In this document: positions 1-64,000 of the stretch, in pieces
Layout of the letters: every line of letters starts with the position of its first letter
Position numbering within the stretch: position 1 is the stretch's first letter
Assembly (NCBI RefSeq): GCF_001463745.1
Contig: NZ_BBWJ01000030.1
Location: 1 to 64,000, forward strand
Direction: 5' to 3'
DNA from: Aureimonas sp. AU22
GTDB lineage: Bacteria > Pseudomonadota > Alphaproteobacteria > Rhizobiales > Rhizobiaceae
DNA: 64,000 nucleotides
Made by a program: the position numbers and the translations under genes
Notes under the pieces: generated by a model
The model's database searches: none
What the model saw: only the letters and a program-made list of their open reading frames with translations
What the model was told of the DNA's origin: nothing

Positions 1-372
1 GGAGCGCTGCGCGATGTCGAGGGCGTTGATGTCGACCAGCGCGCCGACCACGAAGCGGTCCATCTGGTAGTCGTAGCCGATGTGTGCGCCGCCGATGAAG
101 CTCGACTCGAACTCCGACGAGAAGCTGTTGCCGAAGGCGTTGCTGAGGAAGGTCGCGCCAGCGCCGCCGAAGTTCGGGACGATCGAGAGGTCGTCGCCGT
201 TGTCCGGGTTGAACGCGCCGCCAGCCTGGACGCCAAGGTAGAGACCGGTCCAGTTGGACACAGGCGCCATCACCGCCATCGGCGCCGCGGGCTCTTCGTA
301 GACGACATCGGCGGCGAGGGCCGGAGCGACGAAGGCAGCAGTCGCGGCAAGGGTGAGAAGGAGACGCTTCAT
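1..372 (-). CDS. Outer membrane beta-barrel protein, C-terminus cut by window edge
   Basis: The reading frame opens with ATG at 372 and runs leftwards off the window, so only the first 124 residues are present. It begins with a typical Sec signal peptide (MKRLLLTLAATAAFVAPALA, cleavage before ADVV). Next comes a short acidic/proline linker and then 'NWTGLYLGVQAGGAFN', the characteristic first strand of the Omp25/Omp31-type barrel of Rhizobiales. A later 'FIGGAHIGYDYQ' strand fits the same fold. Proteins of this family sit in the outer membrane as small barrels and are often abundant surface antigens. The call rests on the signal peptide and strand motifs; the missing C-terminus prevents a closer assignment. 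Confidence 0.85.
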   Translation of the reverse strand, partial: MKRLLLTLAATAAFVAPALAADVVYEEPAAPMAVMAPVSNWTGLYLGVQAGGAFNPDNGDDLSIVPNFGGAGATFLSNAFGNSFSSEFESSFIGGAHIGYDYQMDRFVVGALVDINALDIAQRS

Positions 373-576
373 GACGGGCGAGATCCTGGATGGGTCCACC
401 CTCACTGGGCGAACTAGTTTTGGTTCCGACATCAAATCGGAACTACACCTGCTTCCGCAAGGGATCGCAACACGCCTATGCAACAGGTGTGGCTTCCATG
501 ACACGCAAGCTTTGCTCGTGATCCGCAGGCTTGTTGCAGCGTTGGCCTGCCAACAGCCAGCCGGAAGGCCTGACGG

Positions 577-990
577 CTACTGCGCTTTGATGACAGTCAT
601 GACGAGCTTGTCGTCGACGCGTACCGGGCCGTCTTCCTTGGCTCCGAGCGTGTACTCGAACTCGCCACGCTTCGTGCCGCCGTCTTCGGAGTGCACCATG
701 AGCATCAGCATGTCGCCCGACGAGATGTCCTCTGTGAGGATCGCAGCCACGTCGTTCGTGGTGCCTTCACGAATGGGAGCATGGCCGACGACGGGACCGG
801 GCTTCATGGCGGCGTCGGTACGATGGATGACAAGCCAGCCATTCTTGGCGGCCATGACGGCCTCGGCGCTGACGATGCCGTTCGAGACATCCTGGTCGGC
901 TGCTCGCACGCCCTGCGTCATGGACTGAGCTGAGGCCACAGAGGCTGTCAGGCAAAGCGCTCCGGCGGCAAGCATCGTGATCTTGTGCAT
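577..990 (-). CDS. Secreted DUF7282-like protein
   Basis: The 137-residue product has a signal peptide (MHKITMLAAGALCLTASVASAQ) and a single small domain. That domain contains 'ADQDVSNGIVSAEAVMAAKNGWLVIHRTD', the pattern of the DUF7282 family (a basic/aspartate strand followed by GWLVIH). An in-frame ATG lies 18 bases further upstream, but GGGAGA sits five bases before the ATG at 990, so that start is preferred. The gene is transcribed alone, toward the barrel gene. The function of the family is unknown; location is inferred to be periplasmic or extracellular. No cysteines or catalytic motif are evident. Confidence 0.7.
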   Translation of the reverse strand: MHKITMLAAGALCLTASVASAQSMTQGVRAADQDVSNGIVSAEAVMAAKNGWLVIHRTDAAMKPGPVVGHAPIREGTTNDVAAILTEDISSGDMLMLMVHSEDGGTKRGEFEYTLGAKEDGPVRVDDKLVMTVIKAQ

Positions 991-1151
991 GTCATCTCCC
1001 GTTATCATGCGTTGAGATAACTAAAGATACGACCGGGAAGCGGATGGGCTTCCTCTGTCACCACGTTGTGAACAGGACGCTCCAACTGGCGGCGGCTTAC
1101 CGCGCCGGCTCCGACGGGGGGCAACGAAGCTGCACGAGGCGGACACATCGA

Positions 1152-1176
1152 AGCCGCCGACAATGTGCCGGCGGCT
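1152..1176 (-). terminator. Stem-loop downstream of the fasciclin gene
   Basis: AGCCGCCG (1152-1159) pairs perfectly with CGGCGGCT (1169-1176) across a nine-base loop. It lies 30 bases after the stop of the leftward-reading fasciclin gene. There is no T-run on the minus strand after the stem, so it is at best a weak or Rho-assisted terminator or an mRNA 3' end protector. Confidence 0.35.
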
Positions 1177-1205
1177 CCAAGCCGTTCGACTGATCGGCGT
1201 GTGCC

Positions 1206-1775
1206 TTACTTCGGCATTAGTACCGTGTCGATGACGTGGACCACGCCGTTCGACTGCATGACGTCTGCCTGGGTGACGGTCGCGCCGTTGCCCATCTCGT
1301 CGATGACGACCAGCTTGTCGCCCTGCATCTGAAGCGTCAGCGTGTCACCCGAGACGGTGGTGACGTTGTGCTTGCCACCGTCGTCCTTGATCATCTTCAT
1401 CGCAGCTTCCGACGTCGCCTTGGCCGGGACCACGTGATAGGTCAGGATCTTGGTCAGCTTGTCCTTGTTCTCCGGCTTCAGAAGGGTCTCAACTGTGCCT
1501 GCCGGAAGCTTCTCGAAGGCAGCGTTCGTTGGGGCGAAGACGGTGAAGGGGCCGGGGCCCGACAGCGTCTCGGCGAGGCCCGCGGCCTTCACCGCGGCGA
1601 CCAGCGTCGTCAGGTTCGAGGCTTTCGAAGCGTTCTCCGGGATCGTCATCGCCGGATCCATCGGCGCACCGCCGACCATCGGCATGTTCTGAGCCATCGC
1701 TCCGGACGCGGCGCCGAGCGATCCGATCGCAAGGGCGGTGGCAAGGGCGCCGTTGCGGATCATGGTCTTGAGCAT
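1206..1775 (-). CDS. Secreted fasciclin-domain protein
   Basis: The 189-residue product has a signal peptide cleaved after 'SGAMA' and one fasciclin (FAS1) domain filling residues 50-189. The FAS1 H1 box is visible as 'GPGPFTVFAPTNAAFEKLP', and the closing H2 box as 'NGVVHVIDTVLMPK'. A YH pair ('LTYHVVP') lies between them. Single-domain bacterial FAS1 proteins are periplasmic or secreted adhesion-type proteins; no enzymatic role is known for this form. The ATG at 1775 is preceded by GGGAGAGACGAC, a good ribosome site. It is monocistronic, between two other exported proteins. Confidence 0.93.
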   Translation of the reverse strand: MLKTMIRNGALATALAIGSLGAASGAMAQNMPMVGGAPMDPAMTIPENASKASNLTTLVAAVKAAGLAETLSGPGPFTVFAPTNAAFEKLPAGTVETLLKPENKDKLTKILTYHVVPAKATSEAAMKMIKDDGGKHNVTTVSGDTLTLQMQGDKLVVIDEMGNGATVTQADVMQSNGVVHVIDTVLMPK

Positions 1776-1973
1776 GTCGTCTCTCCCTGAGGGTTCGATC
1801 GAGCCGCCGTCTCAGCGACTGATGCACAAAATACGAGCGCAGATCGCGTTCAGCTTCAAAGCGGATCGGAATTCGTAGCGCCTCCACCGCTAGGCACTCG
1901 CCAAACGAAGCCGAATGGAACGAGAAGAACCCTGATCGCTTGGATCGTTAGTTGATCTCGAGGAGGCAGACCG

Positions 1974-2174
1974 ATGCGATCGAAAACCGCTGCAATGGGT
2001 ATGATGCGCTATCTGCTCTTGGGCCTTGGCGTGGGCATCTTTGTTCTGCTCGGCTTCTTCTTCCTGAACTTCCTCCAGCCGGACCAGACGGAGGAGGCGC
2101 ACCGCATTCGAGACGGGCAGGCGCGCGTCCAGGAGGTAACGTCAGCTCCAGCGCCTGGATCGACAGCTCAATGA
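1974..2174 (+). CDS. Small single-pass membrane protein
   Basis: A 66-residue product with one transmembrane helix at about residues 12-32 ('YLLLGLGVGIFVLLGFFFLNFL') and a short polar, alanine/proline-rich tail. A strong GAGGAGG ribosome site precedes the ATG. No family is recognised. Codon use and the strong ribosome site make it a believable gene; nothing in the tail suggests a function. Confidence 0.6.
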   Translation: MRSKTAAMGMMRYLLLGLGVGIFVLLGFFFLNFLQPDQTEEAHRIRDGQARVQEVTSAPAPGSTAQ

Positions 2175-2200
2175 GCTGAGGAAAAGAAGGGGTACCTTTC

Positions 2201-2407
2201 ATGACCGCGCATGAGACCGTCTACCGCTCCTCCAACGGTGACGATTGGCTTCTGGAACGGGACCCGTCCGGCACTGTGATCGCCGTCGTCCATCAGGCGA
2301 ACGCGTCGTCAGGTGGTGCTCGTACGCGCACACTCGTAGGCGAGTTCCTTCAGCGGGGTGGCGGCGGCCCCGAGGTTGTAGCGGTGCGGGCAGCAGTCGA
2401 AGGGTGA
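2201..2407 (+). CDS. Small conserved-type hypothetical protein
   Basis: A 68-residue soluble protein beginning 'MTAHETVYRSSNGDDWLLERD'. The SSNGD-W-L pattern with a following 'SGG' and 'VGEFL' segment is of a kind that recurs as small hypothetical proteins in Methylobacterium and Rhizobiales. No function is known. AAGGGG lies upstream of the ATG at a usable distance. Its stop codon overlaps the GTG start of the next gene (GTGA), which suggests translational coupling. Confidence 0.6.
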   Translation: MTAHETVYRSSNGDDWLLERDPSGTVIAVVHQANASSGGARTRTLVGEFLQRGGGGPEVVAVRAAVEG

Positions 2408-2703
2408 CGAAACAGTCCGCCTGCCCAAGCCCGACGTCACTGGTCACGCTAGCCGTGGCCCCAATCACCCCTTCGCACTGCCGCGCCGCACGAGGCCTTC
2501 TGGACTGGTCGCTGAAACGCCTCGCTTTGCGCTTTGGGCTCAGCAGCGCGTCCCTGCGCGACTTCGAACGAAACCGCCCCGGCCTCTCGCTTGCCGACCT
2601 CGCTGTACTGCGGGCGACGTTCGAGGCGGCCAACGTGCTGATCGGCCACGCTGCCTGGTCGGACGATCGGTCCGGGATCGGCGTCTGGCTGATGCCCGGT
2701 TAG
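2404..2703 (+). CDS. Small XRE-like helix-turn-helix protein
   Basis: A 99-residue product read from a GTG that overlaps the preceding stop (GTGA). Residues 28-75, 'CRAARGLLDWSLKRLALRFGLSSASLRDFERNRPGLSLADLAVLRATFEAANV', follow the XRE-type regulator pattern common in Alphaproteobacteria (CRAARGLLGWSQ..LA..AGVS..TI..FERG). The first 27 residues are unlike the family, so a second GTG at 2455, just before the domain, is an alternative start. It is presumably a DNA-binding regulator; its targets are unknown. Its last four bases overlap the stop of the convergent gene on the other strand. Confidence 0.6.
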   Translation: MTKQSACPSPTSLVTLAVAPITPSHCRAARGLLDWSLKRLALRFGLSSASLRDFERNRPGLSLADLAVLRATFEAANVLIGHAAWSDDRSGIGVWLMPG

Positions 2704-2978
2704 GAAGTCGCTGGCCGGGCGACGAGCCCCGTCAACCACGCGCCGGATTGATCGGTGCTGAGCTGATGCGGAGGCAGACCCTCCGTTTCGCACAAGCGTG
2801 CCGCACGGTCCTCCGCTTCGCTCGCCTGCGCATACACCTCCACGGTTGGCGCCGAGCCCTTGATCGGTGGGATGTAGACCAGCGCGTGCTTGTCGCCGAC
2901 CGCCTGTACGACAACGACGTCGCCGCACGGGGGCACAGCGGGATCGGCGTCGTATTCTGTTCGTTGCAGCATGGTCAT
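2700..2978 (-). CDS. Hypothetical protein, 92 aa
   Basis: A small soluble protein with beta-rich sequence ('GDVVVVQAVGDKHALVYIPP') followed by a helix rich in Ala and Glu ('EVYAQASEAEDRAARLCETEG'). No family is recognised. It converges on the XRE-like gene, the two stop codons overlapping by four bases. Two in-frame ATGs at 2978 and 2972 are possible starts and neither has a clear ribosome site. The amphipathic composition supports it over the overlapping plus-strand frames. Confidence 0.45.
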   Translation of the reverse strand: MTMLQRTEYDADPAVPPCGDVVVVQAVGDKHALVYIPPIKGSAPTVEVYAQASEAEDRAARLCETEGLPPHQLSTDQSGAWLTGLVARPATS

Positions 2979-3071
2979 CGTGCCGATCCGTCAGTCCAGA
3001 ACTCGGCGGTGCCCTACCGTCATGCAGTGGATCGGGGCAAGGCGTGGAGCGATAGAGTGCCGTTTTGTCTC

Positions 3072-3344
3072 ATGCCGGACCGTCTCATGCCGATGCCCGC
3101 CCGCAGGCTCGTCATCTGTCGCATCATCCAGATCGCGATACTCGTTTTGGTTATCGGTGCGATCGCCGTCTACGCCTATCGCTGGTTCACGCCGGACACC
3201 GCGGCTGATCTCGCGCGAACCGGGCAGTGTGAGCAGTACCGACAGGCGGACCAGCGCCTTGAAGCAGGGCTGGACAGCGAGGTTAATGCCGACCCGACTG
3301 AGATCGACATGGTTATGACCGAGTGTGAGCGCCAGGGGCACTGA
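3072..3344 (+). CDS. Small membrane-anchored hypothetical protein
   Basis: A product of about 90 residues with one transmembrane segment ('IIQIAILVLVIGAIAVYAY', about residues 18-37). A periplasmic-looking polar tail follows, with two Cys ('GQCEQY' and 'TECERQGH') that could form a disulphide. ATGs at 3087 and 3093 are equally possible starts. No family is recognised. The plausible membrane-anchor architecture is the main support. Confidence 0.5.
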   Translation: MPDRLMPMPARRLVICRIIQIAILVLVIGAIAVYAYRWFTPDTAADLARTGQCEQYRQADQRLEAGLDSEVNADPTEIDMVMTECERQGH

Positions 3345-3361
3345 CGGTCACTGTGTTCGGA

Positions 3362-3904
3362 CTAGAACTGAATGGGCTCGTCTCTTCCGATGAAAGCACA
3401 CGCCCGCCGATTGCCAGGGATGCCGACGAGGAGGCTGCTGAGTTCAGGCTCTAGGACTAGGTCTGCAGCGTCTAACACGGGAGCCCAGATGAGCTTCCGT
3501 TGGCTCTGCTCCTTCCAGCGCTTCTTCTGACGCTTCACACGCAACGCATAGACCTCGACAATGGTAAGACGAAAGTCGACGCGGGTGCGGCGCCAGTAGG
3601 TGTAGGCTCCAAGCGACGCTTTGAGCATCGCTCCGACCAACCCCGCTTCCTCTTCCGCTTCGACCTTGGCTGCTTCGTCGTCCCGTAGGCCCTTCATCGG
3701 CCAGCCTTTGGGGATGATCCAGCGACCCGTCGTGCGCGACGTCACCAGACAGACTTCGACCCGGCGCTCTTCATTGAGGCGGATGGGAAGGGCCGCGACC
3801 TGATGCGAATAGCGCTCCTTCCTCATGCGCTGGCGCTGATCCTCGGCTTCCTGTGACGTCATCTCAAGGACATACATCACACAGTGCCGGTGATCGTCAT
3901 CCAT
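3362..3904 (-). CDS. NUDIX hydrolase with a diverged NUDIX box
   Basis: A 180-residue protein of the NUDIX fold, close in layout to the rhizobial group that has 'WIIPKGWPMKG' before the box. NUDIX enzymes cleave nucleoside diphosphates linked to another moiety, using Mg held by the glutamates of the box. Here the box reads 'GWPMKGLRDDEAAKVEAEEE' followed by AGL. The EE pair and the following AG are kept, but the first Glu of the G-x5-E element is Leu and the Arg of the REUXEE element is Val. The substrate cannot be predicted. It is monocistronic, and activity is likely but not certain. Confidence 0.82.
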   Translation of the reverse strand: MDDDHRHCVMYVLEMTSQEAEDQRQRMRKERYSHQVAALPIRLNEERRVEVCLVTSRTTGRWIIPKGWPMKGLRDDEAAKVEAEEEAGLVGAMLKASLGAYTYWRRTRVDFRLTIVEVYALRVKRQKKRWKEQSQRKLIWAPVLDAADLVLEPELSSLLVGIPGNRRACAFIGRDEPIQF

Positions 3905-3969
3905 TCGATCTGTCAGGTAGCCTCACGGGCTCGGGACTAGGCCATGTGGTGTAGGCGTTCTTTCGAGCC

Positions 3970-4179
3970 TCAGCGCCGCGCCCGGCTCAGGGCACGTAGG
4001 GCTGCGATCTGAGCATTCTGATTGCTGGGCTCGATGCGGTCGGTCGCCCTCTCGAGCACACTTGCCATTTCCAAGAGCCTCGCCGGCGTCAGTCGCAGGT
4101 TAGCGCAATCGGGATCCCGCGCTGCCAGACGCAGTTCCAAGGCAATCGTCAACAAATCAACCGAGGTGTGGCTGTCCAT
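3970..4179 (-). CDS. Small helical hypothetical protein
   Basis: A 69-residue, mostly helical, Ala/Leu/Arg-rich protein ('VDLLTIALELRLAARD', 'RLLEMASVLERATDRI'). GCGGGGG lies just upstream of its ATG. It is divergent from the hybrid kinase gene that follows. No family is recognised; the repeated leucine spacing suggests a helical hairpin that could bind a partner, but that is only inference. Confidence 0.4.
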   Translation of the reverse strand: MDSHTSVDLLTIALELRLAARDPDCANLRLTPARLLEMASVLERATDRIEPSNQNAQIAALRALSRARR

Positions 4180-4365
4180 GAACCCCCGCTTCCAGATGGG
4201 AACAGGGAACGGGCCAGATCGCTAATCGCTCCGCAAAAAACCACCCCGTCCAAACACCGGCACCAGCCGCAGTGGCTAAGACTGGACCGACCGCTAGATA
4301 GATGCCGCAGGGCTCAAGGGCGTACATGGCGTCGACTGATGACCCTGATCGCAAGGATCCCCAAA

Positions 4366-7311
<2,946 letters not shown>

Positions 7312-7440
7312 GGACGGGTCATGATTAAGGGTGATCTGAGCCGCGCTAGAGCGATCCAACGGGTTATGTCTCGGCCCGAAGAGCACTTGCCAATTAACCA
7401 AGATCTACCGCCAACTGAAAGTAGCTATTCGTACTCGGGC

Positions 7441-7830
7441 TCAGGCGTCGATCCGCTCTCCGAAACGCGTCAGGGTGCGCAGGATCGCGTTCGGGTCATA
7501 GGGCTTAGAGAAGAACACGCTGTGTTCGGGCATCTCCTCGCGCGTTACCTTCACCCGTCCCGACACGACGATGAACTGCACAGGCGGCCAGCGCTCGCGC
7601 ACGGCCGCCGCGAGCTTCAGCCCGTCCAAAGAGCCAGGCATTTCGACATCGGTGAAGACGATGCGGATCTCGGAATACCGCTCCAGCATGCGGATCGCGG
7701 TGTCGGCGTTGCGCGCCTCGTAGACCTTGTAACCCGCCTCGATCGCGAGGTCGACCGCTTCGGCAAGGATGAAAGGGTCGTCCTCGACGACGAGGACGGC
7801 GTATCGCGACGGATCGAAGGATTGGGCCAT
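7441..7830 (-). CDS. Single-domain response regulator
   Basis: A 129-residue stand-alone receiver: acidic pair at residues 16-18 ('VVEDDP'), phospho-acceptor D61 ('FTDVEMPG'), Ser/Thr switch at 'VVSG' and invariant K109 ('FFSKPYD'). The ORF can be extended upstream, but the extension lies inside the kinase gene and looks non-coding, so ATG 7830 is used. It starts 16 bases after the stop of the HWE kinase and is almost certainly its partner. With no output domain it probably acts by binding another protein, as receivers paired with HWE kinases commonly do. Confidence 0.92.
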   Translation of the reverse strand: MAQSFDPSRYAVLVVEDDPFILAEAVDLAIEAGYKVYEARNADTAIRMLERYSEIRIVFTDVEMPGSLDGLKLAAAVRERWPPVQFIVVSGRVKVTREEMPEHSVFFSKPYDPNAILRTLTRFGERIDA

Positions 7831-7846
7831 ACGAGAAACAGCAAAC

Positions 7847-9790
7847 CTACGAAGAGCGGGAGGGCGCAGCCCCGGTGAGTTCGAACCGAACGCCGTCAGG
7901 CGCGTAGTCGAGCCAGCCGGTCCCATCGAAGTAGGAACCGACAATCCGCTCGATCAGCTTGGAGCCAAACCCCTGGCGCGTCGGCTGCGTAACGGCCGGA
8001 CCGCCGCTTTCGATCCATCGGAACGTGAACGCGCCGTCGATCAGCGACCAACGGATGCGGATCCGTCCGGAATCGGTGGACAGGGCCCCGTACTTCACGG
8101 CGTTGGTTGCCAGCTCGTGGATGGCGAGGCTGAGGCCGAGGGCCTGCTGCGAGGTCAGGCGGTAGGAGGGGCCGTCGATGGTGATCCGGTTGCCGCCGAC
8201 GCGGTGGGGCTCGATCGCCGCGGCGACGACATCGCGAACGTCGGCCTCTTCCCACGAAGTCAGCGTCAGGATGTCCTGGGCGCGGGCGAGCGCGCCGAGA
8301 CGCGAGGCGATGGCAAGGCGGCCGGCCTCCATGGTCTCGGCTTGGCGCAGCGTCTGCGTTGTGATCGCCTGCACCATGGCGAGCGAGTTCTTCATGCGGT
8401 GGGCCATCTCCTGCGTCAGAACGCGCTGGGCGTCCTCCATGCGCTGGCGCGCCAACGCCACACGCACCCGGTCGCCGACCTGCTGGACGAACTGCAACTC
8501 GCCGTCCGTCCAGCGATGAAGCTCGCGCGTGTTGGCGAACACGATCGCGTAAAGGTGGCCGTCGAAGCTGACGGGAAGGTTCAGGAGGGACCGGGTCTGG
8601 ATCGCGTTGAACCCCGCCTCCCGGCCGCTCGTTCGCGGATCCGCATGAACGTCGTCGATTGCAACGATCTCGTCGCGCCGTAGATTCGCGATATAGGAGC
8701 CGAAGGACGTGAGACTGTGTTGGCCGATGAGGCTCCGTATGCCGGGCTCGCACCAGTCGGATCGGACGTCGATCCTGTCGTCACGAGAATCAACGAGGCC
8801 GGACCCGACCCGATCGACCTCCAGCCCGTCAGCTAGGCAACGCGCTGCCGCGGTGACGATCGTGTCGAGATCGGAGCGATCACGCAGCTCGTCACCCAAT
8901 GTCAGCAGTGTCGCTTGTCGTCGGTCCCGTTTGATGCGGTCCGTGACCTCGACGAAAATCAGAGTGAAACGGTCACCGCCGATCGGCTGGGCCATGCCCT
9001 CGTACCAGCGATCGAGCGTGCCGACCCGGCGGGTGAAGCGAGCGGGTTCGCCGGTCTCGACGACGCGGGCGAACTCGTCGATCCATTCGTCCTCGACGCC
9101 TGGAACGACGTCCCGGAGGGTGCGCCCCGTCGCGGTCCCGCGGGGCATGCCGACGAGGTCGTGCCAGGCATCGTTGACCGCCTCGTAGCGCCAGTCGATC
9201 GCTCGGCCTGCGGCGTCGCGGATCAGTTCGCCGATGACGAAGCCCTCACGCAGCGTCTCGAAGACCGTACGCCACTTGGCTTCGCTCCGGTCAAATGCGT
9301 CCTGTTGCAGCGTTAGGCTGCGGGCGTCGGCGTGGGCCTTCGTCTTCTCGGTGCAGGCACATAAAAAACCCTCGACGCGGTCCTCCTCGGAGCGGATCGG
9401 CGTGACGGAGAAGTTGAAGTGCGTCTCCTTGAGAACGCCCTTCCGGTCGACCATCAGCAGGATGTCGTCCATGTAGGTCGGAGTGCCGGTATAGGCCGCC
9501 TCAACGATCGGCAGCATGTCATCGGCGACCTCGCGCCACACCTCTCGGAAAGGACGCCCGAGCGCGTCAGGATGCATATTGCCAAGGATCGGCCGCAGCT
9601 CATCGTTGTAGAGCAGGGTCTGCGCCTGACCCCAGACTGTGAGCATCGGCTGACGGGCGTCCAGCATCAGTCGGACGATCGTTCGGAGTGGCGCAGGCCA
9701 CAGCTCCGGTGCACCGAGCGGCGATCCCCTCCAATCATGCTCGCGGATCCGCCGAGCCTGTTCACTATCTCCGGCCGGGAAACGGTGCAT
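7847..9790 (-). CDS. HWE-family PAS-PAS-GAF sensor histidine kinase
   Basis: Soluble 647-residue kinase. The N-terminal region holds two PAS-type domains (about 1-130 with 'MLTVWGQAQTLLYNDELRPILG', and 165-280) and a GAF domain (about 300-430). The HWE dimerisation/phosphotransfer block follows, with the acceptor His near 455 in 'MAHRMKNSLAMVQAI'. The ATPase domain has 'HELATNAVKYGAL', the family-defining 'WIESGGP' and 'GFGSKLIERIV'. HWE kinases are typical of Rhizobiales and sense light, redox or general stress; no chromophore Cys motif of LOV type is evident. ATG 9790 is chosen. A TTG at 9943 has a fair GAGGA upstream, but the extra 51 residues look non-coding. It is co-transcribed with the following receiver. 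Confidence 0.92.
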   Translation of the reverse strand: MHRFPAGDSEQARRIREHDWRGSPLGAPELWPAPLRTIVRLMLDARQPMLTVWGQAQTLLYNDELRPILGNMHPDALGRPFREVWREVADDMLPIVEAAYTGTPTYMDDILLMVDRKGVLKETHFNFSVTPIRSEEDRVEGFLCACTEKTKAHADARSLTLQQDAFDRSEAKWRTVFETLREGFVIGELIRDAAGRAIDWRYEAVNDAWHDLVGMPRGTATGRTLRDVVPGVEDEWIDEFARVVETGEPARFTRRVGTLDRWYEGMAQPIGGDRFTLIFVEVTDRIKRDRRQATLLTLGDELRDRSDLDTIVTAAARCLADGLEVDRVGSGLVDSRDDRIDVRSDWCEPGIRSLIGQHSLTSFGSYIANLRRDEIVAIDDVHADPRTSGREAGFNAIQTRSLLNLPVSFDGHLYAIVFANTRELHRWTDGELQFVQQVGDRVRVALARQRMEDAQRVLTQEMAHRMKNSLAMVQAITTQTLRQAETMEAGRLAIASRLGALARAQDILTLTSWEEADVRDVVAAAIEPHRVGGNRITIDGPSYRLTSQQALGLSLAIHELATNAVKYGALSTDSGRIRIRWSLIDGAFTFRWIESGGPAVTQPTRQGFGSKLIERIVGSYFDGTGWLDYAPDGVRFELTGAAPSRSS

Positions 9791-10464
9791 GCCTATCTCA
9801 TCGGGTTCACGGTCTCGCGATGATCGACAAGCCCTTGCTTCAGCTAGACGAGGAGGAGGCAGAGGGCAATCACAAGGCCTCACGAGATGGAGTTTCGAAG
9901 CGTTGCTGATGTCCTGCGCCGCGTCGCGGACCGGCTGCGTCAACTTTTCCTCGGCGGATGCTCCTTAGGGTCCCTTGGCCGAGATGAGTCCATGGTCATT
10001 TTCCTAGGTGGAGTGCGCCAACAGGCGCTCGATCCCATGGTCCAGACCTTTTCGCTTGATCGTCAGGTCTTCATGGGTAGCCAGGTCAGATTGAGTGCGT
10101 CTCGGGAACATTCGGCATCACTTGGTCGAGCGACGCGAAAGGCGACCGCGATGCGCTCTAAGCGGAGCCGATCGGACGCTCCGAGCACCGAAGTGATCTG
10201 CCGACGGGACGGCGCAAGCGTTCTACGTCGAGATGACGAGGTGACTCGTGAACTGAGTTGCCTGGGTGTCCGCTTTCGGCAACCACGATCCAATGTTGGA
10301 AGGTTGTAATGGGTCGAAAGCGGGCTGTCCGCTCCCGGGCGTCCGCTTCCTTGGCGCCGAACGGCTCGGCTGGATGGAAACCGGTCAGATAGCTTTCGGT
10401 CGCGCCGTTCGATAAGCGGACACTTCCTATAGCTTGCGGAAGACCGCGGCGTAGACGGCAATCA
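9791..10464. other. Gene-poor region between HWE kinase and MFS gene
   Basis: About 670 bases with several overlapping weak frames and none with convincing composition or ribosome site. It contains a member of the GTCCGCTT-type dispersed repeat (10265-10350). The promoter of the kinase operon should lie near 9800-9950. Confidence 0.5.
10265..10350. repeat. Dispersed GTCCGCTT-type intergenic repeat
   Basis: Contains GTCCGCTTTCGG near 10269 and a second unit at 10329-10350 built on CGCTCCCGGGCGTC then CGCTTCC. The second unit recurs with one mismatch at 58534-58556. Related GTCCGCT motifs occur at 11774-11858 and 11891. All copies are intergenic. Confidence 0.5.
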
Positions 10465-11679
10465 TCATGCCGATGTCCCCGGCCGTGCCGAACGCGCGAG
10501 CCCAAGAACTACGAGCGAGGCGACCGCGAGTCCCGCGCCGACGAGGAAGGTCGCGGCGGATCCGAACGCCTCCCACAGTCCCCCGGCCGCCACGCTAGCG
10601 AGGAGCAGGGCGACGCCGGTCACGAGGTTGAGGACCCCGAAGGCCGTACCGCGCAGCTCCTTCGGCGAGGCGTCGGCGACGAGCGCCGCGATCACCCCTT
10701 GCGTGAAGCCCATGTGGAGTCCCCACAGCACCACCCCGACCGCCGCGACGGCAAGGTTCGAGGCAAGGGCCAGCGCGATGTCGGCGAGCGCCAGAAGGAC
10801 CATGCCCGCCCCAAGCAGCCGCGTCCGGTCCATGCGATCGGATAGGACGCCCGCGGGGTAGGACGACACCGAGTAGGCCAGTCCCATCAGCACCAGGACG
10901 AGCGGGATTGAGAAGGCGGGTACGCCAAGCTCCTGCGCTCGCAGGAGCAGGAAGGCCTCGCTGAAGCGCGCGAGCGTGAACACAGCAGCGACCGCGACCA
11001 CCATCCAGTACGGGTGCCCAAGCTGCGCCAGCTCGCGTCGGCGCAGTGGGATCCGGGCGGGGCGGCGTCCTGCCGGATGCGCTGGCTCCTGAACGCCTGC
11101 CATTAAGATGGCGACCGACAGGAAGGCCGGGATGACCGCAACCCAGAACACGGCCTGGAAGTCGTTGGCGAACAGCCACATCAGGGCGACGGCGAGAAGC
11201 GGGCCGGAGAAGGCCCCGATCGTGTCGAGCGACTGGCGCAGGCCGTAGCTTGCACCGCGTACCTCGGGCGGGGCGAGGTCGGCCACGAGGGCGTCGCGCG
11301 GCGCACCGCGGATGCCCTTGCCGACGCGGTCGACGAAGCGGGCGCCGACCAGCGCTTCGAGGCCGCCCGCCATCGGGAACACAGGCTTGGTAAAGGCGCC
11401 CAGACCGTAGCCGACAACGGCGAGCAGCTTGCGCTTGCCAAGTCGGTCGCTGAGTGCCCCGGAGAACACTTTGACGATGGACGCTGTAGCCTCGGCGATA
11501 CCCTCGATGATGCCGACGGCGAGCGTCGAGGTGCCGAGCACAGTCACCATGTAGATTGGCAGAAGGGAGTGGATCATCTCCGATGAGACGTCCATGAACA
11601 TGCTGACGAAACCGAGCGCCCAGATGCCGCGCGGGATCGATGGGCGGGCGGCGGGCGTAACTGGCGTCGACGTTGTCAT
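10465..11679 (-). CDS. MFS transporter
   Basis: A 404-residue integral membrane protein of the major facilitator superfamily with about 12 predicted helices. The loop 2-3 motif is present as 'GALSDRLGKRK', with its second-half counterpart 'GVLSDRMDRTR'. The opening 'GFVSMFMDVSSEMIHSLLP' and 'FVDRVGKGIRGAPRDALVAD' are typical of a bacterial MFS group of unknown substrate in which the GxRGAPRDAL segment is strongly kept. It would act in the inner membrane as a proton-coupled exporter or importer. It stands alone, flanked on both sides by repeat-containing spacers. Confidence 0.88.
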   Translation of the reverse strand: MTTSTPVTPAARPSIPRGIWALGFVSMFMDVSSEMIHSLLPIYMVTVLGTSTLAVGIIEGIAEATASIVKVFSGALSDRLGKRKLLAVVGYGLGAFTKPVFPMAGGLEALVGARFVDRVGKGIRGAPRDALVADLAPPEVRGASYGLRQSLDTIGAFSGPLLAVALMWLFANDFQAVFWVAVIPAFLSVAILMAGVQEPAHPAGRRPARIPLRRRELAQLGHPYWMVVAVAAVFTLARFSEAFLLLRAQELGVPAFSIPLVLVLMGLAYSVSSYPAGVLSDRMDRTRLLGAGMVLLALADIALALASNLAVAAVGVVLWGLHMGFTQGVIAALVADASPKELRGTAFGVLNLVTGVALLLASVAAGGLWEAFGSAATFLVGAGLAVASLVVLGLARSARPGTSA

Positions 11680-12089
11680 AGCGCTCGGAAGGGTCGTGGA
11701 TCCGTCCGTCTGCTAGCTGCCTCCAGTCCGGACGTCGACCCCAATCCGCACGCGTATCATCGCTTTCGCGAGGTCCGCTTTTGGTCAAACGTCCGATGCC
11801 GATCGGCGGCAGGCATGGGTCGTTAGCGGATGGACCGCTTCCGAGCGTCCGCTAACCTCGCGCTGAGTTGCATGACGGGGTGGAAAGACGACAGTCCGCT
11901 TGCGAGATCGATCGCGCGGGAAGCAGACAGTGGCGACCTGCCGGCATCCCGCGCGTCGTCATAGGTGCAGTGGCCTTCCACGCTGAGCGACCCAGCAAGG
12001 GGCGTCTCGCCCGCTGCCAGCCAGTCAGGTCGAGAAGCGGCCAGGGCCCAGCTCGGTCCTGCGCGGGGTATGGAACTCCGCGTCCGACT
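11680..12089. other. Repeat-containing intergenic region
   Basis: About 410 bases between MFS and ADH genes with no supportable gene. It carries several GTCCGCT / AGCGGAC motifs (11774-11858, 11889-11896), some arranged as inverted copies ('TTAGCGGATGGACCGCTTCC' and 'GCGTCCGCTAA'). Confidence 0.5.
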
Positions 12090-13103
12090 TCAGAAGCCCT
12101 CCAGCACGACCTTGCCTCGCGCCCTGCCGCTCTCAAGCAGGGCATGGGCCTGACGTAGGTTCGCAGCATTGATGGGCGTCAGCGTGCTCGTTGCGGTGGT
12201 GCGGATGCGGCCCCCATCCACAAGCTGCGCGACCCGGCCGAGGATCCGACCCTGTTCGCCCATGTCGGCGGTCTGGAAGATCGAACGGGTGAACATCAGC
12301 TCCCAATGGATCGAGACGGCCTTGCGCTTGAACGGTGTGACGTCGAGGGCGTCGGGATCGTCGATGAGACCGAAGCGTCCCTGCGGAGCGATGAGTTCAA
12401 CGATCTCGGAGAGGTGTCGGGTCGTCTCGGTGGTCGAGAAGACGAAGGCGGGGGCGCCGATCCCGAGGGCCGCGACCTGCTCGGCCAAAGGTTGGGAATG
12501 GTTGATCACGTGATGGGCGCCGAGCTCGCGCACCCAAGCTTCGGTCTCAGGCCGCGATGCGGTCGCGATGACGGTGAGATCAGTGAGGGCGCGGGCAAGC
12601 TGGATGGCGATCGAGCCGACGCCACCGGCGCCGCCGACGATCAGGATGGCGTTCGCGGCACCCAGGACCGGCCGGGCAACGTCGATCCGATCGAACAGCA
12701 TCTCCCAGGCGGTCAGGGCCGTCAGCGGCAGCGCGGCGGCCTCTGCATCCGAGAGCGATGCCGGCTTCGACCCGACGATGCGCTCGTCGACGAGATGGAA
12801 CTCGCTGTTGCTCCCTGGGCGGGCGATCGAGCCGGCGTAGAACACGTCGTCGCCGGGCTTGAAGCCAACAGCCTCGTCACCGACTTCGACGACCTGCCCG
12901 ACCGCGTCCCAGCCCAGCACCTTCCAGCAGTCGTCGGCCGGCCGCGCGCTGTTGCGGACCTTGGTATCGACCGGGTTCACCGAGACGGCTCTGACCGCGA
13001 CGAGGAGATCTCGGCCGGTCGGAACGGGCCGAGGGAGCTCGATGTCCTCCAGCGCGTCCGCTCGATCGATCGTTCCGGGCGTCTTGTAGCCGATGGCCTT
13101 CAT
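12090..13103 (-). CDS. Zinc-type quinone oxidoreductase / alcohol dehydrogenase-like protein (MDR superfamily)
   Basis: A 337-residue NADPH-dependent oxidoreductase of the medium-chain family. The N-terminal GroES-like half has 'VRAVSVNPVDTKVRNS' and 'VLGWDAVGQVVEVGDEAVGFKPGDDVFYAG'. The Rossmann half has 'ILIVGGAGGVGSIAIQLAR'. The catalytic-zinc Cys of true alcohol dehydrogenases is absent, as usual for the quinone-reductase-like 'zinc-type' branch, which reduces quinones or enones. ATG 13103 is preceded by AGGAG; the upstream extension of the frame overlaps the regulator and is rejected. It is divergent from an HxlR regulator, which very probably controls it in response to a reactive electrophile. 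Confidence 0.9.
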   Translation of the reverse strand: MKAIGYKTPGTIDRADALEDIELPRPVPTGRDLLVAVRAVSVNPVDTKVRNSARPADDCWKVLGWDAVGQVVEVGDEAVGFKPGDDVFYAGSIARPGSNSEFHLVDERIVGSKPASLSDAEAAALPLTALTAWEMLFDRIDVARPVLGAANAILIVGGAGGVGSIAIQLARALTDLTVIATASRPETEAWVRELGAHHVINHSQPLAEQVAALGIGAPAFVFSTTETTRHLSEIVELIAPQGRFGLIDDPDALDVTPFKRKAVSIHWELMFTRSIFQTADMGEQGRILGRVAQLVDGGRIRTTATSTLTPINAANLRQAHALLESGRARGKVVLEGF

Positions 13104-13156
13104 AGCGAGTGCTCCTGCATCCGGTTTGTTCGTTGCTGCAGGCGGAACTTGGCGGT

Positions 13157-13171
13157 AGCTTATCGTAAGCT
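13157..13171. promoter_or_regulatory. Palindromic candidate HxlR operator
   Basis: AGCTTATCGTAAGCT is a perfect inverted repeat (six-base arms, three-base centre). It sits in the 112-base divergent spacer between the oxidoreductase and the HxlR gene. Position and symmetry fit a dimeric winged-helix regulator controlling both genes. Confidence 0.5.
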
Positions 13172-13215
13172 CAATACGCACAAATGCAGCCCATAGTGTC
13201 GAAAAGGATACCGTG

Positions 13216-13686
13216 ATGGCGAAGGCGCGGTTCTCGCGGTTCGATTGCAGTCCCGGCTGTTCGGTGGAAGCGGCGGTTGGTCTGATCGACGGCAAGTGGA
13301 AGTCGGTCGTCCTCTTCCACCTCTTGTCGGGAACGCTCCGGTTCGGAGAGCTCCGGCGGCAGATTCCAACCGTGACGCCGCGCATGCTCACCAACCAGCT
13401 CCGGGAACTGGAGGAGGACGGATTGGTGGAGCGAAAGGTCTATGCACAGGTGCCGCCGAAGGTGGAGTACAGCCTCTCGCCGCTCGGGCGGACGATGGAG
13501 CCGATCCTCCTCGCCCTGAAAGGATGGGGCGACGCCAATCTCGGCCTCTATGGCAAGCCGAAGCACGGCTCGCCCGCGGAAGGGGGGCGAAGGAAAATGA
13601 CGAGGCGGGACGCCACGCCGCCTGAGCGGAAGGACCGCTTGCGGGTACTCGCTGACAGGCTGCAAATGTCCGCGGAGGATCGATAG
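13216..13686 (+). CDS. HxlR-family transcriptional regulator
   Basis: A 156-residue winged-helix protein of the HxlR/MarR-like family. The family pattern is clear: 'CSVEAAVGLIDGKWKSVVLFHLLSGTLRFGELRRQIPTVTPRMLTNQLRELEEDGLVERKVY' then 'PPKVEYSLSPLGRTMEPIL'. The conserved Cys near the N-terminus ('SPGCSVE') is the residue that senses electrophiles or oxidants in YodB, QsrR and HypR relatives. ATG 13216 has AAGGA seven bases upstream; a GTG three bases earlier is an alternative. The C-terminal tail of about 40 residues is basic and longer than usual. It is divergent from the quinone oxidoreductase. Confidence 0.93.
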   Translation: MAKARFSRFDCSPGCSVEAAVGLIDGKWKSVVLFHLLSGTLRFGELRRQIPTVTPRMLTNQLRELEEDGLVERKVYAQVPPKVEYSLSPLGRTMEPILLALKGWGDANLGLYGKPKHGSPAEGGRRKMTRRDATPPERKDRLRVLADRLQMSAEDR

Positions 13687-13917
13687 CTGCCAGTCAGCTT
13701 CCAGTCCTGATGCGCTTAATTGAAATACTCGCGGTTGGATTTGGTGCGTAAGCGTACGGACATCATGCGACCCTTGCACACGTCGACATCTGATCGATGG
13801 TAGATGCTGATCTTCGCCCGGCAGGCGAGGGAAGGGATCGGTAGGAGGGGCGAAGAATGCGGCCCATCTCCCATGCCAGACTGATCTCTTCTGATGGACG
13901 AGCTCGGTCACGGCTTA

Positions 13918-14457
13918 TCAGGCGTCTGCCTTGGTAGATGCCTTTGTCGACCGTTTGCCCTTCGGCTTCGCCGTGGGCGCAGGTGCTGGCGAAGGTTCGG
14001 ACGCCGCAGCTTCGTCCGCCGCAGCCTCTGCAGGAACCGCACGCTTCCGTCCCAAGCCCAACTGCTTGGCCACTTCCGCGCGGCGCTTCGAATAGTTCGG
14101 TGCGACCATCGGATAGTCCGCCTTCAGCCCATACCGCTCACGATAGGTCTCAGGCGTCAGGCCATGAGTCGCGAGGTGACGTCGAAGCGCTTTGTAGGGC
14201 TTCCCGTCGATCATGCTGATGATGACCTCGGGATCCGCCAAGCTCTTTCGCGCACTGACGGCACCCTGGTACTCCTCCGGCGCCTCTGACTGAGTAGTCG
14301 ACGCTTTGACCGGCGGATCGATCATGCCGACGAGAGCCGCGTGACTGTTCTTCAGGAAGGTGTGAACGTCCTCCGGGGCCACCCGCGTGTTCGGGTTTGA
14401 GAGCCAGGCAGTCGTGATCTCGACGGCCAATCCGACCGCATTGGATTTTTCATCCAC
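13918..14457 (-). CDS. Ros/MucR-family transcriptional regulator lacking the zinc cysteine
   Basis: A 179-residue protein with the MucR layout. An N-terminal helical oligomerisation region ('LAVEITTAWLSNPNTRVAPEDVHTFL') precedes the Ros DNA-binding core ('DGKPYKALRRHLATHGLTPETYRERYGL'). The expected Cys of the zinc site (usually I-I-C-L-E-D-G) is Ser81 here, with D84, H94 and H98 retained. Zinc-lacking Ros homologues are known from Mesorhizobium, so it may still fold. The tail after residue 140 is long and rich in Ala/Lys. GTG 14457 is chosen because GGAGA lies at the right distance; a TTG at 14472 is possible. MucR proteins repress surface polysaccharide and motility genes in rhizobia. Confidence 0.88.
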   Translation of the reverse strand: MDEKSNAVGLAVEITTAWLSNPNTRVAPEDVHTFLKNSHAALVGMIDPPVKASTTQSEAPEEYQGAVSARKSLADPEVIISMIDGKPYKALRRHLATHGLTPETYRERYGLKADYPMVAPNYSKRRAEVAKQLGLGRKRAVPAEAAADEAAASEPSPAPAPTAKPKGKRSTKASTKADA

Positions 14458-14595
14458 AATACGTCTCCACAATCAGAAGGCGAATGGCTGCAGGGGGTAA
14501 GCGAATCAAAATGCTGCAGCGATACATCAAGTGATAGTCGATAAATCAGCGCTTTCGCCAGTGCAGATATTTGGACCCACCACGTACTGTCCTCA

Positions 14596-15170
14596 TGCGG
14601 TCGCAACAGACAGTGTGGCCCCACCGTTCGACAGATCGACTTCGATCCGGTCGCGGCCCTTCCGCTTGGCCTCATAAACGAGGCGATCTACGCGACGAAG
14701 ACCATCCTCAAGTGCTTCCGAGTGCGATCGCATCGACACGCCGAGAGAGGCCGTGTGTTTGCCTGTGATGCCCGTCGACGACCCGTCGAACCAACGCGCG
14801 GTCGTTTGGAGGATCTTCGCGGTCGACCGTACCTGCTGGGCAGGCACACTTGAGAGTTGAGCACGAACCCTTCGCCGTCGGTCCCCGCTGCAAATCCGGC
14901 CGAACTGACGATCTCGCGCTCTAGCTCAGCAAACGCCTGCAGGACGTTATCCCTCGCTCCATGGCTTTAAATAACACTCGCATGCTCGAGGCGGTCGAGA
15001 TCGCAGACGACCATGCCATCGCCCTGAAGCGTCCGTGGTTGCGAAGCGGCCTGCTTGAAGCCACGACGGGTGAGAAAGCTGGTCACGGGACAACGAGTGC
15101 GTCGTTTCGGTGGCCGGTAACGACTTCGGTCATCGCCGTCGATAAGGCAGGCGAGGCTTTTGTCCATCAT
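14596..15170 (-). pseudogene. Decayed GGDEF (diguanylate cyclase) gene
   Basis: Three minus-strand pieces together make one GGDEF domain interrupted by a stop and frameshifts. 15170-14967 gives 'CPVTSFLTRRGFKQAA' and 'GDGMVVCDLDRLEHAS'. About 14960-14855 gives 'SHGARDNVLQAFAELEREI' and 'GFAAGTDGEGFVL'. 14847-14593 gives 'TASLGVSMR' and 'GLRRVDRLVYEAKRKGRDRI'. These match in order the N-terminal NRR-F motif, the DLD-F and GH..GD.VL region, the active-site loop and the C-terminal A..KGR.R motif. The active site itself is degenerate (GTDGEGF in place of GG(D/E)EF). No intact frame covers the domain, so it cannot make cyclic di-GMP. Confidence 0.75.
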
Positions 15171-15390
15171 GAAACGCCTCTCACAGTGGCACGCACCTCG
15201 TTCCAGTCGAATCGTAGCAGTCGCGCAGTTGCGGATGGTTGCGGTGGCTCGTGTAAGACGTCCGGTCTAGATCGTCGGCGGACGGGGGAATGCTGAAGTA
15301 CCTATGTTACTGCGGTGTTGAGACTTGCTGTATGAGGAGCTTATTCGGCGCTTTTCGTGCGTCACAATGAGACAGTTTGTGACACTTTGC

Positions 15391-15440
15391 GGCAGAACGC
15401 GGCAGAACGCGGCAGAACGCGGCAGAACGTGGCAGAACGC
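15391..15440 (+). repeat. Tandem 10-bp repeat, five units
   Basis: Five consecutive copies of GGCAGAACGC, the fourth ending GT. A sixth half-copy (GGCAAGGTGC) follows. It lies between the decayed GGDEF gene and the tyrosine recombinase in a region with no credible gene. There are no spacers, so it is not a CRISPR array. Confidence 0.9.
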
Positions 15441-15562
15441 GGCAAGGTGCGACAGGCGCGGGAACGGATACTGGATCTCCGGTGCAGCCGTTCCCCTCGG
15501 GGATACAGTGCTGACTGCGAGGAACCGACTTGGGATCCTTCGTCTAACGTCAGTACGTCCTC

Positions 15563-15616
15563 GACACGGACACGGACACGGACACGGACACGGACACCAA
15601 CACCAACACCAACACC
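15563..15616 (+). repeat. Tandem hexamer repeat, nine units
   Basis: Five GACACG units, one GACACC and three AACACC units in direct succession. The hexamer keeps frame, so any ORF through it would encode a dipeptide repeat. The flanking sequence gives no support for a gene. Confidence 0.9.
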
Positions 15617-15694
15617 GACGTCGCTATCGGAACGGTCGCCAACAGGGCTCGTAAGCGGCCGTCCCGCATTGGGATGCTACGTTGCTGTGGGATC

Positions 15695-16327
15695 CTAAAC
15701 CTCGGTTCCCTCGGCAAGGGTCAGCGCATCCTCGACATCGACGCCGAGATAGCGCACCGTGCTTTCGATCTTGGTATGACCGAGCAGGATTTGAACAGCA
15801 CGCAGATTGCCGGTCGCACGGTAGATGATCGAAGCCTTCGTCCGCCGCAGCGAATGCGTGCCATAGTCCTCCTTCCGCAGACCGATTGCCGTCACCCACT
15901 CATCGACGAGGCGAGCATACTGTCGTGTGCTGAGGTGGGTGGAGTGATCGATGCGGCTCGGGAATGCGTAATCCTCGACCGTTCCGCCACGTCGCTCAAG
16001 CCATGCCAGAAGGCTTGTGCGTGCTGCTTCCATGAGTTCGAACTGCACTGGCCGTTTCGTCTTACGCTGCACCACGATGGCGCGGGCTCGAATGCGTCCG
16101 CCCGACACGAGGTCGCCGATCTTCACCTTCACGACGTCACAGCCACGTAGCTTGCTGTCGATGGCGAGATCAAACAGCGCCCTGTCGCGCAACCGTCCCT
16201 GATGATCGAGCCAGAAGCGGATCGCCCAGACCTGTGGCGGCTTCAACGCTCGCTTGACGCCGACCATCCGGCCTGCGTTCCAGGCCCTCTTTACGCTCGT
16301 TGCCGGATCAAATGTCGAATGTCCCAT
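15695..16327 (-). CDS. Tyrosine recombinase / integrase, catalytic-domain type
   Basis: A 210-residue protein consisting of little more than the phage-integrase catalytic domain. All six active-site positions are visible: Arg in 'DSKLRGCDVV', Lys in 'VVQRKTKRPVQ', H-x-x-R in 'GTHSLRRTK', His in 'LLGHTKIEST' and the nucleophile Tyr in 'TVRYLGVD'. The short N-terminus ('SVKRAWNAGRMVGVKRALKPPQVWAIRFWLD') lacks a full core-binding domain. This short form is common in Rhizobiales and often marks genomic islands. It is adjacent to tandem repeats and a decayed gene; no attachment site could be identified. It is probably catalytically competent. Confidence 0.92.
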   Translation of the reverse strand: MGHSTFDPATSVKRAWNAGRMVGVKRALKPPQVWAIRFWLDHQGRLRDRALFDLAIDSKLRGCDVVKVKIGDLVSGGRIRARAIVVQRKTKRPVQFELMEAARTSLLAWLERRGGTVEDYAFPSRIDHSTHLSTRQYARLVDEWVTAIGLRKEDYGTHSLRRTKASIIYRATGNLRAVQILLGHTKIESTVRYLGVDVEDALTLAEGTEV

Positions 16328-16515
16328 TGTCGTTCTCCCATGGCCCGTTTGGCCGAAGGGAGTGTGAGACTGCGCGAACGGCTTGTGGGATGAAACCGAG
16401 AGATGGGGCCGAGAGCAGACCGGCAGCTTTACGGCACGAACGGCGGGAAAGCTGCCGTGCGATCTCCAGCGCGAAGGAGACGCGACCCAAGCGCGAGAAG
16501 GTGATTGCTCAAGAT

Positions 16516-17769
16516 CTAGGGCACTTGGCCCGCGTTACCGTCGCATGGATGGAAGATCCGACCTGCCGGGCGTTCCATGACCAGACGCCCGCCTCTCCAC
16601 GATGCGATCGGCGTAGCGATTTCTCGAACGGCCGCGGCTGGGGTTGCAACGTCGAGCAGGACGAAGTCCGCCGGGGCGCCGATCCGCAGACCATAGTCGC
16701 GCGCCATTAGCCGGGCAGCATCAGCGGAGACCATCGCAAAAACGGCTTCCATTTCCTCGTCGCGGGCGAGTTGCGCGACGTTGGCGTAAAGATTCGCCAT
16801 GCGGATCAGAGAGGCATCGCCGAACGGCGTGAACGGGTTCAGAACGTTGTTCGTGGCGATCGTCGCGGTGACGCCGGCTTGGCGCAGAAGGTGGGCAGGT
16901 GCCACGCCTCGCGGTACGAGGCGTCTGGCGTCGCGGCCGGTGAGGAAGAGATCCGTCGCGGGCAGGACGGTCACCGCTATGCCGGTCGCAGCCAGTCGCC
17001 GTGCCACGGCGGCCACCGCCTCCGGCTCCATCGCCGAAAGCTTCGTTGCATGGCCGACCGAGACGCGCCCGCCGAAACCGCGCCGCTCCGTTTCCGCCAT
17101 GATATGGGGAAGCGCGGACCCTTCGGGATCGAGATCGAAATCGACGTGGAAGTCGACCAGCGTTCCGAAGCGTTCCGCAAGGTCGAATATACGCCGGACA
17201 TGCTCCGCGGGATCCGGATCGGTGTAGGGGCAGCCGCCGACGAGATCGGCGCCGGCGGACAGCGCCTGTGACAGCAGCAATTCCGTCTCCGGCTCCTGTG
17301 TCAGCCCTTCCTGCGCAAAGGCGCAGATCTCGATGTCAATCGCGAAAGCGTAATCGTGCTTGATGCGCCGGATGGCAGCCAGCGAACGAAGGCCGGCGCG
17401 CGGATCGACCTCGACGAACGTGCGCAAGAGCATCGTCCCATGCAGGATCGCCTGCTCGACCAGACCGGCGGCGCGGGCGTAGACATCCTCCTCGGTGAAG
17501 GCCGCCTTCGCTCGCGCCGTTTCGCGGACGGCCTCCGCCAGCGTGCCCTCGCAGATCGCGCAGCGGTCGAGGATGCAAGCCTTGTCGAGATGGATATGAC
17601 AGTCGACGAAACCCGGAAACGCCAGCCGTCCCGCCGCGTCGTATTCGGGCGCGGCGGCATCTAGGTTTGGCGTGATTGCCGCGATCCGCCCGTTCTCGAC
17701 GCCGATATCGACGAAGTCGCCGCTCGTCGCGACGCGGGCGTTGCGCAATACGAAATCCATTCGGCTCAA
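16516..17769 (-). CDS. Amidohydrolase-family protein (cytosine-deaminase-like fold)
   Basis: A 417-residue metal-dependent amidohydrolase of the CodA-like branch, with 'GFVDCHIHLDKA' (H58 and H60), 'LVDFHVDFD', 'VSVGHATKL' and 'NNVLNPFTPFGDASLIRMA'. In E. coli CodA the equivalent segments are VHCDE and GHDDVFDP; here the catalytic Glu and the metal Asp appear to be Phe and Asn. It is therefore probably not a cytosine deaminase and may hydrolyse another ring or amide substrate. It overlaps the end of the gamma-glutamyltransferase gene by four bases (ATGA) and is co-transcribed with it, suggesting a shared pathway for a gamma-glutamyl or amide compound. Confidence 0.85.
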   Translation of the reverse strand: MSRMDFVLRNARVATSGDFVDIGVENGRIAAITPNLDAAAPEYDAAGRLAFPGFVDCHIHLDKACILDRCAICEGTLAEAVRETARAKAAFTEEDVYARAAGLVEQAILHGTMLLRTFVEVDPRAGLRSLAAIRRIKHDYAFAIDIEICAFAQEGLTQEPETELLLSQALSAGADLVGGCPYTDPDPAEHVRRIFDLAERFGTLVDFHVDFDLDPEGSALPHIMAETERRGFGGRVSVGHATKLSAMEPEAVAAVARRLAATGIAVTVLPATDLFLTGRDARRLVPRGVAPAHLLRQAGVTATIATNNVLNPFTPFGDASLIRMANLYANVAQLARDEEMEAVFAMVSADAARLMARDYGLRIGAPADFVLLDVATPAAAVREIATPIASWRGGRLVMERPAGRIFHPCDGNAGQVP

Positions 17770-19373
17770 GTCTCCATGGTCAGGCCCAGCGCGCAGCCGT
17801 CGCTGCGCGGATCGTGCGCGCCGGTCACGTCGCCCGCCTCGTCCACCGCGATCACGCCGGCTTGCCCTGCCAAAGGACTGAGATCGACCAGCGCAGACAC
17901 TTCGTGACCACGGCGAGCGAGGTCCGCAAAGGTCGTCTCACCGGCGGACGCTTCGAGCTTTAGAGCGTCGCGCGCATCGGAGAACGTGCGCCCGAGCAGG
18001 AAGCGCGGCGCAGCGAGCGCGGCCTGTGGATCGAGGCCGCGATCGATCAGCCGCGCGAGCAGGAGCGCGAGCGTCTGTGGCTGGCCATCCGCGCCCTGCG
18101 TGCCGTAGACGAGGGCGGGTGCGCCGGCGCGCAGCGCGATGCCGGGGTTGAGTGTGTAGAACGGCCGTTTGCCCGGTTGCAGGCGGTTGGGTCCGGTCAA
18201 ACTACGATCGAACGCAGCACCGCGGTTCTGCCAGAGGATACCGGTGTCGCCCGCGACGACGCCGCTTCCCCAGTCGTAGTACAGGCTTTGAAGAAGCGCG
18301 ACCGAGTGGCCCTTGCCGTCCACGACGCCGATGAAGGCGGTATCCCCGGTGCGGACGACATGCGGCCAGGGCAGCGCCCGATCGGGATCGACGGCGGCCG
18401 CCTTCGCGCCGAGATGCTCGGGGTCGAGCATGTGTTCCACCGGCACCGCTGAGAAATCGGGATCGGCGATTGCCCCACGGTCGAGAAAGGCTTGCTTCAC
18501 CGCCTCGACGAGCACGTGCAGAAAGTCCGCACTGCGATCGTCGACGCCAGCCAGCGATGGCAGCCGGTCGAGAATGCCCATGATGGCGAGCGTCGTCGCG
18601 CCTTGTGTCGGGGGCGGAGGCGCCAGCAGTTCGAGCCCGCGATACGGCATCCGAAGCGGCGACGTCTCGCGCGTCCGCGTCGCAGCCAGATCGGCGGCTC
18701 GCAGCGGTGAGCCGGCGTCCTCGAGGGCCTTGGCGATGCGCGTCGCGAGCTCACCCTCGTAGAACTCCCGCGCGCCCCTCAAGGCCACGGCGCGAAGGCT
18801 TGCGGCGACGCCCGGCTGAAGGAATGGCTGGGCATGTCTCTCGGTGGCGAACAGAGCGTCGAAGTGCGGCCAGCCGCTCCGCTCGGAAGCGCGGAAATCC
18901 ATCCAGAAACGCTGCGAGTCGGAGGTTGGGAACCCCCCTTCGGCCAGTTCGATCGCGTCCGCCAGCAGCACGTCGAGCCCTTCGGACCCGTTCCAAGCGC
19001 GCCGTGACCATTCGAGCGCCGCGTTCCAGGAGTCGACGAGGCCGGCGCTTGTGAGCGCCGACAGGGGGCCGCGCGTCGGGATCGGATCGACGTCCGGAAG
19101 GCGTTCGGCAGACTGACCGATCCCGAGCAGGCATGCCGCACGCCCCGTCCGGTCGGCCAGCATCCATACGCCGTCGCCGCCGAGCCCGCAAAAATGCGGA
19201 TAGGTGACAGCGAGCGCAGCACTCGCCGCGACGGCTGCCTCGACGGCGTTGCCACCCTTCGCCAGGACACGCGAGCCGGCTTCGCTGGCCAACCGATGGG
19301 GGGTCGTCACCATCGCCCGGAACGGTGCGGATTCGTGCGCGGGGGCTGTGGAAAGATTCCGGGGCGCGTTCAC
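17766..19373 (-). CDS. Gamma-glutamyltransferase family (Ntn hydrolase)
   Basis: A 535-residue member of the gamma-glutamyltranspeptidase family, normally a self-cleaving enzyme that hydrolyses or transfers gamma-glutamyl groups. The N-terminal 'MVTTPHRLASEAGSRVLAKGGNAVEAAVA' and 'GLGGDGVWML' are typical. The processing and catalytic Thr is most likely T345 in 'GDTAFIGVVDGKGHSVAL', followed by 'DWGSGV'. No signal peptide is visible, unlike the periplasmic GGT of E. coli, so it is probably cytoplasmic. It heads a two-gene operon with the amidohydrolase. Substrates could include gamma-glutamyl amines or acylases' lactams; the family is broad. Confidence 0.9.
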   Translation of the reverse strand: MNAPRNLSTAPAHESAPFRAMVTTPHRLASEAGSRVLAKGGNAVEAAVAASAALAVTYPHFCGLGGDGVWMLADRTGRAACLLGIGQSAERLPDVDPIPTRGPLSALTSAGLVDSWNAALEWSRRAWNGSEGLDVLLADAIELAEGGFPTSDSQRFWMDFRASERSGWPHFDALFATERHAQPFLQPGVAASLRAVALRGAREFYEGELATRIAKALEDAGSPLRAADLAATRTRETSPLRMPYRGLELLAPPPPTQGATTLAIMGILDRLPSLAGVDDRSADFLHVLVEAVKQAFLDRGAIADPDFSAVPVEHMLDPEHLGAKAAAVDPDRALPWPHVVRTGDTAFIGVVDGKGHSVALLQSLYYDWGSGVVAGDTGILWQNRGAAFDRSLTGPNRLQPGKRPFYTLNPGIALRAGAPALVYGTQGADGQPQTLALLLARLIDRGLDPQAALAAPRFLLGRTFSDARDALKLEASAGETTFADLARRGHEVSALVDLSPLAGQAGVIAVDEAGDVTGAHDPRSDGCALGLTMET

Positions 19374-19709
19374 GACCTACCCATCAACGTTCACTCCAGC
19401 CCGCTCCGTTTCCCATGACCGAAAGTCTGGAGGAGCCGAGCTCGTACTTCTACCCAATCTCGACGTTCCCGGCATTTTCATGAGGGGCCGATAGCTGACA
19501 GGCCGCTTTCGGTACAAGTAGCCTAAAATGCAGTCATTCAATATGGCTAGTTTGCCGACACTGACGTGGACCTATCGCTGTTCTTAGGCTTGGTACAGAT
19601 ACAGCGACCGACGATGCAGATCTTGGGTCCAGTGTTGCGCGCGGTGACGTTCGATACTCCAAAGCCATATTGAAACGTAACTGGAAAGTGCTTTACCCCG
19701 CTACTCGTC
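19374..19709. other. Intergenic region without recognised feature
   Basis: About 335 bases, noticeably lower in GC than its neighbours. It should hold the promoter of the gamma-glutamyltransferase operon at its left end. GGCCGCTTTCGG near 19500 resembles the dispersed GTCCGCTT motif. No gene or hairpin with a T-run was seen. Confidence 0.4.
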
Positions 19710-20648
19710 TCAACCTCCTATGAACATTCCCGCCGTCGCGCGCACGAAAATGCCGGCAGAAGCTCCAACTGCTGCAACAACCCAGAGCTTAGCCACGCGG
19801 CTACCAGCCGTGGTTAGGATGGCAATGCCCGGCAGATCCAACGGATGGACGAGCCAGTCCGCCGCACGATTGACAAACGCTGCGTCGATCGTGCCGGCCG
19901 CCTCCTGCGTGGCCATGGCGCCTAACGCTGCGACGCCGCCGCCGAGATACTTACTCAACGTAGGTGCGATGAGACGCGGATCGATCCCGAGCCAATGCAG
20001 GGTCGACGAGAGCAGCCAGTCAAGGCCATCGAGCCCACCGAAGGCCCGCACGCCGGCGATGATGCTCAGCGAGAGGGCCATGATCGGGATTGATCCCGTG
20101 GCGATCCGAAACGCCTCGCTTCCCGCCCGGTTGATGATCGCAAGGACGCCGCGTGCATCCTCCACGGCGGCCGTCGGGACGAGCGTGTCGTCGTTTGGCC
20201 CGTCGCGGGAGAGATGGCGTGCGAAGATATGGTAGGTCAAGGTCGCCGCCACGAGACCGCCGAGCAGCGAGATCGCCATGAAGCGTCCGACGTCGAGCCC
20301 CAGCGCCGCCATGGGAAAGACGACGTTGGCCTGCCCCATCGCGAGGACCATGGCGAAGGTTGTGGCAAGATGGCGGTCCGAGGTGCCCTGCCGGTCCATG
20401 GTGGCGAGCGTGGCGACCGGCGCGGCGAAGCTCACGAAGCTGACCTGCAGAAGAGCGATGATGCTGAGCCCCGTCAGGCCGAACGGGCGAAGGACCGGGG
20501 CGAGAAGCCGCGTCAGCGCGTCGAGCAGGCTCGCCGCCTCCGCCAGCCGCATGATCGACAGCATGACGACCATGACCGGCAACAGCGTGAAGAGGCAAAG
20601 CTCCACCGCCGAGCGCCCGGCGGCCATGATGGTGCCGATGATGTCCAT
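19710..20648 (-). CDS. Nucleoside-recognition (Gate) domain membrane protein
   Basis: A 312-residue polytopic inner-membrane protein with about seven or eight helices. The Gate/nucleoside-recognition pattern appears twice: 'GRSAVELCLFTLLPVMVVMLSIMRL' near the start and 'GSEAFRIATGSIPIMALSLSII' in the second half. Relatives include spore maturation proteins and YjiG/YjiH-type transporters, whose substrates are mostly unknown. ATG 20648 is chosen; the longer frame to 20771 overlaps the upstream SDR gene. It lies 25 bases after the SDR stop and belongs to the same minus-strand run as the amino acid importer. Confidence 0.85.
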   Translation of the reverse strand: MDIIGTIMAAGRSAVELCLFTLLPVMVVMLSIMRLAEAASLLDALTRLLAPVLRPFGLTGLSIIALLQVSFVSFAAPVATLATMDRQGTSDRHLATTFAMVLAMGQANVVFPMAALGLDVGRFMAISLLGGLVAATLTYHIFARHLSRDGPNDDTLVPTAAVEDARGVLAIINRAGSEAFRIATGSIPIMALSLSIIAGVRAFGGLDGLDWLLSSTLHWLGIDPRLIAPTLSKYLGGGVAALGAMATQEAAGTIDAAFVNRAADWLVHPLDLPGIAILTTAGSRVAKLWVVAAVGASAGIFVRATAGMFIGG

Positions 20649-20673
20649 GGCCGGTGCCGGTCGTCGCCGCGGC

Positions 20674-22278
<1,605 letters not shown>

Positions 22279-22286
<8 letters not shown>

Positions 22287-22941
22287 TCTCGAAGCCTCGC
22301 TTGGTGCCGAGCGCGCCGGCCTTCTTGACGGCGAGCTCGAGGCAGACGGTGATGGCCCAGTAGAGGGCGATGACGACGACGAAGGCCTCGGTCGGGATGA
22401 AGTACTGGGCCTGGAGCGCGTTCGCGGCCGCCGTCAGCTCCTGCACTGTGATGATGGCGAGGAAGGACGTGTCCTTCAGCGCATAGATCAGCTGGTTGCC
22501 GATCATCGGCCGTGTGCGCAGAAGGAGCTGCGGCAGGACGATGCGCAGGAACGTCTTGTGCGGCGGTAAGCCGTAGGCCTTGGCCGCTTCCACCGTTCCC
22601 GGCGGCAGCACCAGGCGGGCGCCGCGCAGGATCTCCGCGAAATAAGCGCCGTGATAGATCGTCATGGCGAGAAGGCCGGCGGTCACGGCCGACATGCGCA
22701 GTCCGAGCTGCGGCAGGCCGTAGTACAGGAGATAGGCCAGCACGAGGAAAGGCAGGGCGCGCATCCCGTTGACATAGCCGCGCAGCGCGGCCGCCAGAGC
22801 GCCACCCCCTTCCATGCCGTAGACGATGAGGCAGCCGATCAGGAAGGCACCGACGCTGGAGAGCGCGAAGATCCACAGCGTCATCCAAAGGCCCGACAGG
22901 ATGATGTCGCGGCTTTCCCAGAGGATCGTCCATTCGGTCAT
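22279..22941 (-). CDS. Amino acid ABC transporter permease (second)
   Basis: A 220-residue polar amino acid permease with five helices. The EAA loop is visible as 'GTVEAAKAYGLPPHKTFLRIVLPQLL', and the family pattern 'GMRALPFLVLAYLLYYGLPQLG' precedes it. It overlaps the ATPase gene and lies 10 bases after the other permease, so the two are made together and form a heterodimeric membrane channel. Confidence 0.95.
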
Positions 22942-22951
22942 CGAGCGTTCC

Positions 22952-23593
22952 TCACATCGCCAGCCGGTTGGCCTTCCGCTCGGCCAGGGACTGCAGTTTG
23001 ATGAGGATGCCGATCATGATCATGTAGAGGAGCCCGGCGGCGAGGATGGGCGGCAGCGGCTGGTAGGTCACGGCGCTGATGCGGTTGGTGACGCGCGTGA
23101 GGTCCACAAGGCCGATGATGGCGATGGCCGGGCTGCTTTTGACGAGGAACGACATCTCGTTGACGAGGCCGGGAAGGCTCGTCGTGATCATCTGCGGCAG
23201 CATGATGTGCCGGAAGAAGGTCACGGGCGTCATCCCGCAGGCATAGGCCGCCTCGCGCTGCTCGCGCGAGAAGTTCAGAAAGGCGGTGCGCCAGATCTCA
23301 GCGTTGAAAGCGGTCGTGTTCAGCGTCAGCGCGAGGATCGCGGTCGTCGTCCGGTCCAGGGGCATGCCGAAGCGGGGCGCGGCCAGGAACAGGAAGAGCG
23401 CCAGCGTGACGAGCGGCGTGGCGCGCGCGAGGCTGGTATAGACGGCAAGCACTTGATCGAGCACCGGGACCCGGGCGGTGCGCAGGAGCGCCACGCCGAG
23501 GCCGAGGACGAGGCCGAGGGCGATGGCGGCGCCCGAGATCCAGAGCGTAACCCAGGCGCCTTCCAGAAGCAGTAGCCAAGCTTTTTGCGTCAT
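22952..23593 (-). CDS. Amino acid ABC transporter permease (first)
   Basis: A 213-residue polar amino acid permease. It has 'SLARATPLVTLALFLFLAAPRFG', 'TTAFNAEIWRTAFLNFSREQREAAYACGMTPVTFFRHIMLPQ' (the EAA loop) and 'FLVKSSPAIAIIGLVDLTR'. About five transmembrane helices are present. It is the first membrane component after the binding-protein gene in the operon. Specificity lies in the binding protein and cannot be told from the permease. Confidence 0.95.
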   Translation of the reverse strand: MTQKAWLLLLEGAWVTLWISGAAIALGLVLGLGVALLRTARVPVLDQVLAVYTSLARATPLVTLALFLFLAAPRFGMPLDRTTTAILALTLNTTAFNAEIWRTAFLNFSREQREAAYACGMTPVTFFRHIMLPQMITTSLPGLVNEMSFLVKSSPAIAIIGLVDLTRVTNRISAVTYQPLPPILAAGLLYMIMIGILIKLQSLAERKANRLAM

Positions 23594-23663
23594 GTGGCCC
23601 GCGATCGAAGATGGTCGTGTCCGGTGTCGGCCGCCGCGCCTGGACAGCGGGCGGCCGGCGACG

Positions 23664-24554
23664 TCAGTTCAGCTCGGCGAGCGTGTGGAACTGCTCCACA
23701 TCCTTGATCGGGTCGGTTGGAAGATTGGGAAAAGCTTCGCCGAACCACTTGGCCTGGAGCGCGGCGAGCCGGCCATTGTCGCGCACCTCCTTCATGAAGG
23801 CGGTTGCGAACTCGAGGAGTTCAGGGCTTTCCTTCGGCATCGGCCAGGCTGCGAAGCCGGCACCCGAGACGGCGATGCCCTTCTCGAAGGCGTCGCCCTT
23901 GGTCTTGACGAGGTCGTTAATCGAGATCAGCGCGTTGATGACGTAGTCGAGGCGCTCGTTGGCGAGGTCGGCATAGGCTTCCGGATAGGACTGGTACTCG
24001 ACCACCTCGCCGATTTCGCAGTTCTTGTCCGCCATCATCTTCTTGAGCTCGGGCAGCCGCGCGAGGAGTGCACTGCCGGCCTGGAGCCCGACGGTCTTCC
24101 CGCACAGGCTGGCGATGTCTCCGATCCGGTCGTCGCCCTTGCGCTTGACGTAGTAGTGCTGAGCGGAGGCGAAGGGCGGGGCGAAATTGAAGACGCGAAG
24201 CCGGTCGTCCGTGACGAGCGCACCGGTGAAGGCCATGTCGTACTGGCCGGACGAGACCGAGGCCAGGAGGCCGGTCCAGGGCAGGATCTCCTGCTTGACC
24301 TCGAAACCCTGTTTCTTGGCGAACGCCTGCAGGTCCTCGAGGAGTTCCTTGTGGAAGCCCTCCGGCTGGCCGTCGACGATGAAGTTGAACGGAGCGTAGT
24401 CGTCCTCTGTCGCGACCGTCATAACGCCCTTGGCCTTGATGTCGGCCATGTCGGCCTGGGCGGCGGACAGGGACGACACGAGTGCGCCGGCCAAGGCGAG
24501 GCCGTGCAGGAGATTGATCGGCTTCACGGCCTTGGCCATCGTCGTCATGCGCAT
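23664..24554 (-). CDS. Periplasmic amino acid-binding protein (SBP family 3)
   Basis: A 296-residue precursor with signal peptide ('MAKAVKPINLLHGLALAGAL', cleavage near SAAQA) and the family 3 fold. 'GVMTVATEDDYAPFNFIVDGQPEGFHKEL' and 'DYDMAFTG'-like 'QYDMAFTGALVTDDR' are clear. It has two cysteines, in 'ASLCGKTVG' and 'DKNCEIGE', a pair often joined in this family. The start at 24554 has AGGAG at six bases; the longer frame to 24758 crosses the operator region and is rejected. It delivers its ligand to the permeases downstream. The ligand is unknown; the context points to an amino acid or amine that needs transamination. Confidence 0.93.
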   Translation of the reverse strand: MRMTTMAKAVKPINLLHGLALAGALVSSLSAAQADMADIKAKGVMTVATEDDYAPFNFIVDGQPEGFHKELLEDLQAFAKKQGFEVKQEILPWTGLLASVSSGQYDMAFTGALVTDDRLRVFNFAPPFASAQHYYVKRKGDDRIGDIASLCGKTVGLQAGSALLARLPELKKMMADKNCEIGEVVEYQSYPEAYADLANERLDYVINALISINDLVKTKGDAFEKGIAVSGAGFAAWPMPKESPELLEFATAFMKEVRDNGRLAALQAKWFGEAFPNLPTDPIKDVEQFHTLAELN

Positions 24555-24654
24555 CGGAGGCTCCTGTTGTTCGAAACGCTCTCGGCGAAAAGCGCGGCCT
24601 GTGGGCCTGATTGCTGCCGGAATGGGCGGATCATAGGAATGCCTATTCCGGCAG

Positions 24655-24666
24655 CGATAGGACCAG
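24655..24666 (-). promoter_or_regulatory. Candidate MocR operator, inverted copy
   Basis: CGATAGGACCAG, the exact reverse complement of the box at 24771-24782; the identity extends to GCGATAGGACCAGTTT. A partial copy (ATAGGAATG) lies 24 bases to the left. It is placed about 100 bases upstream of the binding-protein gene. Confidence 0.65.
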
Positions 24667-24748
24667 TTTTGCAGCGCGCTCGTGTCAGCGTGCGCTGCAC
24701 GATCCGAGCCCCCGCCGTCACAGGCCTCTCGCAATTTCAGTGGGTTGC

Positions 24749-24782
24749 CTGGTCCCATCGGTAGGCGAAACTGGTCCTATCG
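24749..24782 (+). promoter_or_regulatory. Candidate MocR operator, direct repeat pair
   Basis: CTGGTCCCATCG (24749-24760) and CTGGTCCTATCG (24771-24782) are direct repeats 22 bases apart, two helical turns. MocR regulators such as TauR bind directly repeated CTGGAC/CTGGTCC-like boxes, so this is the expected operator architecture. Confidence 0.7.
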
Positions 24783-25089
24783 CGCCACAAAAATCCGCTC
24801 CTAGGATCGCGAACGGCCGGTGACGGACCCTTGGGAACGGGGATCGCCGCGCCCCAGATCACGTCCCTAAGGGGACCTCAGGACCTGACCCATGCGCACT
24901 GCATATTCTGCAGACAGCCTGGGCGCCTCCACGTCAGGGGCGCCGTCGCGCCGCTGCCCGACCCTTCGGCGGACCCGTGATGTGGACCGCCTTTCGCGCC
25001 GCCGCCGCGTGCCGAACGGGACGGCCCGTGTCGGGCTGTCTGGCGTGGATTTTGCATGGGATTCCGTCGCATGTGCTGCGGAGACCCAG

Positions 25090-26583
25090 ATGATCGACCA
25101 CTTCCTTCCCGTCCGTTTCGAGCTGGGGCGCGGGTTGCAGGAACAGCTGCGCGAGGCGCTGGTCTCGGCCATCCTCGGCGGCGGCTTTCCGGCCGGCGAG
25201 CCCTTGCCCTCGTGCCGCAAGCTGGCGGACCAGCTGCGAGTCTCCCGCAACACCGTGAACCTCGTCTACGAAAGCCTTCTCGACAGCGGCTACATCGTCA
25301 GCCAGCCGCGCCGCGGCTTCTTCCTGCATCCCGCCTATGCCGAGGGACGGGCTTCCATGCCAATGGGCCAGGCCCCCGAGGATGGCGAGAACGCCGGGGT
25401 GGAGGCAGGCGACGCCGGTGCGCCCGACTGGGAGCGGCGCTTCAAGCTCCGGCCGGGCATGACGTCCGGCGTCTTCCGGCCGCAGGACTGGGCGCGCTTC
25501 CCCTATCCCTTCGTCTACGGCCAGCCGATGCGCGATCTGTTTCCGCTGGAGCGCTGGCGCGAGGCCTCGCGCAAGGCGCTGCGCCGCGAGACCGCGCCCT
25601 GCTGGCTGCACGACCGGTTCGACCGGGACGACGACATGCTGGTGGAGCAACTGCGCACCCGCGTCCTCCCCAAGCGCGGCATCTGGGCCAAGCCCAACGA
25701 GATCTTGGTCACGTTGGGCTCGCAGAACGCGCTCTATCTCATCGCCGCACTTCTGATGAACCGCCAGACGCGCGTGGCAATGGAGACGCCGGGCTTTCGC
25801 GACGCGCTCTCGATCTTTGAGCTGCACGGCGCCGACGTGCAGCTCCATCCGATCGACGAAGAAGGCATCGTGCTCGCGCCGCGGATGGCCGAGTGCGACT
25901 ATGTCTACCTCACGCCCAGCCATCAGGTGCCCACGGGCATCGTCATGAGCGTCGTGCGTCGCGACCGGCTGATGGACGGCATCCGGCGCAACGACCAGAT
26001 ACTGATCGAGGACGACTACGACGCCGAACTCAACCTCGACCGCGACGCGCTCCCCGCCATCAAGGCGGGCGATGCGGGCGGGCGCGTCATCTATCTCAGC
26101 AGCCTGTCCAAGCCCTTCTCGCCGGGCCTGCGCCTCGGCTATCTCGTGGCCGACGCGGACCTCGTCGACGAGCTGCGCTCACTGCGCCGGTTGATGTACC
26201 GCCATCCGCCGCTCAACAACCAGCGCATGATGGCCGAGTTTCTGGCGCAGGGCTATTACGACGCGCATCTGCGATCGTTCCGCGCCGAACACGCCCGCCG
26301 GCGCGACCTCCTGCATGGGGCGCTCTCGCGCGACCTCGACGCCTGCCGCCAGATCGGCTCGCCAACCGCCAGCGCCTTCTGGCTCGCGGCGCCGGGCGCC
26401 ACCGACACGCGCAAGCTCGCCTGGGCGGCCGCGCGCCAGGGCGTCGTCTTCGAATACGGCGAGCAGTTCTTCTTCGAGGGCTCGGCCCCCACGAATTTCA
26501 TGCGCCTCGGCTTCAACGCCATCGAGGCCGAGCGCATCGGCAAGGGGGTCGAGCTGCTGGCCCGGTGTCTCGACCGGATCTGA
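25090..26583 (+). CDS. MocR/PdxR-family regulator (GntR winged helix fused to aminotransferase domain)
   Basis: A 497-residue MocR-type regulator. Residues 13-80 are a GntR winged helix ('LREALVSAILGGGFPAGEPLPSCRKLADQLRVSRNTVNLVYESLLDSGYI'). Residues 150-497 are a fold-type I aminotransferase-like domain with 'LIEDDYDAEL' and the PLP Lys near 341 in 'SSLSKPFSPGLRLGY'. Such proteins use PLP as effector or sense an amino compound through it. ATG 25090 has CGGAGA upstream; longer starts are possible. It is divergent from the ABC importer and precedes the aldolase and aminotransferase genes, so it probably controls both arms through the CTGGTCC repeats. Confidence 0.93.
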   Translation: MIDHFLPVRFELGRGLQEQLREALVSAILGGGFPAGEPLPSCRKLADQLRVSRNTVNLVYESLLDSGYIVSQPRRGFFLHPAYAEGRASMPMGQAPEDGENAGVEAGDAGAPDWERRFKLRPGMTSGVFRPQDWARFPYPFVYGQPMRDLFPLERWREASRKALRRETAPCWLHDRFDRDDDMLVEQLRTRVLPKRGIWAKPNEILVTLGSQNALYLIAALLMNRQTRVAMETPGFRDALSIFELHGADVQLHPIDEEGIVLAPRMAECDYVYLTPSHQVPTGIVMSVVRRDRLMDGIRRNDQILIEDDYDAELNLDRDALPAIKAGDAGGRVIYLSSLSKPFSPGLRLGYLVADADLVDELRSLRRLMYRHPPLNNQRMMAEFLAQGYYDAHLRSFRAEHARRRDLLHGALSRDLDACRQIGSPTASAFWLAAPGATDTRKLAWAAARQGVVFEYGEQFFFEGSAPTNFMRLGFNAIEAERIGKGVELLARCLDRI

Positions 26584-26700
26584 TCCTCCGACCGGGCGCG
26601 CCGTCCGAGCCCGTCCGCACCCGATCGCCGCCGGACCGACCGTCCGGCGAAGGACGCCCCGCGTCCGCTCCGTCCAACGCCTGAGAGGAGACCACCCACC

Positions 26701-27492
26701 TTGGCCCACGAATTCACCGTTCAATCCGGCGCCCCCGCGGTGCTCCGCAACCAGTCGCTGGACACCGACGCCGTGCGCCAGACACGGATTGATCTGGCCG
26801 CCTGCTTCCGCATGGCCGCCCGGCTTGGGCTGCAGGAGGGCATCTGCAACCACTTCTCCGCCCTCGTGCCCGGCCATGACGACCTCTTCCTCGTTAATCC
26901 CTATGGTTGGGCCTTCGCGGAGATCAGCGCGTCCAAGCTCCTGATCTGCGATTTCGAGGGCCGCGTGATTGCGGGGGAGGGCCAGCCGGAGGCGACGGCC
27001 TTCTACATCCATGCCCCGTTGCACCGGGCGCTGCCGCGCGCGACGGCCGCCTTCCACACGCACATGCCCTATGCGACCGCGCTCGCCATGACCGAAGGGC
27101 CGCCGCTCGTCTGGGCCGGGCAGACGGCCCTCAAGTTTTACGGCCGCACCGCCGTCGACGAGGACTACAACGGCCTCGCGCTCGACGAGAGCGAGGGCCG
27201 GCGCATCGCCGGAACGATCGGCGCGGCCGACATCGTCTTCATGAAGAACCATGGCGTCATGGTGCTTGGCCCCACGATCGCCGAGGCTTTCGACGACCTC
27301 TATTACCTAGAGCGCGCCGCCGAGGCGCAGGTAAAGGCTCTGTCCACCGGCCGCCCGCTGAAGCCCATCGAACCCGCTGTCGCCGAGCGGGCCTACCGCC
27401 AGATGCGCGAGGGCGACCCGGAAAGCGCGCGGCTGCATCTCGAAAGTGCCAAGCGCCAACTCGCGCGCTCCGAACCCGATTTCATGCACTGA
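26701..27492 (+). CDS. Class II aldolase/adducin-family protein
   Basis: A 263-residue protein of the class II aldolase/adducin fold. Motifs are 'CNHFSALVPGHDDLFLVNPYGWAFAEISASKLL', the metal-binding H-x-H in 'AAFHTHMPYATAL', and 'KNHGVMVLGPTIAEAFDDLYYLERAAEAQ'. Enzymes of this fold cleave or isomerise hydroxy-carbonyl compounds with a divalent metal. The start is TTG 26701, with AGGAG upstream; the next ATG would remove conserved sequence. It lies between the MocR regulator and the aminotransferase, 41 bases from the latter, in an apparent catabolic operon. Confidence 0.9.
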   Translation: MAHEFTVQSGAPAVLRNQSLDTDAVRQTRIDLAACFRMAARLGLQEGICNHFSALVPGHDDLFLVNPYGWAFAEISASKLLICDFEGRVIAGEGQPEATAFYIHAPLHRALPRATAAFHTHMPYATALAMTEGPPLVWAGQTALKFYGRTAVDEDYNGLALDESEGRRIAGTIGAADIVFMKNHGVMVLGPTIAEAFDDLYYLERAAEAQVKALSTGRPLKPIEPAVAERAYRQMREGDPESARLHLESAKRQLARSEPDFMH

Positions 27493-27533
27493 TCCCCGAT
27501 ACGATCCCTTCCCCCGACCGAAAGAGGCCTGCC

Positions 27534-28910
27534 ATGAACGCCGTTCCCCAGCCCAACGACATGCGCCCTGTCATCGAAGCCGACCGCCGGCATGTCTGGC
27601 ACCACATGCTTCAGCACAAACCGCTGGAGACCAACGATCCGCGCATCATCGTGGCGGGCAAGGGGCTGAAGGTCTGGGACGCGGCGGGGCGCGAATATAT
27701 CGACGCGCTGTCGGGCGGCGTCTGGACGGTGAATGTCGGCTACGGCCGCGCGTCGATCGCCGATGCCGTGCGCGACCAGCTCGTGCGCATGAACTACTTC
27801 GCCCAGTCGGCCGGCTCGGTTCCGGCCGCACGCTTCGCCGAGAAGCTCTTGGAGAAGATGCCGGGCCTGTCGCGCGTTTACTTCAACAACTCGGGCTCGG
27901 AGGCCAACGAGAAGGTCTTCAAGATGGTGCGCCAGATCGCGCAGCGCCATCATGGCGGCAACAAGTGGAAGATCCTCTACCGTGAGCGCGATTATCACGG
28001 CACCACAATCGGCACGCTCGCCGCGGGCGGACAGCCCGAGCGCGCGGCCATGTACGGGCCCTATCCCGACGGCTTCGTCATGGTTCCCCACTGCATGGAG
28101 TACCGCAAGCAGTGGGAAGCTGAGAACTACGGCGAGCGCGCCGCCGATGCCATCGAGGAGGTGATCTTGCGCGAGGGGCCGGAGACCGTCGGCCTCCTGT
28201 GCCTCGAGCCGATCACAGCGGGCGGCGGGGTCATCGTGCCGCCGAAGGGCTACTGGGAGCGGGTGGAGGAAATCTGCCGGAAATACGACATCCTCCTACA
28301 TATCGACGAGGTCGTCTGCGGCCTCGGGCGCACCGGCACCTGGTTCGGCTACCAGAACTTCGGCATCCAGCCCGATTTCGTCACGATGGCCAAGGGTGTC
28401 GCGTCCGGCTACGCCGCGATCTCCTGCACCGTGACGACGGAAGCCGTGTTCGAGATGTTCAAGGACAGCGCCGATCCGATGGCGCACTTCCGCGACATCT
28501 CGACCTTCGGCGGCTGCGCTGGCGGGCCGGCGGCGGCACTCGAAAACATGCGCATCATCGAGGACGAGCATCTTCTCGACAACTGCCTCATCATGGGCGC
28601 GCGCCTGCGGGCAAACCTCGAAGCGTTGAAGGATAAGCACGCCGTAATCGGCGACGTGCGCGGCATGGGCCTCTTCCAGGGCGCAGAACTGGTGAAAGAC
28701 CGTGCCACCAAGGAGCCGGTGGACGAAAAAAGCGTAGCTCGGGTGATCGCCGAAACCACGGCGCGCGGCGTCATGATCGGCGCGTCCAACCGCTCAGTAC
28801 CTGGGCTCAATAATGTCCTTTGCCTAGCCCCTGCGCTCGTCGCTAGTGCGACCGAAATTGACACCATCACCGCAGCCATCGACGGAGCACTTACTGTCGT
28901 CTTCGCCTAG
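27534..28910 (+). CDS. Class III aminotransferase, taurine-pyruvate aminotransferase-like
   Basis: A 458-residue PLP-dependent omega-aminotransferase. Family landmarks are 'DALSGGVWTVNVGYG', 'NNSGSEANEKVFKMVRQ', 'ERDYHGTTIGTLAAGG', 'HIDEVVCGLGRTGTWFGYQ' and the PLP Lys near 287 in 'TMAKGVASGYAA'. The N-terminal 'DRRHVWHHMLQHKP' and overall pattern recall taurine-pyruvate aminotransferases, but no sulfoacetaldehyde enzyme or TauABC importer is in the window, so the amino donor is open. ATG 27534 has AGAGG upstream. The enzyme probably removes the amino group from the compound brought in by the neighbouring ABC system. Confidence 0.9.
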   Translation: MNAVPQPNDMRPVIEADRRHVWHHMLQHKPLETNDPRIIVAGKGLKVWDAAGREYIDALSGGVWTVNVGYGRASIADAVRDQLVRMNYFAQSAGSVPAARFAEKLLEKMPGLSRVYFNNSGSEANEKVFKMVRQIAQRHHGGNKWKILYRERDYHGTTIGTLAAGGQPERAAMYGPYPDGFVMVPHCMEYRKQWEAENYGERAADAIEEVILREGPETVGLLCLEPITAGGGVIVPPKGYWERVEEICRKYDILLHIDEVVCGLGRTGTWFGYQNFGIQPDFVTMAKGVASGYAAISCTVTTEAVFEMFKDSADPMAHFRDISTFGGCAGGPAAALENMRIIEDEHLLDNCLIMGARLRANLEALKDKHAVIGDVRGMGLFQGAELVKDRATKEPVDEKSVARVIAETTARGVMIGASNRSVPGLNNVLCLAPALVASATEIDTITAAIDGALTVVFA

Positions 28911-29384
28911 TTGTTGATTGGCTGGCCGATGCGGTCGCGTGCGTCTGGCCAGCCACCCATCCGCAATGAAATCACGATGAATGTAGCCGGATGCAACAGT
29001 CAGCATCGCTCAATTCGAATTCGCTTTGGGGCCGTTAGCGGTCGTCCCGGCGAAGGACTGGGAGTGGCAGCTTTCGTCCCAATACCAGTCGATCTGACAG
29101 CCGCTCGGAGCTCATGTCATGAACGGCAGGTTTCAGGATCGCGCGGGATCAGCTTGAACGGCTGAAATGGGCGCAAAGCTGCCACTTTGAGAATAAGGTA
29201 GACCAAACGTTAACCACTAACACAACTCAGCGTGCCCGGAGCTGGTTCAGCCGTCGATGCGTGTTATGTTGCTGGATGCAGGTCCATGTCCTGCCGGCGC
29301 ACCACGCCGTTCACTGGCGATCGCCAAGGGGTTAGCGGCCCCGAGGCGATCTGACCGCAACGAAGCTTGTAAGGAGCATTCGCC
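28911..29384. other. Intergenic region with possible repeat remnants
   Basis: About 470 bases without a supportable gene. The stretch near 29033-29085 (GTTAGCGGTCGTCCCGG then GGCAGCTTTCGTCCC) resembles the dispersed GTCCGCTT-type repeats. No terminator with a T-run follows the aminotransferase gene. Confidence 0.4.
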
Positions 29385-29570
29385 ATGGCTGACGCCATTT
29401 ACGCCGCGCCTCTGCGCGCAATCAATCCCGCATCGGAAACGAAGCTGACCCCGGGCTGGTCCCACGCCGATGCCGATCCGGCCGTCGGCGCGCCGCCCGC
29501 TGTCGGTCGCGGTTTCATGACCGCCGGCTCGCCGGACGCACCGAGCCCGTCCGTGGCACAGATCGGCTAG
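29385..29570 (+). CDS. Possible small peptide gene, 61 aa
   Basis: A 61-residue frame preceded by an excellent ribosome site (AAGGAG eight bases before ATG). The product is Ala/Pro/Gly-rich with no transmembrane helix ('MADAIYAAPLRAINPASE'). No family is recognised. The ribosome site is the only strong support; the composition could equally be chance in GC-rich DNA. Confidence 0.4.
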   Translation: MADAIYAAPLRAINPASETKLTPGWSHADADPAVGAPPAVGRGFMTAGSPDAPSPSVAQIG

Positions 29571-29827
29571 CGCCAGCGCGCGACCGCAGGCCACTTCGTC
29601 CGACCGACACCCCACCGACTGATCCCGCGAACGCAGGTCGCCTTGCGCTGCGCCGTCACCCCCTGCGGGTGCTCGCGCCCGCTCGTCCGCTCGCGCCGCG
29701 ATCAGGCCGTGGTGTCCGTCCCGCTTCGTCCGATTGATCGCGCAGGCCCACCGTGCCTGACGCGCGGAGACATCCCTTGTCCGTACGTATCACCCCCACC
29801 GGAGCATCCCCGCTCCAGCGCGTTCCC

Positions 29828-30718
29828 ATGTCCATCGAAGCCCTGGTCGACCGCGAGGTCGAAGCCGTCCGCGCTTCGGTTGCCGCGACGATCTATCCCC
29901 CCGATCCGGTGCTCGGCGCCGTCTCGAGAGCAAGCTCGATGGCGCAAGCCTTTGTGCGTCGCCATGGCATGCTCGCGGCGACGGTCCTCGGCCACACGAT
30001 CGACCGCCTGTCGGCCGGTCGCCTGGAGGTGCTGCACGAGGTCACCGTACCGCTGACGCGCGTGGCGGCCGATCTCGTGTCGGCGAACGCTCGCGAACGT
30101 CTCGCCACGATCGACCTGCCGTCCGAAGCGACGTGGACGGGGACGTATCGCCTCGACCTCGTCATCATCAGCGAGGAGCTCGGCATCGCCTGGATCGTCG
30201 AAGTCAAACGAGCGAACGCGGCAACGAAAGGCCACCGCCTCAAGGGCATGCTGCGCCAACTCGATATCGCCCGCCTGTCGGCGTTGCCGATCCTTCGCGG
30301 CTCCTATCGCATCTCGCGTGTCGAGAGCCTTCTCGTCTCGCTCTACGGCGACTCTTCGTGCCCTGACATTCTCGATCGAAGGTCGCTCGACGCGTTCTTC
30401 GGCCTGCCGATCGAAGCCGAGCTCGATCGGTTGGATGCGGTCTATCGGGCGATGGTGGAGCGCGAGCTCGGATCGCGCGTGCGCAGCGATCTCGCGTTGA
30501 CCGATATTGTCAAAGCGTCCGCCCACCGGGATGTCGGCCGATCGGCTGAGGGTACATCGGCCGGCTTCGGCGAAGATCACGCGGGAGGGGGCGAGACGGA
30601 GGTCCTGCCCAGCACGCGGCCGGCCGACCTGTTCCGGGTCCGCCCGATCCTGTCCGAGCCGTTCGAAGAGGCATTCCCCGGACCGTCGATCGGCAACTGG
30701 GGAGGGCGCCTGTCATGA
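29828..30718 (+). CDS. PD-(D/E)XK nuclease-like protein, first gene of the AAA/M41 operon
   Basis: A 296-residue soluble protein not recognised as a named family. Residues 60-150 have the spacing of a PD-(D/E)XK nuclease core: E71 in 'LHEVTVPL', D110 in 'TYRLDLVII', E125 and K127 in 'WIVEVKRAN', and 'MLRQLDIARL' like the QxxxY helix. The N-terminus is helical and the C-terminal 50 residues are low-complexity and acidic. ATG 29828 is chosen; an in-frame ATG at 29753 would add 25 residues. Its stop overlaps the next start (ATGA). The nuclease assignment is inference from motif spacing only; it could be a catalytically inactive relative. Confidence 0.7.
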   Translation: MSIEALVDREVEAVRASVAATIYPPDPVLGAVSRASSMAQAFVRRHGMLAATVLGHTIDRLSAGRLEVLHEVTVPLTRVAADLVSANARERLATIDLPSEATWTGTYRLDLVIISEELGIAWIVEVKRANAATKGHRLKGMLRQLDIARLSALPILRGSYRISRVESLLVSLYGDSSCPDILDRRSLDAFFGLPIEAELDRLDAVYRAMVERELGSRVRSDLALTDIVKASAHRDVGRSAEGTSAGFGEDHAGGGETEVLPSTRPADLFRVRPILSEPFEEAFPGPSIGNWGGRLS

Positions 30719-31032
30719 GCCGTACTTCGGACGCCGATCCCGCGACGGGAAGCAGCTCGCCTCAGAGCCTTACGCATGACGCGATCGATGCCAGACCCAA
30801 CACACCCGCCGCACCGTGTTGTTCGATCGGACCGTTCGTCCTGATCGGGGCCGCCATCCGAGCGGCTCGTCGCGGCGCTGACCCGTGCGAGCTGGGGTTG
30901 CACCTTCTCGCCCTGCGCCGGTACGACGCGCGCCGTCCGGATGCGGCCGTGCGCCTGACGGCAGACTGGCTTGCGAGGCACCTCACGGGTCTGTTGCCGC
31001 TGGTGTCCGGGCAGAGGGGAGGCGACCTCTAA
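30715..31032 (+). CDS. Small protein of the AAA/M41 operon
   Basis: A 105-residue protein with a polar, Ser/Pro-rich first 35 residues and a helical remainder ('IGPFVLIGAAIRAARRGADPCELGLHLLALRRYDARRPDAAVRLTADWLARHL'). No family is recognised. It overlaps the preceding gene by four bases and the following one by one base (TAATG), so the three are translationally coupled. It might be an adaptor or regulator for the ATPase, but nothing in the sequence proves this. Confidence 0.65.
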   Translation: MSRTSDADPATGSSSPQSLTHDAIDARPNTPAAPCCSIGPFVLIGAAIRAARRGADPCELGLHLLALRRYDARRPDAAVRLTADWLARHLTGLLPLVSGQRGGDL

Positions 31033-33227
31033 TGACGCGCACGACCTCAATGAACGCAGCAACGGTGCACAGCATGGGACAGCCGGATGATCCGGCTGTA
31101 CCGACGGTCGCTGGCGGCGACGGTCATGTTGGCGATGCCGTTACGGTCGACGCGACGACCCGGTCCGCCATCCCCGACGCCATCCCTGAGGTGGTGCGCT
31201 ATCGCCGCGACGATCATCGGCGCCTTGCGGTGTCGATGGGGGCCGAGCTCTCCGCCAGCGAGGCAGCCGTTCTCGCCCAGCTCGAAGCGCAGATGGACAA
31301 TGGCGCGTTGGCCGATCTCGCCGGTCCCGAACGCTGTCTCGTCACCGTGCACCTTGCCGACCCCAAAGGTTGGCGAGATGCGGTCGGGGCGGCGCTGTCC
31401 GCGTTCCTACAGACCTATGCGCTGCCCGCCGATCCCGCCACATTCCTGCCGAGCCATTCGTTCTGGAGCGTGCTGCGCCAGACCGAGGTCGACCGCATCC
31501 TGTCGCAGACGGGTGACCGCTGGCATGCGGTGACTGGCGCCTTTACGGCGAACCGGGCGGTGGCTGCGATCCTCGACGGCGGCCACGATCCCCTCGATGA
31601 CCTCGCCGATCTGCGCCTTCGCATCGACGGCTTCGATGCGGACGCGGTGGCGACAGGGCTCTACCACCACTTTGCGGTGCAGGCGGGACCCTTCCAGCCC
31701 ATGCCGGACGAAGGGGAGGAGAGCAGCGATGGCCGTGACGAGAATGCTGGCCCACGCTCTGCAGGCCGCATCCCGATCGATGACCCGCTGTACCAGCAAG
31801 CAAAGGGTATTGCGGAGCGCCTGGCCAGGATCGGGCTGTCGGCCCTGACGCCGGACCTTCTCGATCTCGCCTGCACCAAGGCAGGCCGCATCGAGGTCGC
31901 CGAAGCTATCTTGGCACGCGGCCTGTGGTCGGCGTCGCGGCGTGGAACGCCGGCGGGCGGAAGGGAGGGCACTGTTCAGAACCTCGCGCTGGACGAGTTG
32001 CCGGCATACGAGGCGGTACGGGGTTGGGCGCAGGCGCTCGCCGACGACATCCGTTCCTTTGCCGCGGGCACGTTGGCTTGGCAGGACGTCGACCCCGGGG
32101 CACTTCTCACCGGGCCGCCGGGGACGGGCAAAACGCTCCTGGCGGCGGCAATCGCCAAGAGCGCCGGTGCACGCTTTATCGCGACATCGTTCGCCGACTG
32201 GCAGGCCACGGGCGACGGGCATCTCGGCTCGACGCTTCAGGGCATCCGGCGCGCGTTCGAGGAGGCGCGCAGCCAGTCGCCGACGGTTCTGTTCATCGAC
32301 GAGATCGACTCCGTTCCACAGCGTGACAGCAGCCGGCGTCACGACGGCTACTGGCGGGCGATCGTAAACTCTCTCCTGGAGGAGCTGGACGGGACCGGCG
32401 GCCGTGAGGGCCTGATTGTCCTGGCTGCCTGTAACGACGCCGATCACTTGGACCCGGCTCTGGTCCGATCCGGCCGCCTTGATCGCGTTGTCCTCATCGA
32501 TCTTCCGACGGCTCAGGACCTTTGCGAGATCGTGCGCCATTACCTGCCGATGGTTGGCGAAGCGGAAGTCATGCAGATCGGGCACGCGCTGGCGGGCAGG
32601 ACGACCGGCGCGGACATCGCTCGCATGGCGCGCGAGGCGCGGCAGCTGGCAAGGCGCGACCGGCGTCCGGTCACCTCTCGTGATGTCCTGCAGGTTGCCA
32701 TGCCGCCGGACAATCGCTCTCCAGCCCTGCGGCGGCGCATTGCCGTGCACGAGGCGGGCCACGCGGTGGCGCTCTTGTCGATGGGGCTTTGTCCCTCCAT
32801 CGTATCCATCCTGCCGGGGCCCGAAGGGTCCGGGGGACAGGTCAGGATCGGCTCGATCGGCTCAGGGGAGGGGCTTCTTCGAGATGTCGAGGCCGCGGTC
32901 ATCGTCGCTTTGGCTGGCCGGGCTGCGGAGGAGATCATCCTCGGCGAGGCTTCTGCAGGAGCCGGTGGTGGGGACCTGTCCGATCTTGCGCAGGCAACAC
33001 AGCGCCTGGCTCATCTGGAAAGCCAGATGGGTCTGGGCCGCTCGCTCGTTCATCAACAGCAAGTCGATGCGCGGGACATCGATCGGCGTCTCCAGCGCCT
33101 CTATGGGGAAGCGCAGATGATCGTGCTGCGGTATCAGGCGGCCGTTCGAGAGATCGCCGACGAGCTTCATACGAAGCGGATATTGAGTGGTGGGGCACTC
33201 AGAGTCCTGTTTTATGAAGGGGCTTGA
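31032..33227 (+). CDS. Soluble AAA+ ATPase fused to an M41 (FtsH-type) metalloprotease domain
   Basis: A 731-residue protein. Residues 1-315 are a unique N-terminal region with no transmembrane helix. The AAA+ module has Walker A at 361-368 (GPPGTGKT), Walker B at 419-426 ('VLFIDEID') and the arginine-finger region 'RSGRLDR' at 479-485. The M41 protease follows, with HEAGH at 573-577 and the third zinc ligand probably D651 in 'DLAQAT'. FtsH is membrane-anchored; here the anchors are replaced by a large soluble domain and the aromatic pore motif (FVGxG) is not kept. It would unfold and degrade protein substrates in the cytoplasm. It is co-transcribed with the two preceding genes. Confidence 0.9.
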   Translation: MTRTTSMNAATVHSMGQPDDPAVPTVAGGDGHVGDAVTVDATTRSAIPDAIPEVVRYRRDDHRRLAVSMGAELSASEAAVLAQLEAQMDNGALADLAGPERCLVTVHLADPKGWRDAVGAALSAFLQTYALPADPATFLPSHSFWSVLRQTEVDRILSQTGDRWHAVTGAFTANRAVAAILDGGHDPLDDLADLRLRIDGFDADAVATGLYHHFAVQAGPFQPMPDEGEESSDGRDENAGPRSAGRIPIDDPLYQQAKGIAERLARIGLSALTPDLLDLACTKAGRIEVAEAILARGLWSASRRGTPAGGREGTVQNLALDELPAYEAVRGWAQALADDIRSFAAGTLAWQDVDPGALLTGPPGTGKTLLAAAIAKSAGARFIATSFADWQATGDGHLGSTLQGIRRAFEEARSQSPTVLFIDEIDSVPQRDSSRRHDGYWRAIVNSLLEELDGTGGREGLIVLAACNDADHLDPALVRSGRLDRVVLIDLPTAQDLCEIVRHYLPMVGEAEVMQIGHALAGRTTGADIARMAREARQLARRDRRPVTSRDVLQVAMPPDNRSPALRRRIAVHEAGHAVALLSMGLCPSIVSILPGPEGSGGQVRIGSIGSGEGLLRDVEAAVIVALAGRAAEEIILGEASAGAGGGDLSDLAQATQRLAHLESQMGLGRSLVHQQQVDARDIDRRLQRLYGEAQMIVLRYQAAVREIADELHTKRILSGGALRVLFYEGA

Positions 33228-33293
33228 GTGCCACGCTCAGAGCCGTCCGTATCTTATTCAATGCATGACGAGGGCATTGCCAAAGCCAGATCG

Positions 33294-34595
33294 TCAGTTC
33301 GTGTAAACTTCCGACGCACTGATATCGTAAACGGGCCGTTCGTTCGACAGAGCAAAATTTACGAGCGGCATCGGAATCCCAAGGAATGCAGGGCGTATAT
33401 GCTCACGCATCGGTTCCAGACGCTTTTCGTTATCCAACATTGATCGAAGGCCCCAATACGCAAAATACGCGTGATGCGATCCTTGAGCAGGTATAATACC
33501 CCGCCGGCGGCATCGGGCCACAGCAATGGCAGCTTGGGTGACAGTTCGAAAGGATGCGCGGCTCGGGAAGAGCTTCAGAATGTCAATTTCATAACGTGAC
33601 GCGACTTCTATCGCCAGTAATAAAAATAAGAACGGTTCGTATAGGGCTGCATTTCGAAAACCAATGGCCGCGATCGCTTCGAGGGTAGGTAGCATCTGGT
33701 GGGGTCGTTCGCTGATTACGTGAGCGACGCCGGCACTGTAGCGGTTGTTTTCCAGGCAATATTCGACAGACTGACCCTTCAATGGCGACTCGTTTGCCTC
33801 TTGGCGCATCAACTTGTGTCCATCGTGGACTGTCTTCGCGAGCGCGCGCATTTGAGCGAGTACGATCAAAATTACCAATTCTCGCTGCACATTGGGATCC
33901 GGCTCTCTTTCAAGCAGCGAGACCGTTTCCTCCGTCAACAGATCTCGCATATTGCTTGGTCTGAGCGGTTGCGGGACGCGAATCTCCTTTTCAGCGTCGG
34001 CAGGATCGCTGAAAAGTCGTTGGAATTTCGTTCGTCCCTCTTGCGCGAGTCGCTTCAAATGTTCCCCGATCTGACCATCTCGATCGGCATCAGGACCGGT
34101 CTTCGCGTAAAGTTGTAATGCGGGTTCGATATGCCGTGCGAGCGCGTCGCGAATAGCCGGGCCGTCGCGCTTCGGCTTGCCTCCGGCCCGTTGAACGAGG
34201 ATTGTCATCGTTCGATCGAGCTGCATCGCAAACGCGCTGTGTAAATCTTCTTCAACCGAATCCGCACGGGGAGACCGATAGGGTGGAAGCGGGTCAGTCG
34301 TTGAAGCCGCGGATAAGCCACCGAGGCTGACAAGATACTGGCCGCGCTCGACGAGGACCTCACGCGATGCTGCGCCATGCCCTGTGGAGAGGGCACCTTT
34401 TGCAAAGAGATCATCGCTTGGCTCAAAGGTGGCTTCGCGGGACGCGGCCGAAGTCCAGAAGGCCTCGATAACTGCGGTCTGATTGGCGAAGGCCTGCAGA
34501 ACTTCGGCCCGAAACCTCATCATATCCGCGATGGGCGGTACGTCAGGCGACGCTTTGCGATACAAGAATTGCAGTGGACGCAAGGTGGTCTCCAA
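33294..34595 (-). CDS. Hypothetical protein, about 433 aa
   Basis: A long helical protein with no recognised domain. Landmarks are 'LARHIEPALQLYAKTGPDADRDGQIGEHLKRLAQEGRTKFQRLF', 'RELVILIVLAQMRALAKTVHDG' and a C-terminal 'HHAYFAYWGLRSMLDN'. The first codon of the longest frame is TTG 34595 with no clear ribosome site; ATG 34523 is an alternative, so the N-terminus is uncertain. GC is lower than in flanking core genes, which fits acquired DNA. It converges on the AAA/M41 operon and may belong to the same element. Confidence 0.65.
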   Translation of the reverse strand: METTLRPLQFLYRKASPDVPPIADMMRFRAEVLQAFANQTAVIEAFWTSAASREATFEPSDDLFAKGALSTGHGAASREVLVERGQYLVSLGGLSAASTTDPLPPYRSPRADSVEEDLHSAFAMQLDRTMTILVQRAGGKPKRDGPAIRDALARHIEPALQLYAKTGPDADRDGQIGEHLKRLAQEGRTKFQRLFSDPADAEKEIRVPQPLRPSNMRDLLTEETVSLLEREPDPNVQRELVILIVLAQMRALAKTVHDGHKLMRQEANESPLKGQSVEYCLENNRYSAGVAHVISERPHQMLPTLEAIAAIGFRNAALYEPFLFLLLAIEVASRYEIDILKLFPSRASFRTVTQAAIAVARCRRRGIIPAQGSHHAYFAYWGLRSMLDNEKRLEPMREHIRPAFLGIPMPLVNFALSNERPVYDISASEVYTN

Positions 34596-34759
34596 GTCGG
34601 GAGTGGCTAGAGCGGTCGCTCGTGCGACAAGCCGTAGCTCCTGGATGCAGTCACCGTCGCCGATTCGGGTTTAGGAAAAAAGGGGGACTCCGCGAATGGC
34701 AGGGTCAGCCTGTCAAGGAAGCGTCATCAAGGGTGCTGCTACCGAAAAACGATGTTCCC

Positions 34760-34777
34760 CGCGGCCATTAGGCCGCG
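34760..34777. terminator. Stem-loop at the end of a minus-strand frame
   Basis: CGCGGCC and GGCCGCG form a perfect seven-base stem with loop ATTA. It includes the TAA stop of the start-less minus-strand frame that follows the ParA-like gene. No T-run is present on either side, so its role as a terminator is uncertain. Confidence 0.35.
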
Positions 34778-35030
34778 AGGAACTGCTTCAGTCGGTCGAT
34801 GATGTTTGAAATTTGCGACGCTAGTGGATGATCACGTCGCCAGCGCTTCACAGCTTCACCTCGAACGAGCTGATCGCGTTCTATCAGCCATTCAATGAAC
34901 GTACTGCGATCGGCGTGGACAGATGCTTGAAGGAGAGCTAGCAGCAGTTCCTGTTCCGAGCGTGCGGCGATAAAACGTTCGTGTGCAGATGCCCGCTCCT
35001 TGCGGAATGCTTGACGATGTAGGTTAGGTC
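34768..35030 (-). CDS. Coding-like frame downstream of the ParA-like gene, no clear start
   Basis: On the minus strand, the frame ending in TAA at 34768 encodes about 85 residues of natural-looking helical protein. It includes 'RKERASAHERFIAARSEQE', 'LLQASVHADRSTFIEWLIERD' and 'SQISNIIDRLKQFLAA'. It has no ATG, GTG or TTG at a sensible place and begins within the last codons of the ParA-like gene in another frame. It is either a frameshifted former extension of that gene, a gene whose start was lost, or one using a rare start codon. Confidence 0.4.
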
Positions 35031-35821
35031 GAGACGGTGTTCTCTCCGGGAAACGGCAGGCGATCGAATTGCCTCCGGAGCGCGTCCTGCCATGTCACGA
35101 GTTCGCTCCAGATACCCCTTGCCAGAGCGCGGGAGGTGCCAGCCTCCATAAGGCGCGCGGTTGCCTCATGCAGTGACAGCTGCGCCAGACGGTATGGCGA
35201 CTGTCCGGTCCGCTCGACGGCCGCCAAGGCTCGCGGCAGGAGTCTTGGATGCTTGATCAGAAGGCGATCTCCTTCGATCGCCTTTCCCAAGCGCTGGTGC
35301 TCTTTGGAAAGATCTTCGACACGATCTCCCGTCTCAGCAAGAACAGGAACAATCACGGCATCTGGCAAGACGAGCGTCGCGCGCTTGATCGAGCGCGTCG
35401 CGAGCAGCATGGCATCGTGCTCAAGGAGGAACGGGGTGAACACTGCGACCTTGTAGCCGCTTTCGGATGCAGCACCCGCGATATCAAGTTTCAACAGAGT
35501 TTCGAGAACGCGCGCATCGACGCTCCCAGCGACATCGACGGCGATGATAGGCGAGCGTCGATCCAGGATCTGGTCGATCAGCGGGGATAGGGCCTCGACG
35601 TCGGCAAGGTCGTCGTGTCGTACCGCTTCAATGTCCGGCAGCTGGATGGTCGTGACGCGATCCGGGAACAGCGCGCGCAACCGCGTCTGGTCGTCGATCT
35701 CGTAGATCAGGAAGTCGCTGACCAATGCCGAAAGATAATCAAGGAATGCGATCAGCGTCGAGCTTTTTCGCACGCCCCCCTTCTCGCTAATAAATAGGAA
35801 AATCCACATCGCGGGTTCCAT
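35024..35821 (-). CDS. ParA/MinD-like ATPase with altered P-loop
   Basis: A 265-residue protein of the SIMIBI/ParA fold. The N-terminus 'MWIFLFISEKGGVRKSSTLIAFLDYLS' aligns with the deviant Walker A (KGGxGKS/T), but Gly before the catalytic Lys is Arg (KGGVRKSS, residues 14-21). Walker B-like 'PIIAVDVAG' and a later 'VIVPVLAETGD' fit the fold. ParA-like proteins of mobile elements act in segregation or mobilisation. Its ATG follows the TAA of the upstream gene with no spacing. ATP binding may be weakened by the Arg, so it may be a degenerate or divergent member. Confidence 0.75.
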   Translation of the reverse strand: MEPAMWIFLFISEKGGVRKSSTLIAFLDYLSALVSDFLIYEIDDQTRLRALFPDRVTTIQLPDIEAVRHDDLADVEALSPLIDQILDRRSPIIAVDVAGSVDARVLETLLKLDIAGAASESGYKVAVFTPFLLEHDAMLLATRSIKRATLVLPDAVIVPVLAETGDRVEDLSKEHQRLGKAIEGDRLLIKHPRLLPRALAAVERTGQSPYRLAQLSLHEATARLMEAGTSRALARGIWSELVTWQDALRRQFDRLPFPGENTVST

Positions 35822-36277
35822 TTAAACATCTCCATCTCGGTTGAGTTTGCGCATGAGGGCAAGGCGTTCCCCCTGCGCTTCAGAGCCAAGCCCAATGCGA
35901 TCGGAAGATCGGTCATTTAAGTCCAGAACTTTGCTGGGATGGGGTTTGGGAACGGCCGTCGAGCTTCGATCGTCCCTTCTTACAGCGGCCAAATCCATCG
36001 CCGCAGGGGAGTTCTCTGCAAGCAGTGAACGGTTAGAGACGCGCTTCCAGAGTTTACGAAGTGTCGCATCTGATATCGGATGGCGTCCATGTCGCAACAG
36101 CTCTTCCGACAACGCAGTATTTATGCGTGACCATGGCTCGCTATCTCGCCGAGCTTCATCGAGAAGCGGTTTCAAGCGAGCAACGAGATCCGTCATCCGT
36201 CGTGGTCCTAAAGAACCTTCCAGATGGATCTCGACGGCGGTTGCCAGTCGCTTGGCATACGGGGTTAGGTCGCGCAT
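35822..36277 (-). CDS. Hypothetical protein linked to the ParA-like ATPase
   Basis: A 151-residue, basic, mostly helical protein ('YAKRLATAVEIHLEGSLGPRRMTDLVARLKPLLDEARR', 'ISDATLRKLWKRVSNRS'). The second segment could be a helix-turn-helix, so a DNA-binding or mobilisation accessory role is conceivable; no family is recognised. Its stop codon abuts the start of the ParA-like gene, so the two are one operon reading away from the serine recombinase. Confidence 0.6.
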   Translation of the reverse strand: MRDLTPYAKRLATAVEIHLEGSLGPRRMTDLVARLKPLLDEARRDSEPWSRINTALSEELLRHGRHPISDATLRKLWKRVSNRSLLAENSPAAMDLAAVRRDDRSSTAVPKPHPSKVLDLNDRSSDRIGLGSEAQGERLALMRKLNRDGDV

Positions 36278-36578
36278 GCGGAAGGTCTACGAAGGCCGTA
36301 TGGGCGGATCGGTGAGATAAGTCGCGATCACCCGATGAAGGGTCGCTGAGCTGCACGTCGACTTATTTCACCGATCCGAGCGCAGCTTGCCGACATCCTT
36401 TCGGCATGACGAACCGGTCACCAACCTTTGCTCCCAAAAGAGACGTAGCGCATGCGCAGCCGGGCGATGAGGAGCTGCGCCTTCTGGCACGGATGTGGAC
36501 CGAGTTCTGCTCGATCGAGTCGCGAACAAAGAAGGCCGCGCTAGCTAACAGTGAAGGAAACAAGGAAGAAGAAGCTTG

Positions 36579-38183
36579 ATGCGTGCCGTCGCCTACATCC
36601 GTGTCTCGACCCGTCGTCAAGCCAATGAGGGGGTCAGTCTTGATGTCCAACGTGACCGCATCAGCGACTTCGTCGCTGGCAATGGCTGGACGCTCTACGA
36701 GACGTATATCGATCGCGGGGCTTCGGCACGTGATGGCGGCAGGCCAGAGTTCCAGAGAATGCTGTCCGATGCAGCTGCCCGGCCATCTCCCTTTGATGTC
36801 ATTGTTGTCTACGACCGAAGCAGATTCTATCGCAACGCTGCCCAAGCCGAAACGACAATCCGCGATCTGCGACGCAACGCAGTCCAGGTTTACTCTGTCA
36901 CCCAGCCGAACGGCAGCGATGAAGCGAGCGACATGATCCGGCAGATCATTGCCGTGGTTGACGAGAACGCTAGCCGAGAAAATGCAAAGCGCGTCCGCGC
37001 GACAATGTGTGAAAATGCCACTCAGGGCTTCTGGAACGGTGCCGTTCCGCCTTACGGTTTCACGACGACGATCGTTGAACGGCGCGGCAAGAAGGAGAAG
37101 AAGAAGCTCGTCATTGACGAGGTTGAGAGCGACGTCGTCGAACGCATCTTCCGACTGGCTGAAGAAGGTCATGAACGTTCGGGACCGATGGGTGTCAAAG
37201 CCATCGTGAATCATTTGAACGAGCGGGGGTACCGTACCAGACGCGATAAGCGATGGCACATCGGACCTTTGCACGCGATGCTGACGAACACCGCCTATCG
37301 TGGCGAGTATCGCTACAACACCACGGACTCTAACACGGGGCTACCACGGCCTGAGCACGAGCATATCAAAGTCGCTTGCCCGGCGATTATCGAGGCAAGG
37401 CAGTTCGAAGCCGTGCAGGCCCTGTTGCGAAGCCGGAACCCGAAAATCGCCGCACCGCAAGTCGTTGCAGGTCCCATTCTCCTCACGGGTCTTCTGTCGT
37501 GTGCAAAGTGTGAGTCAGCCCTCACCATGCGAACCGGTAAATCCGGTCAGTATCGCTACTACGCCTGCGCCAACCGGCAGGCCCGTGGCGCAACCGCCTG
37601 TGCGGGGTGCTCGCATCGGATGGAAAAAATCGACCACGCTGTCACGGAGGCGTTGGTCACTCATGCCTTCCAACCGGATCGCCTCGCCAACATTCTTGAG
37701 TCCATAGAGACCGAACGCCTTACCAGGGAGGCTGACTCCACTGAGCTTCTTCGCTTTGAAACCGAACTCGCCGATGCGAGGATGAGAGTTGATCGACTAA
37801 TGGGGTTGGCTGAACGTGGTATAGCCGATCTGGATGATCCAGAATTTGCCGAGCGTATGCGGAGCGCGCAGCGCGACCGGAATATCGCTCTTGCTGGTGT
37901 GGACCGTATCCGACGGCGAATTGGCTCTCAGGTTGAGATTACACCGGAGCGCGTCGTTGCCTTCGCCAACTTCATGCGAGATCGCATTCGCAACGGCGAC
38001 GTGCCGTTTCGTAAAAGCTATCTACGATCCGTCGTTGACCGCGTGATCGTGGATGATGAGAGGCTGATCATAACTGGTTGGAAAAACGTTCTGCGTGAGC
38101 AGGTTATGATCGATGATAGGAAGGACACCAAAGTGCCCATTGGTATTCAGGAATGGCGCACCCGACAGGATTCGAACCTGTGA
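36579..38183 (+). CDS. Large serine recombinase / integrase
   Basis: A 534-residue large serine recombinase. The resolvase catalytic domain begins '[24 protein letters not shown]', with nucleophile S10 and the Arg cluster in '[14 protein letters not shown]'. The 'recombinase' domain is at about 165-260 and the zinc ribbon at about 305-350 ('[11 protein letters not shown]', '[18 protein letters not shown]'). A coiled coil at about 380-450 and the C-terminal DNA-binding part follow. Such enzymes integrate phages or elements at attB sites. Its last 30 bases overlap the 3' end of a tRNA-Arg gene on the opposite strand, giving the C-terminus '[10 protein letters not shown]'. ATG 36579 has AAGGAAGAA upstream; a TTG three bases earlier is the longest form. 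Confidence 0.95.
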
Positions 38184-38230
38184 CCTCTGCCTTCGGAGGG
38201 CAGCACTCTATCCAGCTGAGCTACGGGTGC
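38154..38230 (-). tRNA. tRNA-Arg (anticodon CCG)
   Basis: 77 bases on the minus strand, with acceptor stem GCACCCG/CGGGTGC, D-arm AGCTCAGCTGGATAGAGT, anticodon stem CTGCC/GGCAG with loop CTCCGAA, T-arm with GGTTCGAATCC, and an encoded CCA end. It reads CGG codons. The 3' end overlaps the end of the serine recombinase gene, making it the likely integration target. Confidence 0.97.
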
Positions 38231-38405
38231 GTGCCGCAAGAAGCGGCGGACGTCGTGACAGGCACGTCGCCCTGCCGTTCTCGTACAGGATCGCGGGGCG
38301 GGAGGCAAGGCGAGGGAGGGACCGCCGGTCCGCGAGGTCGCGAACAGATCGGAGATCGCGGACGTCGCCGGACTTCGCACGCAGCCGACCCGGTCGTCGC
38401 CTCTC

Positions 38406-38792
38406 TCAGGCGCAGTCGTCGCGTCCCGAACCGTCGGCCGGCTCGATCTGGACGCGGGTATGGCCGGCGTCGATGAAGCCGAGACGCTGCGCGGCGCCCT
38501 TGGACAGGTCGATCATGCGCCCTTTCACGAAGGGGCCGCGGTCGTTGATCCGAACCACGACGGAGCGCTGGTTGCGAAGATTGGTGACCTTGACCTTGCT
38601 GCCGAGCGGCAGGGTCTTGTGGGCCGCCGTCATGGCCATCGGGTTCATGCGTTCACCGGACGCGGTGCGTGAGGTGAGGGCATACCATGAAGCGCCGCCG
38701 CAGGTGGTCTTGCCGCCAGCCGCCTCCGCGGGAAGGGAGGTCAGCATTGCGGCACCTGCCAGGGCTGCCGCCGTCAGGGTCTTTGCGATCAA
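38406..38792 (-). CDS. rlpA: RlpA-like double-psi beta-barrel protein (septal/lytic transglycosylase family)
   Basis: A 128-residue exported protein with signal peptide '[24 protein letters not shown]' and a single RlpA double-psi beta-barrel domain. '[40 protein letters not shown]' and '[28 protein letters not shown]' are hallmark RlpA segments, including the catalytic Asp of 'NDRGP'. RlpA cleaves peptide-free glycan strands in peptidoglycan. It has no SPOR domain and no lipobox, so it is a short periplasmic form rather than the full E. coli type. It stands alone just beyond the tRNA-Arg. Confidence 0.88.
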
Positions 38793-38924
38793 TCGTTCGG
38801 TCCTTGCACCGTTTCATACGGACGTGAACCGAGATCTCTGATTTCGTTATGGAAATCCCCTCGTGGCCCCCGCCGCTCGACGGTGGAGGGGTGTCGGCCG
38901 GAAGAGGCCAAAACGTGGCGGTTC

Positions 38925-38972
38925 CATCACGATAGGTAACTTGGTATTTCAGTAAGCCGGCTTATCGTGATG
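38925..38972. repeat. Long inverted repeat in the spacer upstream of rlpA
   Basis: CATCACGATA (38925-38934) and TATCGTGATG (38963-38972) are perfect ten-base inverted arms with 28 bases between. It lies just after the stop of the SDR-like gene at 38984 and before the rlpA promoter. It could be a transcript-end hairpin or a regulator site; there is no T-run. Confidence 0.5.
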
Positions 38973-38983
38973 TAACCTCTGAG

Positions 38984-39886
38984 CTAGACCGGTTTTAAGG
39001 CAGCGAGCCCTTCACGAAATGTCGGAAAAATTATCCTATATCCCGCTTGTTTGAGGCGGTAATTCGCGACGCGCTTGTTCTCGCCATAGAACGAACGTGC
39101 CATCGGGGTCAGGTCCGCGCTCGCAAAATCGATCTCTTCAGGCACCTCGAAACCGCCCAGCAGCGCTGCGTGGGCGACCACGTCCTGGGGTGGTGCGGGC
39201 TCGTCGTCCGTCACGTTGAAGACGCCCCCGATCTCGCGGGTCGCAAGGTGCGCGGTCGCGCCCGCGATGTCGTCGACATGAATGCGATTGAAGACCTGAC
39301 CGGGTTTCACCAGTCGCCGAGCCGTGCCCGCGCGCAACTTGTCGAAGGGACTGCGCCCCGGCCCGTAGATGCCGGAGAGCCGCAGGATGGCGAGAGGCAC
39401 ACCGCGCGCGCGCGCGAAGTCCGCCCAGGCGCGCTCGGCATCCAGTCGCTCGCGCGAGCGCCGGGAGACCGGAGCGGGGATCGTGTCCTCGTTCACCCAT
39501 GCACCGCCGTGGTCGCCGTAGACGCCGACGGTCGACAGATACCCGATCCATCGCAGGGCCGGGGCGCCGTGCCGCAGAAGATCGTCGCAGTGGCGCAGAA
39601 CCGGATCGCCGTCCTCGCCCGGCGCGATCGAGACGAGAAGATGCGTCGTCTCGCGGATCGGGGCCGCAAGGCCTTCGGCCGGTTGCGTGCCGTCGAAGAG
39701 CACCGGATTCCAGCCATGGGCGGCAAGGCGCTCCGCCTTCTCGCGGGAACGGGTTGTCGCGCCGGCAATCTCGCCCGGCGGGCGAGTGCGCAAGAATGCG
39801 GTGGCCGAATAGCCGCATCCGAAGACGAAGAAGCGCCGGGCGGCGATGCCGGGCGAGCCCGGCGGCATCTCATCGGCCGGCATCAT
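38984..39886 (-). CDS. NAD(P)-dependent SDR/epimerase-like protein
   Basis: A 300-residue extended/atypical SDR. The Rossmann start 'RFFVFGCGYSATAFL' has GxGxxA-type spacing. It also has 'IGYLSTVGVYGDHGGAWVNEDT' (Ser and Tyr region), 'LRLSGIYGPGRSPFDKLRAGTARRLVKPGQVFNRIHVDDIA' and 'GGVFNVTDDEP'. The family resembles YeeZ-like proteins of Alphaproteobacteria, whose substrates are unknown. It is the last gene of a minus-strand run; its start overlaps the preceding repeat-protein gene by 17 bases. Confidence 0.85.
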   Translation of the reverse strand: MMPADEMPPGSPGIAARRFFVFGCGYSATAFLRTRPPGEIAGATTRSREKAERLAAHGWNPVLFDGTQPAEGLAAPIRETTHLLVSIAPGEDGDPVLRHCDDLLRHGAPALRWIGYLSTVGVYGDHGGAWVNEDTIPAPVSRRSRERLDAERAWADFARARGVPLAILRLSGIYGPGRSPFDKLRAGTARRLVKPGQVFNRIHVDDIAGATAHLATREIGGVFNVTDDEPAPPQDVVAHAALLGGFEVPEEIDFASADLTPMARSFYGENKRVANYRLKQAGYRIIFPTFREGLAALKPV

Positions 39887-40187
39887 CCCGATCCCTCTCC
39901 GCCAGGCGGATGCGCCCGATCTCCAGTTCGTCGATCCTCAAGCGGCGCACGCGGGCACGACCGACGGCGAGTGCCCCGATCGACAGCGCTCCGATGGCCA
40001 TGGCACCCAGCGCCAGGGCCCCGATCGCCAGAGCGCCGACGGCGGATGCGCCCCTCGCCGATACGCCTTGCGCCGAAGCGCCGACGGCGCGGACGCCCCG
40101 GATGTCCCCTTCCGGCAGCGCCCTCGGCAAGCGACGCTGAGACTGCGCCCCCTCCGATCCGCCCGGTCCCTCACTCGTCGATCGCAT
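39870..40187 (-). CDS. Ala/Gly-Leu repeat protein between queG and an SDR gene
   Basis: A 105-residue protein with a central repeat region of about 50 residues in which a five-residue unit, roughly A-[LV]-x-[IL]-G or G-A-L-A-I, recurs about ten times ('[20 protein letters not shown]'). A charged tail follows ('[21 protein letters not shown]'). The regular small/hydrophobic spacing suggests a beta-solenoid or membrane-inserting helix. ATG 40187 has AGGAG at nine bases; a longer frame to 40238 is less likely. Both ends overlap neighbouring genes by 17 bases, so it is part of their operon. Function unknown. Confidence 0.7.
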
Positions 40188-41325
40188 GCCATTCGCTCCT
40201 GACGTCGTCGTTCCCCTCGTTATGGAGGGCAAGGGCACGCGTCGCCAGGGCTTCTTCTCGCGCCAACGCCGCGAAGGCCCAGACCGCCATCGCCCGCACG
40301 ACGGGGGACGCGTCCTCGAGGCGGCGTCGCACGGCCTCCAGAAGCGCGGGGTCGCACGAATTGCCTGCCGCGATGAGGCAGTTGGAGACGAACTTGTCGC
40401 GACCGATCCGCTTCACCGGAGAGCCGGAGAAGAGGGCGCGGAAGGCGGCGTCGTCGAGTTCTAGGAGATCGGCGAGCCTTGGCGCGCGCAGAGCGTCGCG
40501 CGCCTGTAGCTTGGCCTCGCGCGCGTTCGTTGCGAACTTGTTCCAGGGGCAGACCGCGAGGCAATCGTCGCAGCCGTAGATCCGGTTGCCCATGAGGGGT
40601 CGCAGATCCCTCGGCACCGGGGCGCGGGTCTCGATGGTGAGATAGGAGATGCAGCGCCGGGCATCGATCCGGTAGGGCTCCGGGAAGGCACCGGTCGGGC
40701 AAGCGTCCTGGCAGGCGCGACAGGAGCCGCAGCGATCCGCGGCCGGCTCGTCGACTTCGAGGGGGATCGTCGTCACCACCGAGCCGAGAAACAGCCAGGA
40801 GCCGAAGTGACGGCTGACGAGATTGGTGTGCTTGCCCTGCCAGCCGAGGCCGGCGGCTTCGCCCAGCGGCTTCTCCATCAAGGGTGCGGTGTCGACGAAG
40901 ACCTTGGCGTCGTGCGGCCGGCCGTCCGCACGGGTGCCGGCGCGGGCGACGAGCCGGCCGGCCAGTTCCTTGAGCTTGCCCTTGATGACGTCGTGATAGT
41001 CTCGGTGCCGGGCATAGACCGAGATCGCACCGCGATCCCGGCGCTCGAGGATCCCCAGCGGATCCTCGTCCGGACCATAGTTCAAGCCGAGGACAACGAC
41101 GGCACGCGCGTCCGGCCAGAGCGCCGTGACCGAGCGGCGCCGCTCGGACGTTTCGGGCAGCCAGTCCATGGTGCCGTGGTAGCCGGCCGCGACGAAGGCG
41201 TCGAGGCGCTCGCCTGCCAGCGCGTTCTCGGCGGCCGGCGCGACGCCGATCGCGTCGAAGCCGAGACGGTGCGCATCGGCCATCAGGAAACGGCGCAGCG
41301 CGGCGGGGGAAAAGGCATCGGCCAT
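40171..41325 (-). CDS. queG: Epoxyqueuosine reductase
   Basis: A 384-residue cobalamin-dependent enzyme that reduces epoxyqueuosine to queuosine in tRNA position 34. The two [4Fe-4S] clusters are clear: '[16 protein letters not shown]' and '[14 protein letters not shown]'. The substrate/cobalamin domain has '[11 protein letters not shown]' and '[18 protein letters not shown]'. A C-terminal HEAT-like segment is present. It starts at ATG 41325, 74 bases after the GST gene, and overlaps the following repeat-protein gene. Its length and all motifs are normal. Confidence 0.97.
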
Positions 41326-41399
41326 GGCCGAACTTTAGCAGAGCCCGCCGCTGCGATCGACCGTGACGCGGGAGGGGACCGCGTGCGGCGCCCGGCGGA

Positions 41400-42092
41400 T
41401 CAGAAGTCGAGCTCGGCGTAGTGCGCCGCCGGCGGCACGCCGCGCACCCGTTCGGCAAGGAACGGACGGAACGACGGACGCGACTTGATGCGCATGTACC
41501 ATTCCTTGGCGGCCGGCTCCTCGTCCCAGGCGACCTCGCCGAGATAGTCGAGAATGGAGACGGCGGCAGCCGCCGCGAAGTCGGCATAGGAGAGGCGCGA
41601 GCCGGACAGCCAGTTTCGGCTTTCGGCGAGCCACCCGATATAGCGCATGTGGTTCTTCAGGTTGGCCCGCGCGGCCCGGATGGCCGAGGCATCGGGAGCC
41701 CCGCCGCCCTCGTTGGAGCGCATCTCGCGCTTGAACACCCGCTCGCGCACGAGATAGCGCGTCACTTCCGCGTCCATCTTGCCGAGGAACCATTCCACCA
41801 GGCGCCGGATCTCGGCCCGCTCGGCCGGCTTTTCGGCCAGAAGCCGCTTCTCGCGCTGGAAGGCGCCGCGCGTCTCGTCGAGATATTCGGCCACCACCGT
41901 TCCGCCGACGATCGCCACGCTCCGGTCCTCCATGAGGATCGGCAGCGTGGCCGCCGGGTTCAGCGCCAGGAATTCGGGGCGCCGTTCCCACGGACGCTCC
42001 TCCACCAGTTCGGCCCGCTCGCCGTATTCCCCGAGAACCAGCCGCACGAAACGGGAGGCGGCGGACATGGGATGGTGGTGCAGGATGAGCAT
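41400..42092 (-). CDS. Glutathione S-transferase family protein
   Basis: A 230-residue GST. The N-terminal thioredoxin-like domain begins 'MLILHHHPMSAASRFVRLVLGEYGERAELVEE' and has the glutathione-binding 'ATLPILMEDRSVAIVGGTVVAEYLDE' (cis-Pro and Ser-type region). The helical C-terminal domain has 'LSYADFAAAAAVSILDYLGEVAW'. GSTs conjugate glutathione to electrophiles or act as reductases; the class cannot be set from these motifs. It lies directly upstream of queG on the same strand, a linkage seen in many Rhizobiales, and is divergent from uppP. Confidence 0.92.
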   Translation of the reverse strand: MLILHHHPMSAASRFVRLVLGEYGERAELVEERPWERRPEFLALNPAATLPILMEDRSVAIVGGTVVAEYLDETRGAFQREKRLLAEKPAERAEIRRLVEWFLGKMDAEVTRYLVRERVFKREMRSNEGGGAPDASAIRAARANLKNHMRYIGWLAESRNWLSGSRLSYADFAAAAAVSILDYLGEVAWDEEPAAKEWYMRIKSRPSFRPFLAERVRGVPPAAHYAELDF

Positions 42093-42388
42093 GGAGGACG
42101 AAAACTTGTACTCTCGAAGATGGACCGGACGTCCGCTGCCACAAAGGTTGAGGCGACCTTAGGGGCAGATGGTTGGCGGATCGTGAACGCGAGGGTGTCG
42201 CGCCGCAATCCCTGGATCCGGCACATAAGCCGATCGGGGCGAACAGCAAGCAGCAGGACGGACGGGGCGGGGACGATGCACCCGTCCGGCGAAAGCTTCG
42301 CCGTTCAGAGTGCGGTGCGGCAAAGGCCTTGACCCCGGGCTTGTCGGCGCGGCATTCCCCCTCGACGTGTCAACATGCGGGATTCCCG

Positions 42389-43195
42389 ATGGACAGCCTC
42401 CAGCTCTTCGACGCCTTCCTGCTCGGCCTGATCGAAGGCTTGACGGAATTCATCCCGGTCTCCTCGACGGGGCACCTCATCCTCGCCGGACAGCTCCTCG
42501 GCTTCCATTCCACCGGCAACACGTTCGAGGTCCTGATCCAGCTCGGCGCGGTTCTCGCCGTCTTGTCGGTCTATTTCGGCAAGCTGTGGCATCTCGTGGT
42601 GACCCTGCCGTCGGATGCGAAGAGCCGGCGCTTCGTCGGCGGCATCCTTCTCGCCTTCCTGCCCGCCGCCGTGATCGGGGCGCTGGCGCACGACTTCATC
42701 AAGACCGTCCTGTTTGAGACGCCGATGGTGATCTGCGTGGCGCTTCTGATCGGTGGGCTGATCCTTCTGGCGATCGACCGCATGCCGCTGCGCGCGCGCT
42801 ACCACGACATCCAGGACTATCCGCTCTCGCTCTGCTTCAAGATCGGACTGATCCAGTGCCTGGCGATGATCCCCGGCACCTCGCGTTCGGGCGCGACGAT
42901 CGCCGGCGCGCTGCTGCTCGGCACCGACAAGCGCTCGGCGGCCGAATTCTCCTTCTTTCTCGCCATGCCGACGATGGCCGGCGCCTTCGCCTACGACCTC
43001 TACAAGAACTGGTCGCTCCTCTCGACGGACGATGCGGCGATGATCGGCGTCGGCTTCCTGATGGCCTTCCTGTCGGCGCTGGTGGTGGTGCGCTCGCTGC
43101 TCGGCTTCGTCTCGAGATACGGCTTCGCCCCGTTCGCCTGGTGGCGCATCACCGTCGGCGCGATCGGCATCGGCGTTCTTCTGGCCTATCGCTGA
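42389..43195 (+). CDS. uppP: Undecaprenyl-diphosphatase (BacA/UppP)
   Basis: A 268-residue inner-membrane enzyme that recycles the lipid carrier of peptidoglycan synthesis. Both catalytic motifs are present: '[26 protein letters not shown]' (E-rich and PVSSTGH) and '[20 protein letters not shown]' (PGxSRSxxT). About eight transmembrane helices fit the family. ATG 42389 fits the family N-terminus; the frame continues upstream but without coding character. It is followed by a very strong terminator. It can confer bacitracin tolerance in overexpression. Confidence 0.97.
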
Positions 43196-43209
43196 CCCCC
43201 ACGAACTCC

Positions 43210-43246
43210 CATGAAAAAAGGGCGCCCGAAGCGCCCTTTTTTCATG
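43210..43246. terminator. Strong bidirectional Rho-independent terminator
   Basis: A perfect 16-base inverted repeat, with arms 43210-43225 and 43231-43246 and loop CCGAA. The GC core GGGCGC/GCGCCC is flanked by A6 and T6, giving a U-tract on both strands. It ends uppP from the left and the NDUFA9-type gene from the right. Confidence 0.95.
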
Positions 43247-43257
43247 GTCCCGCTGGA

Positions 43258-44283
43258 TCAGGCCTTGGCGACCCCGTCGTCGCCGGGAAGGCTCTCGTCC
43301 TCGGCCGGCCGGTCGTCGTGCGGCTGAGGCTTGGTGAACTGTCCCTGCGGGCGGAAGCGCACAAGGTAGGTCGGCAGCACGGCTTCCAGCGTACGCGGGG
43401 CGATGCCGAAGGCCTCGAAGGTGCGCCCCTCGGTCCTTGCCGCCTCCGAGACCACGTTGTCGATCTGCAGCTGGACGACCTGGTCGGTCGTCAGCGGCGC
43501 GCCGGGCAGCGCCTTCATCCAGCCCGCCATCCATGAGGCGACACCGACGGGGATCGAGACGAAGCGGCCGCGCCGTTCGATCACCCGGAGCATTTCCTCC
43601 ATCATCTCGCGGAAGCTCATCGCCTCCGGCCCGCCGAGCTCATACACGCGCCCGCCCGCCACCTCGCCGTCGACGGCGGCTGCCACCGCGCGCGCCACGT
43701 CGTTGACGAAGACCGGCTGAAACCGCGTGGCTCCGCCGCCGATGAGCGGCAGGAAGGGCGACAGCCGCGCCATGTTGGCGAAGCGGTTGAAGAACTGGTC
43801 CTCGGCGCCGAACACGATGGAAGGGCGCAGGATCACGGCGTCCGGGACGGCGTGGAGGACGCGCGCCTCGCCGTCCGCCTTCGTGCGGGCATAGCGCGAG
43901 GGCGAGTTGGCGTCGGCGCCGATCGCCGACACGTGGACGAGACCGACGCCCGCCTTTGCGGCGGCTGCGGCGACATGGCCCGCTCCCTCGGCCTGCAGAG
44001 ACGAAAACGTCTGCCGGCCGCCCTCGTTCAGGATGCCGACGAGGTTGACCGCATGGTCCGACCCTTCCAGGGCCCGTTCCACCGACCAGGGATGGCGCAG
44101 GTTGGCCTGGATCGCCTGGATCTGGCCGAGGCGCCCGGCGATCTGCAGGTGGTAGGCGAGATCGGGCCGCCGGCAGGCGACGCGAATGCGGTGGCCCCGC
44201 TGGGCCAGGGCATGCACGACGTAGCGGCCGAGGAAGCCCGAGCCTCCGAACACCGTGACCTGCTTCCTGGTATCGACCTTCAT
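43258..44283 (-). CDS. Complex I NDUFA9 subunit family protein (atypical SDR)
   Basis: A 341-residue atypical SDR. Nucleotide-binding start 'VTVFGGSGFLGRYVVHALAQRGHRIRVACRRPDLAYHLQ' is the signature of the NDUFA9-like group. 'DHAVNLVGILNEGGRQTFSSLQAEGAGHVAAAAAKAGV', 'RYARTKADGEARVL' and 'GAEDQFFNRFANMA' follow. In mitochondria and some Alphaproteobacteria this protein accompanies complex I and binds NADPH without catalysis. The position beside uppP is common in Rhizobiales. It shares the terminator with uppP. Confidence 0.9.
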   Translation of the reverse strand: MKVDTRKQVTVFGGSGFLGRYVVHALAQRGHRIRVACRRPDLAYHLQIAGRLGQIQAIQANLRHPWSVERALEGSDHAVNLVGILNEGGRQTFSSLQAEGAGHVAAAAAKAGVGLVHVSAIGADANSPSRYARTKADGEARVLHAVPDAVILRPSIVFGAEDQFFNRFANMARLSPFLPLIGGGATRFQPVFVNDVARAVAAAVDGEVAGGRVYELGGPEAMSFREMMEEMLRVIERRGRFVSIPVGVASWMAGWMKALPGAPLTTDQVVQLQIDNVVSEAARTEGRTFEAFGIAPRTLEAVLPTYLVRFRPQGQFTKPQPHDDRPAEDESLPGDDGVAKA

Positions 44284-44477
44284 CTGGCAAAATCCCCGTC
44301 CGGACCTGGCGCGGGCTCGCGCGCATCCGCATCATCTGTCGTGCTTCGCTTTAACTGCAATCGCGCGGAGCGAAAAGCCCGCCACACCGCCGCATGGGCG
44401 CTCGGAGACCCCGGTGGCGCATTTTCTCGCCAAGCCGATTGACAGGGGCGCATCGGAATTCTAATCACCTCGCCAGT

Positions 44478-44562
44478 GCCCAGGTGGCGGAATTGGTAGA
44501 CGCGCACGGTTCAGGTCCGTGTGCCGCGAGGCGTGAAGGTTCGAGTCCTTTCCTGGGCACCA
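44478..44562 (+). tRNA. tRNA-Leu (anticodon CAG)
   Basis: 85 bases with acceptor stem GCCCAGG/CCTGGGC, D-arm GGCGGAATTGGTAGACGC, anticodon stem CACGG/CCGTG with loop TTCAGGT, a long variable arm, T-arm GGTTCGAGTCC, and an encoded CCA. The long variable arm fits a class II tRNA. Confidence 0.97.
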
Positions 44563-45225
44563 ATTCCCCTGATTGTTCAGGGAAGCCCGAGACTTAAGCG
44601 ATGCAACGGAGCGGGTGTGCGGCCTGTACAGCGGGTCTGTGCAACATGCCCGTTGCGCTGGTCCGTCCGGTGAAACATCCTCGTACCACCAAGCAGCAAG
44701 TCATCAAGCGCAGACCGGCCGACGCGATGGGACGCGCGGGGAGTAAGGTGGGTGGTGCCGTGGCGCCTGCTGGCGAAATCGTCCGTGAGGTCGTGGAAGT
44801 GGTCGAAGACGATTCCGGCAAGCCCGACATATCGATGCGGATCGAGACCGCGAACATTGCTGCGATCCAAGTGACCTTTGGCCGGTTCGCGCTCACGATC
44901 TGGGACGACGACGCGATCCAGCAGAAGAACATGGAATAGGCAGGTCGGACGCCAAGACGTGTCCGCTGGTGATATGATCGAGGGTTTCGTAAAGGACAGG
45001 AGCGCCGGTGTTCGAGCTCTCCATCCCTGAAGGCGCAATCTGAGGTTTCCACGGTGTCGGAGACCGCCGCTCCCCCGATTGGGATACCTTTCAGGCAACC
45101 GGCGTACGGCGTTCATGGAAGACTTTGCGGCGATGGGTACGAGCTTCGTCCCCCCGCTCCCAAATTCCCGACGCTCTCGCCCAGCTGCTCGAGCCGCTTT
45201 CGTTCGGTCGGGCGCCGATGACGCT
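44563..45225. other. Gene-poor region after tRNA-Leu
   Basis: About 660 bases. A plus-strand frame (44601-44939, up to 112 residues) and minus-strand frames (44577-45116, 44594-45052) overlap each other. None has a recognised motif, a good ribosome site or protein-like composition throughout. The position directly after a tRNA 3' end makes an old integration scar possible, but no integrase remains. Confidence 0.4.
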
Positions 45226-46068
45226 CTATGAGCCAGTTTGAGCCGGGAGCCGCGCCGTCCTGATGACGCGCTTGAGTTCGTGGGCCGCTTGGCTTTCGGG
45301 ATCGCCCAGCGCCCTCACCGCGGTCATGTGGTCGTCTCCCGCAAGCACCCGGAACTCCTGCCGGACGTTGCGCATGGCCAGCTCGTCGGCCAGCCGTCCT
45401 GCCTGTTCGTGAAAGGGGCGAGTTTCGCGCTCCCCGACCAGGATCGTCACGTGCGTCCCCGCACCGATGTTCGCACGGAGCGGTGACCAGCGGCCGACCT
45501 CCTCGTCGGTGAGGCCGATGAGATCATGGAGAAACGACGCCTGGAGAGGGGCCAGATCGTAGATCCCGCTGAGAAGGAGCGCGGACCTCACGGATCGATC
45601 GGGAAAACCCGCGTCGAGAAGCCAGCAGCACAGATGTGCGCCCGCCGAATGGCCGCTGACGGAAAGCGCCCTCGGATCACCTCCGTAGCCCTCGATGTTG
45701 GCGGCGACCCATCGCACGGCGCGCCGCACCTGATCGACGATGTGCTCCAGGCGCACGCGAGGCATCAGGGAATAGTCGATCACCACGGCGATCGCACCCT
45801 CGGACAGGACGGTCTCGGCGACGAAGGAGAAGTCCTCCTTGGCAAACATCCGCCAATAGCCGCCGTGGACGAAGACGTGGACCGGCGCGGGGACGCCGTG
45901 CGCCGGCGGCAGGAGAAGGTCGAGCGTCTCGTCCGGTCCGGGGCCATAGGCGACATCCCGGACGCAGCGATGGCGAGCGCGGGTCGCCGCGCTCCGCTCC
46001 GCATAGTCCCGGACGATGGCGTCGAAATCCGGGACGTGGTCCCGCGTGCGAAACGGATCCTTGGTCAC
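45226..46068 (-). CDS. Alpha/beta hydrolase (kynurenine formamidase-/esterase-like)
   Basis: A 280-residue alpha/beta hydrolase of the BD-FAE/kynurenine formamidase type. It has the oxyanion motif 'VFVHGGYWRMFAKEDF', nucleophile Ser in 'VSGHSAGAHLCCWLL', a probable acid in 'ILVGERETRPF' and the His in 'GDDHMTAV'. The N-terminal 'RDVAYGPGPDETLDLLLP' is typical. It lies five bases after the aldehyde dehydrogenase gene on the same strand, so it acts in the same pathway, probably opening an ester, lactone or amide. Confidence 0.88.
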   Translation of the reverse strand: MTKDPFRTRDHVPDFDAIVRDYAERSAATRARHRCVRDVAYGPGPDETLDLLLPPAHGVPAPVHVFVHGGYWRMFAKEDFSFVAETVLSEGAIAVVIDYSLMPRVRLEHIVDQVRRAVRWVAANIEGYGGDPRALSVSGHSAGAHLCCWLLDAGFPDRSVRSALLLSGIYDLAPLQASFLHDLIGLTDEEVGRWSPLRANIGAGTHVTILVGERETRPFHEQAGRLADELAMRNVRQEFRVLAGDDHMTAVRALGDPESQAAHELKRVIRTARLPAQTGS

Positions 46069-46073
46069 GGCGA

Positions 46074-47555
46074 TCAGAACGACACGGCGATGTACTTGGG
46101 CTCGAGATAGTCGAGGACGCCGTGATGTCCGCCTTCGCGACCCAGTCCGCTCTGCTTGACGCCGCCGAAGGGGGCGGCCGGATCGGAGACGAGGCCGCGG
46201 TTGATCGCGACCATGCCGGACTCGATCCGCCGCGCCACACCCAGACCCCGCTGGAGATCGCGGGTGAAGATGTAGCTCGCCAGACCATACTCGGTGTCAT
46301 TGGCGGCCCCGACCGCTTCGTCCTCCGTCTCGAAGCGGCGGAGAGCGGCAACGGGACCGAAGATCTCCTCGTGCATCAGCATGGCGTCCGCCGACACGTC
46401 GCCGAGGACGGTCGGCGGGTAGAAGTAGCCCAGGCCAGCTAGCGCCGCGCCGCCATGCAGAACCCTTGCACCACGGCTGGTCGCGTCGGCGACGAGGCGT
46501 TCGATCTTCTCGACCGCCTTCCGCGTGATCATCGGGCCGCACTGCGTGGCGGGATCGCTGCCGGGACCGACCCGCATGGCCGCCATACGGGCCACGAGAC
46601 CCGCGGCGAAGCGGTCGTAGATGCCGCTCTGGACATAGAATCTGTTGGCTGCCGTGCAGGCTTCGCCGGCGTTGCGCATCTTGGCGATCATCGCGCCGTC
46701 GAGCGCCGCCTCGAGGTCGGCATCGTCGAACACGATGAAGGGGGCGTTGCCGCCGAGTTCCATCGCGCAGCTCACCACGCTGCGGGCGGCCTGCGCCAGA
46801 AGTGTCCGGCCGACGCCGGTGGAGCCCGTGAAGGACAGCTTGCGCACCCGCGGGTCGTCCAGCATCGCGGCCGTGACGGCGCCGGGATCGGACGTCGTGA
46901 CGACGTTGACGACCCCGTCGGGGACGCCGGCGTCGCGGTAGAGATCCGCGAGCGCGTACGCGGTCAGCGGCGTTTCGCTCGCCGGTTTCAGAACGACCGT
47001 GCAGCCCGCGGCGAGCGCCGGGGCGATCTTGCGGGTCGCCATGGCGGCCGGAAAGTTCCACGGCGTCACGAGAACCGCGATGCCGATCGGCGCGTAGTCG
47101 ACGAGGAGGCGGTTGGCGCCGGACGGCGCGGTGCCGAGATCGCCGGTGATGCGCACGGCTTCCTCCGCGTTCCAGCGGAAGAACTCGGCCGCGTAGGCGA
47201 CCTCGCCCCTGGCGTCGGTCAGCGCCTTGCCGTTTTCGAGCGAGATGAGGGCGGCGAGCATGTCCGCCCGTTCCACCATCAGCTCGAAGCAGCGACGCAG
47301 GATCTCGGAGCGCTCGCGCGGCGGCTTGGCGCGCCACGCGGGCGCTGCCCGATCGGCGGCCTCGACCGCGGCAAGGGCTTCCGCGACGCCGGCGTCGGCG
47401 ACCTCAGCGAGAGCGCGTTCGGTGGACGGATCGACCACGGCGATGCGGGCGACAGTCCGCCGCCATTCGCCGTCGATGAACAGCCCCTTTGCGAACGCGG
47501 TGCAGTCGAGGTCGGCGGGAGGATCGGCGACGGGCCGGGAGGGGATGGCGTTCAT
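46074..47555 (-). CDS. NAD(P)-dependent succinate-semialdehyde dehydrogenase-type aldehyde dehydrogenase
   Basis: A 493-residue aldehyde dehydrogenase of the GabD/SSADH branch. Motifs are 'TPWNFPAAMATRKIAPALAAGCTVVLKPASETP', 'FTGSTGVGRTL', general base E266 in 'MELGGNAPFIVFDDADLE' and nucleophile C300 in 'NAGEACTAANRF'. It oxidises an aldehyde, plausibly succinate or another dicarboxylate semialdehyde, to the acid. ATG 47555 is chosen; the open frame continues to 49220 but crosses two genes in another frame. It follows the iron alcohol dehydrogenase by 23 bases. Confidence 0.93.
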   Translation of the reverse strand: MNAIPSRPVADPPADLDCTAFAKGLFIDGEWRRTVARIAVVDPSTERALAEVADAGVAEALAAVEAADRAAPAWRAKPPRERSEILRRCFELMVERADMLAALISLENGKALTDARGEVAYAAEFFRWNAEEAVRITGDLGTAPSGANRLLVDYAPIGIAVLVTPWNFPAAMATRKIAPALAAGCTVVLKPASETPLTAYALADLYRDAGVPDGVVNVVTTSDPGAVTAAMLDDPRVRKLSFTGSTGVGRTLLAQAARSVVSCAMELGGNAPFIVFDDADLEAALDGAMIAKMRNAGEACTAANRFYVQSGIYDRFAAGLVARMAAMRVGPGSDPATQCGPMITRKAVEKIERLVADATSRGARVLHGGAALAGLGYFYPPTVLGDVSADAMLMHEEIFGPVAALRRFETEDEAVGAANDTEYGLASYIFTRDLQRGLGVARRIESGMVAINRGLVSDPAAPFGGVKQSGLGREGGHHGVLDYLEPKYIAVSF

Positions 47556-47578
47556 GATCGGATCCTTGGATGCTAAGT

Positions 47579-48802
47579 TCAGTCGACGGCCCGTCGATCG
47601 CCTTCGAAGGCGGCGGCCACGAGCCGCTTCATCGCTGCGAGATCGACAGGGCGCGGATTGTTCTTGATGAGGCGCTCGATGCCGAGTGCCTGCTCGGCCG
47701 TCCAGTCCCGGCGATCGGCGGCAAGTCCGAGGGCGCTCAGGGACGGCGGGATTCCGATGGCCGACAGGAGCGAGGCGATCCGGTCGATGACGCGGTCGGC
47801 CAGCGCGTCTTGCGTCGATCCCGGTGCTTCCAGGCCCATGGCGGCTGCGATCCGGGCGAGTTCCGGCAGGCAGCTCGAGCGGTTGAACGTCATCACGAAG
47901 GGAAGAAGCGTCGCGACCCCGAGGCCGTGAGCCGTGTGGGTGAGGGCGCCGATCGGATACTGGATCGCGTGGGCGGCGGCCGTGCCGGCCGTTCCGAAGG
48001 CGCAGCCGGCCGCGAGGGCGCCCATCATCACATCGGCCCGGGCGTCCGCGTCGCCGCCGTCCCGGCAGGCGCGCTCCAGGCTTCGCGTGAGGAGCTCGAT
48101 CGCCAGTAGAGCGAAGTGGTCGGTGAGCGCGCTCTTGCCGACGAAGACGTGTTCCTGGGCCAGATCCGGTGTCGGATCGCGGCGCTTGGCCATGAAGGCC
48201 TCGACCGCATGGGTCAGGGCGTCGGCGCCTGCGATCGCGGTCAGGAGAGGCGGGCAGCTCGCGGTCAGTTCGGGGTCGCAGATCGCGGCCTGCGGGACGA
48301 GATAGGGACTGGAAATGCCGACCTTGAGGAGGCGGTCGGGGTCCGACAGGACGGCGACCGGCGTGACCTCCGATCCGGTTCCGGCGGTCGTGGGGACCGC
48401 CACGAGCGGCAGGACCGGTCCGGGCACCTTGCGCTCGCCGTAGTAGTCGGCCGGCGTGCCGCCATGCGCGAGGAGAAGCGCCGTGCACTTGGCGAGGTCG
48501 AGGCAGCTTCCACCGCCGATCCCGATCACGACATCGGGCGCGAAGTCGCGCGCGGCGTCCGCGCTCGCCGAGGCGCTGTCCCGCGGCACGTCGGGAAGCA
48601 CGCTGTCGTCGACCCGGACCGCGAGCCCATGGGCTTCCAGGTCCGCCACCATCGTCCGGAAATCGGCCGAGCCGCTCAGGCGCGCGTCGGTGCATACGAG
48701 CGCCCGCGAGCCGAGCCGGCCGGCGACCGTGCCGAGGGCGGCGCGCTGACCGTTGCCGAAGAGAATCTCGCGCGGGAGCCTGAGGGCGGCAAAGAGCGAC
48801 AT
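47579..48802 (-). CDS. Iron-containing alcohol dehydrogenase
   Basis: A 407-residue group III (iron-type) alcohol dehydrogenase. The cofactor-binding 'VVIGIGGGSCLDLAKCTALLLAHGG' and 'PVLPLVAVPTTAGTGSEVTPVAVL' are clear. The metal ligands lie in 'AGADALTHAVEAFMAKR', 'AHAIQYPIGALTHTAHGLGVATLLPFVM'. With the adjacent semialdehyde dehydrogenase it forms an alcohol to aldehyde to acid pair, as in gamma-hydroxybutyrate breakdown. It belongs to the minus-strand catabolic run divergent from the GntR gene. Confidence 0.94.
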   Translation of the reverse strand: MSLFAALRLPREILFGNGQRAALGTVAGRLGSRALVCTDARLSGSADFRTMVADLEAHGLAVRVDDSVLPDVPRDSASASADAARDFAPDVVIGIGGGSCLDLAKCTALLLAHGGTPADYYGERKVPGPVLPLVAVPTTAGTGSEVTPVAVLSDPDRLLKVGISSPYLVPQAAICDPELTASCPPLLTAIAGADALTHAVEAFMAKRRDPTPDLAQEHVFVGKSALTDHFALLAIELLTRSLERACRDGGDADARADVMMGALAAGCAFGTAGTAAAHAIQYPIGALTHTAHGLGVATLLPFVMTFNRSSCLPELARIAAAMGLEAPGSTQDALADRVIDRIASLLSAIGIPPSLSALGLAADRRDWTAEQALGIERLIKNNPRPVDLAAMKRLVAAAFEGDRRAVD

Positions 48803-48822
48803 GGATGCGGTGTCCTTTTCGG

Positions 48823-49830
48823 TTACGCGGGATGACCCGCGAGCGAGGTGAGTTGGTTCCAGACGGCGTCGGCAACGTCGATGCCGCGCGCGAGGGCTTG
48901 GCGGCGGCGGGCGCGCGATCCATCGCCGGGAACGCTGATGGGAACGGAAGGCGACGCCGAAGGGCTCGATCGCAGGGCGTCGAGGTAGGCCGCCACGGCC
49001 CGGCCCGATCCGCCCAAGGGATCGATGAGAAGGAAGACGTCTCCCTTGTTGCAGGGGTGCTCGGCGTCGAGCGTGCCGCGCACATCCGGCGCGAAGTCGG
49101 AGCCGGCAAGGCTCGCGACCAGGAGTTCGAAGGCCAGACCGAGGCCGTAGCCTTTCGCGCCTCCGAAGGGGGCAAGGGATCCCCGCATCGCCTCGTCGGG
49201 GTCGGCTGTCGGCTCGCCATCCGCGTTGCGTGCCCAGTCCTCGGGGATGGCTCGACCCCTTAGGGCAAAGTCGTGAACCTTGCCCATCGACACCATGCTG
49301 GTCGCAAGGTCGAGGACGAAGGGCTCACCCCCGGCCACCGGTACGCCGATCGCGACCGGGTTTGTCCCGAGCATCGCCCGCCGCCCGCCGAAGGGGTGGA
49401 CGAGAGCCTCGCTGGTGGACAGGACGATCCCGACGAGGCCGAGGGCCGCAATGCGCTCCGCATACCAGGCGAGCATCCCGAGATGGTTGCTGTTGCGCAC
49501 GGCTGCGAGGGCGATCCCATCGCGCCGAGCCACGGGGGCGAGAGCCTCGATCGCCGCCGCTCCGACGACGGGACCGAGGCCCCTGCAGCCGTCGACGCTC
49601 AAGAAGCCGGGACGCCGCCAGACGTGCGCGCCGGTGGCGTGGGGATCGGCAAGACCCGAACGAATTCGCCGAACCATCCTGGGCAGGCGCTGAAGTCCGT
49701 GGGAGGCCAGGCCGCGCAACTCGGCTTCGAGCAGGGTGTCGGCCTGGAGCCGTGCCGTTGCGGATGAGGCGCCGCAGCCTTCGAGGATGGCGTGGACGAG
49801 AGGCTTGACGTCGGCGAAGGGAACCAGCAA
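48823..49830 (-). CDS. Ldh-family (malate/L-lactate dehydrogenase-like) oxidoreductase
   Basis: A 335-residue NAD(P)-dependent 2-hydroxyacid dehydrogenase of the Ldh/YlbC/malate dehydrogenase family. The features are 'ADTLLEAELRGLASHGLQRLPRMVRRI', the catalytic-His region 'AVRNSNHLGMLAWYAERIAALGLVGIVLSTSEALVHPFGGRRAMLGTNPVAIG', and 'FGGAKGYGLGLAFELLV'. The family acts on a range of alpha-hydroxy or imino acids, including sugar acids. It heads the minus-strand run and is divergent from GntR with an 84-base spacer. Confidence 0.93.
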   Translation of the reverse strand: MLVPFADVKPLVHAILEGCGASSATARLQADTLLEAELRGLASHGLQRLPRMVRRIRSGLADPHATGAHVWRRPGFLSVDGCRGLGPVVGAAAIEALAPVARRDGIALAAVRNSNHLGMLAWYAERIAALGLVGIVLSTSEALVHPFGGRRAMLGTNPVAIGVPVAGGEPFVLDLATSMVSMGKVHDFALRGRAIPEDWARNADGEPTADPDEAMRGSLAPFGGAKGYGLGLAFELLVASLAGSDFAPDVRGTLDAEHPCNKGDVFLLIDPLGGSGRAVAAYLDALRSSPSASPSVPISVPGDGSRARRRQALARGIDVADAVWNQLTSLAGHPA

Positions 49831-49854
49831 TCGTGCCTCATCGGATCGTATAGG

Positions 49855-49872
49855 ATATCTGATTGAATATCT
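49855..49872. promoter_or_regulatory. Possible GntR operator, direct ATATCT repeat
   Basis: ATATCT at 49855-49860 and 49867-49872 lie 12 bases apart, in an AT-rich part of the 84-base divergent spacer between the Ldh-family and GntR genes. GTATAGGATAT just to the left overlaps the first copy. The site is well placed to control both directions, but the match is short. Confidence 0.3.
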
Positions 49873-49914
49873 CCGAGCATCGTGCTAGCAATCGGTGATT
49901 GTCAAGAGGTGAAC

Positions 49915-50622
49915 ATGCGCAGCACGACCATTCCGGCAGCTCGATCGACCGACGGGTTCACCGTGCAGCGGCCCGCGAGCCTTGCGAACGACGTCTACGA
50001 GGCGATCTACGCCCAGCTCATGTCGCTGAAGATCAACCCCGGCGCTCGGATCACCGTCGACACGCTGGCCCGGGAATTCAGCGTTTCCCAGACGCCGGTC
50101 CGCGAGGCCCTCGGACGTCTCGAAGGCGAGGGGCTCGTCATCAAGACCCATCTCGTCGGCTACAGCGCCGCGCCGCAGATCACCCGGCGGCGGTTCGAGG
50201 AACTTTACGAGCTGCGCCTGCGGCTCGAGCCCTACGCGGCGGGGCGCGCTGCGGCCAAGATGACGTCCGAGGCGCTCGACGCGCTGACCGAGGCGGCCGG
50301 CGTCATGGCGCGGCGCAACGGCGGCGCGGACGAGCGGGTCCGCTACTCGCAATTCGCCCGGCAGGACGCCGAGTTCCACGACCTGATCGTCGCACTGGCG
50401 GGCAACGAACTGATCCGCGAATCCCTCGCCCACCTCCACACGCACTTCCACATCTTCCGGCTGATGTTCCACGCGCGTGTCACGGAAGAGGCGCTGGAGG
50501 AGCACGAGCGGATCTTGGAGGCCTTCGCCGCCAGGGATTCCGGTGCGGCCGAGCAAGCCATGGCGGACCATATCGAGCGCTCCCGCGATCGGCTGCTGCC
50601 GGCCTTCGAGGGCGAGGCATGA
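49915..50622 (+). CDS. GntR/FCD-family transcriptional regulator
   Basis: A 235-residue regulator. A winged helix occupies about 20-85 ('DVYEAIYAQLMSLKINPGARITVDTLAREFSVSQTPVREALGRLEGEGLV'). The FCD ligand domain follows, with metal-type residues in 'ELYELRLRLEPYAAG', 'QDAEFHDLIVALAGNELI' and 'HARVTEEALEEHERILEAF'. FCD regulators usually bind a carboxylic or sugar acid. ATG 49915 has AAGAGG upstream; a longer frame starts at 49882. It overlaps the ABC ATPase gene by four bases, so it is the first gene of the transporter operon and likely controls both divergent arms. Confidence 0.94.
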   Translation: MRSTTIPAARSTDGFTVQRPASLANDVYEAIYAQLMSLKINPGARITVDTLAREFSVSQTPVREALGRLEGEGLVIKTHLVGYSAAPQITRRRFEELYELRLRLEPYAAGRAAAKMTSEALDALTEAAGVMARRNGGADERVRYSQFARQDAEFHDLIVALAGNELIRESLAHLHTHFHIFRLMFHARVTEEALEEHERILEAFAARDSGAAEQAMADHIERSRDRLLPAFEGEA

Positions 50623-52181
50623 GCTGCGCGGCACCGCTGGAGCGGACTGCCCCCGATGTTGGGGCGCCCGTCCTTTCGGTGCGCGGCATCGGAAAGGTCT
50701 ATGGCGCCAACACCGTTCTGGCGGGCGTCGATCTCGATATCCGGGCCGGCGAAATCCATGCGGTCATCGGCGAGAACGGCGCCGGCAAATCGACCTTCAT
50801 GAAGATCCTGTCCGGCCACGTCGCGCCGACGCACGGGGACATGACGCTCATGGGCCGTCCCGTCGCCTTTCGCGATCCCGTGGAGGCGGAGGCGGCCGGC
50901 GTCGTCCTCGTCCACCAGGAGATTCTTCTGGCCGACGACCTGACGGTTGCCGAAAACCTGTTCCTCGGCCGCGAGCTGACGCGCTGGGGAATGGTGGACG
51001 ATCGCGCCATGAACGAGACGGCGCGTGCCGGGCTGATGGCCCTTGGCCGATCGATCCCGGCGGACGCGATCGTCAAGACGCTGTCGCTCGCCGATCGCCA
51101 GCTCGTCCAGATCGCGCGCGCGCTCCTGGAGCCGCGCAAGCTCGTCATATTCGACGAGCCGACGGCGGTGCTCACCACCGAGGAAGTCGAAACCCTGCTG
51201 ACCCTCATCCGCGCGCTTCGCGATCGCGGCACGGCGGTTCTCTATATCTCGCACAGGCTCGACGAGGTGGACGTCCTGGCCGACCGCGTCACAGTGCTGC
51301 GCGACGGTCAGATGGTCGGAACGTTCGACGGGGCGACCTTGAGCCAGGCCGACATGGCCCGCCTGATGGTCGGGCGCGAGCTTTCGACCCTCTACCCCGC
51401 GAAGGGCGACGTTCCGGTCGGCCAGCCGAGGCTGGAAGTCGAGCATGCCCACGTACCGGGCTTCATAGACGACATCTCCTTCAGCGTGCGAGCCGGAGAG
51501 ATCCTGGGCTTCGGCGGCATGATCGGCGCGGGGCGCACGGAACTGTTCGAAGGCGTGCTCGGCCTGCGCCCCGGGCATGTCGAAGCGCTCCGGGTCGACG
51601 GACGTCCCGTGCGCATCGCACGGCCCCTCGACGCGATCGAAGCCGGGATCGGGTACCTGACGGAAGACCGCAAGGGAAAGGGGCTGCTTCTCGACGAGGG
51701 CATGGCACCGAACCTCACCCTGACGGCGCTCGCGCGCGTCCATCCCGGCGCCCTGCTCGATCCGCGCCGCGAGGAGGCGGCGCTCGACGAGACGATCGCG
51801 CGATACGACATCCGCGTGCGCAGCCGTGGCACCAAGGCCGGCCAGCTCTCGGGCGGCAACCAGCAGAAGCTGCTTCTCGCCAAGATCATGATGAGCGACC
51901 CGTCCGTGATTGTCATCGACGAGCCGACGCGCGGCATCGATATCGGCAACAAGAGCCAGATCTACGCCTTCGTGCATGCGCTCGCCGAGGCCGGGAAGGC
52001 CTGCATCGTCATCTCGTCCGAGATGCAGGAACTCATCGGCGTCTGCGATCGGATCCTCGTCATTCGCAACGGGCGGATCGCGGGCGAGCTGACGGGAGCG
52101 GCCATGACGGAAGACGCCGTCGTGATGCTGGCGACGGGTGCGTCCGCCCACCACGACACCGAGGGGGAACTTCAGGCATGA
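50619..52181 (+). CDS. Sugar-type ABC transporter ATP-binding protein (tandem ATPase)
   Basis: A 520-residue double ATPase of the RbsA/XylG/MglA type. The first half has Walker A 'GENGAGKSTFMKILSG', signature 'LSLADRQLVQIARAL' and Walker B 'LVIFDEPTAVL'. The second half has a degenerate Walker A ('FGGMIGAGRTELFEGVLG'), 'GYLTEDRKGKGLLLD', signature 'LSGGNQQKLLLAKIMM' and Walker B 'VIVIDEPTRGIDIG'. It powers uptake of a carbohydrate-like ligand. Four-base overlaps on both sides (GntR, permease) show tight coupling. Confidence 0.96.
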   Translation: MSCAAPLERTAPDVGAPVLSVRGIGKVYGANTVLAGVDLDIRAGEIHAVIGENGAGKSTFMKILSGHVAPTHGDMTLMGRPVAFRDPVEAEAAGVVLVHQEILLADDLTVAENLFLGRELTRWGMVDDRAMNETARAGLMALGRSIPADAIVKTLSLADRQLVQIARALLEPRKLVIFDEPTAVLTTEEVETLLTLIRALRDRGTAVLYISHRLDEVDVLADRVTVLRDGQMVGTFDGATLSQADMARLMVGRELSTLYPAKGDVPVGQPRLEVEHAHVPGFIDDISFSVRAGEILGFGGMIGAGRTELFEGVLGLRPGHVEALRVDGRPVRIARPLDAIEAGIGYLTEDRKGKGLLLDEGMAPNLTLTALARVHPGALLDPRREEAALDETIARYDIRVRSRGTKAGQLSGGNQQKLLLAKIMMSDPSVIVIDEPTRGIDIGNKSQIYAFVHALAEAGKACIVISSEMQELIGVCDRILVIRNGRIAGELTGAAMTEDAVVMLATGASAHHDTEGELQA

Positions 52182-53167
52182 CCGATGCAATGCTGGGCGG
52201 GATGCCGCGGGAACGCCTGACCTCGGTGAACTGGGTCGATCTCGGACCGTTTCTCGCGCTGGCGGCGCTGCTCGTCGTCGGCTTCCTGATCAACCCCGAC
52301 TTCCTCGCCCTCAACAATCTCACCAACGTCGCGACCCGCAGCGCCTTCGTCGCCATCATCGCGGTCGGCGCGACCTTCGTGATCGCATCGGGCGGGCTCG
52401 ACCTGTCCGTCGGCTCGATGGCGGCCTTCGTCGCCGGCGTCATGATCCTCTTCATGAACGGGGTCGCGCCGCATCTTGGGACCTACGCCATTCCGGCAGG
52501 CATGCTGGTCGTCGTGGCAGCTAGCGCCCTGTGCGGCCTCGCCAACGGCGCCATCACGACGGTTGGGCGCATCGAGCCCTTCATCGTGACGCTCGGCACG
52601 ATGGGTATCTTCCGGGCGCTGATCACCTACCTGTCTGACGGCGGCACGATCCCGATCGACCGGAGCCTGCGCGATGCCTACCGCCCGGTCTACTTCGGCG
52701 ACGTCCTCGGCGTCCCCGTGCCGATCCTGATCTCGCTGGCGGTGGCGACGGCCGGCGCCTTTCTTCTCTACCGGACGAAGTTCGGCCGGCGCTGCGTCGC
52801 GGTCGGGGCCAACGCGGACGTCGCGCGCTATTCCGGGATATCCGTCGCCCGCATCCGCACGCTTGCCTTCGTGATCCAGGGCGTCTGCGTCGGCATCGCG
52901 GCCATCTGCTACGTGCCGCGCCTGGGCGCCGCGACGCCGACCACGGGCGTCCTCTGGGAACTCCAGGTCATCACCGCCGTGGTGATCGGCGGCACGGCCC
53001 TTCGCGGCGGCCGCGGACACATCTGGGGCACGATCGCCGGCGCGGTCATCCTCGAATTCATCGCCAATCTGATGGTGCTGTCGGACTTCGTATCCGAGTA
53101 CCTCGTGGCGGCCGTTCAAGGCGCGATCATCATCGTCGCGATGCTGGTTCAGCGCCTGTCGAAGTAA
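52178..53167 (+). CDS. Sugar-type ABC transporter permease (RbsC-like)
   Basis: A 329-residue membrane permease of the branched-chain/ribose family. 'FVIASGGLDLSVGSMAAFV', 'LCGLANGAITTVGRIEPFIVTLGTMGIFRALITYLSDG' and 'AVGANADVARYSGISV' are classic RbsC-type segments. About nine or ten helices are predicted. It overlaps the ATPase gene by four bases and is 54 bases from the binding-protein gene. Only one permease is present, as is usual for RbsC-type systems, where it forms a homodimer. Confidence 0.96.
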   Translation: MTDAMLGGMPRERLTSVNWVDLGPFLALAALLVVGFLINPDFLALNNLTNVATRSAFVAIIAVGATFVIASGGLDLSVGSMAAFVAGVMILFMNGVAPHLGTYAIPAGMLVVVAASALCGLANGAITTVGRIEPFIVTLGTMGIFRALITYLSDGGTIPIDRSLRDAYRPVYFGDVLGVPVPILISLAVATAGAFLLYRTKFGRRCVAVGANADVARYSGISVARIRTLAFVIQGVCVGIAAICYVPRLGAATPTTGVLWELQVITAVVIGGTALRGGRGHIWGTIAGAVILEFIANLMVLSDFVSEYLVAAVQGAIIIVAMLVQRLSK

Positions 53168-53171
53168 CCGT

Positions 53172-53193
53172 CCGCCCCACGGGAGAGGGGCGG
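53172..53193 (+). promoter_or_regulatory. Intercistronic stem-loop before the binding-protein gene
   Basis: CCGCCCC (53172-53178) pairs with GGGGCGG (53187-53193). It sits between permease and binding-protein genes, where such hairpins commonly protect or partly terminate the transcript so that the binding protein is made in excess. Confidence 0.45.
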
Positions 53194-53221
53194 CGGGCAA
53201 CGATCCAAGGGAGGAAACGAT

Positions 53222-54169
53222 ATGAGAACGGCCTTATTGACGACGATCGCGGTCGGGGCACTGATCGCGGCCGGTTCCGCGCTCGCCCAGGAGCGCAAGA
53301 CCATCGCGGTCTCCATTCCGGCCGCCGATCATGGCTGGACGGCGGGCGTCGTCTATCACGCCCAGAAGGCGGCCGAGGAGGTGAAGGCGGCCTTTCCCGA
53401 CATCGATGTCGTCGTGAAGACATCGCCGACCGCGCCGGCTCAGGTCAGCGCCGTGGAGGATCTCAGCGCGGGCGGCAAGCTCGACGCCTTGGTCATCCTG
53501 CCGCACAGTTCCGAGGAACTGACGACCCCGGTCCAGGCGGTCAAGGAAGACGGCGTCTTCGTCACCGTCGTCGATCGCGGCCTGACCGACCCGTCGATCC
53601 AGGACCTCTATGTCGCGGGCGACAACATCGCCGTCGGACAGACCACCGCGGAGTTTCTCGTCGACAAGCTCGGCGGCAAGGGCGACGTCGTCGTGCTGCG
53701 CGGCATTCCGACCGTGATCGACGACGAGCGCATCAAGGGCTTCGAGGACGGGCTCAAGGGCTCGGACATCAAGATCCTCGACATCCAGTACGCCAACTGG
53801 AACCGCGACGACGCCTTCGGCCTGATGCAGGACTACCTCGCCAAGTATCCCAAGATCGATGCCGTCTGGGCCAACGACGACGACATGCTGTTGGGCGTTC
53901 TCGAAGCCATTGGCCAGTCCAGCCGCAAGGACATCAAGTACGCGCTCGGCGGCAACGGCATGAAGGAGATCATCGAGAAGGTGATGGCCGGCGACGCGAT
54001 GACGCCGATCGAGACCCCGTACCCGCCCTCGATGATCAAGACCGCGATCTACATGACCGCCGCCAACCTGAGCGGCCAGGTGCCGATCCGCGGCAGCGTC
54101 AAGCTCGATGCGCCGTTGATCACCAAGGACAACGCCGCGGAATACTACTTCCCCGACTCCCCGTTCTGA
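53222..54169 (+). CDS. Periplasmic sugar-type substrate-binding protein
   Basis: A 315-residue precursor of the RbsB-like (peripla_BP_4) family. It has a signal peptide ('MRTALLTTIAVGALIAAGSALA'), 'TIAVSIPAADHGWTAGVVYHAQKAAEEV' and 'DALVILPHSSEELTTPVQAVKEDGVFVTVVDRG'. 'YVAGDNIAVGQTTAEFLVDKLGGKGDVVVLRG' and 'IDAVWANDDDMLLGVLEAI' close the fold. The binding-cleft Asp and Asn pattern fits a sugar or polyol, but the enzymes nearby suggest a sugar acid, lactone or short diol. GGGAGGAAACG precedes the ATG, a very strong ribosome site fitting high expression. Confidence 0.95.
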   Translation: MRTALLTTIAVGALIAAGSALAQERKTIAVSIPAADHGWTAGVVYHAQKAAEEVKAAFPDIDVVVKTSPTAPAQVSAVEDLSAGGKLDALVILPHSSEELTTPVQAVKEDGVFVTVVDRGLTDPSIQDLYVAGDNIAVGQTTAEFLVDKLGGKGDVVVLRGIPTVIDDERIKGFEDGLKGSDIKILDIQYANWNRDDAFGLMQDYLAKYPKIDAVWANDDDMLLGVLEAIGQSSRKDIKYALGGNGMKEIIEKVMAGDAMTPIETPYPPSMIKTAIYMTAANLSGQVPIRGSVKLDAPLITKDNAAEYYFPDSPF

Positions 54170-54182
54170 TCGCGAAAGACAT

Positions 54183-54204
54183 GCCGAAGCCCAAGGGCTT
54201 CGGC
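54183..54204 (+). promoter_or_regulatory. Intercistronic hairpin after the binding-protein gene
   Basis: GCCGAAGCC and GGCTTCGGC make a perfect nine-base stem with tetraloop CAAG, 14 bases after the binding-protein stop. There is no T-run, so it more likely protects the upstream mRNA end than terminates, with part of the transcript continuing into the DJ-1/PfpI gene. Confidence 0.5.
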
Positions 54205-54236
54205 TCACGAAACCCAAACGTCCTCAAGGAAAAGAC

Positions 54237-54824
54237 ATGCCCGGTAAGAAAATCCTGATGCTCGTCGGCGAATTCAGCGAGGAATACGAGATCTTCGTCT
54301 TCGAGCAGGCGATGCACGCGATCGGACACACCGTCCACGTCGTCTGCCCCGACAAGCGGGCGGGCGACATCATCAAGACCTCGCTGCACGACTTCGAGGG
54401 ACATCAGACCTATACCGAGAAGCTCGGCCACGACTACGTCCTCAACAAGACCTTCGCGGACGTGCGCCCCGAGGACTACGATGCGGTCTATTCCGCCGGT
54501 GGGCGTGGTCCCGAATACATCCGCATCGACAAGCGCGTTCAGGCGATCGTCCGGCACTTCCACGAGGCCGGCAAGCCGATCTTCACGATCTGCCACGGCG
54601 TCCAGGTGCTGATCGCCGTCGATGGAGTCGTGCGGGGCAAGCGCGTGTCGGCCCTCAAGTATTGCGAGCCCGAGGTCACCCTGGCCGGTGGCGAGTTCGT
54701 CGATCTCGGCCCGACGGAAGCGATCGCGGACGGCAATATGGTCTCGGCAAGCGGCTGGACGGCGCTCGCCGCCTTCATGCGCGAATGCCTGAAGGTGCTG
54801 GGAACCGAAATCAGGCACAGCTGA
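54237..54824 (+). CDS. DJ-1/PfpI-family protein
   Basis: A 195-residue protein of the DJ-1/PfpI fold with the nucleophile elbow C119-H120 in 'PIFTICHGVQVLIA' and the acidic region 'GEFSEEYEIFVFEQAMHAIGH'. 'DYDAVYSAGGRGPEYIR' gives the typical GG-G strand. Members are glyoxalases/deglycases, isonitrile hydratases, or proteases of doubtful activity. The location as last gene of a sugar-type ABC operon suggests an enzyme that handles the imported compound or its reactive carbonyl products. It lies 67 bases after the binding-protein gene. Confidence 0.92.
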   Translation: MPGKKILMLVGEFSEEYEIFVFEQAMHAIGHTVHVVCPDKRAGDIIKTSLHDFEGHQTYTEKLGHDYVLNKTFADVRPEDYDAVYSAGGRGPEYIRIDKRVQAIVRHFHEAGKPIFTICHGVQVLIAVDGVVRGKRVSALKYCEPEVTLAGGEFVDLGPTEAIADGNMVSASGWTALAAFMRECLKVLGTEIRHS

Positions 54825-55125
54825 GGCGTCGGGGATCGGGACGGCGAGGGCGGTGGACGCCGATCCTTCCTCCCGATCCATCCCCAATTCCATCACCGAT
54901 CGCTTCGGGGACATGCCGATGTCGGTTCCCTATCGGCGTTGCTGACGAGGCCGAGGTGCAGGACGCCGCGAGCGACGTCTGCCCGGCCGCCCTCGTGCGC
55001 CGGCATCTCGAGAAGACGAAAGGCGAAGCAACGGGTTTGCTCGGGGCGGCCTTGGGCCGCTCCCTCTCGTGCGGGCATCCTGCGGCGTCGACGATACCAA
55101 TGAACCGGCACCGCGCGCCTCGACG
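54825..55125. other. Intergenic region between convergent genes
   Basis: About 300 bases between the convergent DJ-1/PfpI and DUF1330 genes. Weak overlapping frames only. No T-tract terminator was recognised. Confidence 0.4.
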
Positions 55126-55497
55126 TCAGGCTGCTGCATGATTGTGTTTCAAGGGTTGCAGATGGATGTCGGCGATCGCCGACGATCCCACCTCGAACGC
55201 GACCTGGTAGTCCGGGTCGGCCACCATGTCGGCGAACGCCGACCGGCGGGGATACTGAACGAGAACGACCGCATCCCAGGCTTCGTGCGATCCGGTCGTC
55301 AGGACGGGAAGGCCATCGCCGCCGAACAGGATCCGCGCGCCGAACCGAGCGAGGATGGGCTTTGCCATCTCGAGATACTGCAGGTACCTCTGCCGGCCGC
55401 CGTCGGGCTGGAAACGGATGAGGTTCAGCATGACGACGGGTGTGTCGTCCGCTTGCGCCAGGAAGGCGTCGTAGGCCGTGGGCGAGAATGCAACCAT
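55126..55497 (-). CDS. DUF1330-family protein
   Basis: A 123-residue protein of the dimeric alpha-beta barrel DUF1330 family: 'TPVVMLNLIRFQPDGGRQRYLQYLEMAKPILARFGARILFGGDG', 'WDAVVLVQYPRRSAFADMVADPDYQ' and a closing 'SAIADIHLQPL'. The function is unknown; relatives have been linked to monooxygenase-like or stress roles. ATG 55497 has GAGGGAA upstream; the longer frame to 55683 is rejected as its extension is Cys/Ser/Arg-rich and unlike the family. Confidence 0.88.
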   Translation of the reverse strand: MVAFSPTAYDAFLAQADDTPVVMLNLIRFQPDGGRQRYLQYLEMAKPILARFGARILFGGDGLPVLTTGSHEAWDAVVLVQYPRRSAFADMVADPDYQVAFEVGSSAIADIHLQPLKHNHAAA

Positions 55498-55679
55498 CTG
55501 TCTTTCCCTCAAGTAAAATGATTTCCTCGTCGGGCTGCCCCATCGGCAACCCGACGACGCGTCGGGACTGGCGAGCGATGTCCCACCGTCGCTGCAGTGA
55601 TCGGCTGAGCGCGCGGCACAGCCGGACGTTCGAGAATGCGTGCGGGTCTTCTTGGCCAAGGGCCTGCCGAAGCATGCCG

Positions 55680-56312
55680 TCAACCGATCTCGGCGGCCCC
55701 AACCAGCCGGAAGCCGTCGGGCCCCGCAACCGCGGCCTCCAGCAACGCCTGCGCGATCCGTTCGGCGCGGTTGCCGCGTAGCCTCGTCGGCAGGACGGGG
55801 CCGAACACCCGCAGCGCTGCGCCGAGCGCCCGCTCCGCGATCCGCGTCTCCGCTCGCTCGCCGAGGATGGGGCCGGGTCGAACGATCGTCAGGGACGGGA
55901 AGCTCAGGTCTCCGACCGCCGCTTCCAGTTCACCTTTCGTGCGCAGGTACGGGAACGGCGAACGGGGATCTGCCCCCATCGAGGACGTGAGCGCGAAACG
56001 CCGCGCACCATGCGCCCGCGCGTGGCGAGCCACGGCGAGCTGAAGGTCGTAATCGACGGCCCGGAAGGCCTCTGCCGAGCCCGCCTTCGCTCGTGTCGTG
56101 CCGAGCGTGCAGACGACGCCGTCGACCGCCCACCACGCTTCATCGTCCGGCAGCGTCGAGAGGTCCGACACCGGGTTCGACAGCTTGGGATGCGAGGACA
56201 ACGGCCGGCGGGTGGGAGCCACGACGGCGGTGACGCGATCGTCCGCGAGCGCTCGCTGAAGGACATGGCCTCCGACGAGGCCGGTCGCGCCCGCGATTAG
56301 GATCCTGGTCAT
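55680..56312 (-). CDS. NAD(P)H-binding Rossmann protein (NmrA/YwnB-like)
   Basis: A 210-residue atypical SDR with 'ILIAGATGLVGGHVLQRALADDRVTAVVAPTRR' (GxxGxxG cofactor motif), 'VDGVVCTLGTTRAKAGSAEAFRAVDYDLQLAVARHARAHGARRFALTSSMGAD' and 'YLRTKGELEAAV' (Tyr-x-x-x-Lys-type segment). 'SLTIVRPGPILGERAE' follows. Homologues are annotated as oxidoreductases or as relatives of the eukaryotic HTATIP2/TIP30 protein. It belongs to the minus-strand series with the SDR upstream, separated by 117 bases. Substrate unknown. Confidence 0.88.
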   Translation of the reverse strand: MTRILIAGATGLVGGHVLQRALADDRVTAVVAPTRRPLSSHPKLSNPVSDLSTLPDDEAWWAVDGVVCTLGTTRAKAGSAEAFRAVDYDLQLAVARHARAHGARRFALTSSMGADPRSPFPYLRTKGELEAAVGDLSFPSLTIVRPGPILGERAETRIAERALGAALRVFGPVLPTRLRGNRAERIAQALLEAAVAGPDGFRLVGAAEIG

Positions 56313-56429
56313 GCGTCGTCCTTCCTTTCTCCGCGAACCGTAACCGTATCGGCTGACCGAAGGGAGGTCGACCAAACCTCGGGCGCCTTGCAGCCTCGAC
56401 GCCGGGATCGGCGTCGAGGCTGCCAACGC

Positions 56430-57305
56430 TCACGCGGCCTGCGGGATGCCGCCTGCGGCCGGGAGCGGTTCCCCGTCCTCGACGTCGGTCGAGACGGCGA
56501 TCGCCTTCTGCGCGTCGAGGGCCGACAGCCGGTCGACCAGCGCCGCCCGGATCATGGCAAAGGCATCGCTTCCCAGCGCCAGACGGCGAGGCGCGGGGTT
56601 GGCGTAGACGGAGTCGATCATCGCGTTCGCCATCTTCACGGGATCTCCGTTGTTGGGAACCGCCCCGGCGGCGAAGGCGCGGCGGAAGTCTCCAGACGGC
56701 GTCGCGTCATAGACGTCCATCGCCTCGGCCATCACCAGGCTGCCCGCGCCGAAGTTCGTGCGCGCCATGCCCGGCTCGACGATCGTCAGCTCGATGCCGA
56801 ACGCGGCCACCTCCTGCGCCACGGACTCCACGAAGCCTTCCACGGCCCACTTCGTGGCGTGGTAGATGCTGAGGCTTGGGATCGCGATCTGCCCACCCAT
56901 CGAGGCCAGCTGGATGACGCGACCGCCGCCCTGCCGGCGCAGGAAGGGTAGGACCGCGCGGATGACCTGGATCGAGCCGACGAGGTTGGTGTCGATCTGG
57001 TGCCGGATCTGCTGGTCGGTCAGCTCCTCCGCCGCGCCCGCCAGGCCGTACCCGGCGTTGTTGACGACGACGTCGATCCGGCCTTCGTCACCGAACGCGG
57101 CCGCCACGACTTCCCGAACCCGATCGGTATCGGTGACGTCGAGGCTCATGACCGTGAGAAGGTCGCCGTAACGGGCCTTGAGATCGTCCATCGCCGCGAG
57201 CCTGCGGACCGTTCCGATCACCCGGTCGCCGCGTGCGAGGAGTTGTTCGGTCAGCGCGCGGCCAAAGCCCGATGAGGTGCCGGTGATGAGCCAGGTCTTG
57301 GACAT
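56430..57305 (-). CDS. SDR-family oxidoreductase
   Basis: A 291-residue classical SDR. The NADP motif is 'LITGTSSGFGRALTEQLLARGDRVIGTVRR', then 'NNAGYGLAGAAEE', catalytic Ser in 'IQLASMGGQIAIPSLSIYHATKWAVEGF' with YxxxK, and 'EPGMARTNF'. The TSSGFG motif and long C-terminal extension fit the retinol-dehydrogenase-like group seen in many bacteria. It is divergent from the LysR gene, 166 bases apart, and is its probable target. Confidence 0.93.
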   Translation of the reverse strand: MSKTWLITGTSSGFGRALTEQLLARGDRVIGTVRRLAAMDDLKARYGDLLTVMSLDVTDTDRVREVVAAAFGDEGRIDVVVNNAGYGLAGAAEELTDQQIRHQIDTNLVGSIQVIRAVLPFLRRQGGGRVIQLASMGGQIAIPSLSIYHATKWAVEGFVESVAQEVAAFGIELTIVEPGMARTNFGAGSLVMAEAMDVYDATPSGDFRRAFAAGAVPNNGDPVKMANAMIDSVYANPAPRRLALGSDAFAMIRAALVDRLSALDAQKAIAVSTDVEDGEPLPAAGGIPQAA

Positions 57306-57471
57306 GGAAGGTCTCCGTTGGGATGTCCCGGACGCTTCGCTTCCGGGTGAAGGGGATCAGTGACCCGACGTCCGTGGGCTTCGTTGCCGCCTGTCTGTCT
57401 CTGACCACCCCTAGATCGCCGTTTTCGATGCCCCGTTGTAGCCGCTCGTTCGCCATGGCAGTGTTGACTGC

Positions 57472-58428
57472 ATGTCCATGCCACCGTTGTCGCCGGATCT
57501 CCTGCAGCTTCTCTGGTTCGTCCGTGTCGTCGAGGCGGGCTCGTTCTCGGAAGCCGCCCGTCGCTCGAACAACACGACGTCCGCGATGTCCAAGGCGGTG
57601 AGCCGCTTGGAGCAGACGCATGGCGTGCGCCTCCTCAACCGGACCACGCACGCGCTGTCGACGACGCCCGAAGGCGACCGCCTGCTGGCCGTCGGGCTCA
57701 AGCTCCTCGCCGACCTGGAGGATGCCCGCAGCGCGTTCGACGAGATCGGCCATCGCGGCGCCGTGGGCCGCGTCCGGATCAGCGCGCCGCCGTCGTTCAC
57801 CAGGCGGTGTCTCCTGCCTCGCCTGCCGAGGTTCCTCGAAACCCATCCCGGCATCTCGATCGAGATCGAGGCCACCGACAACTTCCTGAACATGGCGGTG
57901 CGCGGGATCGACATCGCGATCGGGGCCAGCGACGTGACCGGGCTGCCGGGGCACTTCGTGCGTCAGCTCTGCACCTTCCCCTGGATCGTGTGTGCCACCC
58001 CCGGGTATGTCGAAAAGCGAGGCATGCCGTCGACGCCCGCCGGTCTCGCAGCCCACGACCTCATCGGTATGCGCAGCCGCGTCAGCGGGCAGGTCGAAAG
58101 CTGGCGGTTCCGCAACCCCGCGGACGGGACGACGGTCCGGCATCAGCCGAACGCCCGGCACGTCTTCGACGATTCGGAAGCCGCCTGGGACATGATCCGG
58201 GCCGAGCTCGGCGTCGGCTACGCGCCGTCTTGGGTCGGCATGGAGGAGTGGCGGCAGGGTCTGGTGGTGGAGGCGCTGCGCGACTGGCGCGGCAACGAGG
58301 TTCCGCTCTACGCCGTGCGGATCGACAAGCGGCTGACGCCTGCGCGCGTGCTCGCCGTCCAGGACTTCATCGTCGAGGTGACCAGAACCGCGCAGGAGGA
58401 GTTCGCAGCATTGAGCGCTGCGGCGTGA
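57472..58428 (+). CDS. LysR-family transcriptional regulator
   Basis: A 318-residue LysR-type regulator. The winged helix is at about 8-65 ('LLWFVRVVEAGSFSEAARRSNNTTSAMSKAVSRLEQTHGVRLLNRTTHALSTTPEGDRLL'). The co-inducer domain follows ('GRVRISAPPSFTRRCLLPRLPRFLETHPGISIEIEATD'). It resembles the CrgA/AaeR-like subgroup that controls neighbouring oxidoreductases. It is divergent from the SDR gene. The start ATG 57472 has no strong ribosome site; a second ATG two codons later is as good. Confidence 0.93.
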   Translation: MSMPPLSPDLLQLLWFVRVVEAGSFSEAARRSNNTTSAMSKAVSRLEQTHGVRLLNRTTHALSTTPEGDRLLAVGLKLLADLEDARSAFDEIGHRGAVGRVRISAPPSFTRRCLLPRLPRFLETHPGISIEIEATDNFLNMAVRGIDIAIGASDVTGLPGHFVRQLCTFPWIVCATPGYVEKRGMPSTPAGLAAHDLIGMRSRVSGQVESWRFRNPADGTTVRHQPNARHVFDDSEAAWDMIRAELGVGYAPSWVGMEEWRQGLVVEALRDWRGNEVPLYAVRIDKRLTPARVLAVQDFIVEVTRTAQEEFAALSAAA

Positions 58429-58533
58429 GCGAAGACCGATCGCGCTTCTGTCCCACCCTACATCGGGAAGGACTGCTTTTGGGGAAGGAACGGCTCGACC
58501 TCGAATGGCCGAGATAAGTGGGCACCCATCCAG

Positions 58534-58556
58534 CCGCTCCCGGGCGTCTGCTTCCC
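58534..58556 (+). repeat. Second copy of the CGCTCCCGGGCGTC-type repeat
   Basis: The segment CCGCTCCCGGGCGTC followed by TGCTTCC matches 10329-10350 with a single mismatch, although the two lie 48 kb apart. It is in the spacer between the LysR gene and the SDR-DoxX gene. Confidence 0.55.
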
Positions 58557-58631
58557 GGTCGCCTGAGAGGGAACGGGGTGGAGGGCGGGCGGGCGGTCAG
58601 CGTCGTGCCGCTCAACTGAAAGCGCTGGCGG

Positions 58632-59966
58632 TCATCGATCCTCGAAGACCGCCAGACCGACCATCATCAAAACGATGGCAGGCCCGGTCTTCACGAGCGC
58701 ACCGAGGGGTTCGAGCCACAGGGTCGGCGTGACGAGTGCCGCCGAGACCATGTAGCAAAGGGACAGGGCAATTCCGGCAAGGAGCCCGAGGCGGCAGGTC
58801 CGCCGGTTGGCTATCAGGATGCCGATCGCAATGTCCATCAGGCTCGTCGCCACCGTGATCGCTTTCGCGAGCGCTTCGCCGAAACCGTGATCGGTGAGGA
58901 TCCGCACCGCCGGATCGAAGGCGACGGAGATCGCGATGCTGCCGGATACGATCCAGAACGGCACGAGGATACCGACAATCAGGGCCTTCAGTCCGTAGAG
59001 GCGCGCAAACCAGCGCTCCTGCACCGTGGCGGAGATCGTGCTCAGGATGGTGGGACCGGACGGGGAAGCCATGCCCGTCGCTTCGCGCCAGCTGGCCGGG
59101 TCGCCGGTGACGCCGCGATGCATCTCGGCAAGGGCGGTCGAGCGAACGGGAGGGCGCCAGCCAAATCGCGAAACCACATCGCCCGCGGCGCTCGCGGCAG
59201 TGAGCATCCACGATGGTACGCGGATTCGGCGCTCTGGCCCGGCAAGGCGGGTCGCAAGCCCGGCCAGAACCTCGCCGACGCTGGAAGCCTGGTCTTCCAT
59301 GACGTCCCAACTCGCCCGCCAGTTACGGCGTCCGCCCTGCCATTCGTTCGCCAGGAAGGCGACGGTGCGTCCGATATCGCGGGCATCGGTCACCGCGAAG
59401 GGACGCTCGGAGAGGCTCTCGGGAAGGTCGAAGGGGAGAACGGCCAGGGCCCGCATGAGCGCGCTGCCGCCGTAGGCCGCGTCCGCAAGGATAAAGCCCG
59501 GGCGCAGGATCACATGAGAAAGCCCCGAGCCCTTGATGGTCGCCTCCGCTGCCCGTTTGCCGCGGCTGAATTCGGTCCGATCGTCGTTGGACTGGCCCGG
59601 GATCGAGACATGAACGAGGAGCGATGGACGCTCCCGTTGCAGGAGAGTGCTCACGAGCCTCCGCACGAATTCATCGTTGGCGCTGGCGGCGGACGAACCC
59701 GGCGCATCTTGCAGGACGCCAATGCAGTTCACGACAATGTCCGCCCTTGTCGCCGCGAGTGAAACACGCAGGCTTTCGTCATCGGCGTCCACCAGCGGGC
59801 AGCGCATCCAACCCCCGCGCCAGGCGGCTTCCTGAACGGGCGTGAAACGTCGTGCCACGGGCACGACCTCGTAGCCCTTGGACAGGAGAAAGGAACTCAG
59901 CGCTTCGCCGATGAGGCCCGAAGCGCCGAGCACGGCGACGATGGGGGGCTGAGCAACGTCGGTCAT
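58632..59966 (-). CDS. SDR-type protein fused to a DoxX-like membrane domain
   Basis: A 444-residue fusion. Residues 1-300 are an NAD(P)-binding atypical SDR ('IVAVLGASGLIGEALSSFLLSKGYEVVPVARR', 'DIVVNCIGVLQDAPGSS', 'RGKRAAEATIKGSGLSHVILRPGFI'). Residues 320-444 carry four helices of DoxX-like type ('LYGLKALIVGILVPFWIVSGSIAI', 'VATSLMDIAIGILIANRRTCRLGLLAGIALSLCYMVSAAL'). Such fusions occur in Proteobacteria and are of unknown function; a membrane-tethered reductase is inferred. Its start overlaps the end of the DUF2269 gene by four bases, so the two are coupled. Confidence 0.9.
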   Translation of the reverse strand: MTDVAQPPIVAVLGASGLIGEALSSFLLSKGYEVVPVARRFTPVQEAAWRGGWMRCPLVDADDESLRVSLAATRADIVVNCIGVLQDAPGSSAASANDEFVRRLVSTLLQRERPSLLVHVSIPGQSNDDRTEFSRGKRAAEATIKGSGLSHVILRPGFILADAAYGGSALMRALAVLPFDLPESLSERPFAVTDARDIGRTVAFLANEWQGGRRNWRASWDVMEDQASSVGEVLAGLATRLAGPERRIRVPSWMLTAASAAGDVVSRFGWRPPVRSTALAEMHRGVTGDPASWREATGMASPSGPTILSTISATVQERWFARLYGLKALIVGILVPFWIVSGSIAISVAFDPAVRILTDHGFGEALAKAITVATSLMDIAIGILIANRRTCRLGLLAGIALSLCYMVSAALVTPTLWLEPLGALVKTGPAIVLMMVGLAVFEDR

Positions 59967-60430
59967 AGGGCGGGCCGGGCGATCATGAGCCACAGGATGG
60001 CCATCACGGAGCCAAAGCCCGGGAAGCCGAAGATGAACCAGATGCGGTAGAGATGATGATAGGCAGGCGGAAGCGCCGTCCCGGCGAGCGCTGCCTCCCG
60101 CGCGAGGTCCCGCATTCGCGCCTGGATCCAGACGACCGGGAGCCAGAAGACGCCGGCCACCCCGTAGAGCAGAAGCGCCAACCCGAGCCATCCCTCCCAT
60201 AGGGGGATCCCCATCATGTCGGCGAGAAGGTATCCGGTGATCGGCTGGGCGATCACGGCGCTGGCGGTGAACAGCATGTCGGCGATCACGACGACACCTG
60301 CCGTGCGTGCGACGAAGGCTGCGTCCTTCGTGCGGTGTGCCATCAGCATGAAGAACGCGATTCCCGTTCCCGTCCCGAGAAGAACGATCGCTCCGAGGAC
60401 ATGCAGGTATTTGAGGAGGAGATAGTCCAA
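59963..60430 (-). CDS. DUF2269-family membrane protein
   Basis: An integral membrane protein of about 155 residues with four helices. The opening 'DYLLLKYLHVLGAIVLLGTGTGIAFFMLMAHRT' is the DUF2269 hallmark, including a His in the first helix. 'QPITGYLLADMMGIPLWEGWLGLALLLYG' and 'FGFPGFGSVMAILWLMIARP' complete it. The start is unsure: TTG 60430 fits the family N-terminus, while TTG 60499 gives 178 residues. Linkage to an SDR-DoxX fusion gene occurs elsewhere in Proteobacteria, so both may work in one membrane complex. Confidence 0.88.
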   Translation of the reverse strand: MDYLLLKYLHVLGAIVLLGTGTGIAFFMLMAHRTKDAAFVARTAGVVVIADMLFTASAVIAQPITGYLLADMMGIPLWEGWLGLALLLYGVAGVFWLPVVWIQARMRDLAREAALAGTALPPAYHHLYRIWFIFGFPGFGSVMAILWLMIARPAL

Positions 60431-60732
60431 TCGAACCCCGCTGCCTTGTCGACGGAACCATGGCGCCGGAATGACAGATCCCGCCGCGTCGCCTGGCAAG
60501 CCGTAGCTGTGAACTTGTACCGTCTGCGAGGTTGAGATTTCGAAACCGCCTTCGGGCCCGCTTCCGCGCGAACGCCACGATCCTGAATGCCCAAGAGCGA
60601 ACGGGAAGGCGCGTGGACCGTCGAACCATCACCGGAGGACCCAACGAGCGGACGCTCCAGCTCGGACGATCCCCTTCACGGGCGGCCGGCTGTCAGGCAT
60701 GCGAAGACATCGAAGGCGGTGCCGCGGAACGG

Positions 60733-62061
60733 CTAGCGTATCAGGGGCCGCCGTAGGAGCAGGAAGCCCAGACAGGTCGCCCGCATCAGCATGAAGGCGA
60801 CGAAGCTCCACCACAGTCCGTGATTGCCGAGGCTCCCCGTCAGGAACCAGGCGAGCGCGACGAAGAGGGCGAGGCTGAGGGCCATCGCGTTGCGCAGCTC
60901 CCCGGTCCGGGTCGCTCCGATGAAGACCCCGTCCAGAATGTAGCCCCACACGGCGATGACCGGCATCGCGACCATGTAGGGCAGGAAGAGAAGCGCCTCG
61001 TCGCGGATCGCGGCCTGGTCCGTCAACAGGGCGAGGAGCTGCGGCCCCAGGATCCAGAAGCCGAGCGCCGCAAGCGCCGCCAGCAGGAAGCCGCAGAGAA
61101 AGATCGAGCGGATGATCGCCTCGAGCGAACGTCGGTCGCGCGCGCCGATGGCCGACCCGACGAGGGCTTCGCCCACATGCGCGAAGCCGTCGAGCCCGTA
61201 GGAGAGAAGCGCCAGGAGATTGAGTAGCAGCGCGTTGGCGGCGAGGATCGCATCGCCCTGCGATGCACCCATGCGCGCGAAGAAGCTGAAGGCGAGGAGA
61301 ACGCAGAAGCTGCGCAGGAAGATGTCGGTGTTGGCGGCGAGAAGGCGCCGGAAGGCGGCGGCCTCGAAGAGGTTTCCCGTCCCAGCCGGACCCTTCGGGC
61401 GCATCGAACGCCACATCAGTGAGAGACCCGCGAGACAGCTCGTCCACTCTCCGGACGCCGTGCCGGCGCCGATGCCCACGACCCCGAAGTCCAGCCCATA
61501 GACGAGGGTGAGCGTGACCGCGAGATTGGTGCCGTAGCCGAGGAGCTGGAGGGCGAGCGCCGACAGGACGCGTTGCTGTCCGAGGAGTACGCCGAGGATC
61601 ACGAGATTGGCGAGCGTTGCCGGAGCGGACCAGATCCGGGCATGGGCGTAGGTCGCGGCGACCTGCCGCACCTCGTCGCCGCCGCCGAGAAGCGCCAGCG
61701 CGAGCGTGACGAGCGGCGTCTGGACGATGAGGATCAGAATGCCCGCGACCGCGGCGATCAGAAGGCCGCGCAGGAGGTGGAGGCGCGCCGCGTCCGCGTC
61801 TCCCGCCCCGACCGACTGGGCGACGAGCCCCGTCGTGGTCATGCGCAGGAAGCCGAAACCCCAGTAGAGGAAATTGAACAGGACGCCGGCCAGCGCGATG
61901 CCGCCGAGGAACTGCGGGCCCGGCAGGTGGCCGGCGATCCAGGTATCGACGAGCGAAACGATCGGCAGCGCCAGGTTGGCGACGACGATCGGAAGCGCCA
62001 GCACGAGGACCCGCCCCGTCCAGCCGGAAAGCGAACGCTCGGGGTCCGCAGTCAACGCCAT
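60733..62061 (-). CDS. MATE-family efflux transporter (DinF-like)
   Basis: A 442-residue exporter with twelve predicted helices. Family landmarks are 'LVLALPIVVANLALPIVSLVDTWIAGHL', 'GFGFLRMTTTGLVAQSVGAGD', 'YGTNLAVTLTLVYGLDFGVVGIGAGTASGEW' and 'SYGLDGFAHVGEALVGSAIGARDR'. The pattern fits the DinF branch of MATE proteins, which export drugs or bile-salt-like compounds against protons or sodium. ATG 62061 has GAGGGGAAGCG upstream; the longer frame is rejected. It lies 75 bases from the end of the ABC ATPase gene on the same strand. Confidence 0.95.
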   Translation of the reverse strand: MALTADPERSLSGWTGRVLVLALPIVVANLALPIVSLVDTWIAGHLPGPQFLGGIALAGVLFNFLYWGFGFLRMTTTGLVAQSVGAGDADAARLHLLRGLLIAAVAGILILIVQTPLVTLALALLGGGDEVRQVAATYAHARIWSAPATLANLVILGVLLGQQRVLSALALQLLGYGTNLAVTLTLVYGLDFGVVGIGAGTASGEWTSCLAGLSLMWRSMRPKGPAGTGNLFEAAAFRRLLAANTDIFLRSFCVLLAFSFFARMGASQGDAILAANALLLNLLALLSYGLDGFAHVGEALVGSAIGARDRRSLEAIIRSIFLCGFLLAALAALGFWILGPQLLALLTDQAAIRDEALLFLPYMVAMPVIAVWGYILDGVFIGATRTGELRNAMALSLALFVALAWFLTGSLGNHGLWWSFVAFMLMRATCLGFLLLRRPLIR

Positions 62062-62135
62062 CGCTTCCCCTCGCCCTTTCGCGTCGATGCGTCGAGCCGG
62101 ACGCGATGGCGTCCGGCTCATCGTCCCACGCGGGT

Positions 62136-63224
62136 TCAGGCCTGGAGGATGGCGACGCGCTTCGGGTCGAACGAGGCCCAGACGGCGTCGCCGACATTGC
62201 CCTGCAGCAGGGCCGGATCGGTGGAGGCCTTGATGTGGGAGGCGGCCGCCTGACCGCCCTCCACCTCGAGATCGACGTCGAGGCGTGCGCCCTTGAACGT
62301 ACGGCGCACGATGCGCGTGCGCAGCGCGTTGGCGGCATCGGGACGTTCGGCGGTCAGACGGATGCTTTCCGGGCGCAGCGTCACGTCGACGCGCGAGCGA
62401 TCCGCGATCGCATCGGCCTGCGGCGCTTCCACGAGGATCGGGGTGCCGTTCCACGAAATGCGCGGCCCCGCCGCCCCGTCGCGCTGGACGTCGCAGGTGA
62501 GGAGGTTGGTCTCGCCGATGAAGTCGGCGACGAACCGACTGCGCGGGCGGTGGTAGAGGTCCTCTGGCGTTCCCTCCTGCTCGATGCGGCCGCCGTTCAT
62601 GACGATGATGCGGTCGGACATGGTGAGGGCTTCCTCCTGGTCGTGGGTGACGAGAAGGAAGGTCTTGCCGGTTCGCTCCTGGATCGACTTCAGCTCGATC
62701 TGGACCTGGCCTCGCAGCTTGGCGTCGAGCGCGCCGAGCGGCTCGTCGAGGAGGAGGAGCTTCGGGTCCGGGGCCAGCGCGCGCGCCAGCGCCACGCGCT
62801 GCCGCTGGCCGCCCGACAGCTGGTCGGGCCGGCGATCGCCGAAGTCCGAGAGCTGCAGGAAGGCGAGAAGCTCGTCCACCCGCGCCCGCGCCTCGTCTTT
62901 CGTGCGACCCTTGAGCTGGGGTCCGAAGGCGACGTTGTCGCGCACGCTCATGTGCGGGAACAGCGCGTAGTCCTGGAACACCATGTTCACGTCCCGCCGG
63001 TTGGGCGGCAGGTGCGTCACGTCCTTGCCGGCGAGGAGGATGCGCCCCTCCTGGGGCAGCTCGAAGCCGCCGAGCATGCGCAGCGTCGTCGACTTGCCGC
63101 AGCCCGAGGGCCCGAGGAGCGTGACGAACTCGCCCTCGCGGATGTCGAGGTTCAGGTGGTCGACGGCGACGATGGGGCCGTAGCGTTTGGTCACGCCTTG
63201 GAAGCTGGCGATGGTTCCGGGCAT
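62136..63224 (-). CDS. Polyamine-type ABC transporter ATP-binding protein (PotA-like)
   Basis: A 362-residue ATPase of the PotA/CUT1-like group. Walker A is 'LLGPSGCGKSTTLRMLGGFE', signature 'LSGGQRQRVALARALAPDP', Walker B 'LLLLDEPLGALD' and switch His 'VTHDQEEAL'. The C-terminal TOBE domain starts after residue 240 ('ETNLLTCDVQRDG'). The phrase 'GKDVTHLPPNRRDVNMVFQDYALFPH' is typical of putrescine/spermidine importers. Its start overlaps the permease stop by one base (TGATG). Confidence 0.95.
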   Translation of the reverse strand: MPGTIASFQGVTKRYGPIVAVDHLNLDIREGEFVTLLGPSGCGKSTTLRMLGGFELPQEGRILLAGKDVTHLPPNRRDVNMVFQDYALFPHMSVRDNVAFGPQLKGRTKDEARARVDELLAFLQLSDFGDRRPDQLSGGQRQRVALARALAPDPKLLLLDEPLGALDAKLRGQVQIELKSIQERTGKTFLLVTHDQEEALTMSDRIIVMNGGRIEQEGTPEDLYHRPRSRFVADFIGETNLLTCDVQRDGAAGPRISWNGTPILVEAPQADAIADRSRVDVTLRPESIRLTAERPDAANALRTRIVRRTFKGARLDVDLEVEGGQAAASHIKASTDPALLQGNVGDAVWASFDPKRVAILQA

Positions 63225-64000
63225 CAGCGTGTGCCTCCCTTTGTGCGTCTTGTGAAGCGCTCGGCCCAGATGCCGATCATGGCGGTGACCACGAGCACCA
63301 CGGTGGCGAGCGCATTGATGGATGGGGACATTCCGGAGCGCAGTTCGGCGAAGATGAGGACGGGAAGCGTCGGCGAGTAGCCGCCGAGGAAGAAGGCGCG
63401 CACGAAGTCGTCGAAGCTGAGCAGCATGCAGAAGACGCCGGCGCCGACCAGCGAGGGCATCAGGTAGGGCAGTGTCACCCGGAGGAACGCGATGAAGTCG
63501 TCGGCACCGAGATCGCGCGCCGCTTCGACGTGGCTCTTGGGCATGGAGCCGAGCCGGGCGAAGACCATGAGTGCGACGAAGGGCACGTTGTGGATCGTGT
63601 GCCCGAGGATGATCGCGAAGGTCCCGGGCTCCAAGCCGATCGTGCGGATGAAGATGCGCAGCGAGATGGCCGAAATCACGCCGGGGATCACGGCGGGAAG
63701 GCACAGGACCGCAAAGACGAGCGTGCGGCCCCATAATGTGGCCGGTGCCAGGAACACCGCGCACCACGTGCCGATCACGATCGACAGGAGGGTCGATGCG
63801 ACAGCGATCAGTGCCGAATAGCCGAAGACCTGGATGATGCGCGTGTCCTGGAGGACCTCGACATACCACTTCGTGGTCCAGGACTGGATCGGGAAGCCGA
63901 CGAAGGCGCTGTCCTTGAACCCCATCGCGATCATCAGCGCCAGCGGCACGAAGAGGTAGACGACGAAGGCCCAGTAGAAGGAGGTGAGGGCGATCTTGCC
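63224..64000 (-). CDS. Polyamine-type ABC transporter permease (PotC-like), 5' end beyond window
   Basis: The frame is open to the right edge, so the N-terminus is missing; 258 residues are visible, beginning 'GKIALTSFYWAFVVYLF'. It has several helices and the EAA loop in 'LGSMPKSHVEAARDLGADDFIAFLRVTLPYLMPSLV'. 'SFDDFVRAFFLGG' (the S(F)DD segment) is characteristic of PotC-type permeases. It would form a channel with a PotB-type permease presumably encoded just outside the window. Confidence 0.93.
   Translation of the reverse strand, partial: GKIALTSFYWAFVVYLFVPLALMIAMGFKDSAFVGFPIQSWTTKWYVEVLQDTRIIQVFGYSALIAVASTLLSIVIGTWCAVFLAPATLWGRTLVFAVLCLPAVIPGVISAISLRIFIRTIGLEPGTFAIILGHTIHNVPFVALMVFARLGSMPKSHVEAARDLGADDFIAFLRVTLPYLMPSLVGAGVFCMLLSFDDFVRAFFLGGYSPTLPVLIFAELRSGMSPSINALATVVLVVTAMIGIWAERFTRRTKGGTR

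Follow-up and report, generated by a model that had tools for sequence, protein, structure and literature searches.

Why should a nuclease-type protein, a small protein and a soluble relative of the FtsH protease be encoded by overlapping genes close to a recombinase at a tRNA gene? The question is raised by g1, g2 and g3 in the window (the whole stretch of 64,000 nucleotides analysed here), for which the original prediction proposed a single system concerned with defence or toxin control. The three genes look like an undescribed defence module because they recur together and often adjoin known anti-virus genes; judged from those neighbours, a role in defence or against mobile elements is fairly likely. 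That g1-g2-g3 is a variant of a modular, horizontally spread alphaproteobacterial system against phages or mobile DNA, with a nuclease under the control of an AAA+ machine or deployed by it, has in our estimate slightly better than an even chance. Computation supports the operon layout, the fold, the intact active-site residues, the recurrent linkage and the defence-island setting of relatives.

Operon layout and the home island

All three genes, and the features within them, lie on the forward strand: g1 (29828-30718; 296 aa) encodes the protein of PD-(D/E)XK-type fold, g2 (30715-31032) a protein of 105 aa and g3 (31032-33227; 731 aa) the AAA+/M41 protein. Checking the open reading frames in the window bore out the predicted coupling, with g1 and g2 sharing an ATGA (30715-30718) and g2 and g3 a TAATG (31030-31034). 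The predicted integrase is also in place: a large serine recombinase on the same strand (36579-38183; start at 36579 in our gene call and at 36576 in the listed reading frame) runs at its 3' end into the 3' end of tRNA-Arg (ccg) on the reverse strand (38154-38230), the likely integration site. A search of the window for a repeat of the tRNA 3' end, which would mark the left island boundary, found none; the left edge may lie near 29.0-29.2 kb, because the match of the window to genome G010 stops at 29040 and that to genome G015 starts at 29202.

Comparison with G015, which covers parts of g1 and g3 (g2 falls between two of its contigs), indicates that both genes are under purifying selection: g1 differs over its first 187 codons by 4/1/31 at the three codon positions (31 synonymous and 4 non-synonymous codons), and g3 over some 578 codons by 28/20/91 (90 synonymous and 34 non-synonymous). 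A 61-aa reading frame at 29385-29570, considered as a fourth gene, was rejected for want of a codon-position signal (8/4/6 against the same genome).

A nuclease-type fold in g1

Profile HMM searches of Pfam, NCBIfam and PADLOC placed g3 in AAA and M41 families and matched neither g1 nor g2 to any family up to E 1. A sequence comparison of g1 with solved structures yielded 38 matches at E 10 or better, all of the ribosomal uS19 type except one non-catalytic protein; the uS19 matches cover a helical C-terminal stretch (best E 0.0016) and miss the nuclease core, for which reason the relationship was dismissed as spurious. The AF2 model of g1 (pLDDT 80.3, pTM 0.72; core at about residues 31-171, low-confidence tail at 239-296) contains the alpha-beta-beta-beta-alpha-beta core fold, and its top structure matches are R2 endonuclease (Foldseek E 9.2e-4; Z 8.2 over 161), Upx (Z 8.0, rmsd 2.9 over 117), McrC in the McrBC structure (Z 6.9, rmsd 4.5 over 135) and Card1 (Z 6.6), all of which we take to be PD-(D/E)XK-type enzymes. 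Because the best Z of about 8 is middling by the structure tool's own note, the likeness is one of fold only; just 2 of 254 Foldseek matches reach E <=0.001, and V/A-type ATPase chains appear at ranks 40 and 42. From the model, the predicted PD-(D/E)XK nuclease fold is very probably correct.

The catalytic core proposed for this fold fared unevenly across 30 g1 homologues. D110 (codon 30155-30157) is invariant (30/30), and in E125-V126-K127 (30200-30208) an acid is kept at position 125 in 21 rows and the lysine in 29, the complete D-(E/D)xK set being present in 20 of the 30, window included (D110, E125, K127); E71 is E in only nine, and Q144, the glutamine of the proposed 'QL helix', occurs in 0/29 other rows. 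Since position 125 is S or N in nine rows and K127 is I in another, some family members may be non-cutting. The same replacements would suit a g1 that is itself non-catalytic and serves, as a regulator or as a DNA-binding subunit, to bring in the AAA+/protease, as would the filling of its slot in relatives by c2, a protein whose DxK lysine is apparently lost (read by eye), and by c6, a protein of about 96 aa. The retention of D110, of K127 and of the whole set in so many rows, the window's among them, is however hard to explain without catalysis, and we hold this reading to be quite improbable; g1 is predicted with good confidence to be an active nuclease in this genome.

A soluble relative of FtsH

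Profiles and alignment divide the second half of g3 into an AAA+ domain (residues 316-560, 31977-32711; PF00004, 110.5 bits), with Walker A K367 at 32130 and Walker B D423-E424 at 32298, and an M41 protease domain (561-731, 32712-33224; PF01434, 39.7 bits against a cut-off of 29.9), with the HEAGH zinc motif (H573-H577, 32748-32762) and D651 (32982-32984), presumably the third zinc ligand by M41 homology. Across 33 rows G361, G364, G366, K367, D423-E424 and R479 and R482, which we take to be arginine fingers, are invariant, and H573, E574, H577 and D651 are identical in 33/33; the g3 of locus L150 apparently falls out of frame after HExxH and before D651, and that of L184 is interrupted by a transposase-like gene. 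The expected loss of the usual aromatic pore motif was confirmed, 28 of the 33 rows having H and five Y where FtsH has its pore F (H-L-G for F-V-G in the window), and a tryptophan seven residues upstream (W390 in the window) is invariant in all 33. Confirmed too was an FtsH-type core devoid of a membrane anchor: the 19-residue hydropathy maximum ahead of the Walker A/AAA domain is only 1.03, against 2.3-2.7 in four FtsH proteins, and among 47 family members only L083, which groups with FtsH on the tree, exceeds 1.8.

Nor does g3 reach the FtsH equivalog TIGR01241 (177.6 bits, cut-off 600), and a long, fully supported branch sets it apart from FtsH on the tree. Its PADLOC matches, stray weak ones aside, are confined to the AAA core, and its model (pLDDT 77.4, pTM 0.48) is matched best by structures of FtsH (Z as high as 30.2, at rmsd 6.0 over 381 residues). 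The N-terminal alpha/beta domain (about 65-305, 31224-31946) had been described as unique, which it is not, because relatives share it; going by the model, it is possibly a degenerate AAA domain. NVL, p97 and Rix7 align with the model over residues 61-558, but at rmsd 16.5-17.6, and hhalign gives the domain 12% over 37 columns with the AAA profile of g3 itself, 0.79% with TnsC AAA, 0.19% with M41 and 0.33% with g1. Searching genome contigs with g3 returned two loci, one of them strong. There are also 27 phage records that match g3, over about a quarter of its length (AAA core and the start of M41) among the matches listed; where these records carry a product name, it is mostly FtsH.

Recurrent linkage and exchangeable parts

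An M41-type g3 stands within two genes of g1, on the same strand, at 16 of 30 g1 loci, and three more (L153, L158, L183) have a Lon-like AAA+ within the run of genes that holds g1; ten have neither AAA+ type in view, seven of them with short g1 forms, and L181 is cut by a contig end. Such counts are not independent, since many loci are related pairs (L047/L048, L185/L187, L045/L150, L155/L156), and the 30 leave out L066 (a G015 fragment at a contig end, with its g3 on another contig), L164 (50 aa), L159 and L186, in which gene calling gave no g1, and the weak partial matches G745 and G448; for L179, L182 and L184, where the search met stop codons inside the matched stretch, gene calls were used. 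This recurrence makes g1-g2-g3 almost certainly a conserved module and supports the view that the genes form a unit; a fixed trio is not supported, and 'trio' is too narrow a label, because each of the three parts can be substituted in relatives.

The family of g2, with 13 members among the fetched loci, can be replaced by a DUF6634 protein, to which, as to c4, hhalign found no link of g2 (<1%). The slot of g1 is taken in relatives by c2, which is TnsA-like (hhalign 93.6% over 159 columns), or by c6, which resembles part of c2 (57.7% over 59 columns); for g1 itself no hhalign link to TnsA-like families was found, all values being below 1%. On the g3 tree the presence of g1 needs five changes, at least three of them forced by well-supported branches, which indicates several exchanges of partner between g1 and g3, of either direction since the changes may be gains or losses. 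The proteins that replace g3 at three loci, labelled Lon-like by eye from sequence and length (the basis also of the gene names for L178-L182), extend just 207-211 residues beyond Walker A, which leaves too little for a protease domain.

These substitutions bear on the possibility that the module is a toxin-antitoxin-like addiction system stabilising the island, g1 being a nuclease toxin removed by g2 and g3 while the element is present. Translational coupling, the small adaptor-like g2, the intact protease motif and XRE-type regulators divergent to g1 (L045, L150, L153, L156, L158, L184, L185) would all fit, but the Lon-like AAA+ proteins have no room for a protease, and the ten g1 loci with no AAA+ in view are unexpected for a lethal toxin. 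We regard addiction as unlikely, and as only partly separate from the defence reading because defence and addiction overlap.

Neighbourhoods of defence genes and mobile elements

Of 21 g1 loci, at least nine, or 13 on a looser count, have a known defence-system gene no more than four genes away, the systems being Hachiman, Zorya, DISARM, CBASS, pAgo, Lamassu and restriction. PADLOC recognised DrmD of DISARM at L045 (772 bits), HamB of Hachiman at L046 (982 bits), a type III enzyme at L149 (1102 bits), ZorA of Zorya and an RT-Cas1 at L150 (929 and 289 bits), type IIG enzymes at L151 and L158 (896 and 444 bits), a pAgo with its TIR partner at L153 (719 and 1059 bits) and LmuB of Lamassu at L156 (289 bits); CBASS at L086 is by annotation. 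The window's own island is not among these loci, a PADLOC scan finding no recognised defence gene beside the trio there. HsdRMS stands beside g1 in L183, as read from sequence and length by eye.

In a rough count, in which several models of one protein count separately, 150 neighbours matched 540 PADLOC families at E 1e-5 and 147 control proteins, drawn from 18 regions elsewhere in those genomes, matched 130; one control region carries a Zorya set, and another control match is PifA. The neighbour set left out 3 of 153 proteins, all chromosomal genes of the window covered by a separate scan, and the control set 8 of 155. Thirty of the 150 neighbours were scanned one by one (among the 21 loci, none from L154, L155 and L161 and one each from L047, L048 and L049), and ten chosen large control proteins, the Zorya genes not among them, gave no match. 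Defence genes and mobile elements surround the relatives to a far greater extent than they do the rough controls, although islands gather many kinds of cargo.

Mobile elements are themselves the basis of a further alternative, in which g1 or its TnsA-like substitutes work with the AAA+/protease to process DNA or remodel recombinase complexes in integration, excision or transposition. TnsA-like and TnsB genes lie within a few kb at no fewer than seven loci (L051, L056, L062, L070, L072, L085, L086), with TnsC too wherever it is visible in the sequence or record retrieved; the TnsA-like character of c2 points the same way, and L185 and L187 adjoin serine recombinases (read by eye). Against this, the modules accompany serine recombinases, other integrases or Tn7-like transposons, or have no evident recombinase near them, and so are not tied to one machine, and defence cargo is usual in such elements. 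A part in the machinery of the elements is therefore possible but rather unlikely.

A proposed mechanism and its meaning

For the defence system that we prefer, we infer nuclease activity, a physical complex, a direction of control and defence as its outcome; how g1-g2-g3 would work is a guess. In it g1 would be the DNA-acting part, a PD-(D/E)XK nuclease, and g3 a cytoplasmic AAA+/M41 machine that unfolds, and is able to degrade, a protein partner, while g2 would serve as a small adaptor, its synthesis coupled to that of g3 by the overlapping start and stop codons. Together g3 and g2 would restrain or position the nuclease by ATP-driven remodelling, and invasion would alter this and let g1 cut DNA. 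All versions would have remodelling in common, with proteolysis often added, because at three loci g3 is replaced by a Lon-like AAA+ too short for a Lon protease domain. That g3 specifically restrains g1 is a tentative idea, rather less probable than not. More speculative still is a plug-and-play class of defence, in which a soluble FtsH relative with a decayed second AAA domain and a kept protease is the common remodelling engine, sometimes exchanged for a Lon-like AAA+ or for split unfoldase and protease genes, and takes interchangeable DNA-acting subunits (g1, a nuclease-dead TnsA-like protein or a bare winged-helix-like one) through swappable adaptors (g2, DUF6634).

To our knowledge, no membrane-free M41 protease is known in a defence operon. 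A literature search combining M41, FtsH or metalloprotease with defence found no such system described in titles and the opening lines of abstracts, and one for DUF6634 found no paper, preprints and most subscription papers being outside its scope. PD-(D/E)XK nucleases and a CHAT protease are listed among defence domains in PMC10952713, the main text of which has 0 occurrences of 'FtsH'. If the proposal is true, bacteria also use targeted FtsH-type unfolding or proteolysis to arm immune nucleases or hold them in check, and a function is gained for three or more uncharacterised families found repeatedly in alphaproteobacterial islands (g1, g2 and DUF6634). The swapping of parts would, moreover, provide natural experiments on recognition by the AAA+ engine.

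Comparison with known systems

Several known systems share parts with this one. In BREX, BrxL and other Lon-like defence ATPases recall the Lon-like AAA+ (assigned by eye) that replaces g3 in L153, L158 and L183, but among the neighbours scanned singly the only matches to BREX models are secondary ones, to a helicase at L045 whose best match is DISARM DrmD. Tn7-like elements set a PD-(D/E)XK protein, TnsA, beside an AAA+ protein, and a TnsA-like protein fills the g1 slot of relatives; g1 itself, however, fails the TnsA-like profile (hhalign 0.44%), and TnsC is not an M41 protease. McrBC likewise joins a PD-(D/E)XK subunit to an AAA+ ring, and its structure aligns with g1 at the Z of 6.9 given above, although profile scans (NCBIfam, PADLOC, Pfam) revealed no sequence relation; McrB is a GTP-driven AAA+ protein with a DNA-reading domain and no protease. 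The FtsH/M41 AAA proteases (TIGR01241, PF01434) have the same AAA+ core and HExxH M41 domain, from which g3 departs in its want of a membrane segment, its pore F replaced by H, its extra N-terminal domain, its score below the equivalog cut-off and its long separate branch. IetAS, finally, joins an AAA+ ATPase to a protease in a defence setting, and g3 matches IetA at 84.4 bits, solely within its AAA core (residues 357-552). The protease IetS is of the subtilisin-type serine class, and no protease family was found among g1, g2 and the three island genes scanned; the protease of g3 is instead a zinc M41 enzyme fused to its AAA+ domain, and a nuclease-type gene stands with it in the operon.

Operon layout and selection

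The three open reading frames lie where they were predicted, with the putative nuclease gene g1 at 29828-30718, the small gene g2 at 30715-31032 and the AAA+/M41 gene g3 at 31032-33227, joined by an ATGA overlap between the first pair and a TAATG overlap between the second. The window's genome is 4.6 Mb in size, and the best named match to g3, from A. phyllosphaerae, is 92% identical over the matched part. Against the related genome G015, where g2 falls in a contig gap and the comparison covers g1 and g3, differences at codon positions 1/2/3 number 4/1/31 in g1 (187 codons; almost all third-position) and 28/20/91 in g3 (~578 codons). Because changes concentrate at third positions, g1 and g3 are both, as judged from these substitutions, under purifying selection.

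A putative PD-(D/E)XK nuclease

Neither g1 nor g2 had any match up to E 1 in Pfam, NCBIfam or PADLOC. An AlphaFold2 model of g1, built on an alignment of 20 homologues (pLDDT 80.3, pTM 0.72; confident outside residues 239-296), places its secondary-structure elements in the order of a PD-(D/E)XK core, the fold originally predicted. Foldseek returned 254 matches up to E 10, of which the two at E ≤0.001 are R2 retrotransposon endonucleases (9.2e-4 and 9.8e-4), followed at E 0.02-0.15 by viral cap-snatching endonucleases, Bse634I, RecBCD, AddAB and McrBC, all of them enzymes of PD-(D/E)XK type; ranks 40 and 42 are V/A-type ATPase chains. A second structure aligner gave Z 8.2 over 161 residues for R2, Z 8.0 (rmsd 2.9 over 117 residues) for Upx, a defence protein, 6.9 for McrBC and 6.6 for Card1. 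A Z of about 8 is middling taken alone; the modelled fold is credible because the match list and the active site agree.

That active site is largely the one first proposed: D110 is invariant across 30 homologues, as is R128, 29 of them retain K127, and 21 have an acid at position 125 (S in five, N in four). The proposed E71 has to be dropped as a family feature, since it is glutamate in only 9/30. The serine and asparagine variants at position 125, together with an apparently nuclease-dead TnsA-like protein that replaces g1 in some relatives, would suit a rival reading in which the role of g1 is non-catalytic, but the complete D-(E/D)xK set is present in 20/30 homologues, the window's g1 among them.

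A soluble AAA+/M41 protein

Profile scores of g3, 110.5 bits for AAA and 39.7 bits for Peptidase M41, agree with the predicted FtsH-type core and HEAGH zinc site: H573, E574, H577 and D651, the Walker A and Walker B residues and two arginines are identical in all 33 aligned rows, of which one (L150) is apparently out of frame after HExxH. The absence of a membrane anchor and of the usual pore motif was likewise borne out, with no membrane segment found upstream of the AAA domain and the FtsH pore phenylalanine replaced by H in 28 and Y in five of the 33 rows; W390, upstream of the pore position, is invariant. A long, fully supported branch separates four FtsH proteins and one further locus (L083) from the remainder of a 49-row g3 tree.

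The g3 model (pLDDT 77.4, pTM only 0.48) has an alpha/beta N-domain, and p97, NVL and Rix7 align to residues 61-558, spanning N-domain and AAA, at an rmsd of ~17. In profile comparison the N-domain scored 12% (37 columns) with the AAA domain of g3 itself and 0.79% with the TnsC AAA family; it is possibly a decayed AAA domain. AAA+ and M41 are separate adjoining genes, each with its own motif, at L047, L049, L149, L151 and L157, a natural split of unfoldase and protease; L048 is split likewise, with the zinc motif in a frame that has no gene call.

Linkage and interchangeable parts

Counting the window's genome each time, g1 occurs in 6/61 genomes of close relatives, 18/397 of the order and 12/385 of the class, and in one plasmid record. 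The predicted recurrence of the trio holds in part, its components being interchangeable. Among 30 usable g1 loci, 16 have an M41-type g3 in the same orientation, separated from g1 by no more than two genes (13 of the first 21, plus L184, L185 and L187, the L184 copy broken by a transposase-like gene). Three others (L153, L158, L183) carry in the same gene run a Lon-like AAA+ protein whose 207-211 residues past Walker A leave no room for the Lon protease, ten have neither in view, seven of these with short g1 forms of 214-246 aa, and the L181 stretch runs into a contig end. For a genome of ~4,500 genes with some four copies of soluble g3, we estimate chance adjacency at well under 1%.

Mapped on the g3 tree, the presence of g1 requires five changes, three forced by well-supported branches; three changes may amount to one gain and two losses. 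On this tree g1 and g3 partners have thus been exchanged, through gains of g1, losses or both. A small gene (≤190 aa) lies -20 to +60 bp upstream of 27 of the 45 g3-family genes of at least 400 aa, 23 of which overlap it, and 25 of these 27 small genes belong to the g2 or c0 family; a scanned c0 member reached 26.7 bits against DUF6634, just below the cut-off of 27, and one in Bosea is annotated as such. The first slot may hold, instead of g1, a c2, c4 or small c6 protein, c2 being TnsA-like (hhalign 93.6% to a family annotated TnsA).

At L153, L154 and L158 g1 is followed by a metallophosphoesterase and a c0 gene; at L154 no AAA+ was seen, and the next gene resembles DUF2130. Three more soluble AAA+/M41 modules with different first genes (L051-L053, contigs 40 and 51) occur in the window's genome, L051 also carrying TnsABC-like genes and, by eye, a DnaQ-like exonuclease. 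Short g1 relatives at L178-L182 adjoin Mrr-like, methyltransferase-like or ImmA-like genes on a reading of the sequence, and are perhaps stand-alone island or prophage nucleases.

Genomic neighbourhood

The neighbour set of 21 g1 loci comprised 150 proteins, 30 of which were scanned singly with PADLOC. Strong matches comprised DISARM DrmD (L045), Hachiman HamB (L046), a type III enzyme (L149), Zorya ZorA and RT-Cas1 (L150), type IIG enzymes (L151, L158), pAgo with its TIR partner (L153) and Lamassu LmuB (L156), and L086 adjoins a Tn7-like set and an operon annotated as CBASS. The predicted defence setting is thus found at 9/21 loci (single genes, except the annotated CBASS), or 13/21 on a looser count that also takes in the weak LmuB match at L152, the DNA methyltransferase at L157 and type IV-like matches at L162 and L163. 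It is not seen in the window's own three island genes, which had no PADLOC match; nor had the singly scanned neighbours of L047, L048 and L049 (one each) and L160 (three), while those of L154, L155 and L161 were covered in the pooled scan only. At E 1e-5 the 150 neighbours matched 540 PADLOC families, against 130 for 147 control proteins drawn from 18 regions elsewhere in these genomes; the control matches include a Zorya set and PifA. Ten large proteins of the control set, none of them a Zorya gene, had no match when scanned singly. Four families were matched at 1e-10 by 52 chromosomal proteins of the window, those to mad3, mad8 and AriA looking generic; one of the 52 has a weak Shedu SduA match (E 2.6e-13). 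At least seven module loci adjoin TnsA-like and TnsB genes, and a rival reading would make the module housekeeping for mobile elements.

The three island genes (33294-36277, minus strand), between the trio and the serine recombinase, lack strong family matches, one being weakly MinD/ParA-like (CbiA, 14.6 bits, below cut-off). In the related genome G010, a sequence 64% identical to the recombinase over 822 bp (L126) lies near that genome's own tRNA-Arg, and window positions 19485-29040 are syntenic at 88% a few kb from it; the tRNA-Arg region is perhaps an integration hotspot. Some 110 bp at 29070-29185, directly left of the block common to the window and G015, have ~83% matches spread over other Aureimonas genomes, and are possibly an element end or a dispersed repeat.

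Proposed mechanism and comparison with known systems

What the modules share is an AAA+ engine that comes with a DNA-acting subunit and a small coupled protein; the engine is mostly an intact protease and in some loci a Lon-like AAA+ without one. Because the protease may be missing, remodelling suggests itself as the step common to all versions. The engine would restrain or position the g1 nuclease, and invasion would lead to its release or targeting, control running in either direction; an addiction module is a rival reading of such an arrangement. Neither g1 nor g2 belongs to a curated family in Pfam, NCBIfam or PADLOC, and no system of the g1-g2-g3 type was found in the open-access literature. 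The folds are known and the combination, as far as could be searched, is new: by its sequence, a candidate defence-island module of nuclease and AAA+ protein, in which an FtsH-type engine appears to have left the membrane.
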